Shown here: positions 1 through 50,263 of the stretch, one piece after another | Numbering within the stretch: position 1 is the stretch's first letter | Layout: every line of letters starts with the position of its first letter | Assembly: GCA_022447525.1 (NCBI GenBank) | Contig: JAKVBA010000003.1 | Span: 43,346-93,608 of the forward strand | Source: Gammaproteobacteria bacterium | Lineage (GTDB): Bacteria; Pseudomonadota; Gammaproteobacteria; Arenicellales; Arenicellaceae | Length of the DNA: 50,263 bases | Reading direction: 5' to 3' | Made by a program: the position numbers and the translations under genes | Notes under the pieces: model-generated | The model's database searches: none | Told to the model about the DNA's origin: nothing | The model's input: only the letters and a program-made list of their open reading frames with translations

Positions 1-1
1 A

Positions 2-2227
2 AAAGCCGTTGGTAAAGAATACCCATTGCGTGGAGAGATTGAGCTGTCTGACAGTGTCACGGGAGCTAAGATTGATCGTCGGACTCAGGGGCCAGCTAGT
101 GGTGAGGCTTGGGTGGAGCCTAGACTGCTTAATCTACTGGATATTGGGTTGGGAGATTCCATCGAGGTGGGATACTTAAATCTCGAAGTAACCCGTATCA
201 TCATCAATGAACCAGACCGAGGCACTGGCTTTGGTGGAGCCGGAGCGCGAGTCATGATTGCCGATGAGGATTTGCCCGCGTCTAAACTAATTCGGCCAGG
301 GAGTAGAGCAACTTACCGGCTGTTGATGCGAGGTAGTGAAGAAAATATCACGAGGTACAAAGAGTGGTACGAGCAAAACTCAGAAGCAAACAAAGCTGAA
401 AATGCGACTCAACACTTCAGACTGGTAACGCCAGAGGGCGCAGAAGAGCAACTAGGAGAAGCATTCTCTCGCGGCAGGTCTTTCTTACTACTCAGCGGGA
501 CAATAGGTGTTTTGCTCGCCGGTCTGGCTATGGCCTTAGCTAGCCACCGTTACGCAGGTAGGTTGACGGATCAAGTGGCATTAATGAAAGCCTGGGGTCA
601 ATCAAGTGGTTCGGTGCGTCGAAGTCAATTTATACGTCTTTTAGTCATCGCTTTATCAGCAACTTCGATCGGTATGCTAATAGGCTGGTTAATCCACAGT
701 TTTTTACTCGAGTTGGCTAAGGGCTTTTTGAACGTCGAATTGCCAGGTCCGAGCTTTCGTCCCTGGCTGGTAGCCTCGATCACTGGAATGGTTTGCGTCC
801 TTGGGTTTGCACTGCCTGCGTTGTGGCATTTGCCTTCGATTGCCCCGCTAAAGGTTTTACGCAGAGATCTGCCTTCATCGCTCGTCAGCCAAGGCAGACG
901 TTTGCTTGTTGGGGTATCAGCATTGTTCGCGTTAACTACTTGGTATAGTGGAAGCATTTTGACGGCCTTGCTATTTTTAGGTGCTTTGTTTTTACTATTT
1001 GGCGTTTGCGCTCTGGTGGCGTTACAAATACTCCGTTTGGTTAAAGGCTTAGGTGAATGGCAAGGTAGTTATATCAGACTCGGACTTGCCAATCTATGGC
1101 GCCGACGTGGACAAACATTGGTGCAACTGGTTGGATTTGCCACCACTTTGATGCTGTTGTTGATTGTAACTGGTATGCGAACAAGTTTAATTTCGCAATG
1201 GGAAGACCAATTACCAGACGATACTCCGAGCCATTTTCTCTTCAATGTAGCTAACAGCGAAGTGGCTGGCGTTCGAAAGATATTAGATGACCAGAACTTG
1301 GAAACTACGGATTGGTACCCAATGGTTCGTGGACGTTTGGTGGAAATAAATGGAGAAAAGCTGTCAAGGGAGCGTTTGGGTCGATCAGGAGGGCTAAGTC
1401 GTGAAGTTAATCTTACCCAAACAGCCGTTCTGCCAGATTCGAACACGATTGTCGCAGGTCAATGGTGGCAGTCGCCGCCAGCAACAAGCGAGTTTTCAAT
1501 GGAGCATGAAGTTGCTGCCGAGATTGATCTGAACATTGGCGATGAAGTCACTTTTAGCATTGGTGGCCTTACATTCACGTCTAGGCTGGCGAGTTTACGG
1601 ACGGTCAGCTGGCAAAGTATGAACCCTAATTTTTATATCATTTTTTATCCAGGAGTGTTAGATCGCTATTCGCCAAATTGGGTCACGGCAGTAAAGGCAG
1701 GAGATTTAGTCAGACCCGAGGGTGCAGATTTAACTCAGCAGGCTCCATTCGTAAGCCAAATGATTCAACAATATCCTACCGCGATAGTCTTGCAGCTAAG
1801 CGATGTCGTTGCCAGAATTCGCGATGTTATCAATCGCGTGACTCAAGGTTTGGAGATGATTCTGTTGTTGGTGTTGGCATGCGGCGCTTTGGTTTTATTC
1901 GCTTCTATCGGTGTTTCGTATGATGAGCGACTCAGAGAGAATGCCATTCTCCGCACCTTGGGTAGCTCTAAGAAGGTAATTCTCGGTGCTCTGACCGTAG
2001 AGTATGCTGCATTAGGTTTTGTGTCAGGATTGATTGCCAGCGTGGGGGCAGAAGTAGTATTGTACTTTGTTCAGACTCGAGTTTTTGAGCTAACCGCTCA
2101 ATGGCATCCATCTCTCTGGCTCATAGGTATAGCTTCTGGTGTAATACTTATTACCGCTTTAGGTCTATTGCGCAGCAGAGAAATAATTACGGTGCCGCCT
2201 TTGGAGTCGTTACGTCGTTTAGCATAG
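2..2227 (+). CDS. ABC transporter permease, FtsX/YbbP-like (5' end outside window)
   Basis: The reading frame is open from base 2, and the residues before the first possible internal start (AVGKEYPLRG) already read like this family, so the gene begins upstream and about 740 residues are visible. It has the YbbP-type layout: a periplasmic stretch, a membrane block (about residues 150-340) containing an FtsX-type segment, a second large extracytoplasmic domain, and a final four-helix FtsX-like block (about 610-725). Proteins of this type work with a LolD/YbbA-like ATPase, which would lie just upstream. The E. coli homologue is encoded next to the TesA thioesterase. The substrate is unknown. It ends 33 bases before a TPR gene on the same strand. 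Family placement is confident; the role is not. Confidence 0.85.
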   Translation, partial: KAVGKEYPLRGEIELSDSVTGAKIDRRTQGPASGEAWVEPRLLNLLDIGLGDSIEVGYLNLEVTRIIINEPDRGTGFGGAGARVMIADEDLPASKLIRPGSRATYRLLMRGSEENITRYKEWYEQNSEANKAENATQHFRLVTPEGAEEQLGEAFSRGRSFLLLSGTIGVLLAGLAMALASHRYAGRLTDQVALMKAWGQSSGSVRRSQFIRLLVIALSATSIGMLIGWLIHSFLLELAKGFLNVELPGPSFRPWLVASITGMVCVLGFALPALWHLPSIAPLKVLRRDLPSSLVSQGRRLLVGVSALFALTTWYSGSILTALLFLGALFLLFGVCALVALQILRLVKGLGEWQGSYIRLGLANLWRRRGQTLVQLVGFATTLMLLLIVTGMRTSLISQWEDQLPDDTPSHFLFNVANSEVAGVRKILDDQNLETTDWYPMVRGRLVEINGEKLSRERLGRSGGLSREVNLTQTAVLPDSNTIVAGQWWQSPPATSEFSMEHEVAAEIDLNIGDEVTFSIGGLTFTSRLASLRTVSWQSMNPNFYIIFYPGVLDRYSPNWVTAVKAGDLVRPEGADLTQQAPFVSQMIQQYPTAIVLQLSDVVARIRDVINRVTQGLEMILLLVLACGALVLFASIGVSYDERLRENAILRTLGSSKKVILGALTVEYAALGFVSGLIASVGAEVVLYFVQTRVFELTAQWHPSLWLIGIASGVILITALGLLRSREIITVPPLESLRRLA

Positions 2228-2250
2228 TGAACACAAAATAGCAGCCCGGC

Positions 2251-2255
2251 GGAGG
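2251..2255 (+). promoter_or_regulatory. Strong ribosome binding site of the TPR gene
   Basis: GGAGG lies 5 bases before the ATG at 2261. It fixes that start although the resulting signal sequence has a long polar N-region. Confidence 0.6.
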
Positions 2256-2260
2256 CGTGT

Positions 2261-2890
2261 ATGATTGGTAGACAGTCTGGTTCAACTCTCAAAATCAGGT
2301 ACAGATGGCCCAAGATTGTCACCTGCTTTTTCGCTTCTATTATTCCATCTACTTCTTATTCTTTGGAGCAAAATGCTACCGTGATCGGTCGCTCTTCGTT
2401 AGTGCACGATTGCTACATTCGCTCGCAGCAAGCAACGCTTCAACAGAGCGCCAATCGTACTGATCTTGATGTGTGTAATCGGGCTATTGCTGACGGGGCC
2501 GTTTTAAAAAAGGAGTTAGCTGCTTCCTACTCTAATCGTGGCGTTTTGCATATGGCAATGCAAAATTATAGTCAAGCCTATAAGGACTATGACCGAGCCC
2601 TCAAAATCGATGCTGAATTAGCCGAGGCCTATATAAACAGGGGCAACCTATGGTTCGCGGTTGAACAATTTGATCGCGCGATCTCTGATTATGGCAGTGC
2701 TCTTGAATATGGCACGGATAAAAAGTCAATCACATTCTTAAATCGTGGGCTGGCATTCGAATATAAAGGTGACCTCGATAGCGCAAAGTCAAATTACCAA
2801 GCGTCTTTACAAGAAGACCCTGATTTCAAGCAAGCGCAGGATAAGCTGGACCGACTAAATTCAAAGTTTAATGCCTCAGAGAATGAATGA
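2261..2890 (+). CDS. Exported TPR-repeat protein
   Basis: A 209-residue protein. The N-terminus has a basic stretch, then a hydrophobic segment (VTCFFASIIPSTSYS) that looks like a signal peptide, so it is probably periplasmic. Residues about 85-195 form roughly three tetratricopeptide repeats with typical A/Y/G/A spacing (for example AYKDYDRALKIDAELAEAYI). TPRs mediate protein-protein contacts, and the partner is unknown. Cysteines in the region before the TPRs (near residues 50-70) could form a disulfide. The gene follows the ABC permease and its 3' end overlaps the DUF1415 gene by 20 bases, suggesting one transcript. Confidence 0.8.
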   Translation: MIGRQSGSTLKIRYRWPKIVTCFFASIIPSTSYSLEQNATVIGRSSLVHDCYIRSQQATLQQSANRTDLDVCNRAIADGAVLKKELAASYSNRGVLHMAMQNYSQAYKDYDRALKIDAELAEAYINRGNLWFAVEQFDRAISDYGSALEYGTDKKSITFLNRGLAFEYKGDLDSAKSNYQASLQEDPDFKQAQDKLDRLNSKFNASENE

Positions 2891-3446
2891 GGGAGTATTA
2901 CTTGCTGTCTCGAGATGGGTAGAAAGTATAGTCATTGGTTTGAATTTATGCCCATTTGCTAAACGAGAGTGGGTCGCTAAAAAGGTTAGGATCGAGGTAA
3001 CGCAGTCTTCAGACCCGGTCGATTTACTTGAGGACTTGGCCGCAGAGATGGTCAGATTGGATGAAAATAAAAATATTGAAACCACCTTGTTGGTACATCC
3101 GAATGTTTTGGCCCATTTCTTAGATTACAACGAATTTTTAGGGTTTGCTGACAACCTTATTGAAGAGCTTGGTTATTCAGGGGTCTATCAATTAGCTAGT
3201 TTTCATCCAGATTATCAATTTGCCAGCACAAGTGTTGATGCAATTGAGAATTATACCAATCGGGCTCCATATCCTATGCTCCACTTACTCCGAGAGCAAA
3301 GCTTAGAGCGGGCAATAGATAGTTATCCGGATACAAGCATGATCCCAAAGAAGAATATTCGATGTGTTAAGCAGCTCGGTATTGAATATATGAAAAACTT
3401 GTTGGAAGAGTGCTATGAACAATCAGGCTCGAGAGACTCAGTATAA
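2871..3446 (+). CDS. DUF1415 family protein
   Basis: A 191-residue cytoplasmic protein with the hallmark N-terminal motif VIGLNLCPFAKREW and the later segment YQLASFHPDYQFA, both typical of DUF1415. Function is unknown for the family; the conserved CPFA cysteine suggests a metal or redox site, which is inference. The start is uncertain: ATG at 2871 overlaps the upstream TPR gene, and ATG at 2883 is in frame and also possible. Neither has a strong Shine-Dalgarno sequence, so translation may be coupled. The 3' end overlaps the APC permease start by 32 bases. Confidence 0.8.
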   Translation: MPQRMNEGVLLAVSRWVESIVIGLNLCPFAKREWVAKKVRIEVTQSSDPVDLLEDLAAEMVRLDENKNIETTLLVHPNVLAHFLDYNEFLGFADNLIEELGYSGVYQLASFHPDYQFASTSVDAIENYTNRAPYPMLHLLREQSLERAIDSYPDTSMIPKKNIRCVKQLGIEYMKNLLEECYEQSGSRDSV

Positions 3447-4731
3447 GTTCGGGCTATGGACATTAGTGGCGCTGGTAGTTGGGAATGCTGTTGGTGCTGG
3501 AATTTACACGACATCCGGATTTTCTTTAGCGGATCTTGGTAGACCCGAGTGGGTTATATTGGCCTGGGTAGTGGCAGGGTTAGTAGCATTAAGCGGCGCC
3601 TTATCTTATGGAATGTTATCTCAGCGTTTGACGGAATCAGGTGGAGAGTATCTCTTTCTGTCGAGATCGATTCACCCTGTTGCGGGATTTATTGCCGGGT
3701 GGATTTCGCTACTTGCTGGCTTTCCAGGAGCAATTGCTTTTGCAGCAAGTGCATTTGAGAGTTATCTTCGCGATGCTCTGACCGAAGTACAGGCGATGGC
3801 CCTAATTGCACACGATAGTTTGGCATTAGCAATAATTCTATTGGCAGGTCTTGTACATATGGTGCGCGTACAAGCGGGTGCAAAGTTACATGAATATATC
3901 GTCGTGGCAATGGTCGCTATTCTGATAGTTGTGATCGCCCTAGGAGGGTTGAAAGCAATTGCTCTTACGCCACAGATAAATGGCATGGTAGAAAGTGATT
4001 CGTTTTCTCTGTTTGCTTTTGCAAATAGCCTTGTCTGGATTTCATTAAGCTATTCGGGCTTCAATGCCGCTGCTTATGTTGCTGGCGAAGTGAAGAAACC
4101 AGAGGTTACCGTGATGAGGGGTATGGTTATAGGGACATTAGCGACCATGTTCCTGTGTGTGGCGCTTAATTCGATAATGATGTTTGGTGTTCCTGCTGCA
4201 CTCACGGCAGGTCAGGCGAATATAGCCACCATATCTGCTCAGTTTCTTGGTGGAGACATAGCAAAGCGTTGTATGGAGTTAGTGATTGCTGTTTCTTTGC
4301 TAACTTCGATAACAGCGATGGTTCTCGCCGGTCCAAGGGTATATGCAAAAATGGCCGAAGATGGCGCCTTACCTCGAGTTTTTGCAGCTAAAGCTGGGGA
4401 ACCGCCTAGAGCTGCTATTGTTTTACAGGTTGTTTTAGCTGTTATGCTAGTTGTTATATCCGATTTGAGAGGTTTATTGTCTTATCTGGGTTTAACCTTG
4501 TCTCTTTGCTTAGCGCTGGCCGTGAGCAGCTTATTTGTTCGCCACCTACGCATGGGTGAGAAGCCTCAGTCTATCTGGTACCCGTTTGCGCCGGCTGTTT
4601 TTGTGACTAGCACTGTGTTATTCGCTACTTTGTCGGCCATAGATCAGCCGATCAAGCTGTTGGCTGTGTTGCCAACTATTGGTTTGGGCGTTGCCGCCTA
4701 TTTTGTTTCTAGAAGGATGAATCGCGTATGA
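3415..4731 (+). CDS. APC-superfamily amino acid permease
   Basis: A 438-residue polytopic membrane protein, about 12 helices by eye. The first helix carries the superfamily's unwound substrate-binding motif (VVGNAVGAGIYTTSGF). Helix 6 shows FANSLVWISLSYSGFNAAAY, as expected for amino acid/polyamine/organocation transporters. The cytoplasmic segment RVYAKMAEDGALPRVFA between later helices is also family-typical. Substrate cannot be assigned. It overlaps the DUF1415 gene upstream and shares ATGA with the YceI lipoprotein gene downstream, so it sits inside a compact operon. Confidence 0.88.
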   Translation: MNNQARETQYKFGLWTLVALVVGNAVGAGIYTTSGFSLADLGRPEWVILAWVVAGLVALSGALSYGMLSQRLTESGGEYLFLSRSIHPVAGFIAGWISLLAGFPGAIAFAASAFESYLRDALTEVQAMALIAHDSLALAIILLAGLVHMVRVQAGAKLHEYIVVAMVAILIVVIALGGLKAIALTPQINGMVESDSFSLFAFANSLVWISLSYSGFNAAAYVAGEVKKPEVTVMRGMVIGTLATMFLCVALNSIMMFGVPAALTAGQANIATISAQFLGGDIAKRCMELVIAVSLLTSITAMVLAGPRVYAKMAEDGALPRVFAAKAGEPPRAAIVLQVVLAVMLVVISDLRGLLSYLGLTLSLCLALAVSSLFVRHLRMGEKPQSIWYPFAPAVFVTSTVLFATLSAIDQPIKLLAVLPTIGLGVAAYFVSRRMNRV

Positions 4732-5369
4732 TAAAGATAAATCAATCGACCAAGATTGTGGTTTCAGTATTTTTTCTGTTGACGCTTTCTTCTTGCAATA
4801 CGCTAATTTCAGCTCTAGCAACTCCAAAAGTAAATGCTGAGTTTGAGGAACTAAAATCGGGCCAATACCGTTTAGATAGGTCACACGCAGCGTTAATTTT
4901 TAAAATTCAACACATGGGCCTATCGACGTATATTGGCAGGTTTAACGTTTTGAACGCTGAATTAGACTTTGATCCCAGCAACATTGAATCAATCAATTTG
5001 ACAGCGGATGTAGAGATTGCCTCTCTTGACATAAACGATGAAGATCTAAAAGACGACTTGATGGGCAGAAGTTGGTTTAATCAGTCGCAATTTCCCTTAG
5101 CTAGAATTTCAACACAAAAGGTCGAAAGACTCAAAGATAATCAAATTCTACTGACACTAAACTTGGATTGGCGGGGCGTGCAAAAGCCAATAAAAATGAC
5201 CGCTACTTTCCACGGTGGAGCAAATAATGTGCTCACGGGTGCTTACACGCTGGGGTTTTCTTCAGTTGGCAGCTTCAATCGGTCTGACTTTGGTATGAAA
5301 AAGTTTATTCCATTGGTTGGCGATGAGGTTGTGCTTGAAGCCTTTGGCGAGTTTCAAAAAAGTCAGTGA
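4728..5369 (+). CDS. YceI-family lipoprotein
   Basis: A 213-residue protein with a lipoprotein signal (lipobox LSSC, Cys23). The mature part matches the YceI lipocalin-like beta-barrel: GQYRLDRSHAALIFKIQHMG near the start, conserved FNVLNAELDFDP, and the C-terminal GSFNRSDFGMKKFIPLVGDE. Family members bind isoprenoid or other hydrophobic ligands in the periplasm. Most are soluble, so the lipid anchor is a variation. The start overlaps the stop of the permease gene as ATGA, indicating translational coupling. Confidence 0.88.
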   Translation: MIKINQSTKIVVSVFFLLTLSSCNTLISALATPKVNAEFEELKSGQYRLDRSHAALIFKIQHMGLSTYIGRFNVLNAELDFDPSNIESINLTADVEIASLDINDEDLKDDLMGRSWFNQSQFPLARISTQKVERLKDNQILLTLNLDWRGVQKPIKMTATFHGGANNVLTGAYTLGFSSVGSFNRSDFGMKKFIPLVGDEVVLEAFGEFQKSQ

Positions 5370-5432
5370 CAAAAAATTGCTGACACGGATTTGCCACGTG
5401 AGCCCTTTGTAATCTACTGCTGAGATCCTGCT

Positions 5433-5452
5433 ATCATCGCTATAGTGATGAT
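5433..5452. promoter_or_regulatory. 20-base near-palindrome, possible operator
   Basis: In the 122-base gap before the S1/P1-like gene lies ATCATCGCTATAGTGATGAT, self-complementary at 9 of 10 base pairs. It sits about 40 bases before the ATG at 5492, where a repressor could act. No pho box or other named consensus was recognised. Confidence 0.35.
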
Positions 5453-5491
5453 CTTAGTAATTGAACCTTCCTATATCGGATTCTTGTAATT

Positions 5492-6529
5492 ATGCGTTTT
5501 TCTATTACCACATGTGTAGTGGCCTTATCTCTATATAGTCAACTTTGTTTTGCATGGGGAGAACGAGGGCATGATTTGATTACTCGTGTTGCCGTACAAA
5601 AAATGCGAGTTGACACTGACGATAACTCTAGCTTGATGCGCCCATTTTTATTGAGAGACCATATGCTTGGCCACCTCTCCAATACGCCCGACATCGTCTG
5701 GCGGGCCGACTATATGGGAGATGAAGCGAAATCGGCGAACTCCCCTACTCACTATATAAATATTGAGAAGGTTATAAAAAAAGTCGAAAAGTGGGATGAT
5801 TTTCCACGCGATTTCGCTGAGTTTAGGTTTTTGTGTAAGTCCAAAGGAATGGAAACGACCGATGTTGGAACCGCTCCTTGGAGAGTTCTTCAGTTTTATA
5901 AGTTAATGGTGCAAGAGTTAAGTGGATTAGAAAATAAGCCACTAGAGCTGCAAACAAGGCACATAAATCAGGCTTTGATGTATGCTGGCCTAATGTCTCA
6001 TTTTGTTGCGGACCTAGCGAATCCCCACCATACCACTGCGAATTACGATGGTCAGCTAACTGGTAATAGAGGCTTACATTCTTACTTTGAGTCAATTGTT
6101 GTGGCAGAACTGTCTTTTAAATTGCCTTCAAAAGTATTGAATCGTAGCTTGAGTCCGAGGCTTTGGTTAAGGGACTACACACGAAAAGAACGTAAGAAAA
6201 TTTTGCAAGATCCACAAAAATTGGTGTGGGCACTGACGGTGGATAGCAATAAAAATGTAGAGCGACTTACGCGACTGGATGATCGATTTTCGATTATTAA
6301 AAAGAGTCTTGTTGACTCGGAAAGTCGAGAGAGAGCCGTGAGAAAGCCAGCAAAAGATATAGCTTATCGATATGAAAAATTCGCGGTTGATAGAATGGCC
6401 ATCGGTTCATACGTACTCGCGCAGCTTTGGCGTATGGCTTGGCAAGATGCAGGCTCACCAGACATGTCTGAATTCAGAAGTTACTACTACCCAGTACAGC
6501 CACCCTTCATAACACCTTTTTATGACTAA
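5492..6529 (+). CDS. Exported S1/P1 nuclease-like zinc enzyme
   Basis: A 345-residue secreted protein. A signal peptide (residues 1-21, ending CFA) precedes WGERGH at 22-27. In this superfamily (phospholipase C/P1 nuclease fold) the mature protein begins with Trp, whose amino group binds zinc, followed by the GH histidine, so the predicted cleavage fits exactly. Further candidate metal ligands are Asp in TPDIVWRAD, His in NSPTHYINIE and the cluster MSHFVADLANPHH. The family hydrolyses single-stranded nucleic acid or phospholipid head groups; the sequence does not separate these. A role in phosphate scavenging is plausible but unsupported by a visible pho box. The next gene starts 16 bases after its stop. 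Confidence 0.75.
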   Translation: MRFSITTCVVALSLYSQLCFAWGERGHDLITRVAVQKMRVDTDDNSSLMRPFLLRDHMLGHLSNTPDIVWRADYMGDEAKSANSPTHYINIEKVIKKVEKWDDFPRDFAEFRFLCKSKGMETTDVGTAPWRVLQFYKLMVQELSGLENKPLELQTRHINQALMYAGLMSHFVADLANPHHTTANYDGQLTGNRGLHSYFESIVVAELSFKLPSKVLNRSLSPRLWLRDYTRKERKKILQDPQKLVWALTVDSNKNVERLTRLDDRFSIIKKSLVDSESRERAVRKPAKDIAYRYEKFAVDRMAIGSYVLAQLWRMAWQDAGSPDMSEFRSYYYPVQPPFITPFYD

Positions 6530-6532
6530 CTC

Positions 6533-6538
6533 AGGAGA
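6533..6538 (+). promoter_or_regulatory. Ribosome binding site that sets the cyclophilin start
   Basis: AGGAGA is 7 bases before ATG 6546. It favours that codon over the in-frame ATG at 6522, which overlaps the upstream gene and would spoil the signal peptide. Confidence 0.6.
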
Positions 6539-6545
6539 CGATTTT

Positions 6546-7451
6546 ATGAAGTCAAGTAAGCTTTTAATCACTCTTTTTGCGTCCGTTTCACTGGGAACTA
6601 GCGCCAAAGCTGATCAGCTGAAGCTAGACAGTTTTACATCATCTGCGCAATTAGTTGCTGCTTTGCCAGAAAGTGCCTGGCGACAACTATCCCCAGAAAA
6701 TACCATAGTAATGACCTTGCCCGAAGGTGAGGTCGTTATTGAGCTAGCATCTAAGTTTGCCCCAAACCATGTTGAGAACATTAGGACTCTTGTGAGCGAA
6801 AAGTATTTTGATGGAACATCAGTCATACGTTCACAGGACAATTATGTAGCTCAATGGGGAGACACAACGGACGTCGATACGAACAATCCGAATGCAAAGC
6901 CAAAACCGCTTGGTTCTGCTGTAGAAAAACTCGAAGTGGAGTTTTTTGAGCCGCTTACCTCCATTCCTTTCACTATGATAGAGAGCAAAGACGCTTACGC
7001 GGATCTTGTCGGCTTCAGTCAAGGTTTACCAGCAGCGAGTGATGGTAAGAAAGCTTGGCTAAGTCATTGCTACGGCATGGTTGGGGTTTCCAGAGGGACG
7101 GAATCTGATAGTGGTAATGGCTCCGGTCTTTATGCCATTACAGGCCACGCACCAAGGCACTTAGATCTGAACGTGACGCTTGTGGGTAAAGTGTGGTTAG
7201 GGATGGAGCATCTATCAAGTTTACCCAGAGGTAAAGGGCCCCTAGGTTTTTATTTGGAACCCTCAAAATATGTGCCAATAAGCTCTGTCAGCTTTCTTCC
7301 TAAGGGTAAGATCATTAAAGTCATGAGAACTGACACGCAAGAGTTCAAGCGTTTTGTCGAGTTGAGAACGACTCGAAATGAGGAGTGGTTTATAGAACCG
7401 ACTGGTAGTATTGAGCTTTGTAATATTTGGGTGCCGATTAAAGTAGTGTAA
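6546..7451 (+). CDS. Exported cyclophilin-type peptidyl-prolyl isomerase
   Basis: A 301-residue protein with a clean signal peptide (MKSSKLLITLFASVSLGTSAKA), so periplasmic. The cyclophilin core is visible: TLPEGEVVIELASKFAPNHV, then DGTSVIRSQDNYVAQWGD, which aligns with the family's FHRxIxxFxxQGGD and keeps the catalytic arginine. Further on come GLYAITGHAPRHLDLN and VGKVWLGMEHL. It catalyses cis-trans isomerisation of prolyl bonds during folding of exported proteins. At about 300 residues it is longer than minimal bacterial cyclophilins, with an insertion between the two core halves and a C-terminal extension. It is followed by a strong terminator. Confidence 0.85.
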   Translation: MKSSKLLITLFASVSLGTSAKADQLKLDSFTSSAQLVAALPESAWRQLSPENTIVMTLPEGEVVIELASKFAPNHVENIRTLVSEKYFDGTSVIRSQDNYVAQWGDTTDVDTNNPNAKPKPLGSAVEKLEVEFFEPLTSIPFTMIESKDAYADLVGFSQGLPAASDGKKAWLSHCYGMVGVSRGTESDSGNGSGLYAITGHAPRHLDLNVTLVGKVWLGMEHLSSLPRGKGPLGFYLEPSKYVPISSVSFLPKGKIIKVMRTDTQEFKRFVELRTTRNEEWFIEPTGSIELCNIWVPIKVV

Positions 7452-7466
7452 GGTGTGCGTTATGCG

Positions 7467-7506
7467 GCCCCTCTTTGGATTTAGCAGAGGGGCCTAATTT
7501 TCTTTA
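7467..7506 (+). terminator. Rho-independent terminator after the cyclophilin gene
   Basis: A perfect 9-bp stem GGCCCCTCT/AGAGGGGCC (7467-7475 with 7487-7495) with an 11-base loop is followed by a T-rich tract. It separates the plus-strand genes from the convergent NatB-like gene that ends at 7523. Confidence 0.85.
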
Positions 7507-7522
7507 CTCGACTCGACGTTAA

Positions 7523-8734
7523 TTAGCCAAGGATCCGCTCACGTTGATAAAGCTTCATCGCTATGAATGACAAAACAATAGCGATGGCAATGCTGCAAAA
7601 CGCAGATAGAACTACGAGGCTTCCAGCTATCGGTTCCCCTTTCAGAGTTTCAATCATAATCAGGGCCTGACTAAAGCTTGGTACCCACATATTAGAAGTA
7701 CTTGGCTCTGGCGATAGAAATGCCAAAAATATGAGAGGCATACTCGGTAGCATGGTAATAAAACCAAGATAAGACTGAGCCTCCTTGTAACTTTTAGTAA
7801 AGGAAGCCACCAAGATGAGCATCGAACTACCAACAAAAACAAAAGGGGAGCAAGCTATGAAAACATAGATAAGCCTTTGTGGAGTAATCGCTATATCGAT
7901 AGAATCCACGGGCGCATACTTGAGCGCGAGCGCCAACCCAGTAAGAGTCAAAAAGAAGGTCAATGCCGAGAAAAAAGCGGTGGCGAGTAGTTTCGCTAAT
8001 AATATATGGCTGCGCTCGACTGGCAATGTAAGGAGTGATTCGAGCGAACCTTTTTCTCGTTCACCGGCTGTTGAATCAATGGCTAAATACATTCCTCCGA
8101 ACATAATCATCATGATTGTTAGATAGGGGAATATGCCCAGTATTTGGGTATTTTTCGATTCCGGTGTGGCGACATCTGAAAGGTTGATTTGAATGACATT
8201 CAACACATTTGGATCTACGCCCCTGACTTGCAAGCGTTTACTACCGATTTGGCTTGAATATGAGCGCAAAGCACGCTGCACAGTTCTTAGCCCAAGCTTC
8301 TCGAGACCAGAGATGGAGCTATCATGGATCAACTTTACCGCAGCTGGCTTAGAAGAGTTAAATCGTTCTACAAAACTCTCTTCAATCACCATGACTACGC
8401 GTCGATCACCACTCCTTATAGAAGCCTCGGGGTCGGATGGAGGCTCAACCACGGTAATATTATTTTGTGCTAGCCAGTCCATCAAGTTGGGGGCAAGCTC
8501 CGCACCAATCACCGGTAATTCAAATGCTTTTGCAGTGACCGGATCGGTCTCCGATTTCACTTTTTCCTCGGCAAACCATTGGATGCCAATGATAAATAGC
8601 GGAGAAATTATTATCGATAGCCCGAGAGTTGTGAGGGTTCTTCGATCACGTAGATTGTCTATAACTTCTTTTTTGAAGATGACCCATAAGCCATGCAGCT
8701 TACCAGCCTTTTTATCAATTGTTTGAGACATCAT
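7523..8734 (-). CDS. ABC-2 type permease, NatB-like
   Basis: A 403-residue membrane protein. It has one helix near the N-terminus (about residues 30-52), a long extracytoplasmic domain to about residue 200, then about five helices. STAGEREKGSLESLLTLPVERSHIL is the coupling-helix region typical of ABC-2 permeases of the NatB/CcmB type. NatAB exports Na+ in Bacillus, but the real substrate here is unknown. The start codon overlaps the TAA stop of the ATPase gene (TAATG), so the two are translationally coupled. A second ATG follows immediately. Confidence 0.85.
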   Translation of the reverse strand: MMSQTIDKKAGKLHGLWVIFKKEVIDNLRDRRTLTTLGLSIIISPLFIIGIQWFAEEKVKSETDPVTAKAFELPVIGAELAPNLMDWLAQNNITVVEPPSDPEASIRSGDRRVVMVIEESFVERFNSSKPAAVKLIHDSSISGLEKLGLRTVQRALRSYSSQIGSKRLQVRGVDPNVLNVIQINLSDVATPESKNTQILGIFPYLTIMMIMFGGMYLAIDSTAGEREKGSLESLLTLPVERSHILLAKLLATAFFSALTFFLTLTGLALALKYAPVDSIDIAITPQRLIYVFIACSPFVFVGSSMLILVASFTKSYKEAQSYLGFITMLPSMPLIFLAFLSPEPSTSNMWVPSFSQALIMIETLKGEPIAGSLVVLSAFCSIAIAIVLSFIAMKLYQRERILG

Positions 8735-9465
8735 TAAATCAATCCCTCCTCTGAGCCTACAGCTTTTACGAAAGCGTCTTCCAGACTCTCTTTGCCAGTG
8801 CTTTGCAACAAAAACTCGGGCGAGCCTTTGCTTGCAATAGCGCCTTTGGCGATTATTACAATTTCATCACACAAAGCCGCGACCTCTTGCATTATGTGAC
8901 TCGAAAAGACCACACAATGTCCCGCATCCTTGAGTCTTGAGATCACTTCTCGTAAGCCTCTGGTTGCCATTATATCTAAGCCATTAGTTGGCTCGTCTAG
9001 AAGAACATTCTTTGGTGAGTGGATCAACGCTCTTGCCAAAGCTACCTTGGTCTTTTGGCCTTGCGAAAAGCCTTTAGTGCGACGTTCGATAAAGTCCTGC
9101 ATGTCGAGCAACTCAGCAAGCTCATCAATACGAACGTCTAAGCTTTTGCCGCTAAGCCCATGCAATTGACCGTAATATCGGATGTTTTCTCGAGCGCTCA
9201 GGCGTTCATAAATTCCCGCACCGTGAGTTAGGACTCCAATGCTTGACTTAACCTTTAGAGCATCCCTCTGAATATCAAAACCGTCAACAGTGGCGGTGCC
9301 AGAGTCTGGCTTGAATACTGTATACAGCATTCTGAGAGTTGTTGATTTTCCAGCGCCGTTTGGACCCAGCAAGCCAGTTATTTTTCCATCCTCCGCTGTA
9401 AAGCTAACCTTGTCGACCGCCTTAACTTCACCGAAAGACTTACATAGATTTTGAACTTCAATCAT
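8734..9465 (-). CDS. ABC transporter ATP-binding protein, NatA-like
   Basis: A 243-residue ATPase with all ABC motifs: Walker A GPNGAGKST, signature FSQGQ, Walker B VLLDEPTNGLD and switch histidine in FSSHIMQE. It energises the ABC-2 permease encoded immediately downstream. Its ATG overlaps the stop of the upstream hydrolase gene as ATGA, and its own stop overlaps the permease start, so the order hydrolase-ATPase-permease is fully coupled. Confidence 0.9.
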   Translation of the reverse strand: MIEVQNLCKSFGEVKAVDKVSFTAEDGKITGLLGPNGAGKSTTLRMLYTVFKPDSGTATVDGFDIQRDALKVKSSIGVLTHGAGIYERLSARENIRYYGQLHGLSGKSLDVRIDELAELLDMQDFIERRTKGFSQGQKTKVALARALIHSPKNVLLDEPTNGLDIMATRGLREVISRLKDAGHCVVFSSHIMQEVAALCDEIVIIAKGAIASKGSPEFLLQSTGKESLEDAFVKAVGSEEGLI

Positions 9466-11003
9466 GGCGTTGGCCCTGTCAATGTATTAAAAAATGGGGA
9501 GGGGCGCTCCCGTTTAGTGCAGGTATCATCTACCATTTCAAACGAGGCATTTGTTACAAAGAGTCCGACTAGATTTGGAACACAGCCTCTTGCGACAACA
9601 CCGTGGCCATGAGCAGGAACTTCAATGTGTTTGGTGTTACCCAGTTGTTCGGCAGCTATTTCACCATTCTCCGGTGGTGTTATAGGATCTGTTTCTCCCG
9701 ACAAAATCAGTACTGGTATCTCTGTGCTGAAAGGTTCAAGAAAGTCCTGATCCATATAGCCTTTGGGCCATACACTGCAACTATTCATCAGCATGTCCGA
9801 CATCATCTCACCTACGATTGTGTTTTTTGCTTGAGCTTTGTTATCTGCCGTAACAAAGGGTGCGTCTTCGGTACAAACCACTGAGTTATGCATGCCAGTG
9901 GCAAACTGATCAGCAAAATTAGCCTCCATTAGTAAGCTTTGTGCGGCGGCAAAGTTGTAGTTTTCTTTGACTGCTTCACTAAGCAAAAGAGGTATCAGTG
10001 CTAGCTGCTCTGTGCTGTATGCCATTAATCTCATAGCTCCGAACAGAGTGTGTTCACCAAACGTATATTCAGTTGCTTTTCCGGTTGTTGGGTGTGGCAC
10101 GGTTACGGTAACTGGAGCTGCTTTGAACCTTTCTTCTAAGACCTGATATTGCTCATATAGATCTCCATGAGTATTCGCACATGATGGCTCATTTTGGCAT
10201 CGATTATTAAGAGCCTCAAAGCTATCTTCCCAGCGTCTTGCGATCTCTCCACCAGCGAGGTTTAAGCCAGTTTGAACTACACCGTCGATTACAGCGGTTC
10301 TAGCACTGGAAGGGTATTTTTTTAGGAAATGAAGAACCACTCGAGTACCATAAGATACGCCGTAGAGATTTAGTTGCGAGTACCCAGCAGCGATCCTTAG
10401 TGCCTCAAGATCGTCAACGGCGATACTGGTCGTGTAATACCTCAGATCGTTCTCTTTTGACAGTTCGTTCAGGCATTTCTGTGTTGCTTTTTGAATAAGA
10501 TCCAGATTGAAGGTATTACGTAATTCCTCCGGTAGCTCACACGTGAGTTTATTGGATCTGCCCGTGCCTCTTTGGTCAATTACAATGATGTCGCGCTTCT
10601 TGCGGATTTCCTCAAATACTCGACTGTAAGCCACAGCAAAATCGATGGAAGAACCCCCGGGACCACCTTGTATTACAGTGAAAGCATCGGGCTCGGGTTC
10701 AGGCGAGTGGGAAGGAAGCTTTATGACCGATAATGCTATACGTCGACTTTCAGTGTCCTTGGGATTTTCATTTCTTTCAAAAGTCGCGCATTGGGCATCA
10801 ATTTCCATAGCGCCTGATGAGAGTAGTACACTGCAACGCTTAAAACTTAACTTCGATTCTGAGGCGTGTGTTATTCCGTCTAAGCCGAGGGCACCAATCA
10901 TTGATATGATTAAATAAACACGGCGGATGTTAAAGATTCTTTTGCCGCTTCCTGCAGCGCGTGTTCCATTGATTAGTCTGGGGACTTTAAAGCACAAAAA
11001 CAT
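9462..11003 (-). CDS. Exported alpha/beta hydrolase (proline iminopeptidase / TAP-like)
   Basis: A 513-residue protein. A hydrophobic segment (VYLIISMIGALGLDGITHAS) after a basic N-terminus indicates export. Hydrolase features: oxyanion-hole motif QGGPGGSS (about 112-119), IDQRGTGRSN, nucleophile elbow GVSYG with Ser217, a late ILSGETDPITPP carrying the acid, and AHGHGV with the histidine. The architecture matches tripeptidyl/proline-iminopeptidase-like exopeptidases with a TAP-like C-terminal domain. It probably releases N-terminal residues from peptides in the periplasm. The start is tentative: ATG 11003 gives a rather long N-region before the hydrophobic core. It is the first gene of the coupled set with NatA/NatB-like proteins. 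Confidence 0.85.
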   Translation of the reverse strand: MFLCFKVPRLINGTRAAGSGKRIFNIRRVYLIISMIGALGLDGITHASESKLSFKRCSVLLSSGAMEIDAQCATFERNENPKDTESRRIALSVIKLPSHSPEPEPDAFTVIQGGPGGSSIDFAVAYSRVFEEIRKKRDIIVIDQRGTGRSNKLTCELPEELRNTFNLDLIQKATQKCLNELSKENDLRYYTTSIAVDDLEALRIAAGYSQLNLYGVSYGTRVVLHFLKKYPSSARTAVIDGVVQTGLNLAGGEIARRWEDSFEALNNRCQNEPSCANTHGDLYEQYQVLEERFKAAPVTVTVPHPTTGKATEYTFGEHTLFGAMRLMAYSTEQLALIPLLLSEAVKENYNFAAAQSLLMEANFADQFATGMHNSVVCTEDAPFVTADNKAQAKNTIVGEMMSDMLMNSCSVWPKGYMDQDFLEPFSTEIPVLILSGETDPITPPENGEIAAEQLGNTKHIEVPAHGHGVVARGCVPNLVGLFVTNASFEMVDDTCTKRERPSPFFNTLTGPTP

Positions 11004-11139
11004 GGCTCTTTTGATTCTCTCGATGGTTGGTAAAGCAAGAACTTATCACAAGTTACTCGGCAAAACTGTCTTTTAATTTAAGGGCGTTTAAATAACGAGA
11101 GTAAATAGTTAGAGAGCTTTGGATAACCCTCCCGCCGAA

Positions 11140-11463
11140 CTAGTTTGTCAGTGCCCAATCCGTTGTTTGTGATGGGCCACTACCCGCATAGATGTGATCG
11201 AAATCATCCATGTGTTTGATGAATTTAGGGCTGTTAATATGTTTGCTAATCTCAAGCTTTAGTGAGCGATATAGGTCATCGAGTTCTGTTGTATCCGCTG
11301 CCTTTGCTTCTTTAACTAGTTCGCGAAGCACATGCTCATTTTTAAGGTTAAGCACCTTACCATTATGTCGCTCTAGCGCCACAGCAAACCTTGTGATCTT
11401 TACTAAGCACGACGCGCTCAGTTGTGCCGTTGTGAGGTCTGATATATTAATTTTGTACGCCAT
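11140..11463 (-). CDS. Small hypothetical protein, unrecognised
   Basis: I do not recognise this 107-residue protein (MAYKINISDL...). The chosen ATG at 11463 has AAGGG 7 bases upstream. Longer in-frame starts exist at 11484 (MEVKG) and 11607. The product is soluble, mostly helical by composition, charged (KNEHVLRELVKEAKAADTTELDDLYRSLKLEI), with no signal or membrane segment. It lies 136 bases upstream of the hydrolase operon on the same strand. Codon use and composition look genuine, but no function can be offered. Confidence 0.5.
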   Translation of the reverse strand: MAYKINISDLTTAQLSASCLVKITRFAVALERHNGKVLNLKNEHVLRELVKEAKAADTTELDDLYRSLKLEISKHINSPKFIKHMDDFDHIYAGSGPSQTTDWALTN

Positions 11464-11801
11464 ATACATACCCTTTACTTCCATATTATTGCCCGATACT
11501 CCGAAGAACAGTGAGGTTCGCTCTCCACCCTGAGCCCATCGGTACTCCGCTTCGGCTGTCAGTTTGAGTGATCTAGTTATTCCTGCTAGAGGTTGCCATA
11601 TTGTCACCTAATTGACGGAAATCGCAATAGCGTAAAGTTAAAAAAAGTAACGGTAATCGTTTGCATAATTAGATTATCAAATTTAACTATTCGATTTTTT
11701 AGCCCATCTCTGCGGACTCCTTAACCCACTACCAAAAAAATATTTGTGATGGAAGTTTGTGGTAATCTACGACGTTTTTTAACGCAGCAAATTCTTCGGT
11801 T

Positions 11802-14165
11802 ATGCAATCCATCGAACTACGTATCGCAAGCGAACTCTCTGGCTCTGGGGCCACTGTCAATCAAGCACAAGTCAGTGCCGCCATTACCCTCCTCGATGAA
11901 GGAGCCACAGTCCCGTTTATTTCTAGATACAGAAAGGAAGTAACGGGTGGTCTTGACGATACTCAACTAAGGACTTTGGAAGAGCGATTAAAATACTTGC
12001 GTGAATTGGAAGAGCGCAGAGCGACCATCCTTGGGAGTATTGATGAGCAAGGCAAGTTAACCGACGAATTGGGTAAATTAATTTTAGCAGCTCAAACAAA
12101 AACCACACTCGAAGACCTGTATTTGCCCTATAAGCCAAAACGACGGACAAAAGGTCAAATCGCAATTGAAGCTGGTTTGGAGCCATTGGCTGATACCTTA
12201 CTTGGCGATCCCAATTTGAATCCCGAACATGAGGCTCAAAACTACTTAAATGATTCAGATGAAACTCCGGTGGCAGACACTAAAGCCGCTTTAGATGGTG
12301 CACGAGCCATACTTATGGAGCGATTTTCTGAAGACGCTGCTCTGCTGAGTCAGGTGCGTGAGTATCTACTAGAAAAGGCCGTCATCAGCGTTAGCGTCGC
12401 CAAAGATAAAGAACAAGAAGGCGCTAAATATCGCGATTATTTTGATTATAAAGAGCCCTATAAGAACATCCCTTCTCATCGAGCCTTGGCAATCTTTAGA
12501 GGTAGAAATGAAGGCATTTTAATGTCCGGCCTTGATATTGAAGCTCCAGATGGTGGATGGGGCGGTGATCTGTCTCATCCTTGTGAGCAAATGATTGCTA
12601 AGCGATTTGAAATCGCTTCAATGGGGCGGCCGGCAGATCAATGGTTGGCTCAGGTGGTTAGTTGGACATGGAAGATTAAAGTTTTACTGCATGTTAGTAG
12701 CGACCTTATGATGAGTCTGAAGGAAAAAGCCGAAGCGGAAGCGATCCGGGTTTTTTCCACTAACCTGAAAGACCTTTTACTTGCTGCACCAGCCGGTGCC
12801 AAAGCTACTATCGGCCTCGACCCTGGTTTGAGAACCGGAGTGAAAGTTGCGGTGGTTGATAAGACCGGTCAATATAAGGATCAAGGCACTATTTACCCAC
12901 ATGCACCAAAAAACCAATGGGACCAATCAATCGCACAGCTCGCTGTGTTAGCCAAGAAGTATAGTGCTGAACTAATCGCGATAGGTAACGGCACGGCGTC
13001 GAGAGAAACGGATAAACTGGCCGGTGATTTGATTAAAAAATTTCCTGAGCTAAAACTGCAAAAAGTGATGGTGAATGAAGCTGGTGCGTCGGTGTATTCT
13101 GCATCGGAATTTGCCGCTAAAGAGTTTCCAGATCTCGACGTGACTATTCGCGGAGCCGTTTCCATCGCTCGTAGATTACAAGACCCGCTTGCTGAGTTAG
13201 TAAAGATCGAACCAAAATCAATAGGGGTCGGTCAGTATCAACACGATGTCAACCAATATGAGCTTGGTAGACAACTCGATGTTGTCATCGAAGATTGCGT
13301 AAATGACGTTGGTGTTGATTTAAATATGGCGTCGATGCCTTTACTTAAACGAGTTTCTGGGTTGAATGAAACGATAGCGACCAATATCGTTTCGTATCGA
13401 AACAGTAACGGTGAATTTAGCTCGCGAGAAGACTTAAAAAACGTACCACGCCTAGGGGATAAAACATTTGAGCAGGCGGCTGGTTTCTTGCGAATAGTTT
13501 CTGAGAACTCAAACCCTTTGGACGCGTCGGGTGTTCATCCAGAAGCATACTCAGTGGTTGAAGCAATCGCGAAGAAAAATGGCAGAGAAATAAACTCTAT
13601 TGTTGGGGACTCGGCGTTTCTTAAGTCTTTGAATCCGCAAGATTATACAACCGAGCAATTTGGTGTTCCAACAATAAGCGACATCATAAAAGAACTTGAT
13701 AAGCCTGGACGCGACCCGCGACCGGAATTTAAGACCGCAAACCTTAAAGACGGTGTTGAAGAAATCAAAGACCTAGTAGAGGATATGATTCTTGAGGGCA
13801 CGGTGACCAACGTCACTAACTTTGGTGCATTTGTTGATATTGGTGTACACCAGGATGGATTGGTGCACATATCTTGCTTGGCCGATAAATTTGTCGAGGA
13901 TCCTCATACCGTAGTGAAAGCGGGTCAAATTGTAAAAGTAAAAGTGATGGAGGTGGATATTCAACGCAAGCGAATCGCGTTGACAATGCGCCTACAAGAC
14001 ACTAAGCAAGAGCAGCGCGACAGAGGGGCTAGATCGCATGATTCCAAGCCAGCCGGGAGACTTGCTAAGCAACGGCACGCTCCTCGCGGCAAACAGCAAA
14101 CATCTAGTAAACCTATGGCTAACAATGCCATGGCCGCTAAATTGGCTGCTGCGTTGAAGAAATAA
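11802..14165 (+). CDS. tex: Tex-family RNA-binding transcription accessory protein
   Basis: A 787-residue cytoplasmic protein of the expected Tex length. Domains in order: N-terminal helix-turn-helix region (1-190, with [21 protein letters not shown]), YqgF/RNase H-like domain ([16 protein letters not shown], about 335-430), tandem helix-hairpin-helix (about 490-570, [17 protein letters not shown]-like region), and an S1 RNA-binding domain ([20 protein letters not shown], about 650-725). A basic, low-complexity tail follows. Tex binds nucleic acid and influences transcription and virulence or stress genes in several bacteria. Its last 29 bases overlap the convergent membrane-protein gene. Confidence 0.95.
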
Positions 14166-14634
14166 CGGGTGGTTTTTGATCTGCGCTTGTGCGTCTGGTG
14201 CAAGCGCAGAGTGCTCCAGCGATGGCGCCAATTGGAGCTACTATCAACCAGGCTCCCCAATCTGTGTCAAATCCATCTAAGGCTATCCCGATGATATAGA
14301 GGGCTACATACGGGCTGGCGCCCACCAGAGCAGCACAAATGGCTTCATCCTTTTTATGCTTACACCGAACAGCTACCGCTCCAGTTATTACCGCAGGCAG
14401 CAGTCCTATTAGATAGCACATAAACACTCCGTATAAGTTGACTGCACCCCAAAATAGAAAAAAATGGAATACGTCCTTGAGCGTTAGGCTGGCAGAGCTA
14501 GTGCTGGTGATTATTTCAAATAGTACGATAACTAAAAATGCGATATTTACCTGTGCTAGACCAAAAAGTGGTCCAGCCCAAGCATAGTATCCAAGTCGTT
14601 TACGTTGGGTTGAGCTTAATCGTTCTTTGTTCAT
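14137..14634 (-). CDS. Small four-helix membrane protein, unknown function
   Basis: A 165-residue protein, not recognised. Four hydrophobic helices are visible (near residues 22-43, 53-82, 94-116 and 126-144), with a basic N-terminus and a polar tail ending STQQPI. The 3' end runs 29 bases into the tex coding region on the other strand. It lies downstream of another small membrane-protein gene and a membrane-anchored AraC gene on the same strand, so it may share their regulation. Confidence 0.6.
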
Positions 14635-14729
14635 AATATTCTCTGCTGTTGCTAAATTTGCTGAGACAAATCTAGTTCAGATGTTTGTGCCGGTTCGTGA
14701 GGTTTCGGTGATTTATTAGCAGGCAGAAA

Positions 14730-15110
14730 TTACTCGGTGCCTAGTACCGCTTGCTCGTTTAGCTTTCGTTCGATTTGGGCCTGACGAAAACGGTGAATTA
14801 GGAACATATTTAGAAAGTGCATTCCACCGAGAATAAACATCACCATGCCTATATTGTTGGCGATATACAGTAGAAGTTGATCAAGGCTATTCAAATCATT
14901 TGATGCCTGTAGACGAAGCAATACAAATCCCAAATTAAGTAAATAGAAACCAACTACCAACATATGGTTTACTGATTTGGCCAGTTGTTCGTCGCCACCG
15001 AAACCGTCTATGAGATAAACCTCACCATTCTTACTAAGAGTCCTTGAGACAAGAATGGTAATGAAAACACTGATAAATATGTATGTGGCGTAGGCAATTG
15101 AGGTAAACAT
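14730..15110 (-). CDS. Small three-helix membrane protein, unknown function
   Basis: A 126-residue protein with three hydrophobic helices (about residues 2-22, 47-67 and 82-107), linked by a loop containing GEVYLIDGFGGDEQLA. The C-terminus is charged and probably cytoplasmic. I do not recognise a family by name. It sits 135 bases downstream of the membrane-anchored AraC regulator on the same strand and 95 bases before the next small membrane-protein gene. Regulation by that AraC protein is a reasonable inference from context only. Confidence 0.6.
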   Translation of the reverse strand: MFTSIAYATYIFISVFITILVSRTLSKNGEVYLIDGFGGDEQLAKSVNHMLVVGFYLLNLGFVLLRLQASNDLNSLDQLLLYIANNIGMVMFILGGMHFLNMFLIHRFRQAQIERKLNEQAVLGTE

Positions 15111-15245
15111 AAAAGCTTCTCCGTTAGTTGATTTAGAAAAACTTTATGACCTATCAATCGCACATTCTTCCTAACGTGTAATTGAACAATAGAAAAATAT
15201 TATTTTTATTTAAAACAATCGCTTACTCTTGTTTCGGTTTATAAA

Positions 15246-16268
15246 TCAGGATTTTTCTTTCCTATATCGACCGGGCGAGACACCAGTGATCTCTTTGAAT
15301 GCAGTGTAAAAGTTCGATTGTGATTTAAACCCCGTTTCCATGCTAATCGCCAAAATAGAAGAGTTGGGTTCAGAGACTAGTAGTCGTTGGGCTTGTTTCA
15401 CTCGTTGCTCTCGGAGGTATCTCGGGAAACCATATCCAATGTGGGTGTTAACTAATTCTGAAAGTTGGTGAGAAGAGAGGTCCATTAATTCCGCTAACAC
15501 AGTCAAACTCAGATCCTCATGCTGGTAGTGTTTGTCTAGTACGACTAGTTTCTCTAGCTCGAGTAACTTTGTGTCTACATCTACATCGTTCAGTCTCGAT
15601 TTAGTATACGCAAGCTCACTCACCAGTAAGATATCACTGAGTAACTCTGGGAAAAATATGAGTGCAGCAACGATTAGCAAAAGAGCAATTGAAATCGCGT
15701 TTGCGTAGGCTGTATAGAAAACCGCAGGGTTGATCGTGGGAAGTAATAAACCAAGCACTAGGGCACCCAGCGCCATAACGGCAAATAGGCCGAAAAAAAA
15801 CAGTTCATAGTGAAATCGGCGCGTATGATCTCGCATTTGGTACACGGTTTTCGCAAACCAAAATGTGTAACCCGTGCCAAAACAAAAAGCAAATGCAGGC
15901 AGATAGGCAACTGGGAAGAAAACTGCGACAACCACTGGGAGTAGATGAATGGAATCCTGCCAGCGGAAGGTATGATGTTTTTCAATAAACAATATGCTTC
16001 GACTAAAAAAGTAAAAGCTCGGAGGAATCAAGGTCAGTAAAATTCCATAGGCCCGATACTCAATCAGTGGAATATACTGTGAAAAGAAGAGTCCATGTGC
16101 GTATTGAAGAGCCACAAGACCTAATAGCAGAAAAAAACACGCCCATTTGGAGATCGGTGTTTTTCGCATATCGGGGAGAAACCATAGATACGCAACTAGC
16201 AAAATAAGGCACGAAAAGATACTAAATCCAACGAGTAAAAGGCTCCAGTGAAAAAGGTCTAGTATCAT
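15246..16268 (-). CDS. AraC-family regulator with N-terminal membrane domain
   Basis: A 340-residue protein. Residues 1-215 contain about seven hydrophobic helices, so the regulator is membrane-embedded. Residues about 250-338 are a complete AraC/XylS DNA-binding domain with two helix-turn-helix units (LTVLAELMDLSSHQLSELVN; ILAISMETGFKSQSNFYTAFKEITGVSP). This architecture occurs in many marine and myxobacterial regulators that sense a membrane or periplasmic signal; the ligand is unknown. The gene is divergent from the exported repeat protein at 16473, and the shared 204-base gap holds several GTCTA boxes. Confidence 0.85.
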   Translation of the reverse strand: MILDLFHWSLLLVGFSIFSCLILLVAYLWFLPDMRKTPISKWACFFLLLGLVALQYAHGLFFSQYIPLIEYRAYGILLTLIPPSFYFFSRSILFIEKHHTFRWQDSIHLLPVVVAVFFPVAYLPAFAFCFGTGYTFWFAKTVYQMRDHTRRFHYELFFFGLFAVMALGALVLGLLLPTINPAVFYTAYANAISIALLLIVAALIFFPELLSDILLVSELAYTKSRLNDVDVDTKLLELEKLVVLDKHYQHEDLSLTVLAELMDLSSHQLSELVNTHIGYGFPRYLREQRVKQAQRLLVSEPNSSILAISMETGFKSQSNFYTAFKEITGVSPGRYRKEKS

Positions 16269-16331
16269 TTGTTTGGGCTAGCTTTTGTAATGAATAGATT
16301 CTGAGGTGAGTAGGAATTCGATCTACTATTG

Positions 16332-16438
16332 GACTATAGTCTCAAAGCCGACCTATTTTTAGTTCGCACAATTAGGGTCGATGGTAACAATTTTGTAAAC
16401 AGTCTAGTCTAGCCTAAGCGGGTGATTAGACAAGTCTA
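16332..16438. promoter_or_regulatory. Cluster of AGTCTA/GTCTA motifs in a divergent promoter region
   Basis: Between the AraC gene and the repeat-protein gene lie GACTATAGTC (perfect palindrome, 16332-16341), AGTCTA at 16401, 16406 and 16433, and an inverted pair TAGAC-AA-GTCTA at 16427-16438. AraC proteins commonly bind repeated half-sites near their own gene. Assigning these to the adjacent regulator is inference. Confidence 0.4.
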
Positions 16439-16472
16439 CCCTAGCCCATTTTAGATCGCACCTTTAAGCATT

Positions 16473-17744
16473 ATGAAAGTATTTGTACCTCTGATTATCG
16501 CCCCATTATTACTAATATCCACATTTAATGTACTCAGTAACGAGGACAAAATTGTTGTGCGCAACGCAAATGATAGTGGTCAAGGTTCTTTGAGGGCCGC
16601 GCTGCTGAGTGGTAAGACTACTGTAGAAATAGACGCCTCGGTGGGATCCATTAAGCTGTTAAGTCCTTTGATAGTAGAGGATGTGAAAAAGCTAAATATT
16701 TTAGGCGCTGGCCAATGGATCGATGGATCAAAGATAGTGGGCAATGACCATATTCTGTCGATGAAGTCGATTGCTGATCTGACTGTTCAAGGTATAAATT
16801 TCGTCGGTAATGCCGAGGAAATTTCTCAGGATCCAGACAAACAGGTGGGCGGAAGTGCTATCTATGTGGGGGTACCTGCGTCGTTTGCGCAAGATTTAAA
16901 CGTGTCTTTAAAAAACGTCTCAATTGCTCGAGTGGGAGGGCATGGAGTGCATGTCTCAGATTGCTCCACTGGAAGTATATGCGGTGGTGGTAATAACGCT
17001 GAGGGCAAAGGGTCAAGCGCGTCAATTTATGTTGATCTGGATAGCGTGTCTATTCGTAATGTTGGTTATGGACGGCAAGATGGAGACGGATTTCGAGTGG
17101 ATGAGCGAGGTATTGGAAGTATCTACATGAATATTTCTAACTCTCTGTTTTACGAGGCCGGTGCAGATGGTATGGAGCTAGATGAGGCTGGTTCTGGTGA
17201 CGTTGTGGTTAATATTGATAAAAGTGCCTTCCTCAATAATGGCGCCTATTGTGATTTAGTAAAGTTTAAAAATGGCAGCAAGTGCGACGATGAGGGCAGC
17301 CCGGATTTAGACGATGGTTTTGATATCGATGAAGCTGACGAAGGTTCAATAATGATCAATTTAACCAATACAGATGCGAACCATAATTATGATGAGGGTT
17401 TTGATTTCGATGAGCAAGGTAAAGGAGACATCGTATTCAATGGCAAATTGTTGGAGGCGGCCAGTAACCTTAACGAAGGTATCAAAGTCTCTGAAGAAAA
17501 CGGTGGCAGTGTAAGGGTGCTTTTGTCTCAGTTATTGGCTGTGGATAACAATGGTAGTAAAGAAGGAGTTCAGATAGAGGAGGAGGGCAAGGGTGACCTA
17601 GAGGTGCGTCTGGGCAAATCAACCATGATTGGCGGTGCTGCAGAAAAGCTCAAAGTTGAACAAGCCGATAAAGGAAAAGGAATTCTAAAAATAGAGTCTT
17701 CGAATGAAATTGAATTGGATCTTAAGGGTGTCAAAGTAAAGTAA
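16473..17744 (+). CDS. Exported beta-helix protein with acidic 27-residue repeats
   Basis: A 423-residue secreted protein. The signal peptide spans about residues 1-22. NANDSGQGSLRAAL (31-44) matches the start motif of many right-handed beta-helix proteins (CSLREA-type). From residue 157 on, a repeat recurs: G-hydrophobic-x-hydrophobic-D/E-E-x-G-x-G-S/D-hydrophobic. Copies begin near residues 157, 205, 232, 281, 308, 335, 364 and 391. Most spacings are 27, and two gaps of 48-49 contain insertions with cysteine pairs (C164/C170, C260/C271). Examples are DGFRVDERGIGSI, DGMELDEAGSGDV and EGFDFDEQGKGDI. Stacked D/E positions could bind Ca2+, which is inference. No catalytic motif is visible. It may be a surface or matrix protein. 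Confidence 0.75.
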   Translation: MKVFVPLIIAPLLLISTFNVLSNEDKIVVRNANDSGQGSLRAALLSGKTTVEIDASVGSIKLLSPLIVEDVKKLNILGAGQWIDGSKIVGNDHILSMKSIADLTVQGINFVGNAEEISQDPDKQVGGSAIYVGVPASFAQDLNVSLKNVSIARVGGHGVHVSDCSTGSICGGGNNAEGKGSSASIYVDLDSVSIRNVGYGRQDGDGFRVDERGIGSIYMNISNSLFYEAGADGMELDEAGSGDVVVNIDKSAFLNNGAYCDLVKFKNGSKCDDEGSPDLDDGFDIDEADEGSIMINLTNTDANHNYDEGFDFDEQGKGDIVFNGKLLEAASNLNEGIKVSEENGGSVRVLLSQLLAVDNNGSKEGVQIEEEGKGDLEVRLGKSTMIGGAAEKLKVEQADKGKGILKIESSNEIELDLKGVKVK

Positions 17745-17893
17745 AAGTATTGCAGCATACTGAGGCGTTCAGTTGTTTCGTGTTTTGCTCAAAAGAAGTG
17801 TGAGCATTTGATAAAAAATCTCTGATTCTGGTTTCTTCCAATCGTGGTTTAATGTCTAATCGGTGTTGGTTTAGAAGATAAAACGATAAGCTA

Positions 17894-18655
17894 ATGAACG
17901 ACAATAAGGCTCCTCAAGGTACACTGCATGAGCAACTGACTGATTCAAGTAAATCGGCCTTCGCTCGTTATCAAGATCTGGCTTTGGGCACAAATAGCGT
18001 TTGGTACCTAATCAAGTTTGAGTTGATTATGTTGTTTTCGTCATGGGTTCCAGGTGCGCTAGGCTTGGTGCTTAGAAAGTCTTTATACCCCTTTGTCATA
18101 GGGTCCGTCGGTAGAAACGTAATTTTTGGACAGGGCGTCACGATTCGCCATGGCAGCAAAATTGCCATCGCGGATAATGTGATCATCGATGACGGAGCTG
18201 TGCTCGATGCCAAGGGCGAAGGCAATTTAGGCATCAATATTGGCAAAGATACTATTATCAGCAGAAATGTAGTTTTGTCATGTAAAAGTGGTGATATCAC
18301 CATTGGCGAACATTGTACTGTCGGCATCGGTACTCTGGTGCATGCCATGCAAGACAGTGACGTGGTGATTGGTAATGACGTATTAATTGGCGCGTTTTGC
18401 TATTTCATTGGCTCTGGTCCCTATGGAACAAAAGAGCTTGATACACCTTTCAAGCAACAGGGTATGTTTTCTCAGGGAGGCGTAAAAGTTGGCAATAATG
18501 TTTGGTTTGGCAGTAATGTTCAAACAATGGATGGTGTATCAGTCGGAACTGGTTGCATCATTGGCACTAGTACGGTGTTAAACAAGTCGGTTGCTGATTA
18601 TGACGTAGTAGCCGGGGTGCCGATGAGAATTATTAAGTCTAGGAAAGAAACCTAG
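17894..18655 (+). CDS. Hexapeptide-repeat (left-handed beta-helix) acyltransferase
   Basis: A 253-residue protein. An amphipathic/hydrophobic N-terminal part (LIKFELIMLFSSWVPGALGL) precedes repeated [LIV]-G-x4 hexapeptides from about residue 75 (VGRNVIFGQGVTIRHGSKIAIADNVIIDDGAVLDAKG...) through to the C-terminus (IIGTSTVLNKSVADYDVVAGVP). This is the fold of WcaF/maltose-O-acetyltransferase-like enzymes that transfer acetyl or other acyl groups to sugars. The acceptor is unknown; neighbours suggest an envelope glycan or lipid. It lies 75 bases before the flippase-propeller fusion gene on the same strand and may be cotranscribed. Confidence 0.82.
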   Translation: MNDNKAPQGTLHEQLTDSSKSAFARYQDLALGTNSVWYLIKFELIMLFSSWVPGALGLVLRKSLYPFVIGSVGRNVIFGQGVTIRHGSKIAIADNVIIDDGAVLDAKGEGNLGINIGKDTIISRNVVLSCKSGDITIGEHCTVGIGTLVHAMQDSDVVIGNDVLIGAFCYFIGSGPYGTKELDTPFKQQGMFSQGGVKVGNNVWFGSNVQTMDGVSVGTGCIIGTSTVLNKSVADYDVVAGVPMRIIKSRKET

Positions 18656-18730
18656 TTTTATTTAGTCTTTTCAGACACTGTTCATTCTTAATCGCTTTGT
18701 TTACGGTGTGAGTACTTAGGTCTCTTTAAG

Positions 18731-20851
18731 ATGTTTAGACAATTGTTAAAACTTGGTGTGTCCATTGGCGTTTCATTCGCTATAGTGGCATTGTTGTTGC
18801 AGATGGTGAACTCAGGGATAGAGGACGCTGATCGGCCTAGTGTTTGGGCAGCCTTACAAAACACCTCTTCGTCATATATCGTTATTTTCGTTGCTCTTTT
18901 CTTATTAGCATTGGTATTCAGAGCGATTAGATATCGCATGTTGCTGCAATTAAGCGGAGAAGCTAATGTGCCAGCATTGCGACAAATGTGCTTAATAACT
19001 GGCATCAGAAATATGGTGGTAGACATGCTGCCAGCCAGACTCGGCGAGTTGGGTTATGTTGCTCTGTTAAATCGAGGCTACGGCGTCAAGCTTGAGCACT
19101 GTGTGAGCTCCTTGACGATAAGCTTGGCTTTCGACTTTATCGGATTGTTAACAGTTGTAGCGGGAATAGTTTTGTATCAATTTACTGGCGACGGAGTACA
19201 GGGCTGGGCTATTGGGACAATGCTTATGGCGACCATAGTATCGCTAATAGCATTTATCGGGCTGTTTAAAATAACGCCTTGGTTTACCAAAGTCGTAACC
19301 GATCGATTCGGTACTCTGTGGTCAGATGAGTCATTTAAAGCTAAGGCGCTTGTCTTGTTGCAGAAATTTTCCAGCAGTTTGATGAGCGTACATAATGGCG
19401 GCAAAACTCTTTCTATTCTCTCGATTTCCATCTTGATAAGGCTGCTGAAATATCTCGGTCTCTTTCTTCTATTTAAGGCTGTGGCCGAACCAACATTTGA
19501 GTCGCTCGCAGAACTGCCCTCAACTCATGTATTAGGCGCTTTAATCGGCGGTGAAATCGGGGCAAGTTTGCCAATTCCAACATTCATGAGTTTTGGTGCT
19601 TATGAGGCAGGCGGAGCATTGATTTTTCAATTACTTGGTGTGATTGATCAAGGGTCTGCTTTCGTTACTCTTCTTTGTGTGCATATTTGGAGTCAACTAA
19701 TGGAATATACGCTTGGTGGTTTTTTATTGGCAGTATTCATTCTGCTAAATCGTAAGGGTAAGAGAGCGGCATTAGTAGCGGAGGCTGTGGGTTCTGAGGC
19801 TAGAGCGAAATTCATTGCTATCGCTTCATTTGTTGGGGCGGGTATAACTTTACTTGTGGGTACCGGCTTTTTGGGCTATCAGCTTTGGGCCGCCAGCAAA
19901 CTGGGCTCGGTGTCTGCTCCTGATGCTGGTGGAACCGCCGAAAATATCGAGGATTGGAGGGCTCTATCTAAAGAATACGTGACTAGTTTAAATGGCTTTG
20001 TTGTATTTTCCTCAAATAGAGACGGAAATCACGATATCTTTAAGCTTAACTTAGCTAATTTCGAGCTTGATAAACTCACCAGGCACGAACATACTGAGAC
20101 ATATCCGCGTATTTCGCCAGACGGTAATCGAATTGTTTTCTCTCGTGCTCATCAACCATGGGTGTCGCAACGCAATACGGTTGCATGGGACATCTACATG
20201 CTTGATTTGAATACAGGTACAGAAAAGCAAATTGGCCAACAGGGAACTGCTCCTCGTTGGATCAATAACGAAGAAATCACGTACCTTCACAAAGGCGACC
20301 GGGTTCAGAAAGTCAATGTAAATACCTTAGCAACTGAGACTGTGTTTCAAAGTGGCCTAGGCAACATGATGCCGCCGAAATCACCATTACAAAACCCCAC
20401 ATATAATCCATTAAAAGATTCGCTCGCATTCACCGCAAAGCAGGCTCACATAGGAACAAACACAGGTCACTGGGGTACTGCTCTTTCCTTTGGAAACAAA
20501 ATCAAAGGGGTGATGAATGGGTGTGAACTGGCATGGTCCACAGGCGGTGATTATCTATACCAAGTTAACCCTGACGCCGAATCATTGAGAATCATGCGAA
20601 TCGATCCAGATAGTCTGGAGAGCGAAACGATGATCGATTTAGATGGAGAATTCAGTCACGAGTATTGGCCAAAAGATTCCTTTAATGGGGAATACATGGT
20701 CTTTGGTGCCAGTCGTGGCCCTAAAGATCACGAGCATGACACCAAAGATTACGAAATCTTTTTATGGAAGGTCGGCTCTGCTTCTTCGAAAGCTACCCGG
20801 TTAACTTTTCATACTGGGAATGATAATTGGCCTGATGTGTTTATTCGTTAA
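18731..20851 (+). CDS. UPF0104/flippase-like membrane domain fused to periplasmic beta-propeller
   Basis: A 706-residue two-part protein. Residues 1-345 are a lysylphosphatidylglycerol-synthetase-type membrane domain (UPF0104) with the diagnostic DMLPARLGELGYVALLNRGY (about 98-117) and LPIPTFMSFGAYEAGGALIF (280-299). A last helix (about 360-386) leads outside to residues 420-706, a TolB/PD40-like beta-propeller (FVVFSSNRDGNHDIFKLNL, YPRISPDGNRIVFSRAH, later WPDVFI). UPF0104 domains are linked to lipid flipping or lipid-linked substrate transport. The propeller probably binds a ligand or protein on the periplasmic side. The fusion is seen directly in one uninterrupted frame; the function is inferred. 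Confidence 0.8.
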   Translation: MFRQLLKLGVSIGVSFAIVALLLQMVNSGIEDADRPSVWAALQNTSSSYIVIFVALFLLALVFRAIRYRMLLQLSGEANVPALRQMCLITGIRNMVVDMLPARLGELGYVALLNRGYGVKLEHCVSSLTISLAFDFIGLLTVVAGIVLYQFTGDGVQGWAIGTMLMATIVSLIAFIGLFKITPWFTKVVTDRFGTLWSDESFKAKALVLLQKFSSSLMSVHNGGKTLSILSISILIRLLKYLGLFLLFKAVAEPTFESLAELPSTHVLGALIGGEIGASLPIPTFMSFGAYEAGGALIFQLLGVIDQGSAFVTLLCVHIWSQLMEYTLGGFLLAVFILLNRKGKRAALVAEAVGSEARAKFIAIASFVGAGITLLVGTGFLGYQLWAASKLGSVSAPDAGGTAENIEDWRALSKEYVTSLNGFVVFSSNRDGNHDIFKLNLANFELDKLTRHEHTETYPRISPDGNRIVFSRAHQPWVSQRNTVAWDIYMLDLNTGTEKQIGQQGTAPRWINNEEITYLHKGDRVQKVNVNTLATETVFQSGLGNMMPPKSPLQNPTYNPLKDSLAFTAKQAHIGTNTGHWGTALSFGNKIKGVMNGCELAWSTGGDYLYQVNPDAESLRIMRIDPDSLESETMIDLDGEFSHEYWPKDSFNGEYMVFGASRGPKDHEHDTKDYEIFLWKVGSASSKATRLTFHTGNDNWPDVFIR

Positions 20852-20863
20852 ACTTTCACTGGC

Positions 20864-21853
20864 TTAAATTTCCAACATCTCATTTACATCGGTGGTACCG
20901 TTTCCACCGGGTGCAGTGGCTCCGCCGACTGCGTATACTTTGTTACCTATTTTTCCAGCACCAATTCCATGTCTTGGAGTTGGCATATCTGGCATTGGGG
21001 TCCATTCATCTTTACTCAGTGAATACCGCCAAACATTTTTGAACACACCGGATTTAGGAACGAAGATCTCTCCGCCGAACACGATTATTCCATCATCCAC
21101 TGAGACACTAGCAGTGCCTGCCTGTGGTAAAGGAAGTGGTTTTGCATCACGCCATCGATCTTCTTTTTTATCGTAGATATGGGTGGCATTAAAATTGCAA
21201 GCTGCATTGCGTCCGCCAGTAATAATCAATTGATTGGAGGCCCAACCCCCTGCGGCTGAATTTCGAGGCAGGGGCATAGGTGCTGCGGATTCCCATTTGG
21301 TTGAACTGGGTTCCCAAACTAAATGCCTACTAACTTCAATGTGGTGGTGACGTTCGGAGTTCTTTTCACTTCTTGGGGATTGACCTGATACTAAATGAAT
21401 TTGTCCTTCGTGACAGGTGAGTACACCCTCTGCTTGAGGCTGCGGTAGGTTAGTTAGCTCAACCCATTTATGGTCTACATACTCGTAAACTCGATCTCGC
21501 ATTTTCCAAACATGCCTATAGCTTCCATTAAATCCCCCCACTAGAAACAGTCTATCGTTGCAACTTACCAGCGCGGCATGGTGCAGATCTTCAGGAAGCC
21601 TTGATTCCTCATGCCACAGATCGTCCTTTGAGGAATAGCTAAAAAAGCGATCAGTAAAATAGCGAATCCCAAATTTAGAGGCTATTCCACCGGCCACATA
21701 AATTCGATTTTGGTGAACCGCAGGATATAGCTATTGAGTTTGTATTGGAATAGATGCTTTTTGGATCCAGTTTTTAGACGAGTTTGCTAAGGATTTTTGT
21801 GAATTGGCAATAAATACCAAAGATCCGCCAATAATAAAATAGCGACGCTTCAT
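20864..21853 (-). pseudogene. Exported Kelch-repeat protein interrupted by an amber codon
   Basis: The frame reads from ATG 21853 (AGGA 8 bases upstream), giving a signal-like N-terminus (MKRRYFIIGGSLVFIANSQ), then NWIQKASIPIQTQ. A TAG stop at 21733-21731 (codon 41) follows, and then the same frame continues without shift: LYPAVHQNRIYVAGG and at least five Kelch repeats (LVSCNDRLFLVGGFNGS, ASVSVDDGIIVFGGEIF, GIGAGKIGNKVYAVGG). Kelch blades normally carry Q-E-L/I-Y-P here, so a GAG-to-TAG change is the simplest explanation. Restart at GTG 21697 would give a 277-residue protein lacking the signal and first blade. Full length would be about 329 residues. It converges with the flippase-propeller gene 12 bases away. 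Recent inactivation, sequencing error or readthrough are all possible. Confidence 0.8.
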
Positions 21854-22114
21854 TGTTTTGTCCTAGTTACCTCGGCTGCGGAGTCTAGCATCGCTTGGTT
21901 AAGGAGATGACAATATGGTAGCTCTGATCCTCGAAAACTCTAACATGTGGTCATACGGGAAGCTTTTAGGGATATAGTAAGTTTAGAAGCTCTTTATCAA
22001 GTAGACAAGAAAGATTATTGCGAGATGATCAATGGTAGGTTGTTTAGCAGACGATCGTTGTCAGCTAACAATGAGTGACTCAGATGCCGAGCCACCCGGG
22101 GTAAGAACAATGCC

Positions 22115-22573
22115 TTACTTTTTAATCAGCGTAACATCAATTGGGTTAGGTGTCAGATCTTTCATGGCACCGCTACCAGCATCAACACCAGCGCCGATTA
22201 TGCCGCCGAACAGTAAATTACCAGCCATACCTGCGCCACCCGCACCACTGACTTTGTTGGATACTAATATTTCAGCTATCTCATATCCTTCTTTTTCAAT
22301 AGTGACTTTGTATTCGCCTTTTCTAGCTAGACTGAAACTAGCGGGGGTCTTGCCGACGATTGGACCTTCGCCCTTGTTCTCTTGAAAACTATTGTTTTTT
22401 ATTTCCTTCTTTGTAAATTCGCCGTTCGTTCTAACGATTTTGACGAGCGCTTGAGATGGATTTGAGTTAACAACCAGAGCATCACTGGTGCCTCTTGTGA
22501 TTGAGGCGCAACCTGTCGTCATTGCAAGAAGCACAAGAATCGGAAGTAGTTTTATAGTTTGGTATTTTTTCAT
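22115..22573 (-). CDS. Small lipoprotein with PEGA-like domain
   Basis: A 152-residue protein. The lipoprotein signal ends MTTGC (Cys22). It is followed by ASITRGTSDALVVNSNPSQALVKI and a VTIEKEGYEIAEI segment resembling a PEGA carbohydrate- or surface-associated domain. A glycine-rich stretch (GAGGAGMAGNLLFGGIIGAG) near the C-terminus could insert in a membrane. AAGGAAAG lies a few bases upstream of the ATG. Probably outer-membrane anchored; function unknown. The neighbouring AraC gene starts divergently 126 bases away. Confidence 0.72.
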   Translation of the reverse strand: MKKYQTIKLLPILVLLAMTTGCASITRGTSDALVVNSNPSQALVKIVRTNGEFTKKEIKNNSFQENKGEGPIVGKTPASFSLARKGEYKVTIEKEGYEIAEILVSNKVSGAGGAGMAGNLLFGGIIGAGVDAGSGAMKDLTPNPIDVTLIKK

Positions 22574-22698
22574 TATCTTTCCTTAATCAAAATTAAAGCC
22601 GCAGATCGCGACGCGCTGGAGGGTAACTTTGGCGTCGAAAAAAATCAATCCTACGACCATGATTTTGGGTATCATTTGAGGAGGACCAAATAAAAACG

Positions 22699-23760
22699 TT
22701 GCAGATTTTGAACTTTTCCTTAGCTCATTTATTCAGTGCCATAGCGCTCTCTCAACTTTGTCTGTTGTTTGTTTTGTTGTCTATTGGAATAACGACGGTA
22801 GATAAGACCCGACTGATTCTGTTGGTTTTTGTTTCTGGAGTGATTGCTTATGTGTTGGGTCCGTTCCTGCAAAGCGAGTGGGCAATTCAAATACATATGT
22901 CCTGGCAGACTTTAGTTCCCGGAACTCTGTGGCTTTTTTGCGGGAGTTTGTTTGACGATGAATTTTCATTAAGTGCGTCAAAATTTAGTTTAGTAGTTTG
23001 CACAGTTTTACCTCCCACTATTGCAAGAGCACTTGGGCTCAGCGCAGATGGCTGGCAGTTCTTGGTACTATTTGCTCTTCCGCAGGCTTTGGAGTTTTTA
23101 TTAATGGCGTGGGCAATTTTTTATGTTTTACGAACCTGGAGGGACGATCTGGTTCAGTCTCGAAGAGATTTGAGATTGTGGTTTTGTCTTTTTGCTGGTG
23201 GCTATAGCTTTTTATTAATATTGATTAGGGAAGTTGTCTTTCCTAATGCTCAATGGTGGCAAGACCTGCAGTTTGTGTGGGTTGCTTGTGCGTGCATAGC
23301 AGTAAATCTATTTCTTTTGAGACCGAAGGTCGGACAGCTTGCGTTTAGTGAAATGTCTCAATTGAAACAGCAACCGCGATCTAGTGTAACAGACGAAGGT
23401 AATGATAAGACTATTGCTAAACTAGCCGAACTGATGGAGAACAAGAATCTTTATCGACAAATGAGTTTGACGATTGGAGAAGTAGCAGAGAAAGTCGAAT
23501 GTCCCGAACACCAACTTCGAAAGGTGATCAATCAAGGTCTGGGTTATCGGAACTTTAATGGATACCTAAACCAATACAGGGTGGCAGAAGCATGTCGAAA
23601 ACTCGCTGATAACAGTAATCCCAACGAGGCAATTCTTAATATAGCGTTGGATGTAGGATTTCGTTCGCTCAGCTCTTTCAATACCGCCTTTAAAGCTAAA
23701 ACAGGAAAAACCCCTACTGAATACAGAGAAGATTCGCTGACGAATTCTGAAAAAGCATGA
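22699..23760 (+). CDS. AraC-family regulator with N-terminal membrane domain (second copy)
   Basis: A 353-residue protein with about six to seven hydrophobic helices in residues 1-215 and an AraC DNA-binding domain in about 250-347 (LTIGEVAEKVECPEHQLRKV; ILNIALDVGFRSLSSFNTAFKAKTGKTP). It shares architecture with the regulator at 15246-16268. The start is unusual: no ATG fits, TTG 22699 is the best codon, and the strong GAGGAGGA lies about 14 bases upstream, which is long. It immediately precedes the cytochrome operon on the same strand and is a reasonable candidate regulator for it. Confidence 0.82.
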   Translation: MQILNFSLAHLFSAIALSQLCLLFVLLSIGITTVDKTRLILLVFVSGVIAYVLGPFLQSEWAIQIHMSWQTLVPGTLWLFCGSLFDDEFSLSASKFSLVVCTVLPPTIARALGLSADGWQFLVLFALPQALEFLLMAWAIFYVLRTWRDDLVQSRRDLRLWFCLFAGGYSFLLILIREVVFPNAQWWQDLQFVWVACACIAVNLFLLRPKVGQLAFSEMSQLKQQPRSSVTDEGNDKTIAKLAELMENKNLYRQMSLTIGEVAEKVECPEHQLRKVINQGLGYRNFNGYLNQYRVAEACRKLADNSNPNEAILNIALDVGFRSLSSFNTAFKAKTGKTPTEYREDSLTNSEKA

Positions 23761-23780
23761 TTATTTTCAGAATTCGTTAG
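23737..23780 (+). other. Hairpin with 17-bp stem across the AraC stop codon
   Basis: CTGACGAATTCTGAAAA (23737-23753) pairs with TTTTCAGAATTCGTTAG (23764-23780) at 16 of 17 positions, and the remaining pair is G-U. The 10-base loop contains the TGA stop at 23758-23760. No T-run follows, so it is not a classical terminator. It may attenuate read-through into, or protect, the cytochrome transcript. Confidence 0.55.
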
Positions 23781-23838
23781 AAAGGATAAGCTCATCAGGG
23801 CAGTATGAGATCTTCTTCAATCCATGTTTTAGGAACCA

Positions 23839-24486
23839 ATGTTCAGATTACGGTCTTATTGTTGCTTTGTGATGCTCTTCTGCGCTTCGGCGTTATCAAA
23901 CAGCTCAGTGTCAGCGAATGACGCTAGCAAGGACTATCAAAAAGTATGCGCCGCATGCCACGGAGAGAATGCCAGCGGGGTCGCCGGACTGAATTCACCC
24001 GCGCTGGCGGGTCAACAAGCGGACTATATCGTCAGGCAAGTAGCTCTATATCAACAAGGTATTCGAGGTAAGCAAGATGGCTATGCAGCACAAATGGCAG
24101 CGATCTCTACTACACTTGAAAGTCAGGGAATTGATGAACAAAGGCTCAATGACATAGCGGACTATTTAAGTAGTATGCCGAGCCATAAGAATAGTGTCTC
24201 GGCGGGTGATGCCGCATTGGGATATAAGCAATATCAATCAAGTTGTGGTGGCTGTCATGGCGACAAAGCTCAAGGCAATAAGAGCCTAAATTCACCCAGG
24301 CTTGCAGGGATCGATCCTCAATATTTAATGCGGCAATATTTATATTATGTCGAAGGTAAGCGAGGATTGGATAAACGTAATCGCTTTGGTCGTCAAATGG
24401 CCATGATGGCACAAACGGTCAGGGACCCTCAAAAAATCAGGGACGTGTTTGCCTATATTTCCTCTATAAACTCAGAAAGTGATTAG
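23839..24486 (+). CDS. Di-haem cytochrome c4-like protein
   Basis: A 215-residue periplasmic electron carrier. It has a signal peptide (about 1-27) and two homologous cytochrome c domains: CAACH (C37, C40, H41) and CGGCH (C136, C139, H140). Each domain has a downstream methionine in an RGKQDGYAAQM- or NRFGRQM-type context that can be the sixth haem ligand. This is the c4 pattern. Such proteins pass electrons between membrane complexes and terminal oxidases or peroxidases. It overlaps or abuts the di-haem peroxidase gene directly downstream, which it probably feeds or drains. Confidence 0.9.
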   Translation: MFRLRSYCCFVMLFCASALSNSSVSANDASKDYQKVCAACHGENASGVAGLNSPALAGQQADYIVRQVALYQQGIRGKQDGYAAQMAAISTTLESQGIDEQRLNDIADYLSSMPSHKNSVSAGDAALGYKQYQSSCGGCHGDKAQGNKSLNSPRLAGIDPQYLMRQYLYYVEGKRGLDKRNRFGRQMAMMAQTVRDPQKIRDVFAYISSINSESD

Positions 24487-24491
24487 TGGAC

Positions 24492-25709
24492 ATGATAAAA
24501 AACCTGACAAATAAATTTCTAATCCTAAGTTTGTTGCTACTCATTGCTGTTACTGAGGGACATACAGATGAAGTAGCCAAAAGAGACTTTGCGCTAAAAG
24601 ATTTTTGCCCACAAGGTTTTGGCATTGATGAGGATGGTCTTTGCAGGCTGAAAACACTTTATCAATTTTATTCCTCAACTCAGGGGAGAGGTGTTGGGGG
24701 TACGCAAACCTCTTTGCCTGCGCATCGTGATGGCTTCACGCCACAACAAATAGATCTTGGACGTTACTTATTTTTCGACCCGATTTTGTCTTCAAGTAAA
24801 ACCGTTTCTTGTGCAACCTGTCATCGGCCTGAGAAAGGATTTACCGACGGTCTCGCCGTATCTCGAGGACCCAATGGTGTACGCGGGATGCGTTCTGCTC
24901 CTTCGCTTTGGAACTCGGCATTTCTGACAACATTCAATTGGGACGCCAGTGCCAATTCATACGAACAACAAGTGCAAACACCGTTGTTTTCGGAACTAGA
25001 AATGAACAATAGTCCTCAGCAACTTTTGGCTGATTTGCGTCAAAATGATACTTACCGACAGCTTTTTAATGTGACTTTTGTGGATGGCATAACGCTAAAA
25101 AATATCTACACAGCGCTTGCTGCGTTTCAAAGCTCGTTGATTTCTTTAAATAGTCGTTACGATCAATATGCTCATGGAAATCACGATGCGCTGAGTAAAG
25201 AGGAAGTAGAAGGGTTGAATGTTTTTCGCTCCTTTGTAGCTCGATGCTCTGAGTGTCACACCCCCCCCTTATTTACTAATAATCAAGTGGCGGTGATCGG
25301 CGTACCAGAAATAGATAATAGGCCATTTGATATCGGTGCGGAAAACACCTTTGATCTACGTAAGTTGCGTGGTGGGTTTAAGGTGCCTACTTTGAGAAAT
25401 ATCTCAAGCACAGCGCCATATATGCACAGAGGTAACTTCTCTACCCTGCGTGAGGCTACCGAGTTCTACAATAAAGGACGAGGTCACGCTATTCCAGAAA
25501 ATAATCATTTGTATATCCATTGGCACATCACCTCGCCTGATCTGCAAGATAATGAAATCGATTTGCTGGTGACTTTTATGAAGTCTTTAAGTGACGAGCG
25601 ATTTATGCCGGAGCTACCAACTGAGGTTCCTAGCGGCCTATCGATTGAAATTGTTACTGATTACAAACATAAATCAACCGGGTCATTTAACACAGCCCTA
25701 AACCATTAA
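24492..25709 (+). CDS. Di-haem cytochrome c peroxidase / MauG-family protein
   Basis: A 405-residue exported protein (ATG 24492; GTG 24486 overlaps the preceding stop and is less likely). It has a signal peptide, then a short cysteine-bearing segment (CPQGFGIDEDGLC) not typical of minimal peroxidases. The first haem motif is CATCH (near residues 107-111) in LFFDPILSSSKTVSCATCH, and the second is CSECH (near 252-256), followed by the family-typical APYMHRGNFSTLREA. Family members reduce H2O2 (CcpA) or oxidise protein residues (MauG). Which applies is not decided by sequence. Its place between cytochrome c4 and a haem-bearing beta-helix protein suggests either could be its redox partner or substrate. 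Confidence 0.88.
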   Translation: MIKNLTNKFLILSLLLLIAVTEGHTDEVAKRDFALKDFCPQGFGIDEDGLCRLKTLYQFYSSTQGRGVGGTQTSLPAHRDGFTPQQIDLGRYLFFDPILSSSKTVSCATCHRPEKGFTDGLAVSRGPNGVRGMRSAPSLWNSAFLTTFNWDASANSYEQQVQTPLFSELEMNNSPQQLLADLRQNDTYRQLFNVTFVDGITLKNIYTALAAFQSSLISLNSRYDQYAHGNHDALSKEEVEGLNVFRSFVARCSECHTPPLFTNNQVAVIGVPEIDNRPFDIGAENTFDLRKLRGGFKVPTLRNISSTAPYMHRGNFSTLREATEFYNKGRGHAIPENNHLYIHWHITSPDLQDNEIDLLVTFMKSLSDERFMPELPTEVPSGLSIEIVTDYKHKSTGSFNTALNH

Positions 25710-25722
25710 TGAGGAAAAAGGC

Positions 25723-27261
25723 ATGAAGATGAAAATTATAGCCTTATTGGCAGTCTTAGCCGCGGCCTTTGCCGGACACCATTTCGGAAAAAAGTCTGCT
25801 GTTGCAAACAGTATTCCGGTAACCCAAGTTGAGAAGAGTTTTACCGGAGGCTATAACTCAGAACAGGATGAGGACCTGCAAGCCAAGCAAGAGACTTTGG
25901 ATGGTCCAGCAGGAATAGCAAACCAATCTACGGTGATTGTCAGGCAAGGTCAGTCGATACAGGAGGCGGTTAAAAATGCCCAACCAGGCACAACGATTCG
26001 AATAATGCCAGGCACTTATAGTGAGACCGTATATATCGATAAGGATAGTATTCATCTCATCGGAGTGATTAAGGAGGGCAAGCGTGCACGCATGGATGGT
26101 CTCGGCAAACTAAATGATGCAATTCTCTATTCTGGCAACAACGTTGTGGTCGAAAACCTTTACATTACTGGCTACAAGGGCAATGGCATAATGGGCCAGG
26201 CTGGCAATAATTTTGAAATCAGAAACAATATAATTGCTGATACTGGTGTTTACGGAATCTTTCCCCAGTTGGGTAAAAACGGGATTGTTGAGCATAATGT
26301 CATATCTGGTATTGAGGATGCAGCGATCTACATCGGCATGAGCGACAATATTCATGTTGCCCACAATGATGTGTTCGATTCAGTGGCTGGTATCGAAATT
26401 GAGAATTCACGTCACGCTATCGTGGAGAACAATTTTGTGCACAATAATACCGGTGGCATCCTAGCGTTTATCACGCCTGGTTTGCCAATCAAAACGACTT
26501 ATGACGTGATCATCAGAAACAACTGGATATCAGGGAATAATCATCCAAATTTTGGCGCTCCTGGCTCCACGGTGGCGGGTATACCAGCGGGCACGGGGGT
26601 GTTAATAATGGCGGCTGATCAAGTCATTGTCGAAGACAATATAATTTCCGACAATAAGACAGCGGGCATCCTCATTGTCGATCACGCCAATGCCGCAAAC
26701 ATCACGGCTGATCCAGAGTCTGAGCCAAATCCAGACAGCGTTGCTGTCTTAAACAATACGATGTTGAATAATGGTTACGACACTATAGCTGAGGTTAAAG
26801 CTCTAATGGCGTTGGAGTTTAAAACCGGCAGTCCAGACGTTGTGCATGTAAGTGAGGGTAAAGACAACTGTATATTAGATCAGTCACAGTATGTTGTGGC
26901 TGGTTTGAAAGACTTTGCAGTATGTGACTTTACCAATACCGATGAAGTCGAAACCTACCTGCTAGATGAACCAGTTGCCCCCCGAAAAATTGCGGCAAGT
27001 GATAGGGGTGAAATTGCCTACCTGGGAGTATGCACGGGTTGTCATTCCTATAATGGTCGTTTGATCGGTCCATCCGTGCAACAGATCCAAGCCCTCTACT
27101 TTGAGAATCCAGAAGGCCTGGCCGCCTATATTGCTAATCCAGTCAAAAAAAGAGAGGATTACCCCGAGATGCCATCACAGTCTTATTTGGGTGAGGAGAC
27201 ACTCAAGGCGGTGGCTAACTATGTACTTGCCGTGGAAAACAAGTCCATCGAGACGCACTAG
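25723..27261 (+). CDS. Parallel beta-helix protein with C-terminal cytochrome c domain
   Basis: A 512-residue exported protein. The N-terminal hydrophobic segment (MKMKIIALLAVLAAAFAG) is a signal or anchor. Residues about 65-330 form a right-handed beta-helix of the NosD/Pel type: QSIQEAVKNAQPGTTIRIMPG opening, then repeated turns such as NNFEIRNNIIADTGVYGI and DNIHVAHNDVFDSVAGIEI. Residues about 425-510 are a single-haem cytochrome c domain: CTGCH (C437, C440, H441), a GP turn (RLIGPSVQQI) and Met483 in YPEMPSQ as likely sixth ligand. The helix part recalls the parallel beta-helix family often found beside cytochrome genes. It starts 13 bases after the peroxidase gene with GAGGAAAAAGG upstream. 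No pectate-lyase catalytic set was recognised. Confidence 0.85.
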   Translation: MKMKIIALLAVLAAAFAGHHFGKKSAVANSIPVTQVEKSFTGGYNSEQDEDLQAKQETLDGPAGIANQSTVIVRQGQSIQEAVKNAQPGTTIRIMPGTYSETVYIDKDSIHLIGVIKEGKRARMDGLGKLNDAILYSGNNVVVENLYITGYKGNGIMGQAGNNFEIRNNIIADTGVYGIFPQLGKNGIVEHNVISGIEDAAIYIGMSDNIHVAHNDVFDSVAGIEIENSRHAIVENNFVHNNTGGILAFITPGLPIKTTYDVIIRNNWISGNNHPNFGAPGSTVAGIPAGTGVLIMAADQVIVEDNIISDNKTAGILIVDHANAANITADPESEPNPDSVAVLNNTMLNNGYDTIAEVKALMALEFKTGSPDVVHVSEGKDNCILDQSQYVVAGLKDFAVCDFTNTDEVETYLLDEPVAPRKIAASDRGEIAYLGVCTGCHSYNGRLIGPSVQQIQALYFENPEGLAAYIANPVKKREDYPEMPSQSYLGEETLKAVANYVLAVENKSIETH

Positions 27262-27279
27262 TTTATCGGCTTCATAAAC

Positions 27280-27311
27280 GATCAGGCTGGTTTATAATCG
27301 CCGGCCTGATC
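27280..27311. promoter_or_regulatory. Inverted repeat bracketing a TATAAT box ahead of dusC
   Basis: GATCAGGCTGG (27280-27290) pairs with CCGGCCTGATC (27301-27311): 11 bp with one G-U. The 10-base loop holds TATAAT at 27293-27298, well placed as a -10 box for the start at 27327. It could be an operator over the promoter, or the hairpin ending the cytochrome operon; no T-run follows. Confidence 0.5.
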
Positions 27312-27326
27312 ACACTGGAGCCTAAC

Positions 27327-28301
27327 TTGTCCTTTTCTGCCGATACCAAAATTTGCTTAGCCCCCATGGAGGGGGTAATTGATGCTGAGATGCGTGAGGT
27401 GTTTACCTCTTTGGGTGGCTTGGATCGTTGTGTGACTGAGTTCGTCAGAGTGACTGAGCAACGCATACCTGAGCGAGTTTTCTTTCGTTACTCTCCTGAG
27501 CTTTTAAGCGGAGGACACACATCGTCAGGTGTCCCTGTTTATACGCAATTGTTAGGCGGTAGTTCAAAGTGGATGGGGGTGAATGCAATGCGGCTAGGGA
27601 GGCTAAAGCCCCCAGGTATTGATATAAACTTTGGTTGTCCTTCCAAAACCGTCAATAAACGAGAAGGCGGCTCTGTTTTACTCAAGGAACCTCAGCGCGT
27701 CAGAGAAATAGTTGAAGCCGTCAGGGACGCGGTCGATCCCGCTACACCTGTTACGGCAAAAATACGATTGGGCTTTAGCCACATGGATGACTTAGAAGAA
27801 ATTGTTGAGGGTGTGGTGGAAGCGGGTGCCTCGGAGCTGTGTATTCATGCCCGTACCAAGGATATGGCGTACAAACCACCAGCACATTGGCACGAGATTA
27901 AGAGGGTGCTGAACTTTACCGACAAGGCCAAGGTACCAATAATTGTAAATGGCGATATATGGAATGCTGATGCTGCTAACAATGCTTTACTCGAGAGTGG
28001 TGCGCAAAGTTTGATGTTGGGGCGCGGCGTGCTGAGAACGCCAGATTTAGCCATGCAAATCAAATCCGCAGCTCTCTCAGATAAATATACCCCGTTGACA
28101 TGGGCGCAGGTGTTAGATGTGTTTATTACCTATCTTTCCAGATCCACCAATCAACATCCTAATTTTGTGGGTAATCGAGCCAAACAGTGGCTTGGATTTC
28201 TTAAAGTCACCTTCCCTCAAGCGGAAAGTGCTTTTCAACGGATAAAAAAATTGAAAGAAGCAGACGAAGTTATCCGTACACTTGATGCTCTTAGGCCATG
28301 A
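27327..28301 (+). CDS. dusC: tRNA-dihydrouridine(16) synthase
   Basis: A 324-residue flavoenzyme that reduces uridine 16 of tRNA D-loops. Motifs: FMN-binding APMEGVIDAEMRE at the N-terminus, CVTEFVRVTEQRIPERVF (strongly DusC-like), catalytic cysteine in INFGCPSKTVN, LCIHARTKDMAYKPPAHW, and the phosphate site IVNGDIWNADAA/LMLGRGVLRTPDL. The C-terminal helical domain includes FVGNRAKQWLGFLK. The start is TTG 27327 with CTGGAG upstream, since the next ATG (27366) would remove the FMN strand. Confidence 0.92.
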   Translation: MSFSADTKICLAPMEGVIDAEMREVFTSLGGLDRCVTEFVRVTEQRIPERVFFRYSPELLSGGHTSSGVPVYTQLLGGSSKWMGVNAMRLGRLKPPGIDINFGCPSKTVNKREGGSVLLKEPQRVREIVEAVRDAVDPATPVTAKIRLGFSHMDDLEEIVEGVVEAGASELCIHARTKDMAYKPPAHWHEIKRVLNFTDKAKVPIIVNGDIWNADAANNALLESGAQSLMLGRGVLRTPDLAMQIKSAALSDKYTPLTWAQVLDVFITYLSRSTNQHPNFVGNRAKQWLGFLKVTFPQAESAFQRIKKLKEADEVIRTLDALRP

Positions 28302-28309
28302 TTAGCAAG

Positions 28310-29092
28310 TTAGGATATGAGCTCTACGGAGTCACCGATTGAGATGGTACCCTCGCCTTTATGCGTTGCATTTTGACCGAAATAGGTTTCGCGATCTCGT
28401 CGTCTGGTGGTTAGTAAGACCTGATTTACTTGCATTTCCTTTTCACCATTGTCTGGGTTAATTGAAGGCATGATGCAACGCGAACAGGGTTTTACCAGGC
28501 TAAACTCAATTTCTCCTACTCGTAGAGTACTCCAAGAATCCTCGGCAAAGGGCTCGGTGCCGGCAATAACAATATTGGGGCGGAATCGCCTCATATCTAT
28601 TTTTGTTTCCATCTGAGAATTGAACTCATCCAAAGAGGCTTGACTAACTATTAGTGTTGGAAATCCATCGGCGAATCCGACCAATTCATTGGGTGCCGCA
28701 AAATTTTGATCAATTTGCCTATTGGTTTGCTCGGTTACTCTGACCAGGCGAGCTGCTTTGCCTAAATATTGTGAAAGCCAGCTGGCTACTTCATCTCCAC
28801 AGTCTCCAGCTTTGACTGTGTCCGACCATACGGTCACTTCCTTAAGATTGGTTGGCTCTTTGACCGATATTTCAGGCATTGATTTGGCATTCAGGATTAG
28901 CCTATTGCCCTCTATCGTGCATTTAATGAGACACATCTTAGGTATCACCCGTTGAGTCAAGGCTTTGCCCTCTGGATTTACGACCATCCAATTTCGATCA
29001 TAAATGGGTCCCATTGAATCGTAAATTAAAGAGTTAACAGACTGAGCTGCAAATGACTTTACGGGATGTAGAAAAAGCTGATGGATTTTCAT
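28310..29092 (-). CDS. MOSC domain protein, YcbX-like without ferredoxin domain
   Basis: A 260-residue protein. The N-terminal MOSC_N beta-barrel (HPVKSFAAQSVNSLIYDSMG, DRNWMVVNPEGKALTQR) precedes a MOSC domain with VKPCSRCIMPSINPDNGE, where the cysteine would coordinate the molybdenum cofactor. Relatives such as YcbX and mARC reduce N-hydroxylated compounds. The C-terminal 2Fe-2S ferredoxin of YcbX is missing, so a separate electron donor would be needed. It is convergent with dusC, with 8 bases between the two stops. Confidence 0.85.
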   Translation of the reverse strand: MKIHQLFLHPVKSFAAQSVNSLIYDSMGPIYDRNWMVVNPEGKALTQRVIPKMCLIKCTIEGNRLILNAKSMPEISVKEPTNLKEVTVWSDTVKAGDCGDEVASWLSQYLGKAARLVRVTEQTNRQIDQNFAAPNELVGFADGFPTLIVSQASLDEFNSQMETKIDMRRFRPNIVIAGTEPFAEDSWSTLRVGEIEFSLVKPCSRCIMPSINPDNGEKEMQVNQVLLTTRRRDRETYFGQNATHKGEGTISIGDSVELIS

Positions 29093-29159
29093 GGGAATCG
29101 GAATGCAAAGAAAAACCTCAATTTATACTGCGGTATATTTTATTACAACAAAGGCTAGT

Positions 29160-29638
29160 CTTTAATACTTGGAGTGAGCTTTGCTCAATCACCTCCAGCC
29201 GATGTCATTATTATTAGGGAGATTTCATCTCGATTTGTGGCTGAACTCTATCTTCTTATCGATCATTACTGCCGATACTTGCACAGTTTTTGAATCCGTA
29301 GATTCAACGCCGATACCAACGCATCATTCACTTTGTGAGATTGCACCGTATGCCAACAGGTTAAGCGAACTCATGACTTCTGCGGGCGAGCTTGGATAGA
29401 TAAAACTCATATTGTCAGGCCTATTTTAGAAGATTTAGTAATATCGGAATCGTTGGGCCGCTCTGGAGCCAATTTAGATACTGCAATTGAGCTATTTCCT
29501 GCTGCGAGTTATCTATATGTGTTGTATGGTATGGGGTTCTGGCCTGAGCGCTACCAATCGACGAATGTGTTATTGGAGCAGGATCAGGCTGACCGCAGCA
29601 TTGAGCAGAATCAACAGATTGCTGGGCTAATGTTATGA
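29160..29638 (+). pseudogene. Decayed gene, probably C-terminal part of a tryptophan-halogenase-family protein
   Basis: This lies in the 639-base interval between the MOSC and SapC genes, which has no intact gene. Conceptual fragments in two frames read like the end of flavin-dependent halogenases: IQRRYQRIIHFVRLH (about 29307-29351, after a stop), then, in another frame, TAIELFPAASYLYVLYGMGF through PERYQ and on to TGA 29638. Frames are broken by stops at about 29305 and 29353 and by at least one frame change. The longest open piece is 29453-29638. Genes of this family commonly neighbour sapC, which supports the identification. The rest of the 5' part appears deleted. Assignment is inference from motif memory and context. 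Confidence 0.5.
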
Positions 29639-29682
29639 ACGCTTCCAAGCCAAAGAAAGTATATTCAAAAATGGCTTGCCAA

Positions 29683-29702
29683 CACCACTTAAACCGGTGG
29701 TG
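29683..29702 (+). other. Small hairpin upstream of the SapC gene
   Basis: CACCAC (29683-29688) pairs with GTGGTG (29697-29702) across an 8-base loop, 30 bases before the SapC start. It has no T-run. It could be an mRNA structure or the leftover end of the decayed gene's transcript. Confidence 0.3.
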
Positions 29703-29731
29703 AATAACCAGAATTATTAAAGATAAGACAA

Positions 29732-30499
29732 ATGGCAGAATTAGTAGAACTGTCACCAGAATCTCATGGTGACCTCAAATTAGACACGGCGGCAGCAGTA
29801 AAAGTTGCTAAAAATACTCATATCTTAAGTTTAAGGGTTACCGAATTGAGCCGAGCAGCCTGTGAGATGCCCATTTTTTTGACCGAGTCTCAGCAAGATG
29901 GTGCTATCGTCATTTCGGCGATTACTTCCTTGGAAGTAGAAAAGAATTTATTGGTCAGAGATGAAAAGTGGAAGGGTATTTTTCAGCCCACCTCGATGAT
30001 GACATATCCCTTTTTTCTGATGAAACATCCATCTCAAGAAAATCAATTTACTATTGGTATAGACCCCGAGCATAAAGCGTTTTCAAAAGAAGAGGGTGAG
30101 CCTTTATTCGATGACGATAACAAAGCAGGGCCGCGTTTGTCTCAGGTTACGAAAATCCTTGAGCAAGACATGAGGAATGATATTCATACCTTCCAATTTT
30201 GTAAGGCAATTAATGAATTAGGTCTTATAAAGCCGATTGATGTGGCAGTTGCCTACGAGGGTGGCAAGGTAAATAAGCTGAAAGGATTGAATACGATAGA
30301 TGAAGCTAAACTAGCTGATTTGTCTGAAGAGCAATTTGCTGAGCTCAGGAAGAAAAATTACTTAGCACCAATTTATTCTCTGCTCATATCACTCTATCAG
30401 GTCAACAATTTGATTCGATTACACAATCAATTCGGTGAGGGAGAGAAAATATTACAAGCTTCCATGAACGTTGAGAAAGACGAGAGTGCCGCTGCTTAG
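29732..30499 (+). CDS. SapC family protein
   Basis: A 255-residue soluble protein with the SapC family pattern: NTHILSLRVTELSRAACEMPIFLTES near the N-terminus, then WKGIFQPTSMMTYPFFLMKH and an acidic EGEPLFDDDNKAGPRLSQV. The family is named after a gene beside a Campylobacter S-layer locus. In many aquatic Proteobacteria it accompanies TonB receptors and tryptophan-halogenase-like genes; its biochemical role is unknown. Here the expected halogenase neighbour is only a remnant, while SapC itself is intact and followed by its own terminator. Confidence 0.85.
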   Translation: MAELVELSPESHGDLKLDTAAAVKVAKNTHILSLRVTELSRAACEMPIFLTESQQDGAIVISAITSLEVEKNLLVRDEKWKGIFQPTSMMTYPFFLMKHPSQENQFTIGIDPEHKAFSKEEGEPLFDDDNKAGPRLSQVTKILEQDMRNDIHTFQFCKAINELGLIKPIDVAVAYEGGKVNKLKGLNTIDEAKLADLSEEQFAELRKKNYLAPIYSLLISLYQVNNLIRLHNQFGEGEKILQASMNVEKDESAAA

Positions 30500-30520
30500 A
30501 GCGTCGTTGTTTTTACCATT

Positions 30521-30556
30521 AAAACGCCTTCTCGTATCCGAGCAGGCGTTTTTTAT
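30521..30556 (+). terminator. Rho-independent terminator after SapC
   Basis: The outer stem AAAACGCC/GGCGTTTT (30521-30528 with 30545-30552) stacks on an inner stem CTCG-TATC-CGAG (30531-30542), and the 3' arm runs into T's. It is a clear intrinsic terminator that separates SapC from the TonB receptor gene. Confidence 0.85.
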
Positions 30557-30677
30557 TGTTTATAGATTTCTTTCTTTACTAATTAAATTGATATAGAGCC
30601 GCCAGTTAACATCATAGTCAAGTTATAGCTGCTATTCTCTCTAGCTCTAAAGCAAAGCAAAAAGTCTGTCTATTTCT

Positions 30678-32816
30678 GTGAATACTTTCAATAAATTTTC
30701 CACCTTGATTTTCACCACTTTGATTTCCATCATTTTACATGGCGGAGGCATGAACGTGATTTACGCTAGTGAAGAAATCAAAGCACCCAGTGTCGCTTTT
30801 AAAGACCCGAGTTTAGAAGAGATTGTAATCGTCTCGACTCGATCAAAGTTAGACATTTTACAAGCTCCGTCAAATGTTTTCGTGCTAGGTCTTTCGCAGT
30901 TACAACGCACGCAAGCTGAACATGTACAGCAAGATTTAAATCAAGTACCAAGCGTGAGTTTACAGCGCGGTGACGGTCAAGAGTCTCTACCGGGAATAAG
31001 AAGCGCTGTTCTTACCGGCGCTGGAGCCTGCGGTAATGTTTTGGTTATGGAGGAGGGCATACCGGTTAGGGGGCCTGCTTTTTGCAACGTAAATGAACTA
31101 TTCGATACACATTTTGAGCAAGCTAGCCAGCTAGAGGTAGTCAGAGGTCCTGGCACAGCGTTTTACGGTTCTAACAGCCTGACGGGCAGTGTGAACGTTA
31201 TATTACCCACGTCTACGATTCCCTCTGTTTCTTTTGAGCTTGGAGCCGATAATTATAAAAGACTAAAAGCGAGCTTTGCTTACGCAGGGCACGATAGCAC
31301 TACCTCGGAAGGTGCGATATATCTTACTAGCACCGACACTGACTCATTTCGCGATGACGCAGGTTACAGACAACATAAATTAAGTTGGAGAGACAGTCGT
31401 CAGTATGGCGACTGGCGAGCGTCAAGCGGCTTAACTGCAACCTACCTTGATCAAGAAACTGCCGGTTTCATTGTTGGCAAGGATAGCTATTTGGATGAGG
31501 AACTTTCCAGTAAAAATCTTGATCCTGAAGCGTTCAGAAAGACAAGTTCAATAAGATTATGGAGTAAACTCAGCCGAGACTTGGAGCAAGGCAGAAGTGT
31601 CGAGGTAACCCCGTATATTCGGTCAACTGATATGGATTTTAGACTCCATTTCCTACCCGGTGACCCACTAGAGCAAAACAAACAAATCGGTTTTGGCTGG
31701 CAATCTGCATACAGGCAAGCGATCAGTTCTGAGTTCAAAATTGCTGCTGGTATCGATGCAGATTTCTCGCGAGGAGAGTTGCGTCAAACTCAAGACGAGC
31801 CAACTCGAGGATCCGCTTTTTTACAGGCGACCATCCCTGTTGGTACCCATTATGACTATCGGGTCGATGCGCAGCAATTAGCGGCCTTTGCGCATCTAGA
31901 TTGGATGCCAACTCAAGACCTCAGTGTTATCGGCGGTGCCAGGTTTGAACGATTGGACTATAAATACGACAATTTCGCTCTCGATGGGCGGACCCGTGAC
32001 GATGGCACGGTCTGCGGGTTTGGTGGGTGTAGGTATAGTCGTCCTGCCGATCGAGACGACTCGTTCTCTGATATCTCACTGAAATTAGAAGTAAAGTATC
32101 GGCAAACGGACAATTTGAATTTTTACGCCGCCTTATCTGAATCCTTTCGTGCCCCGCAGGCGACAGAGCTTTATCGTTTGCAAAGGAATCAGCAGGTAGC
32201 CGATCTAGACAGTGTCAGCGCGAACAATATTGAGGCTGGTTTTATTTATCGAAGTGGTGCTTTGGATTTTGCCTTTACTGTTTATCAGCTTGATCAGACC
32301 AATGTCATCATCAGAGATAGTGACTTCTTCAATGTTGATGGTAATCGGATTGAGAGCAAAGGCTTAGAAATGGCGCTTAAGAACACCTTGTCTGACTCAT
32401 TGCGACTCAGGATGGCTGCTACTATTGCCGAACACAAATACGCAACAGATCAGATCACCAACGGTATAAACATTAATGGTAATACCGTTGATACTGCACC
32501 GAAGCGCCAACTTAATACGGCCCTTATTTGGAGCCCTACTGACAGGCTAAGTGCCGAATTGGAACTAATGCACGTTAGTGAATATTTTTTAGAGCCTGAG
32601 AATCTGCGCACTTACCCCGGACATGAGGTACTCAATCTTAGAGCAGACTATCAAATGAACGATCGTTTTTCGATTTTTGCTCGTTTGCTCAACGCCAGTG
32701 ATAAACGATATGCTGAACGGGCTGACTTTACCGGATTTACCGGTGAGCGCTATTTTCCTGGCGCCCCTCGTAGTTTCTTTTTTGGTTTTAAGTACGATTT
32801 AACTAACGTTCAGTAA
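30678..32816 (+). CDS. TonB-dependent outer-membrane receptor
   Basis: A 712-residue receptor. A signal peptide (to about residue 31, VIYA) is followed by a TonB-box-like EEIVIVSTR, and a plug domain with ALTGAGACGN-like loop, VNELFDTHFEQASQLEVVRGP and GTAFYGSNSLTGSVNVI. The rest is a beta-barrel ending FFFGFKYDLTNVQ. Two cysteines in the plug (GACGNVL, PAFCNVNE) and two in a barrel loop (VCGFGGCRY) could pair. It imports a scarce compound using TonB energy; substrate unknown, possibly linked to the adjacent SapC/halogenase-type locus. The start is GTG 30678, because ATG 30750 would delete the signal peptide. Confidence 0.9.
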   Translation: MNTFNKFSTLIFTTLISIILHGGGMNVIYASEEIKAPSVAFKDPSLEEIVIVSTRSKLDILQAPSNVFVLGLSQLQRTQAEHVQQDLNQVPSVSLQRGDGQESLPGIRSAVLTGAGACGNVLVMEEGIPVRGPAFCNVNELFDTHFEQASQLEVVRGPGTAFYGSNSLTGSVNVILPTSTIPSVSFELGADNYKRLKASFAYAGHDSTTSEGAIYLTSTDTDSFRDDAGYRQHKLSWRDSRQYGDWRASSGLTATYLDQETAGFIVGKDSYLDEELSSKNLDPEAFRKTSSIRLWSKLSRDLEQGRSVEVTPYIRSTDMDFRLHFLPGDPLEQNKQIGFGWQSAYRQAISSEFKIAAGIDADFSRGELRQTQDEPTRGSAFLQATIPVGTHYDYRVDAQQLAAFAHLDWMPTQDLSVIGGARFERLDYKYDNFALDGRTRDDGTVCGFGGCRYSRPADRDDSFSDISLKLEVKYRQTDNLNFYAALSESFRAPQATELYRLQRNQQVADLDSVSANNIEAGFIYRSGALDFAFTVYQLDQTNVIIRDSDFFNVDGNRIESKGLEMALKNTLSDSLRLRMAATIAEHKYATDQITNGININGNTVDTAPKRQLNTALIWSPTDRLSAELELMHVSEYFLEPENLRTYPGHEVLNLRADYQMNDRFSIFARLLNASDKRYAERADFTGFTGERYFPGAPRSFFFGFKYDLTNVQ

Positions 32817-32828
32817 GCTAGTAAGCTA
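32813..32828. repeat. 8-base tandem duplication holding both convergent stop codons
   Basis: GTAAGCTA occurs twice back to back. The first copy contains the TAA of the TonB receptor gene. The second contains the TAG (minus strand) of the DMT transporter gene. Confidence 0.6.
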
Positions 32829-33749
32829 GCTTGGCTCCGTCATCTTGTCTGAGCCAGCTAGGTCTATTTTCCGCTTTGGCGCAAGAATTATGGCGTTCCC
32901 AACAAGTACCAGAATAAAGCCAACAAAAGTATAGCTGGTCCAACTAAAGTCCTCGAAAATGGTGCTCAGAGCCACCGCTACAACGGGGAACAGAACTATA
33001 GTGTAGCTGGCTTTTTCTGGCCCTATATTGTTTAACAGCATGTAATAGGTGGCGAAGGCAACAACCGTACCTAACGTGGCAAGGTAGATTAAGGAGCCAA
33101 CGTAACTGGGCTCAAATGAGAAAGCGAAACCCGTGCCATTTACTAAGATAATCAATCCTAAAGCGAGGGTTCCATAGAGCATTCCCCAAGCGTTAGCGGC
33201 GAACACACTGACTCCGGCTCTTGAATTTCGCACGCTCACCATATTACCCAAAGAAGCAATCAATGCTGCGGCTAAACCAAAGCCCAATCCTAACCATGAA
33301 TTGGTTTGTAAGCCTGCCTCTGCTCCCCAAGAAAGATCGTCCCAAAACAACACAACCAGACCGATTAATCCAAAAAACGCCCCGGTGTAAACTTTAGAGT
33401 CGATATGGTCACCAAAAAATAGACGGGTATTGATGATATTCATAAGTAGCATTGTTGAAAACACGATACAGGTCATCGCTGAGGTTAAGTACTCTTGAGA
33501 TTGATATATCAATACGTAATTCAGACTGAAATTGAAAAGGGCCATTAATCCAACAAAGGCTTGATCCTTTATCGTAAGTCGCATTGGCACTCGTAAGGCC
33601 AAGCAAGCTAACCACATCAGAGTGGCCGCTATCGCGAATCGATAAAACACCGATACATATACCGTAGCGTGTCCGAGTTGAAACTCGATAGCTAGCCATG
33701 TCGAGCCCCAAATCAAAACCGTGCTTAGGTACAAAATTACGTTTTTCAT
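32826..33749 (-). CDS. DMT-superfamily transporter (EamA family)
   Basis: A 307-residue protein with about ten transmembrane helices arranged as two EamA repeats (STVLIWGSTWLAIEFQLG opening the first; LGLGFGLAAALIASLGNMVSVRNSR opening the second). Such proteins usually export amino acids or metabolites. It is divergent from a MocR-type regulator gene with 120 bases between them, a frequent arrangement in which the PLP-binding regulator controls the exporter. The ligand is therefore likely an amine or amino-acid-like compound, by inference. Confidence 0.88.
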   Translation of the reverse strand: MKNVILYLSTVLIWGSTWLAIEFQLGHATVYVSVFYRFAIAATLMWLACLALRVPMRLTIKDQAFVGLMALFNFSLNYVLIYQSQEYLTSAMTCIVFSTMLLMNIINTRLFFGDHIDSKVYTGAFFGLIGLVVLFWDDLSWGAEAGLQTNSWLGLGFGLAAALIASLGNMVSVRNSRAGVSVFAANAWGMLYGTLALGLIILVNGTGFAFSFEPSYVGSLIYLATLGTVVAFATYYMLLNNIGPEKASYTIVLFPVVAVALSTIFEDFSWTSYTFVGFILVLVGNAIILAPKRKIDLAGSDKMTEPS

Positions 33750-33805
33750 GTTGGCGTTAGCCTCGTAAATATCAATCTAGAAGCTTAATTTAGAGCTAAA
33801 ACTGA

Positions 33806-33852
33806 TTACTTAACAGATACAGATTAGTATAAATGTAACCTTAACAGATTAG
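33806..33852. promoter_or_regulatory. Divergent promoter with ACAGAT direct repeats, likely MocR operator
   Basis: CTTAACAGAT is present twice as a perfect 10-base direct repeat (33809-33818 and 33840-33849), 31 bases apart, about three helical turns. A third ACAGAT lies at 33819, and ACAGATTAG occurs twice. A TATAAAT box at 33828-33834 sits between the copies. MocR/PdxR regulators bind direct repeats near their own promoter, so binding by the adjacent regulator is inferred. Confidence 0.55.
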
Positions 33853-33869
33853 ATTGTAGGAGTTTATTT

Positions 33870-35315
33870 ATGTCAACAGGATTGCATATTGATTCAGGGG
33901 AGTTTCTTTACCAGCAGGTTGTCTCGATGATCCTTAGGATGAGTGATAAGTCCACTATTCGCCCGGGAGATAAGCTACCATCTCTCCGATCCCTTAGTCG
34001 CTCTTTGAAGGTCAGTGTTCCTACTGTGCGCCAAGGATACATTGAATTAGAACGGTTGGGAGTTATCGAATCGCGTCCGAAGTCTGGTTATTTTCTGAAA
34101 GCGAAATTGCAACAATCTGACAATATGCGAAAGCCTGAGCTGGTGACTAGGCCGAGAGAAGTAAAGAAGCAAATTCTTATCGAGGAGGTATTTGACGTTA
34201 TTCATCAGCCCGGCTCTATTGGTCTGGGTCTCGCAAACCCCTCATCAGCTTATCCTTCAGATAAACTGTTGGCGCGTATAATGAGGAGAGTGCTAGCTAA
34301 CTCAGGTGAGCGAGCTTTAACTTATGCGCCAATGGAAGGGTTTGCAGCGCTGCGCCGACAGCTTGCAGCAAGGTATTTAGACCGAGGGATAAGAGTAGAT
34401 CCGCAAGACGTTCTAATTACCAATGGGGGGCAAGAATCGATAGCCATCGCGTTACAGTGTGTCGCTGCAACCGGCGATGTGATCGCAGTTGAATCTCCTA
34501 CCTATTTTGGTGTGCTTGAGTTGATCGAGAGTCTGGGTATGAAAGCGTTAGAGATACCGCTATGTCCTGCACATGGTATTGCCGCTGCCGACGTAAGACA
34601 TGCCATCGAGAAGCACCCCGTGAAAGCTCTGATAATGTCTAGTTCGGTAAGTAATCCACTGGGATCTTGGCAAGATCCAAATGAGCTCCAGCAGATAGCA
34701 GCCATCTTAGAAAATAGTCAAATCCCACTGATAGAGGATGATGTTTACGGAGAACTCTATTTTGGTGAGCGTTGTGGTGGGCTAGCTCGAACTCACACCC
34801 AGCGAGAGGGTGTGTTGACTTGTTCGTCATTTTCCAAAACTGCTGCACCAGGATATCGTATAGGCTGGCTTTTAGCAGGTCGTTTTCATGATCAGGCCAA
34901 AAAAGTAAAGCGGGCCTTATCCTGTTCTTCATCCCTGCTAAACCAATGGACTCTATCCGAGTTTATAGCCAGTGGTGATTATGATAGGAATCTACGCAGA
35001 TTGCGTTCTGTCCTCAAAACTAATAAGCAACGAGCAATTTCATTAGTTCAAGAGAGTTTTCCCAGAGGAACCAAGATAAGTGATCCTAGCGGGGGCGGTG
35101 TGCTCTGGGTCGAGTTACCATCGGGAATTGATGGCTATCAGCTGTTTAAAACAGCGATGCAACACGAAATAAGTATTGCGCCAGGAGACTTATTTTCCCC
35201 AAGCGCAAAATACAAAAATTTCGTTCGCATTAGTTTTGGAATCCCTTGGTCAGATCGAGTTGAAGCAGGGTATAGAACTTTAGGCACACTATGTTGTGCA
35301 CTTGTAAGTGAATAG
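33870..35315 (+). CDS. MocR-type regulator: GntR DNA-binding domain fused to class I aminotransferase
   Basis: A 481-residue protein. Residues about 8-80 are a GntR winged helix (LYQQVVSMILRMSDKSTIRPGDKLPSLRSLSRSL and PTVRQGYIELERLGVIESR). Residues about 110-478 are a fold-type I aminotransferase domain, with YAPMEGFAALRRQLAARYLD, TNGGQESIA, IEDDVYGELYF and the PLP lysine in SSFSKTAAPGYRIGW. MocR proteins use bound PLP to sense amino compounds and activate a nearby gene. GGAG lies upstream of the ATG. The divergent DMT transporter is the probable target. Confidence 0.9.
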   Translation: MSTGLHIDSGEFLYQQVVSMILRMSDKSTIRPGDKLPSLRSLSRSLKVSVPTVRQGYIELERLGVIESRPKSGYFLKAKLQQSDNMRKPELVTRPREVKKQILIEEVFDVIHQPGSIGLGLANPSSAYPSDKLLARIMRRVLANSGERALTYAPMEGFAALRRQLAARYLDRGIRVDPQDVLITNGGQESIAIALQCVAATGDVIAVESPTYFGVLELIESLGMKALEIPLCPAHGIAAADVRHAIEKHPVKALIMSSSVSNPLGSWQDPNELQQIAAILENSQIPLIEDDVYGELYFGERCGGLARTHTQREGVLTCSSFSKTAAPGYRIGWLLAGRFHDQAKKVKRALSCSSSLLNQWTLSEFIASGDYDRNLRRLRSVLKTNKQRAISLVQESFPRGTKISDPSGGGVLWVELPSGIDGYQLFKTAMQHEISIAPGDLFSPSAKYKNFVRISFGIPWSDRVEAGYRTLGTLCCALVSE

Positions 35316-35443
35316 GATACTTGATAAACGACAGTGGTAACATAAAAGTACGCAGAGCACTAATTTTGAGCGAGCTAGCTTTATTCTGCTTTACCGTTTG
35401 AGTACACTAGCGGCTTCTTTTTAACACCCGTATTAAAAATCCC

Positions 35444-36049
35444 GTGACAGGTAAGCTTTTTATTATCTCGGCTCCCTCTGGGGCTGGAAAAACCAGTTTG
35501 GCGAGGGCACTGATAGCGGGCTCATCAAATTGTAAAATGTCGATTTCTCACACCACTCGTCAACGGCGAGCAAATGAAATCGATGGGCAAGATTACTTTT
35601 TTGTGGAAAAGGCAGATTTCCTTGAAATGGTTGAGACAGGAGTTTTTCTTGAGTACGCCCAAGTCTATGGCAATTACTACGGGACCTCTCGTTTAGCGGT
35701 TGAGGAAATGCTCAATAAGGGCGTGAATGTTTTGCTCGATATTGATTGGCAAGGGGCAAGATTGGTACGTAAGCAAATGCCCGCGGCGGTTAGTGTTTCT
35801 ATTCTTCCTCCCTCGGTGACTGAACTCGAAAGACGATTGCGTAGTCGAGGAAGTGATTCGGAAGATGTTATCGCTGCAAGAATGAAGCAAGCTTACGATG
35901 AAATGGCGCATTGCCGCGAAGCACATTTTATTGTGCTAAATGACGATTTTAACCTCGCTTTAGACGATTTAACGCTGATTCTTTCTGGTGAAGGTGATAA
36001 AATTCGACCCCTTGACTTGGATTTAGATAAGTTGATCGATAGCAAATAA
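35444..36049 (+). CDS. gmk: Guanylate kinase
   Basis: A 201-residue enzyme converting GMP and ATP to GDP and ADP. It has the P-loop ISAPSGAGKTSLARAL at the N-terminus, GMP-binding SISHTTRQRRANEIDGQDYFF, GVFLEYAQVYGNYYGT and VLLDIDWQGARLVR, all at expected spacing. The start is GTG 35444, placed directly ahead of the first strand. It opens the conserved block gmk-rpoZ-spoT found across gammaproteobacteria. Confidence 0.95.
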   Translation: MTGKLFIISAPSGAGKTSLARALIAGSSNCKMSISHTTRQRRANEIDGQDYFFVEKADFLEMVETGVFLEYAQVYGNYYGTSRLAVEEMLNKGVNVLLDIDWQGARLVRKQMPAAVSVSILPPSVTELERRLRSRGSDSEDVIAARMKQAYDEMAHCREAHFIVLNDDFNLALDDLTLILSGEGDKIRPLDLDLDKLIDSK

Positions 36050-36181
36050 CGCCAAGATTTTAACCCGCTAACGCCCAGGTACAGAAAAAACGATCAAAGG
36101 TTGGTTGTCAATGTATAGGATTGCACCAGCCCAAGTTGCACTTTGCTACTCAAACATACAGATTTATATTAGAGGTGAGCT

Positions 36182-36505
36182 ATGGCTCGAGTTACTGTAG
36201 AAGATTGCTTAACCAATGTTGATAACCGCTTCCAATTAGTATTGGTTGCGACTAAAAGAGCTCGACAGATCTCTTTGGGCGCGGAGCCTTTCGTTGAAGA
36301 AGAAAACGACAAGCCAACCGTTCTTGCCTTGCGCGAAATTGCTGAAGGTTTGGTAACGCGTGACATTTTGAAAGAGCCCGTCGAAGAGGAACTTCTAGAG
36401 GCTGTTGCTGCTGAGGAAGAGACTACAGAAGAACCAGCCGAACTTGATGCGCTAACTGCCGCATTACAGGCCGAGTTAGCTGGTGCTACTGGCGCTGCTG
36501 AGTAA
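36182..36505 (+). CDS. rpoZ: RNA polymerase omega subunit
   Basis: A 107-residue protein starting [20 protein letters not shown], with the conserved [10 protein letters not shown] and [16 protein letters not shown]. Omega stabilises RNA polymerase assembly and forms part of one ppGpp site, consistent with spoT downstream. The C-terminal third (about residues 70-107) is acidic and alanine-rich, longer than in minimal omegas. AGAGGTGAG precedes the ATG. A strong terminator follows. Confidence 0.95.
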
Positions 36506-36514
36506 AATAGTAAT

Positions 36515-36540
36515 ATCGCCTCAAGCCGTTTGGTTGGGGC
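36515..36540 (+). other. Hairpin downstream of rpoZ
   Basis: CGCCTCAA pairs with TTGGGGCG across a short loop (one G-T pair), immediately after the rpoZ stop and just before the main terminator. It probably acts with that terminator or protects the mRNA 3' end. Confidence 0.4.
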
Positions 36541-36549
36541 GTATTTGTC

Positions 36550-36574
36550 AAAGGGGCGAAGCCCCTTTTTTCTT
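36550..36574 (+). terminator. Rho-independent terminator after rpoZ
   Basis: AAAGGGGC (36550-36557), loop GAA, then GCCCCTTT and a T-rich tail. The tight GC-rich stem with a U-tract implies that spoT has its own promoter in the 170 bases that follow. Confidence 0.9.
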
Positions 36575-36744
36575 GTTTCATTAATCTTGGTACATTTTTT
36601 GTCCGGTTCTTTGGTGATCTAAATAGGTCAGCGTTTTTACAAAAGATGGTGTATCGTTGAAGCAGCTAGTGTGACGAGGTAGCTTTAGCTTGGTCATGCT
36701 CAAGATCGAGTAACTTGCAATTAAGTTGAGTAGAAAACTTTCAG

Positions 36745-38922
36745 GTGATCGTTAAACCATCCCCATACAGCTTTTCAAAGCGACGCTTCTTTACTCCATC
36801 GCCGGAGAAGGCGATCCGCGCCGTTTGTAAGAATCAACTCTCCGAGTATCTATCGCAGGAAGCGATCGACGACGTATACAAGGCATTTTTATTTGCCGAA
36901 AAGTACCATCGCGGACAAACCCGGAAGTCTGGCGAGCAATATATCCATCATCCAATCGAAGTTGCTGAAACATTGGCCGAATTACGTATGGATTCACGCA
37001 CCTTAATGGCTGCTTTATTGCATGATGTGATTGAAGATACCGAGGCAACTAAAGAGCAGGTAGACGAGTTGTTTGGCGAAGATATTGGTTTGCTTGTCGA
37101 TGGTGTCAGTAAAATTGGCCAGATTAAATTTGAGACAAAGGAAGAGGCCGAAGCCGAAAACTTTCGGAAAATGCTGATGGCCATGTCGGAAGATGTGCGG
37201 GTGATGATCATCAAGCTCGCCGATCGACTGCATAATATGCGTACTATGACGAGTATGCGCCGCGACAAACAAAAACGTATCTCGCAACAAACTATTGATA
37301 TTTATGCGCCCATTGCTGAGCGTCTTGGTTTATATCACTGGGCCAGAGAGCTTCAGGACTTATGCTTTCAATACCTATATCCGAAGCGTCATTCCGCGAT
37401 TGGTCGCGCCATCGATGAGCGCGAGGGCAATCGAAAGCTAATCGTAGAGAAGCTTCAAAAAGGATTAAACTTAACAATTGAAAGTGCGGGTCTTAAAGAC
37501 TTCGCAGTAAAAGGCCGGCGTAAAACTGTCTACAGCATTTATCGCAAGATGATGCGCAAACGCAAGTCCTTTCATGAACTCCATGATATCTACGGATTTA
37601 GAATCATTGTTAATTCAGTTGACGAATGTTATCGAGTTTTAGGTATTATTCATAATGCCTATAAGCCTATCCCCGGTCGATTTGCGGATTACATAGCCAT
37701 ACCCAAAGCCAATGGTTACCAGTCATTACACACCGTTGTTTTCGGCCCTTTAGGTGACAATATCGAGGTGCAAATTCGCACTGAAGAAATGGATCATGTT
37801 GCCGAAGCTGGTGTGGCGGCGCACTGGGTGTATAAGCAAGGTGTTGAGAGTGAAAACTCGAGCCATCTAGCTCGTCAGTGGCTTTTAGATTTACTTGATC
37901 CAAAACATCAGACTGGAAATCCTGTTGAGTTTTTAGAACACCTTAAGGCCGATTTGTATCCAGATAAGGTCTATGTATTCACGCCTCAAGGTGACATAAA
38001 GAAGATGCCTAGGGGTTCCACAGCATTAGACTTCGCCTATGCTGTACACACCGATATTGGTAACCATTGTACCGGTGCGCGAATTAATAAAACGCTAGCC
38101 TCATTACCTACCGTGCTTAACAATGGCGACAGTGTTGAGATTATTACCTCCAAAAGTTCTTGGCCCACTACGGCCTGGCTAAACTACGTAGTCACAGCGA
38201 AAGCGAGAACACAGATACAAAACTATTTAAAGCACCAAACTCGCGAGGACGCCTTGAAATTGGGTAAGCGTCTGCTGGCTGGAGCGACCAAACAAAGACT
38301 TTTTGCTAGACGCAAAGTGCCCGCAAAAGTTCAGCAAAAATTGCTCGAACAGGTGGGTCTTGAATCGTGGAAAGAGCTATTGATCGAAGTGGGTTTTGGC
38401 AAGCGGTTGCCCGATATGGTTGCCAGACAAATTGCGCAACTTACCGAGGGAGTCGAACAAGGTGATGCTACAGAGGAAGAGCCGTTGATTATCAAAGGTT
38501 CTGAAGGGTTACTCGTGACCTATTCAAAATGCTGTTGCCCAATTCCAGGCGATTCTATTATGGGCATGTTTACGGTCGGTCATGGCCTCGCGGTACACAC
38601 CACTGACTGCCCCAATATCGCTGATTTGCAACGACACCCAGAGAAATGTTTGATGGTGGATTGGGATGAAAATCTGCAACAGGAGTTTCAAGTTCGACTT
38701 CAAGTCAAGCTAAATCATGTTACCGGAGCTTTTGCCGAAGTTGCCATGGCGATCGCTGAAAACGGTTCCAATATTATTCATGTCGATTTGCATGAGGGCG
38801 CGGACAGTATCCGGCAAATGGACTTCGTCATTGATGTGAAAGATCGAGTACACCTAGCTAAAATTATTAAAGCGATCTATCGAACACCAAACGTCAATAA
38901 GGTGATTCGGCACAAGGGCTAG
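36745..38922 (+). CDS. spoT: Bifunctional (p)ppGpp synthetase/hydrolase
   Basis: A 725-residue stringent-response enzyme. Domains: an HD hydrolase domain with intact metal ligands (HHPIEVAETL, HD at 93-94 in LLHDVIED), a RelA/SpoT synthetase domain (HDIYGFRIIV, FADYIAIPKANGYQSLHT), TGS (YVFTPQGDIKKMPRGSTALDFAY), a zinc-finger/RIS region (CCCPIPGD), and a C-terminal ACT domain. The intact HD site marks it as SpoT rather than RelA. The start GTG 36745 has a poorly spaced AGG. It lies in the order gmk-rpoZ-spoT, with ridA instead of trmH following. Confidence 0.95.
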   Translation: MIVKPSPYSFSKRRFFTPSPEKAIRAVCKNQLSEYLSQEAIDDVYKAFLFAEKYHRGQTRKSGEQYIHHPIEVAETLAELRMDSRTLMAALLHDVIEDTEATKEQVDELFGEDIGLLVDGVSKIGQIKFETKEEAEAENFRKMLMAMSEDVRVMIIKLADRLHNMRTMTSMRRDKQKRISQQTIDIYAPIAERLGLYHWARELQDLCFQYLYPKRHSAIGRAIDEREGNRKLIVEKLQKGLNLTIESAGLKDFAVKGRRKTVYSIYRKMMRKRKSFHELHDIYGFRIIVNSVDECYRVLGIIHNAYKPIPGRFADYIAIPKANGYQSLHTVVFGPLGDNIEVQIRTEEMDHVAEAGVAAHWVYKQGVESENSSHLARQWLLDLLDPKHQTGNPVEFLEHLKADLYPDKVYVFTPQGDIKKMPRGSTALDFAYAVHTDIGNHCTGARINKTLASLPTVLNNGDSVEIITSKSSWPTTAWLNYVVTAKARTQIQNYLKHQTREDALKLGKRLLAGATKQRLFARRKVPAKVQQKLLEQVGLESWKELLIEVGFGKRLPDMVARQIAQLTEGVEQGDATEEEPLIIKGSEGLLVTYSKCCCPIPGDSIMGMFTVGHGLAVHTTDCPNIADLQRHPEKCLMVDWDENLQQEFQVRLQVKLNHVTGAFAEVAMAIAENGSNIIHVDLHEGADSIRQMDFVIDVKDRVHLAKIIKAIYRTPNVNKVIRHKG

Positions 38923-38927
38923 ATTTG

Positions 38928-38946
38928 AGTGTTCGATAAGAACACT
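38928..38946 (+). other. Hairpin between spoT and ridA
   Basis: AGTGTTC-GATAA-GAACACT: a perfect 7-bp stem just after the spoT stop. No T-run follows, so it is at most a weak terminator or an mRNA 3'-end structure. Confidence 0.4.
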
Positions 38947-39002
38947 TATTAAGGCTCTTAGGTCAGTTTGTCTTAGGCACAACTTACTGTCACACTATTA
39001 CT

Positions 39003-39383
39003 ATGAAAAATCCCATAAATACTGCATCAGCGCCGGCGGCAATTGGATCTTATTCTCAGGCGATTAAGGTTGCAAACACTGTCTATATCTCTGGGCAGAT
39101 ACCTCTTGATCCGACAACAATGGAATTAGTAAGCGTTGATTTCGCAGAACAGACGCATCAGGTTTTTAAAAATCTTGTTGCTATTGCCGAAGCAGCAGGT
39201 GGTAGTCTGGACCACGCTGTTAAGTTTACTGTGTACCTCACGGATTTGAGTAATTTTTCTGTGCTAAATGACATTATGCCTGACTATGTTGCTCAACCGT
39301 TTGCAGCAAGAGCAGCGGTTGAAGTGGCGGCCTTGCCCAAAGGTGCCTCGATTGAAATAGATGCGATTTTATATCTGGATTAA
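39003..39383 (+). CDS. ridA: RidA family enamine/imine deaminase
   Basis: A 126-residue protein with the RidA signature: SAPAAIGSYSQAIKV at the N-terminus, VYISGQIPLDPTTMELV, the TVYLTDLSNFSVLND segment, and the active-site arginine in PFAARAAVEVAALPKGASIEIDA. RidA hydrolyses reactive 2-aminoacrylate and related imines formed by PLP enzymes. It lies between spoT and recG, the position known from pseudomonads. Confidence 0.93.
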   Translation: MKNPINTASAPAAIGSYSQAIKVANTVYISGQIPLDPTTMELVSVDFAEQTHQVFKNLVAIAEAAGGSLDHAVKFTVYLTDLSNFSVLNDIMPDYVAQPFAARAAVEVAALPKGASIEIDAILYLD

Positions 39384-39404
39384 CCCAGAGCATCGACTAT
39401 AAAG

Positions 39405-41495
39405 ATGCCACTTAGTCTGGAACATAGTGTAACTAAGTTGAGCGGCGTTGGGCCTCAGTTAGCCAACAAGCTTGAAAAGTTGCACGTGCGAAATTTAGGC
39501 GATGTTTTGTTTCATTTACCTTTGCGCTATGAGGACAAAACGAAAGTAAGCCCCATCGGTACGTTACTACCAGAAAGCTCAGCGGTTGTGATAGGACAAG
39601 TCGAGTTGGCTCAAGTTGTCTTCGGGCGCAGACGCAGTCTGTTAGTACAACTAAGTGACGGCACGGGTAGTCTAACAATCAGAATGTTTCATTTTAATCG
39701 TTCTCAAGAGAAGAGCTTCCAGCGAGGTTTGTGGTTAAGGGCTTTTGGTGAAGCGAGGCGAGGTGCTAAGGGGCTCGAGATGATTCATCCCGAGTATCGA
39801 CTGTTCAGTGAACAGCCCGAGGGAGGAATTGATAGCTCATTAACCCCAGTTTACCCCACCACCGAAGGCGTTTCCCAGCTTCTTTGGCGAAAGCTTACGG
39901 ATCAAGTTTTACAAATGGACCTAACAGATCTGTCTGAACTTATGCCGACCGACTGTTTGCCCGAGTCATTACAACATATGCATTCTGCTGCCTCATTAAC
40001 TCAAGCTTTGCGGGCATTACATCGTCCGGCTTCGGGTGTAGAGGCGAGCGCGATGATTGACGCTACTTCCGCAGCTCATCAAAGATTAATCATCGAAGAG
40101 TTAGTGGCTCATCACTTCAGCCTCAAAAAGAGCAAACAAATACGAGAGTCGGAGCAAGCCCCAATGTTAGAGTCTGACCCGGATCTTGATCGCGCCTTTA
40201 TTAGTAATCTAGGATTTACCCTCACGAATGCGCAACAGAGAGTAGGTCAAGAAGTAGCCACGGATCTTTGTCGTAACATTCCATCAATGCGTTTGATCCA
40301 GGGTGATGTTGGTTCAGGGAAGACGGTAATTGCGGCTTTGGCAGTGTTGCAAGCGGTCTCTGCTAAAGTACAGTCTGTGCTAATGGCTCCAACTGAATTA
40401 TTGGCTGAGCAGCATTTTACCACGCTTTCAACTTGGTTTGCGCCCTTGGGTATTGAAGTGGGCTGGCTTGCTAGTAAAACACCCGCTACGCAAAAACGAA
40501 GCACGTTAGCTCGCTTGGCCAGTGGAGAATTGTTGGTCGCGGTAGGCACTCACGCATTAATTCAAGAGGCCGTCAAGTATCGCTTTTTGGGCTTAATTGT
40601 GATTGATGAGCAGCACCGTTTTGGTGTCGAGCAGAGACTTGCACTAAGAAATAAGACACCTGACGGGTTTGTACCACATCAAATCGCCATGACTGCTACG
40701 CCTATTCCTCGGACATTAGCGATGACCTTCTATGCTGATCTGGATGTAAGTAGTATTGATGAATTACCGCCAGGAAGAGTTCCAGTCGAAACCGTGGTAA
40801 TACCGGCTGAGACACGTCGACGTCAGGTCATCGAGCGCGTTCAAAGTGCCTGTGCAGAGGGTAAGCAAGTTTATTGGGTTTGTCCTTTGATTGATGAGTC
40901 AGAGGCTTTAGAGGCTCAAGCGGCTACAGAGGCAGCAGAGGAATTAATCCTGGCGTTGCCAAAGCAAAAAATTGGATTGGTGCATGGAAGGTTGAAACCC
41001 AAAGAAAAAGAACTTGTTATGGACAAGTTTAGGAGAGGTGAATTAGATCTTTTGGTAGCAACAACTGTGATTGAAGTTGGGGTGGATGTAGCAAATGCGA
41101 GCTTGATGATAATAGAGAATGCCGAACGCATGGGCTTAGCACAACTGCATCAACTTCGCGGTCGAGTCGGGCGAGGAAACACTCAGTCATTTTGTATTCT
41201 TCTCTACCACATGCCACTAAGTGCCCATGCAAAAGAAAGATTAAAGACCATGAGAGAAACTAATGACGGTTTTGTTATCTCTCAGAAAGACCTAGAGATC
41301 AGAGGTGCAGGGGAGCTACTGGGCACTCGGCAAACTGGGAGCATTAGTTTTAAAATTGCAGATATTGTGAGAGATCAACATTTGTTGCCGGTTATAGAGC
41401 AAACTGCCAACAGGTTGGCTAAACAAAACCCACAAAACATCGAACCATTGATCCAGCGGTGGATTGGCACCAAAGAAAATTATATTAACGCCTAG
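39405..41495 (+). CDS. recG: ATP-dependent DNA helicase RecG
   Basis: A 696-residue helicase of normal length. The N-terminal wedge/OB domain (residues 1-190: VGPQLANKLEKLHVRNLGDVLFHLP) binds branched DNA. The motor follows: Walker A GDVGSGKT, DEQHRFG (motif II), MTATPIPRTLAMTFYADLDVSSIDELPPGR (motif III region), TTVIEVGVDVANASLM and QLRGRVGRG (motifs V/VI). A TRG-like C-terminal part (FVISQKDLEIRGAGELLGTRQ) completes it. It rescues stalled replication forks and processes recombination intermediates. It starts 21 bases after ridA. Confidence 0.95.
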   Translation: MPLSLEHSVTKLSGVGPQLANKLEKLHVRNLGDVLFHLPLRYEDKTKVSPIGTLLPESSAVVIGQVELAQVVFGRRRSLLVQLSDGTGSLTIRMFHFNRSQEKSFQRGLWLRAFGEARRGAKGLEMIHPEYRLFSEQPEGGIDSSLTPVYPTTEGVSQLLWRKLTDQVLQMDLTDLSELMPTDCLPESLQHMHSAASLTQALRALHRPASGVEASAMIDATSAAHQRLIIEELVAHHFSLKKSKQIRESEQAPMLESDPDLDRAFISNLGFTLTNAQQRVGQEVATDLCRNIPSMRLIQGDVGSGKTVIAALAVLQAVSAKVQSVLMAPTELLAEQHFTTLSTWFAPLGIEVGWLASKTPATQKRSTLARLASGELLVAVGTHALIQEAVKYRFLGLIVIDEQHRFGVEQRLALRNKTPDGFVPHQIAMTATPIPRTLAMTFYADLDVSSIDELPPGRVPVETVVIPAETRRRQVIERVQSACAEGKQVYWVCPLIDESEALEAQAATEAAEELILALPKQKIGLVHGRLKPKEKELVMDKFRRGELDLLVATTVIEVGVDVANASLMIIENAERMGLAQLHQLRGRVGRGNTQSFCILLYHMPLSAHAKERLKTMRETNDGFVISQKDLEIRGAGELLGTRQTGSISFKIADIVRDQHLLPVIEQTANRLAKQNPQNIEPLIQRWIGTKENYINA

Positions 41496-41541
41496 TTGAG
41501 TAATTGTATATTGGCGAACAGATACGAGTTAGATTCAGATT

Positions 41542-42390
41542 GTGAACATAGAAAAAGCAAAATACTTTTTAATCTTAATGCGTTTTGACAAACCCATTGG
41601 CACACTTTTATTACTTTGGCCTACGCTTTGGGGTTTGTGGTTAGCTTTTGATGGTGTGCCGCCGAGCAATATATTCTGGATATTTTTGCTGGGTGTGTTT
41701 GTGATGCGTTCTGCTGGCTGTGTTATCAATGATTTTGCTGACCGCAATATTGACCCGTTGGTTGAGCGCACTAGAGAAAGGCCGCTGGCCTCTGGCGCGC
41801 TGACGTCAAAACATGCACTCAGTTTGTTCGTATGTCTTTGCTTTGCAGCTTTATTACTTTTACTTGGTCTTCCAAAATCGGTTTGGCCATGGTCCTTACC
41901 TGCACTGGGTGTGACTATTGTCTACCCTTTTATGAAGAGGTTTATTCAAGCTCCTCAGGCGGTACTGGGTGTTGCTTTTAGTTTTAGTATTCCTATGTCG
42001 TTCGTTGCATCCGGAAGTGACTTTGGACTTAGCTTTTGGATTCTAATGAGCATGAACTTTTTCTGGGTGATCGCATATGACACTGTCTATGCAATGTCCG
42101 ACCGCGCGGACGATTTAAAAATCGGCGTGAAATCAACCGCAATTCTATTCGGTGAGCATGACCGTATAATCATTGGTGCTTTTCAGAGTGGTGTGATTCT
42201 ATGCCTGTTAGCCCTCAAGTATGTGCTGGATCTGAGCCACTGGTTTATGATTTGTATATTAATTGTGGTTGCTATGTTCGCCTACCAACAATATCTCATT
42301 AATGAAAGAGATCGAGCTAGGTGTTTCCAAGCGTTTCTGAACAACGGTTGGGCTGGTGCGATTATCTTTTTGGGCTTATTGGCCGGTTAG
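41542..42390 (+). CDS. ubiA: 4-hydroxybenzoate octaprenyltransferase
   Basis: A 282-residue membrane protein, about eight to nine helices. It has both aspartate-rich prenyl-diphosphate motifs: NDFADRNID (followed by PLVERTRERPLASG) and YDTVYAMSDRADD (followed by LKIGVKSTAI). It joins the isoprenoid chain to 4-hydroxybenzoate in ubiquinone synthesis. The start is GTG 41542. Its last 15 bases overlap the convergent TetR gene. Confidence 0.94.
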   Translation: MNIEKAKYFLILMRFDKPIGTLLLLWPTLWGLWLAFDGVPPSNIFWIFLLGVFVMRSAGCVINDFADRNIDPLVERTRERPLASGALTSKHALSLFVCLCFAALLLLLGLPKSVWPWSLPALGVTIVYPFMKRFIQAPQAVLGVAFSFSIPMSFVASGSDFGLSFWILMSMNFFWVIAYDTVYAMSDRADDLKIGVKSTAILFGEHDRIIIGAFQSGVILCLLALKYVLDLSHWFMICILIVVAMFAYQQYLINERDRARCFQAFLNNGWAGAIIFLGLLAG

Positions 42391-43020
42391 TAGTTTTTCT
42401 ACTCCCGCGACGGTAAATTCCAATGTCGTTTCCAATATTGCTGGGTAATCGTCCGAACGATATTCACCATCAGATAAGTGACTAAGGCGGCCGTTATTTA
42501 CCATTGCGTAGAGCGCTGTCCCGGTCAGCATCTGATAGGCCATATGCGCCTGTTGATCGGTGGGGTGAATCGAGAACTTATTCAGTGCACTTATAAACTC
42601 GAGGCTTACTTCATTTAATGCATTCAAGGTAGAGGGGTCCTCTCCAGGAGTAATTTCGCTACTGGTAAACTTTGCCACAACCGCCACATAACTACGCCAA
42701 CCTGGTTCGTTTGATATAAGCTTTTCGAACAATGGTGAAATGATAGCCGAACAAATTTGTCTGATTGCTTGTGTTGGATTGAGCCCGCTTTCTGGCATTG
42801 AAGCAAGCCGATCTCTACGATCCTTGATGATGATCTTTGCGCGGCGCTCTAAAATTTCATGATAAAGCCGCTCCTTAGTTTTAAAATAATAGTTGACGCT
42901 CGCTAACCTGACATCGGCTGCCTTGGTGATATCTCGAACTGAAATCCCATGGTAGCCTTTTTGAGCAAATAGCCGCTCCGCCGTATCGATGATCTTCAGC
43001 TTTACCGTTGGAGACTTCAT
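42376..43020 (-). CDS. TetR-family regulator with CerR-like C-terminal domain
   Basis: A 214-residue protein. Residues about 6-55 form the TetR helix-turn-helix (ERLFAQKGYHGISVRDITKAADVRLASVNYYFKTKERLYHEIL). The C-terminal part (PTQAIRQICSAIISPLF, EPGWRSYVAVVAKFTSSEI) resembles the DUF1956/CerR-type ligand domain. Ligand and targets are unknown. It is 88 bases downstream of creC on the same strand and convergent with ubiA. Confidence 0.85.
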   Translation of the reverse strand: MKSPTVKLKIIDTAERLFAQKGYHGISVRDITKAADVRLASVNYYFKTKERLYHEILERRAKIIIKDRRDRLASMPESGLNPTQAIRQICSAIISPLFEKLISNEPGWRSYVAVVAKFTSSEITPGEDPSTLNALNEVSLEFISALNKFSIHPTDQQAHMAYQMLTGTALYAMVNNGRLSHLSDGEYRSDDYPAILETTLEFTVAGVEKLLTGQ

Positions 43021-43108
43021 TATCGTTGCATCTTAGTTTGAGTCTGATTTGTTTAGCGTAGCAACTATATCAGACTCATTTGTAAGCGATTGATATGCTG
43101 CCCGTAAG

Positions 43109-44617
43109 TCACCATTTTATTTTAGCAACGACGCCCTTTTCAAAATTTTCTATGCTAACCGACCCATTATGTAACTTCATAATATGCTTAACGAAGCTAA
43201 GTCCTAATCCTGTGCTCTTAGTAATGTTACTATCCCGCTGTTGACTAGGTAGAGAGAAAAATCGCTCAAACAATCGTTCATGAGCAAAGTCAGGAATTAA
43301 TTCTCCATAATTTTGAACATGTACCAAGGAGTCTTTGGCACTGGACTCGAAATGAATATCTATGGTGCTGTTCTGCTTAGAGAATTTAATGGCGTTGTCT
43401 AGTAAATTGGATATCGCTTGAAAGACTAAATCTCGATCTCCTTGACTGAGCTCGTCGGTAAGTCCGTTTATGTTAATACTGAGATTGCTTTCACTGCAAA
43501 ATTGCTTGTATTGATCCACGACTTCTTCGATTAATACTCTCAAATCAAATTGCATCGTGTCGTCGTAAACTAAATCGCGGTTCTCAAGTTTTGCAAGGTC
43601 TAGCATCCGTTGAACCAGTCGAGCCATTCGTTGATTAGACACTTCAATGTTGTGAATGAATCTGTCACGTTGCTCTTTGGATAGGTTTTCCTTCAATAAT
43701 TCCACCGAACCCTGTATTCCTGTTATGGGAGTTTTGAGCTCGTGGGTAAGGCTATGAATGTAATTCTCTACGTAGTTTTTGCCGTCAAGCTCGCTTCGCA
43801 AGTTTTCAACAGAATCACTTAAATCACTAAGTCGTTGATCTAAAAATTGAGGCTTTGGTGAGGTTTCTCCGTTGGCCATGCTATTTGCGTAGGTTGCGAT
43901 TTTTGCCATCGATCGGCTAAATAAAAGTGATAGAAATAGGCCAATGATTACAGCAACTACGAGGCTAACATACATTCCCCTTCGCATTTCCAGGGTTTCG
44001 GTTTCCAAGTGTTTATTGAGGTGAGCTATTGGAGTGGATAAGGATATAGAGCCGACTATATTATTGTTGAAGTAGATTGGAGCAGCGACAATCATCGCTT
44101 TTTGGTCATGGTCTTGTTTCTCTGCCCCTTGGGGGCTCAGAAATGAGGTACGAGCGCCATACTTACCGGAAAGTGTTAAATACACATCTCGCCACTTTGA
44201 AAAGTCCTTACCAACGTATCGCCCCGATGAGTCATAAATGACGATTCCGGTTTGATCGGTAACGTAAACATCAGCTCCGAAACTACGACGACTAACCTGA
44301 TAGATTTTAGCGTCGAGTTGACGACTTTTGGCGCCTTGCAGCGCTTTGGAAAGAAGGTTGGTATCAATCGAAAAGTCATTGGCTGATTGATCACTCAACT
44401 GTTGCTCGAGGATGCTACCAATAATATTAGCAGCATCGACCATGACACTTTCAGCTGCTTGGCGCATACCATCGTCCAGTCTCTCAATAGCATGATCGAG
44501 GATAAACCAACCTAAGCCACCTAAAATCATTGCATAGAGCACAAATGCCCTCAAGCCATAGCTGAATTTCAAGCCAATGGTATTTCGAAGTTTCGAGAAC
44601 TGCTCGTTTAGTATCAT
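43109..44617 (-). CDS. creC: Sensor histidine kinase, CreC-like
   Basis: A 502-residue inner-membrane kinase. Helices at about 21-42 and 215-236 flank a periplasmic sensor domain that carries CreC-specific text: DVYVTDQTGIVIYDSSG, VGKDFSKWRDVYLTLSGKYGART and AAPIYFNNNIVGSIS. HAMP and DHp follow, with phosphorylated His292 in SLTHELKTPITG, then N-box (LLDNAIKFS) and G-box (GLGLSFVKHIMKLH). CreC responds to carbon metabolism and, in pseudomonads and Aeromonas, to penicillin-binding-protein inhibition. It starts 11 bases after creB. No creD follows. Confidence 0.88.
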   Translation of the reverse strand: MILNEQFSKLRNTIGLKFSYGLRAFVLYAMILGGLGWFILDHAIERLDDGMRQAAESVMVDAANIIGSILEQQLSDQSANDFSIDTNLLSKALQGAKSRQLDAKIYQVSRRSFGADVYVTDQTGIVIYDSSGRYVGKDFSKWRDVYLTLSGKYGARTSFLSPQGAEKQDHDQKAMIVAAPIYFNNNIVGSISLSTPIAHLNKHLETETLEMRRGMYVSLVVAVIIGLFLSLLFSRSMAKIATYANSMANGETSPKPQFLDQRLSDLSDSVENLRSELDGKNYVENYIHSLTHELKTPITGIQGSVELLKENLSKEQRDRFIHNIEVSNQRMARLVQRMLDLAKLENRDLVYDDTMQFDLRVLIEEVVDQYKQFCSESNLSININGLTDELSQGDRDLVFQAISNLLDNAIKFSKQNSTIDIHFESSAKDSLVHVQNYGELIPDFAHERLFERFFSLPSQQRDSNITKSTGLGLSFVKHIMKLHNGSVSIENFEKGVVAKIKW

Positions 44618-44628
44618 GGTTTGGTTTC

Positions 44629-45333
44629 TTAAAAGTTTAAATTGAAACTGTAACCGTGACCGCGGTGAGTTTTGATGAATGGGATATTTGGATCACACTG
44701 ACTCAGCTTGGCCCTGAGACTTTTGATGTGTGTGTCTATTGCGCGATCATCCGAAGGGTGCTTTTCCGACCAAACAAGATCAATTAGCTCCCTTCGCGAA
44801 AATACTCGACCCGGTTGCTCCAAGAAAAGCGTCATTAAAATATACTCTGATTTGGTGAGATTGATTTTAGCATTGTCGAAACTTATTTCGCGCTTGGCTT
44901 CATTATGTACAAAGGCGTCGCTGTTGGTCCGAGTGTTGTTTTCAAATGAGTTAAATCGTTTCAAAATTGTCTTGATTCTGGCCGCGACCTCCCTCGGGCT
45001 GAATGGTTTGCAGACATAGTCGTCGGCACCGATTTCTAAGCCGATTATTCTATCTATCTCTTCGCTTCTGGCCGTCAAGAATAAGCAAGGTAAGTTCGAG
45101 TATGGTTCTTGGTTCGTGCGTATTGCCTTTAACAGCTCGAACCCATTGGTGTCGGGCAGACCGACATCAAGCACCAAAAAATTCATTGTTTGCGTGCGCA
45201 AGACTGCCATAGCATCTTGACCTGTTGAAACCCTAGTGATTTGGTAACCTTCGGTTGTTAAAGCGTATTCAAGAGCGTCTGCGATTTCTTGCTCATCTTC
45301 TACAATTAGGACACTGGTTGAGCCGATATTCAA
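44629..45333 (-). CDS. creB: Response regulator, CreB-like (OmpR/PhoB family)
   Basis: A 234-residue protein. The receiver domain has phosphoacceptor Asp56 (VLDVGLPDTNGFELL) and Lys109 in the segment IGADDYVCKPFSPREVAARI. LFLTARSEEIDRIIGLE is characteristic of CreB. The C-terminal winged helix has RELIDLVWSEKHPSDDRAID and FIKTHRGHGYSF. The start appears to be TTG 45333 with CAGG upstream, since no ATG fits before the first beta strand. It forms an operon with creC, divergent from the ParA-like gene. No TTCAC-N6-TTCAC cre-tag was seen nearby. Confidence 0.88.
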   Translation of the reverse strand: MNIGSTSVLIVEDEQEIADALEYALTTEGYQITRVSTGQDAMAVLRTQTMNFLVLDVGLPDTNGFELLKAIRTNQEPYSNLPCLFLTARSEEIDRIIGLEIGADDYVCKPFSPREVAARIKTILKRFNSFENNTRTNSDAFVHNEAKREISFDNAKINLTKSEYILMTLFLEQPGRVFSRRELIDLVWSEKHPSDDRAIDTHIKSLRAKLSQCDPNIPFIKTHRGHGYSFNLNF

Positions 45334-45528
45334 AATAAACCTGCGGATGTCAATACCTTAGATAGTTAATGCAAATTTTAGCTAAGAGTCTTTTAAAACT
45401 GAAAGCCGTTAATTGTGCTAGTTTGGCAATATAAACAAAAAATAGTATCCTGCCAGTAGATCAGCCTAGAAAAATAATACGAAAGCTGCACTTCGTAACC
45501 ACATGCTGCGAACTTACGGGAGACCTAA

Positions 45529-46167
45529 ATGCGATCAATTTTAATTGTGAACCCAAAAGGTGGGTGTGGTAAAACCACTATCGCGACCAATTTAGCGACT
45601 TATTACGCTGTTTGGGATATCCCGACGGCATTGGTAGACCTTGACCCTCAGCAGTCGGCAATGGATTGGCTGCGAGTTCGCCCTGATACAGAGAATGAAA
45701 TACAGGGTTTTAATGGCTTAAAGGGGAAAATTTTTCCAGATGAAAACACTCAACGTATCATTTACGATTGTCCTGCTAGAACTGATAGCAGAAAAGTCGC
45801 TAAGTTGATTGAGTTAATGGATGTGGTGATTATTCCGGTAATGCCAAGTGCGATTGATATGCGTGTAGCCGCTCAATTTGTGGCTGACATTCTCAATGAA
45901 ATTAAAAAAACCAAATCCAAAGCCATATTGGGTGTCGTAGCAAATAGAACACAAAAAAATTACGCTTCCTATAAATCCTTAGCAAAATTTTTAAAAGCCT
46001 TAGATGTCCCATTTGTTGGCGCTCTAAGAAATTCGCAGAATTACATCAAGGTCGCTGATAGTGGTGTTGGTATATTTGAAATGCAAATTGGTGACGTTGA
46101 GCCCGATATGAAGGAATGGAAGCCGATACTCAATTGGATTGAAGGCAAACGCGTGTTAAAAAAGTAA
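45529..46167 (+). CDS. ParA/MinD-family ATPase, orphan
   Basis: A 212-residue protein with a deviant Walker A (NPKGGCGKTTIATNLA) including the signature lysine, LVDLDPQQSAMDWL, Walker B-type IIYDCPARTD and VIIPVMPSAIDM. Proteins of this short type position cargo (chromosome, flagella, chemoreceptors, carboxysomes) through dimerisation on DNA or membrane. No ParB-like gene or obvious parS lies nearby, so its cargo is unknown. It has GGGAGA before the ATG, is divergent from creB, and sits 65 bases before the M48 protease gene. Confidence 0.85.
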   Translation: MRSILIVNPKGGCGKTTIATNLATYYAVWDIPTALVDLDPQQSAMDWLRVRPDTENEIQGFNGLKGKIFPDENTQRIIYDCPARTDSRKVAKLIELMDVVIIPVMPSAIDMRVAAQFVADILNEIKKTKSKAILGVVANRTQKNYASYKSLAKFLKALDVPFVGALRNSQNYIKVADSGVGIFEMQIGDVEPDMKEWKPILNWIEGKRVLKK

Positions 46168-46222
46168 CAGATCGACACTTTCCCAACTTAAATTAAGGTG
46201 GCTTGTCGGAATAATAGATTTC

Positions 46223-46227
46223 GGAGG
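46223..46227 (+). promoter_or_regulatory. Ribosome binding site that sets the M48 protease start
   Basis: GGAGG is 5 bases before ATG 46233. The in-frame GTG at 46227 overlaps this site and is therefore unlikely as a start. Confidence 0.65.
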
Positions 46228-46232
46228 TGAAT

Positions 46233-47681
46233 ATGATTTGCCGGTGTATGTCCCGGTTTTCTGGGTTTCTTGCGCTTTTGATTATCCTGCAGGGATGTGC
46301 AACCAATCCGGTCACAGGAGACCGCACATTAGCCATGCCCGAAAGTTGGGAGATTGAAACTGGGCGAGCAAATCACCCTAAAATATTGCAAGAGTACTCG
46401 GTCTATGAAAACCCCAAACTGCAAGCTTATGTGAATGAAATTGGCCAAAAGCTGGCTTCGAAGAGCCATCGCTCAAATCTCGAGTTCACTTTCACCCTAC
46501 TGGACAGCCCCCAAGTAAACGCGTTTGCACTCCCAGGCGGCTTTATATACGTGACCCGTGGCATTATGTCGTATATGACCAAGGAGTCCCATTTGGCTGG
46601 TGTAATAGGGCATGAAATTGGTCACGTAACCGCAGCTCATGGAGCGCGTAGAGCAGCGCAAGCTCAAATAGGAGGAATTGCAACCGCTGCAGTAGCGATA
46701 GCGACTGGTAGTCAAGAGCTAACACAGGCATCGCAAATGCTCGGTGGCGCTTTAATTAGCGGTTATGGCCGCAAGCAAGAGCTGGAATCGGATCGACTGG
46801 GTGCTCAATATATAGCTCAGCATAATTACAGTCCTGACGATATGGTGGATGTAATCGGTATTCTGAAAGATCAAGAACTATTCGCCGCTGAGAGAGCACG
46901 GCGTGAAGGCAGGCAAGTTCAAGGTTACCATGGCCTTTTTGCGACTCACCCTATGAATGATTTACGTTTACAAGAAGTAATTGCAGCTGCTGACAAGTAC
47001 AGAGACACCACCAAACCGATGCCAGACGATGGTCGATTCTTGCGTTTGACCAACGGCATGGCCTACGGAGAGAGCGAAAAACAAGGCATCATTCGAGGCA
47101 ACAAGTTCTATCATAAATCACTGGACCTTTTCATTGAGTTCCCACCAGGATGGAGAATTCAAAATACACCTTCCGTGATGACGGCGGTTGCGCCAGACGG
47201 TAGCAAGATGCTTCAAATGCGAATGGATTCAGTGGTACCTCCGGTCGACGGGGTTAGATACCTTGGTAGAAAGTTTCCTCAATTTCGCAATGCTACCCAG
47301 TTGAAGACGTCTGAAGACCAAGCCGTTTCGGGTATTGCAACACTCAATGATCAACGAACAGGTCGAACCCAAGACCTGCGAGTTGCGATGATTAATCGTG
47401 GCAATCAGGCCTTTGTATTGTCCGGTGTTGGCAAATATGGGCTGCCTGATTTAGAAGTAATGAATGTGGCTCAAAGTGTTCGCAGACTAAAAGCCAGCGA
47501 GCGCAAGTTGGCTGAAGGTCGTGAGATTTCCCTTGTTAAAGCAAAGCGTGGCGACACGATTGCCTCGCTAGCAAAACGCTCCAACCTTGACGAATACGCG
47601 GAAGAACAATTAAGGCTAATCAACGGACTCTATCCGGACGGAGAGCCTAAACACGGTCAATGGATCAAGATCATAAAATAG
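46233..47681 (+). CDS. M48-family metalloprotease lipoprotein with C-terminal LysM-like domain
   Basis: A 482-residue lipoprotein (lipobox LQGC, Cys22 from ATG 46233). The M48 catalytic core has zinc motif HEIGH (127-131), the third ligand in ELESDRLGAQYIA, and preceding FALPGGFIYVTRGIM, as in BepA/YfgC and LoiP. After about residue 250 there is a beta-rich middle domain, and the C-terminus (LVKAKRGDTIASLAKRSNLD, then INGLYPDGEPKHGQWIKII) looks like a LysM-type peptidoglycan-binding fold. It probably acts in outer-membrane protein quality control at the periplasmic face. No TPR domain as in BepA is present. Confidence 0.88.
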   Translation: MICRCMSRFSGFLALLIILQGCATNPVTGDRTLAMPESWEIETGRANHPKILQEYSVYENPKLQAYVNEIGQKLASKSHRSNLEFTFTLLDSPQVNAFALPGGFIYVTRGIMSYMTKESHLAGVIGHEIGHVTAAHGARRAAQAQIGGIATAAVAIATGSQELTQASQMLGGALISGYGRKQELESDRLGAQYIAQHNYSPDDMVDVIGILKDQELFAAERARREGRQVQGYHGLFATHPMNDLRLQEVIAAADKYRDTTKPMPDDGRFLRLTNGMAYGESEKQGIIRGNKFYHKSLDLFIEFPPGWRIQNTPSVMTAVAPDGSKMLQMRMDSVVPPVDGVRYLGRKFPQFRNATQLKTSEDQAVSGIATLNDQRTGRTQDLRVAMINRGNQAFVLSGVGKYGLPDLEVMNVAQSVRRLKASERKLAEGREISLVKAKRGDTIASLAKRSNLDEYAEEQLRLINGLYPDGEPKHGQWIKIIK

Positions 47682-47691
47682 TACTATTTGT

Positions 47692-47714
47692 CTTGATATC
47701 AAGTTCAATTGAAC
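47692..47714. repeat. Two adjacent 12-base perfect palindromes
   Basis: CTTGATATCAAG (47692-47703) and GTTCAATTGAAC (47703-47714) share one base. They lie between the M48 stop and its terminator. They may be mRNA 3'-end structure or a protein-binding site. Confidence 0.5.
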
Positions 47715-47738
47715 CCGGCTCATAAGGCCGGTTTTTTT
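47711..47738 (+). terminator. Rho-independent terminator after the M48 protease gene
   Basis: CCGGC (47715-47719) pairs with GCCGG (47727-47731), flanked by A/T pairing, and is followed by seven T's. Confidence 0.8.
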
Positions 47739-47866
47739 GTGCCTCTATAAAACTGTTGATCGGCAGGTGAGAGGTTTCATTTTATACACAAACTCACAAA
47801 ACTAGCTGTTACCATAATTGACCCTGATTTATAAAGAATGCATGGAACACAAATCGGAGTTAAGCC

Positions 47867-49258
47867 TTGGACAAAATGAGCGTTCAGCACAAACTAAATT
47901 TAAGTAAAACCGCAATAGCACGGTCATCCGAATATGCCATAGAGTATTTAGAGCAGTTAGATAGGATGCGGGTGTCTCCTAGCGTAGAACAAGCCAAACT
48001 TTTAGACGTGTTTGATGAGAGTATGCCACCGCAAGGGATGGATGCAAACGAGATCGTTCAGTTGTTACACAAGCATGGCTCGCCGAATACCGTAGCCACT
48101 GCTGGAGGAAGATATTTTGGCCTGGTGGTGGGCGGTTCACTTCCAGCCTGCGCTGGATCTAGAACGCTTATGGCGGCTTGGGATCAGATAGGAACCACGC
48201 ATTTCACGAGCCCTATTACTTCTAAACTCGAATCTGTAGCCAGTGATTGGATCTTAGATATCTTTAGTTTGCCAAAGCAGAGCAGTGTTGGCTTCGTGAC
48301 CGGAACTACCATGGGAAACTTTGTTTGTCTCGCTGCTGCCAGACACTTTTTACTAGCACGTTTGGGTTGGAATGTTGAAACTCAAGGTCTAATGGGATGC
48401 CCACTGATCAGAGTGCTAGCATCCAAAGAAGTTCATTTTACGGTGAAGAAAGTACTCGCTTTACTCGGTATAGGTACAAACATAATAGAACCCCTAGAAG
48501 TAGACGACGATGGTGCAATAGATATCGATAAACTGCCAACGCTCGATGATCGTTGTTTGATCTTGACTCAAGCCGGCAATGTTAATTCTGGTGCCATAGA
48601 TCCCATAGGTGCGATAGCGGCAGAGGCCAAAAAAGTGGGTGCATGGGTTCATGTAGATGGGGCATTTGGTCTCTGGGCAGCGGCAAGCGAAAAAAAGAAA
48701 AAGCTAATCCAAGGGTTTGAATGTGCTGACAGTTGGGTGACGGATGGCCATAAATGGCTTAATACTCCCTATGACTGTGGTATCGCCATCTGCCGAAATG
48801 CCGAAGCGGTGCACAATTCAATGTCGACTACAGCGCCATATTTTGCCGCTGCAGTGGATATCGACGCTAAGGACATGATGCCTGAATTATCACGTTCCGC
48901 GAGGGGGATTGATATTTGGGCTGCCCTTAAAAATCTAGGTAAAGATGGTGTCGCATCTCTGATAGATAGAAACTGTGAGCAGGCTAACAGAATGGCAAGC
49001 GGCCTAAAAGACTTGGGTTTTGATGTTCTAAATGCAGTGGTGCTAAACCAAGTGGTAGCAACCTTTCCAAGCCATGAGGATCAAATCGATAAGCTGGTGA
49101 AATCGGTAGTGGATAGCGGTGAAGCTTGGTTTGGGGTAACCGAGTGGCAATCCCGCTCGGCTTTTCGTATTAGCTTCTCTTCCTGGGTGACGACATTAGA
49201 CGACGTTGAAACTACGCTAAAAGCGATTAAAAAGGCCAAGCAAAAACTAGGTTGGTAA
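47867..49258 (+). CDS. Group II PLP-dependent decarboxylase
   Basis: A 463-residue enzyme of the glutamate/aromatic amino acid decarboxylase family. Motifs: SVGFVTGTTMGNFVCLAAARH (phosphate loop), NVNSGAIDPIGAIAAEAK, HVDGAFGLWA (Asp that contacts the PLP nitrogen), and Lys296 in TDGHKWLNTPYDCGI (Schiff base). Substrate specificity is not evident. The start TTG 47867 has GGAG 7 bases upstream, while ATG 47876 would be 16 bases away. It has its own upstream gap after the M48 terminator and no obvious operon partner. Confidence 0.85.
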   Translation: MDKMSVQHKLNLSKTAIARSSEYAIEYLEQLDRMRVSPSVEQAKLLDVFDESMPPQGMDANEIVQLLHKHGSPNTVATAGGRYFGLVVGGSLPACAGSRTLMAAWDQIGTTHFTSPITSKLESVASDWILDIFSLPKQSSVGFVTGTTMGNFVCLAAARHFLLARLGWNVETQGLMGCPLIRVLASKEVHFTVKKVLALLGIGTNIIEPLEVDDDGAIDIDKLPTLDDRCLILTQAGNVNSGAIDPIGAIAAEAKKVGAWVHVDGAFGLWAAASEKKKKLIQGFECADSWVTDGHKWLNTPYDCGIAICRNAEAVHNSMSTTAPYFAAAVDIDAKDMMPELSRSARGIDIWAALKNLGKDGVASLIDRNCEQANRMASGLKDLGFDVLNAVVLNQVVATFPSHEDQIDKLVKSVVDSGEAWFGVTEWQSRSAFRISFSSWVTTLDDVETTLKAIKKAKQKLGW

Positions 49259-49731
49259 TCCCATGGATTATGCGCCGCCTGTAAAGATCGGTTAACAGCC
49301 AAGAACTGGGTTCTCTCTTGATTCTACCAACTTAGTTCTAATAGCGATCGACCAATCCACAACTAATTTTACGAGCCCAGATGCGTAGAAAAAAATTAAA
49401 GAAAAGAAATTGCATGCATAGCGAGTTCAGAGCTAACGCCACAATTAAGCTCTACAATGAGCGCAAAAGTTTTCTGAGTAGTAGAGAATTGCGACGGCCG
49501 CGACTCGGAAGTAGTCACATTGTCTAATGATATTTTGAATACCCAATCTGAAGAGCACACGGCCAGCAAAACTTTAAATTTGATACTATGTTAAGAAGCA
49601 AGTTCTGATCCGCGAGGAGTTCAGGTCAGTCAAAAGTAAATTACGGCAAAGGTAAATTACGGCAAAGGTAAAGTCTGACTTTTAAAAGGTTTGTTATTCC
49701 CATTTACTTAGATTAAAAGCGATATACGAAC
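49259..49731. other. Gene-free interval
   Basis: No coding region of convincing composition is seen on either strand in these 473 bases. The only structure noticed is a 16-base tandem duplication near 49636. No tRNA, attachment site or terminator was recognised. Confidence 0.5.
49636..49672 (+). repeat. 16-base tandem duplication
   Basis: GTAAATTACGGCAAAG occurs at 49636-49651 and 49652-49667, followed by the first five bases of a third copy. It is identical between copies and lies in the gene-free interval. Confidence 0.8.
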
Positions 49732-50151
49732 TTACTTGTAAGCTCGGTTCATTACTTCAAATATAAATGCAGTGCTCCAACCAAACAGAATAAAACCGTT
49801 GGCGGCCTCAAATGAACTAATTAAGCGCCAATCTTGGTCAAGGTAAACATCGCCGAAACCCACTGTGGTAAACGCAGATGTAGAGAAGTAGAGAGCTGAC
49901 TCCAAGTCGGGCAAAATATCAAAGGCCAAGTAAAACCCTGCCCATATCCATATCTGAATGATATGAGATAGAAAAACAACCAAAACGGTTGCGACCATTA
50001 AAAATGACTTGGTAGAGATTCGCTCAATATTGGGAATCAACCGTTGTTTGTTTCTGTTCATAGCCAATATAAATCGATCGAGTATAAGGCCATGCACAAT
50101 TACAGTTAATCCGATCAGCAAGCACCCCAGTGCGAATTGTACAATCAACAT
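49732..50151 (-). CDS. Minimal potassium-channel-like membrane protein
   Basis: A 139-residue protein with hydrophobic helices near residues 3-28, 50-77 and 106-133, and a pore-loop selectivity filter TTVGFGD (95-101) in ALYFSTSAFTTVGFGDVYL, the signature of two-TM (Ion_trans_2) K+ channels. It lacks a visible cytoplasmic RCK ligand domain, so gating is unexplained. Tetramerisation is expected. Selectivity is inferred from the filter. Confidence 0.85.
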   Translation of the reverse strand: MLIVQFALGCLLIGLTVIVHGLILDRFILAMNRNKQRLIPNIERISTKSFLMVATVLVVFLSHIIQIWIWAGFYLAFDILPDLESALYFSTSAFTTVGFGDVYLDQDWRLISSFEAANGFILFGWSTAFIFEVMNRAYK

Positions 50152-50263
50152 TATTTGTATCTCATTCTAGGTTTAGTTTTTCTAATAGATTCCGGTTTGC
50201 AGATTATTGCAAAGCATCGAATGCCAACTCAACTGAGATAATTGAGAGCGCCTTAATAAACGA

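Follow-up and report, generated by a model that had tools for sequence, protein, structure and literature searches.

The core of the gene unit described here is a pair: a di-haem enzyme of the CCP/MauG family and a right-handed beta-helix protein that carries a cytochrome domain of its own. The unit was found in a 50,263-nucleotide stretch of DNA from a gammaproteobacterium, the whole of which is hereafter called the window, where it is accompanied by genes for a c4-type cytochrome and a regulator:

22699 to 23760, + strand: AraC-type regulator whose N-terminal part is hydrophobic, as read from the sequence (Pfam HTH_18, 2.5e-15)
23839 to 24486, + strand: di-haem cytochrome c of the c4 type with a signal peptide, 215 aa (two CXXCH; Pfam Cytochrom_C, 7.1e-21, two stretches)
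24486 to 25709, + strand: di-haem CCP/MauG-family enzyme, 407 aa (Pfam CCP_MauG, 2.4e-50)
25723 to 27261, + strand: TIGR03805 right-handed beta-helix protein with a C-terminal c-type cytochrome domain, 512 aa (Pfam Beta_helix, 5.9e-21; TIGR03805)

A preliminary description of this DNA had reported three haem proteins encoded head to tail with five CXXCH motifs and almost no spacing. The ORF listing of the window, the Pfam matches and the in-frame motif count (2 + 2 + 1) bear this out, with the c4 and enzyme ORFs overlapping by 1 base and 13 bases separating the enzyme ORF from the beta-helix ORF. These five motifs belong to a total of 10 CXXCH-type DNA motifs in the whole window, compared with 3.49 expected, and 10 was reached in none of 100 shuffles. 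The enzyme ORF starts with GTG at 24486 or, alternatively, with ATG at 24492. Gene calls throughout are longest ORFs, which in G+C-rich loci include spurious frames, and scans of the locus for promoters and terminators gave signals no better than chance. The c4-type cytochrome is probably an electron shuttle. The AraC-type gene, which did not figure in the earlier listing, ends 78 bases 5' of the c4 gene on the same strand, and its product is probably the local regulator of the unit. Of 80 related loci, 35 (36 by clustering) have an AraC-type relative on the same strand upstream of the unit, and in Ruegeria pomeroyi an AraC-family gene precedes the unit on the opposite strand.

A scan of genome contigs identified 407 relatives of the beta-helix protein, and neighbourhoods were taken from the best-scoring 80, a set therefore biased to close relatives, in which at least six loci are on the same contigs as the genus loci and related species are counted separately. 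In 79 of these best-scoring 80 loci, the gene immediately 5' of that for the beta-helix protein is the enzyme gene, and the single locus without it (L131) starts 204 bases from a contig end. Among 398 genomes drawn from the phylum, the full beta-helix-cytochrome protein and the enzyme clade share the same 7 genomes, with the two genes adjacent by coordinates in all 7, and in the class of genome G781 the beta-helix protein occurs in 3 of 289 genomes, each time adjoined by the enzyme. Synteny and reciprocal presence thus reject a chance grouping of the genes. Within the window's genus, the unit is kept together and the flanks are often different. When the order was searched (E ≤ 1e-30), 11 of 109 genomes had relatives, and each of the 11 was one of the 18 members of this genus; nevertheless, the 407 relatives in the contig scan and the cases outside the class, including R. 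pomeroyi, reject an oddity restricted to the genus, and syntenic pairing spans about two dozen genera. Because they are so regularly found adjacent, the enzyme and the beta-helix protein probably work together.

The preliminary description had asked whether the trio is conserved and had named rare adjacency elsewhere as a finding that would speak against its interpretation. Rare adjacency was not observed, given the position of the enzyme gene in 79 of the 80 loci, but conservation holds for the pair and not for the c4 gene as an obligatory member. The latter lies at most 400 bases 5' of the enzyme gene in 73 of the best-scoring 80 loci, whereas no c4 gene was found adjoining the enzyme in L066, L116, and L124. 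Four further misses (L060, L078, L125, and L131) lie at contig ends, as does L047, with 875 bases ahead of the enzyme gene. Among the 4 loci read outside the window's class, no adjoining c4 gene was found in 3 (L150, L168, and L169), L168 having a 130-aa frame that weakly matches c4 and carries no CXXCH. The trio as an obligatory unit was rejected on the basis of these six loci.

The enzyme is the catalytic core of the unit. It has an N-terminal helix (residues 4 to 24 in the structure model), and an export signal was read from the sequence and the model. Tyr328, which aligns with position 294 of MauG (3l4m), is invariant at the second haem in all 78 enzymes compared (those of the window and of 77 of the 80 loci) and is predicted from sequence to ligate this haem as in MauG; the Met of classical peroxidases, found there in 1iqc, is not present. 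W152, E172, and the motif H345-W346-H347 are likewise invariant (78/78), the first two sitting where the peroxidatic haem usually has Trp and Glu. The Tyr is not peculiar to this clade, as the more distant enzyme of G489 has it in the motif LFYNRGG without the HWH motif. The enzyme resembles classical bacterial di-haem cytochrome c peroxidases (e.g., 1iqc) in its fold, two CXXCH motifs and aligned Trp and Glu, but differs from them in the Tyr at the second haem, an additional N-terminal region that has two invariant Cys, and the invariant HWH motif. With MauG (TIGR03791) it shares the CCP_MauG fold and the Tyr, but it is adjoined by other genes, namely those for the c4 and the beta-helix protein and, nearby, the AraC-type regulator.

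One explanation of the locus is ordinary H2O2 reduction or peroxide respiration, in which the c4 and the beta-helix haem donate electrons to a di-haem peroxidase. The CCP_MauG fold, the invariant W152 and E172 and the frequent c4-type neighbour are all compatible with it, and so is BthA, which is Tyr-ligated and reduces H2O2 (PMC6405878). However, the classical Met is missing from the enzyme, and such a role leaves both the regular, highly conserved beta-helix partner and the TonB receptors found near many of the units unexplained; we therefore regard it as quite improbable.

A slightly less improbable explanation, although we still consider it unlikely, is maturation of the MauG/MbnH type, whereby the enzyme would oxidise residues of the beta-helix protein (Tyr rather than Trp) to give a protein-derived cofactor or metal site. 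It is favoured by the MauG-type Tyr in 78 of 78 enzymes, by the best NCBIfam model for the enzyme, that of MbnH (TIGR04039; 210.8 bits, with a best E-value of 1.5e-69 among 39 enzyme relatives), and by the top Foldseek match, 6e1c, a MauG-like protein linked to copper homeostasis, which we take to be an MbnH. Yet the enzyme falls far below the cut-offs of both the MbnH model (362.85) and the MauG model (175.2 bits versus 443.85), and Tyr ligation alone is not diagnostic, as BthA illustrates (PMC6405878). The relationship to MauG put forward in the preliminary description is upheld by the Tyr at the second haem but not by the model scores, nor by the partner, which has no well conserved Trp (best column, 37/81) and whose family is paired elsewhere with an unrelated di-haem protein, a further point against a simple copy of MauG. 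MauG-like modification of a protein by the enzyme is possible.

The properties of the beta-helix protein bear further on this question. It scores 179.6 bits against TIGR03805, above the curated cut-off of 141.5, and all 40 members of alignment A6 match this family at E ≤ 1e-10. The beta-helix spans residues 70 to 405 approximately and is the best conserved part (mean identity to the window sequence of 78%, compared with 61% for the enzyme), with many polar residues of the fold being invariant. The C-terminal cytochrome domain (about residues 421 to 505) is borderline in Pfam (21.6 bits versus 21.3, and 21.8 versus 27) and is the less certain part of a structure model with a mean pLDDT of 83.2, but its haem-site residues C437, C440, H441, and M483 are invariant in 81 of 81 sequences, in agreement with the cytochrome domain ascribed to this protein at the outset. 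An export signal was read for this protein too, from its sequence and model (N-terminal helix, residues 2 to 23); the protein of the window and its close relatives appear to be membrane-anchored, the cleavage site not being clear. Eight Tyr (99, 177, 203, 390, 412, 443, 459, and 488) are present in 81 of 81 proteins, which speaks for maturation; against it, three of the eight belong to the haem domain, and haem-less family members that have another partner keep Y177 and Y203 too.

The best structural matches of the beta-helix part are carbohydrate epimerases and lyases, and the fold is shared with AlgE, NosD, and AlgG (Z of 32.0 for AlgE6 (5lw3; rmsd 2.4, 284 aligned), 27.9, and 27.6, respectively). 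Sequence relatives among solved structures are weak and comprise carbohydrate-active beta-helix enzymes, the best at 2.4e-07. In mannuronan C5 epimerases, the catalytic Asp and His are located in a YGxDPH motif. At the seemingly corresponding place, residues 177 to 182, all 81 beta-helix proteins have YGxFPQ, so that the epimerase motif, as in AlgE4, may not be kept there; the sequence alignment with AlgE4 does not reach this segment. The NosD fold, together with a match to NosD_copper_fam (TIGR04247; 2.6e-16, 59.2 bits), could point to NosD-like handling of copper or another metal, with the enzyme supplying the redox priming that a metal site in the beta-helix would require. In addition, Met157 and Met206 are invariant (81/81) and, when 7 sequences were compared with 9, proved specific to the group that bears haem. 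Nevertheless, the match is well below the NosD cut-off of 300 and a common fold does not show function, making metal handling the least probable explanation and a highly unlikely one.

Pairs of an enzyme and a dedicated partner have precedents, which also lend weight to maturation. MbnH/MbnP and SACCP/MopE are described as such pairs, some near TonB transporters, and SACCP possibly modifies MopE (PMC3621798, section 12). As in the present unit, the di-haem enzyme of MbnH/MbnP (TIGR04039/TIGR04052), SACCP/MopE, and CorB/CorA is MauG-like and has a neighbour dedicated to it, in some cases close to a TonB transporter (PMC3621798), but here the partner is a beta-helix fused to a cytochrome. For an MbnH, an adjoining MbnP would be expected, whereas the window enzyme is flanked by the c4 and the beta-helix protein. 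The TIGR03805/TIGR03806 (SO2930 family) pair offers a second parallel, in which a beta-helix protein of the same family likewise adjoins a di-haem protein, with a TonB receptor alongside in L054 (by similarity) and on a Novosphingobium plasmid (by annotation). In contrast to the window's protein, the beta-helix proteins of this pair lack CXXCH in the loci read, and the partner is of the SO2930 type rather than CCP_MauG. Homology between the SO2930 partner and the enzyme was not found, the profiles giving no convincing match (hhalign probability 18). A TIGR03806 search of the source genome gave no match, and neither did the control.

We tentatively favour a reading in which the enzyme and the beta-helix-cytochrome protein form a dedicated periplasmic oxidation couple, without considering it established. 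H2O2 or O2 would react at the first haem of the enzyme to give a high-valent di-haem state, and the beta-helix protein, once docked, would receive oxidising power from the Tyr-side haem. Y177, D199, Y203, E225, and E227 may lie on one face of the beta-helix and hold the substrate there, while electrons would pass to the respiratory chain, or from it, by way of the beta-helix haem and, where present, c4. The substrate would most likely be a small organic molecule imported across the outer membrane, since no other additional gene is found near the unit as often as that of a TonB receptor, and aldehyde or alcohol dehydrogenases recur. A TonB receptor of any type is found near the unit in 52 of the 80 loci, the main type accounting for 54 genes in 51 loci, 46 of them at positions −3 or −4. 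Nine aldehyde dehydrogenase genes occur in 8 of the 80 loci, seven of them at +1 or +2 and six of these seven on the same strand; a Zn alcohol dehydrogenase gene lies downstream of the unit in L017, and L023 has an ORF with a similar start. The haem-less TIGR03805 pair of the Novosphingobium plasmid is surrounded by AldDH, AdhP, TonB receptor, and AraC genes. The couple reading is, however, weakened by the presence of aldehyde dehydrogenase in only 8 of the 80 loci, by the closest receptor in the window (at 30678), which is three ORFs (≥150 aa) from the trio and not of the main type, and by the Ruegeria locus, in the 19 kb of which no TonB receptor is annotated. In addition, Y177, D199, Y203, E225, and E227 are conserved as well in those TIGR03805 proteins that have no MauG-like partner. 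More doubtful is the wider proposition of a new periplasmic oxidation machine, in which the cytochrome-bearing beta-helix protein would be the target or the tool of a MauG-type di-haem enzyme: the enzyme would either form a redox or metal cofactor from Tyr in the beta-helix, or use the beta-helix as a platform for the substrate with a connection to the respiratory chain.

Our literature search, which was short on subscription journals, found no report on the enzyme/beta-helix unit and none on the function of the TIGR03805 family. Many marine bacteria carry this conserved and apparently unstudied gene set. To our knowledge, the substrate is known for few of the MauG-like di-haem enzymes; in the present case synteny in about two dozen genera fixes the partner, and the substrate question therefore becomes a two-protein experiment. 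The unit would offer a first handle on TIGR03805 and on the cargo of the linked TonB receptors, and if the wider proposition above holds, the unrelated di-haem partner that this family has elsewhere would make "beta-helix plus di-haem protein" a general theme.

The preliminary description had singled out three adjoining genes for exported haem proteins, and this observation was confirmed: three plus-strand open reading frames, touching or almost touching, together carry five in-frame CXXCH motifs.

22699-23760, plus strand: AraC-type regulator, 78 bases upstream of the trio and on the same strand
23839-24486, plus strand: di-haem cytochrome c of the c4 type (domain match, CXXCH)
24486-25709, plus strand: di-haem CCP/MauG-family enzyme (CCP_MauG match, CXXCH)
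25723-27261, plus strand: beta-helix protein with a C-terminal c-type haem site (domain match, CXXCH)

A search of the genome to which the window belongs (3.6 Mb, 96.5% complete) gave one match to the beta-helix protein. Elsewhere, the window encodes a 706-aa protein matching a lysylphosphatidylglycerol-synthase-type membrane domain and a PD40 beta-propeller repeat (18731-20851, plus strand), a 277-aa Kelch-repeat protein for which mutarotase-type models matched below cut-off (20864-21697, minus strand), and a SapC-family gene followed by a TonB receptor gene (29732-32816, plus strand). The latter receptor shares 56% identity with the TonB receptor encoded close to the trio in L016, one of the loci compared.

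Within the window's genus, the beta-helix gene is present in 11 of 18 genomes and is preceded by the enzyme gene wherever the contig covers the upstream side, while the flanking genes often vary. A scan of genome contigs yielded 443 pattern matches, including 407 beta-helix relatives, of which the best 80 were used; about two dozen genera are named in their record titles, including Colwellia, Thalassotalea, Paraglaciecola, Rheinheimera, Halioglobus and Steroidobacter, and at least 6 of the 80 (L059, L060, L061, L062, L066 and L069) lie on contigs that also appear among the genus loci. Among these best 80 of 407 loci, which are biased to close relatives because they were chosen as best-scoring, the enzyme gene lies directly upstream of the beta-helix gene in 79, the sole miss (L131) starting 204 bases from a contig end, and a c4 gene is found no more than 400 bases upstream of the enzyme gene in 73 (68 by clustering), with 4 of the 7 misses at contig ends. 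The conserved neighbourhood, proposed for checking in the preliminary description, is far better supported than could be known from the window.

Wider draws narrowed down the conserved core. Among 398 genomes drawn from the phylum, 12 had a match to the beta-helix profile (E ≤ 1e-50), and in 7 of these the protein is full-length and includes the cytochrome part. The enzyme profile, run on a phylum draw of the same size (398) with the same genome handles, matched at E ≤ 1e-190 in exactly these 7 genomes, the next match reaching only 7.7e-74, and the two genes are adjacent by coordinates in all 7. The remaining 5 genomes contain shorter beta-helix frames; where the surroundings of such frames were read (L151, L152 and L154), the neighbour is a different two-CXXCH protein. 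In the class of genome G781, which is not the window's class, the full beta-helix protein was found in 3 of 289 genomes drawn, G781 again among them; the enzyme gene adjoins in all 3, and no c4 gene was found in the stretch read around any of them. In the window's own class, the more distant locus L047 has the pair adjacent (51% and 47% identity). The megaplasmid of Ruegeria pomeroyi DSS-3 (Alphaproteobacteria) encodes an AraC-type regulator (opposite strand), a two-CXXCH cytochrome c, a peroxidase, a TPR protein (L155, 7850-8926) and a beta-helix protein, with the TPR gene between the latter two. The conserved core is therefore the pair of enzyme and beta-helix protein, which c4 often accompanies. 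Such tight and reciprocal pairing suggests that the two proteins act together.

The enzyme matches CCP_MauG (2.4e-50), its top NCBIfam models being MbnH (210.8 bits, below the cut-off of 362.85) and MauG (175.2 bits, below 443.85); each of the 39 sequences in the enzyme alignment (A7) hits both models at E ≤ 1e-10, with best E-values of 1.5e-69 for MbnH and 7.4e-61 for MauG. In Foldseek, its predicted structure (mean pLDDT 77.3) best matched 6e1c, whose title describes a MauG-like protein associated with microbial copper homeostasis. At the second haem, Tyr328 aligns to position 294 of MauG (3l4m), whereas the classical 1iqc has Met there; in PMC6405878, bCCPs are described as Met-His ligated, and MauG and BthA as Tyr-His ligated. 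Tyr328, W152, E172 and an HWH motif (residues 345-347, window 25518-25526) occur without exception in the 78 enzymes aligned, which come from the window and 77 of the 80 loci; five distant enzymes (L047, L150, L155, L168 and L169) likewise have HWH, together with a Tyr in the FY motif. HWH is absent from the nearest enzyme outside the clade in the phylum draw; a Tyr also occurs in a distant enzyme outside it. The Tyr is no proof of a protein substrate, because BthA, according to PMC6405878, reduces H2O2. Plain peroxide reduction, the dull alternative, leaves the beta-helix partner unexplained.

The beta-helix protein scores above the cut-off of TIGR03805 (179.6 versus 141.5). In the loci read, other TIGR03805 proteins lack a haem and stand beside a two-CXXCH protein; model matches (L052 and L054) and annotation (a Novosphingobium plasmid) place this neighbour in the SO2930 family. 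A comparison of SO2930 proteins with the enzyme by hhalign revealed no convincing homology (probability 18, around one CXXCH), and therefore one beta-helix family has two unrelated di-haem partners. A haem-less TIGR03805/SO2930 pair was also seen beside a TonB receptor in L054 (by similarity), L156 (by annotation) and L052 (by eye only). The structure model of the window's beta-helix protein (mean pLDDT 83.2) comprises an N-terminal helix (residues 2-23), a beta-helix (approximately 70-405) and a C-terminal haem domain of lower certainty. In VIA-align, alginate epimerases ranked top (AlgE6, Z 32.0, rmsd 2.4, 284 aligned), and NosD gave Z 27.9; this predicted common fold is no demonstration of function. 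In a comparison of 7 and 9 sequences, the residues common to haem-bearing and haem-less members include Y177, D199, Y203, E225 and E227, and M157, M206, K257 and D320 are confined to the haem-bearing group. Mean identity to the window is 78% for the beta-helix part versus 61% for the enzyme, and the beta-helix protein has no well conserved Trp (best column, 37/81).

As raw counts in the best 80 of 407 loci, with related species each counted, any TonB receptor occurs in 52 loci (main type, 54 genes in 51 loci, 46 of these genes at position −3 or −4) and an AraC-type regulator in 35 (clustering gave 36). Of the same 80 loci, 13 encode a histidine-kinase-like protein (about 526 aa) 1 to 4 genes downstream of the unit (e.g., L083, 10553-12133), and 8 encode aldehyde dehydrogenases, seven of whose genes are 1 or 2 places downstream, six of the seven on the same strand. 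In the window, the trio has no TonB receptor as an immediate neighbour; the closest, at 30678-32816, lies three ORFs (each at least 150 aa) away and is not of the main type. Upstream of the unit in two members of the genus, L016 carries a TonB receptor and an aspartate decarboxylase PanP, assigned by model (5144-9074), and L018 a TonB receptor and a PanP-like protein (4468-6597), with no c4 gene between the PanP-like gene and the enzyme gene.

The receptor and dehydrogenase neighbours led us to propose a small-molecule substrate, which is the weakest step of the suggested mechanism. The enzyme's Tyr-side haem would hand oxidising power to the beta-helix protein, the small-molecule substrate would bind close to the invariant beta-helix residues and be oxidised there, and the beta-helix haem and c4 would serve as electron carriers. 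The main rival is that the enzyme may oxidise the beta-helix protein itself, in the way that MauG acts on its own partner (PMC6405878) and SACCP may act on MopE (PMC3621798). The preliminary description had read the trio as a possible new oxidation system, with the beta-helix part as substrate or scaffold and its haem as relay; this reading is partly supported, and c4 drops out of the core. Most likely, the enzyme and the beta-helix protein form a periplasmic oxidation couple, conserved and apparently unstudied, which would be a variant of the theme of a MauG-like enzyme with a dedicated partner.
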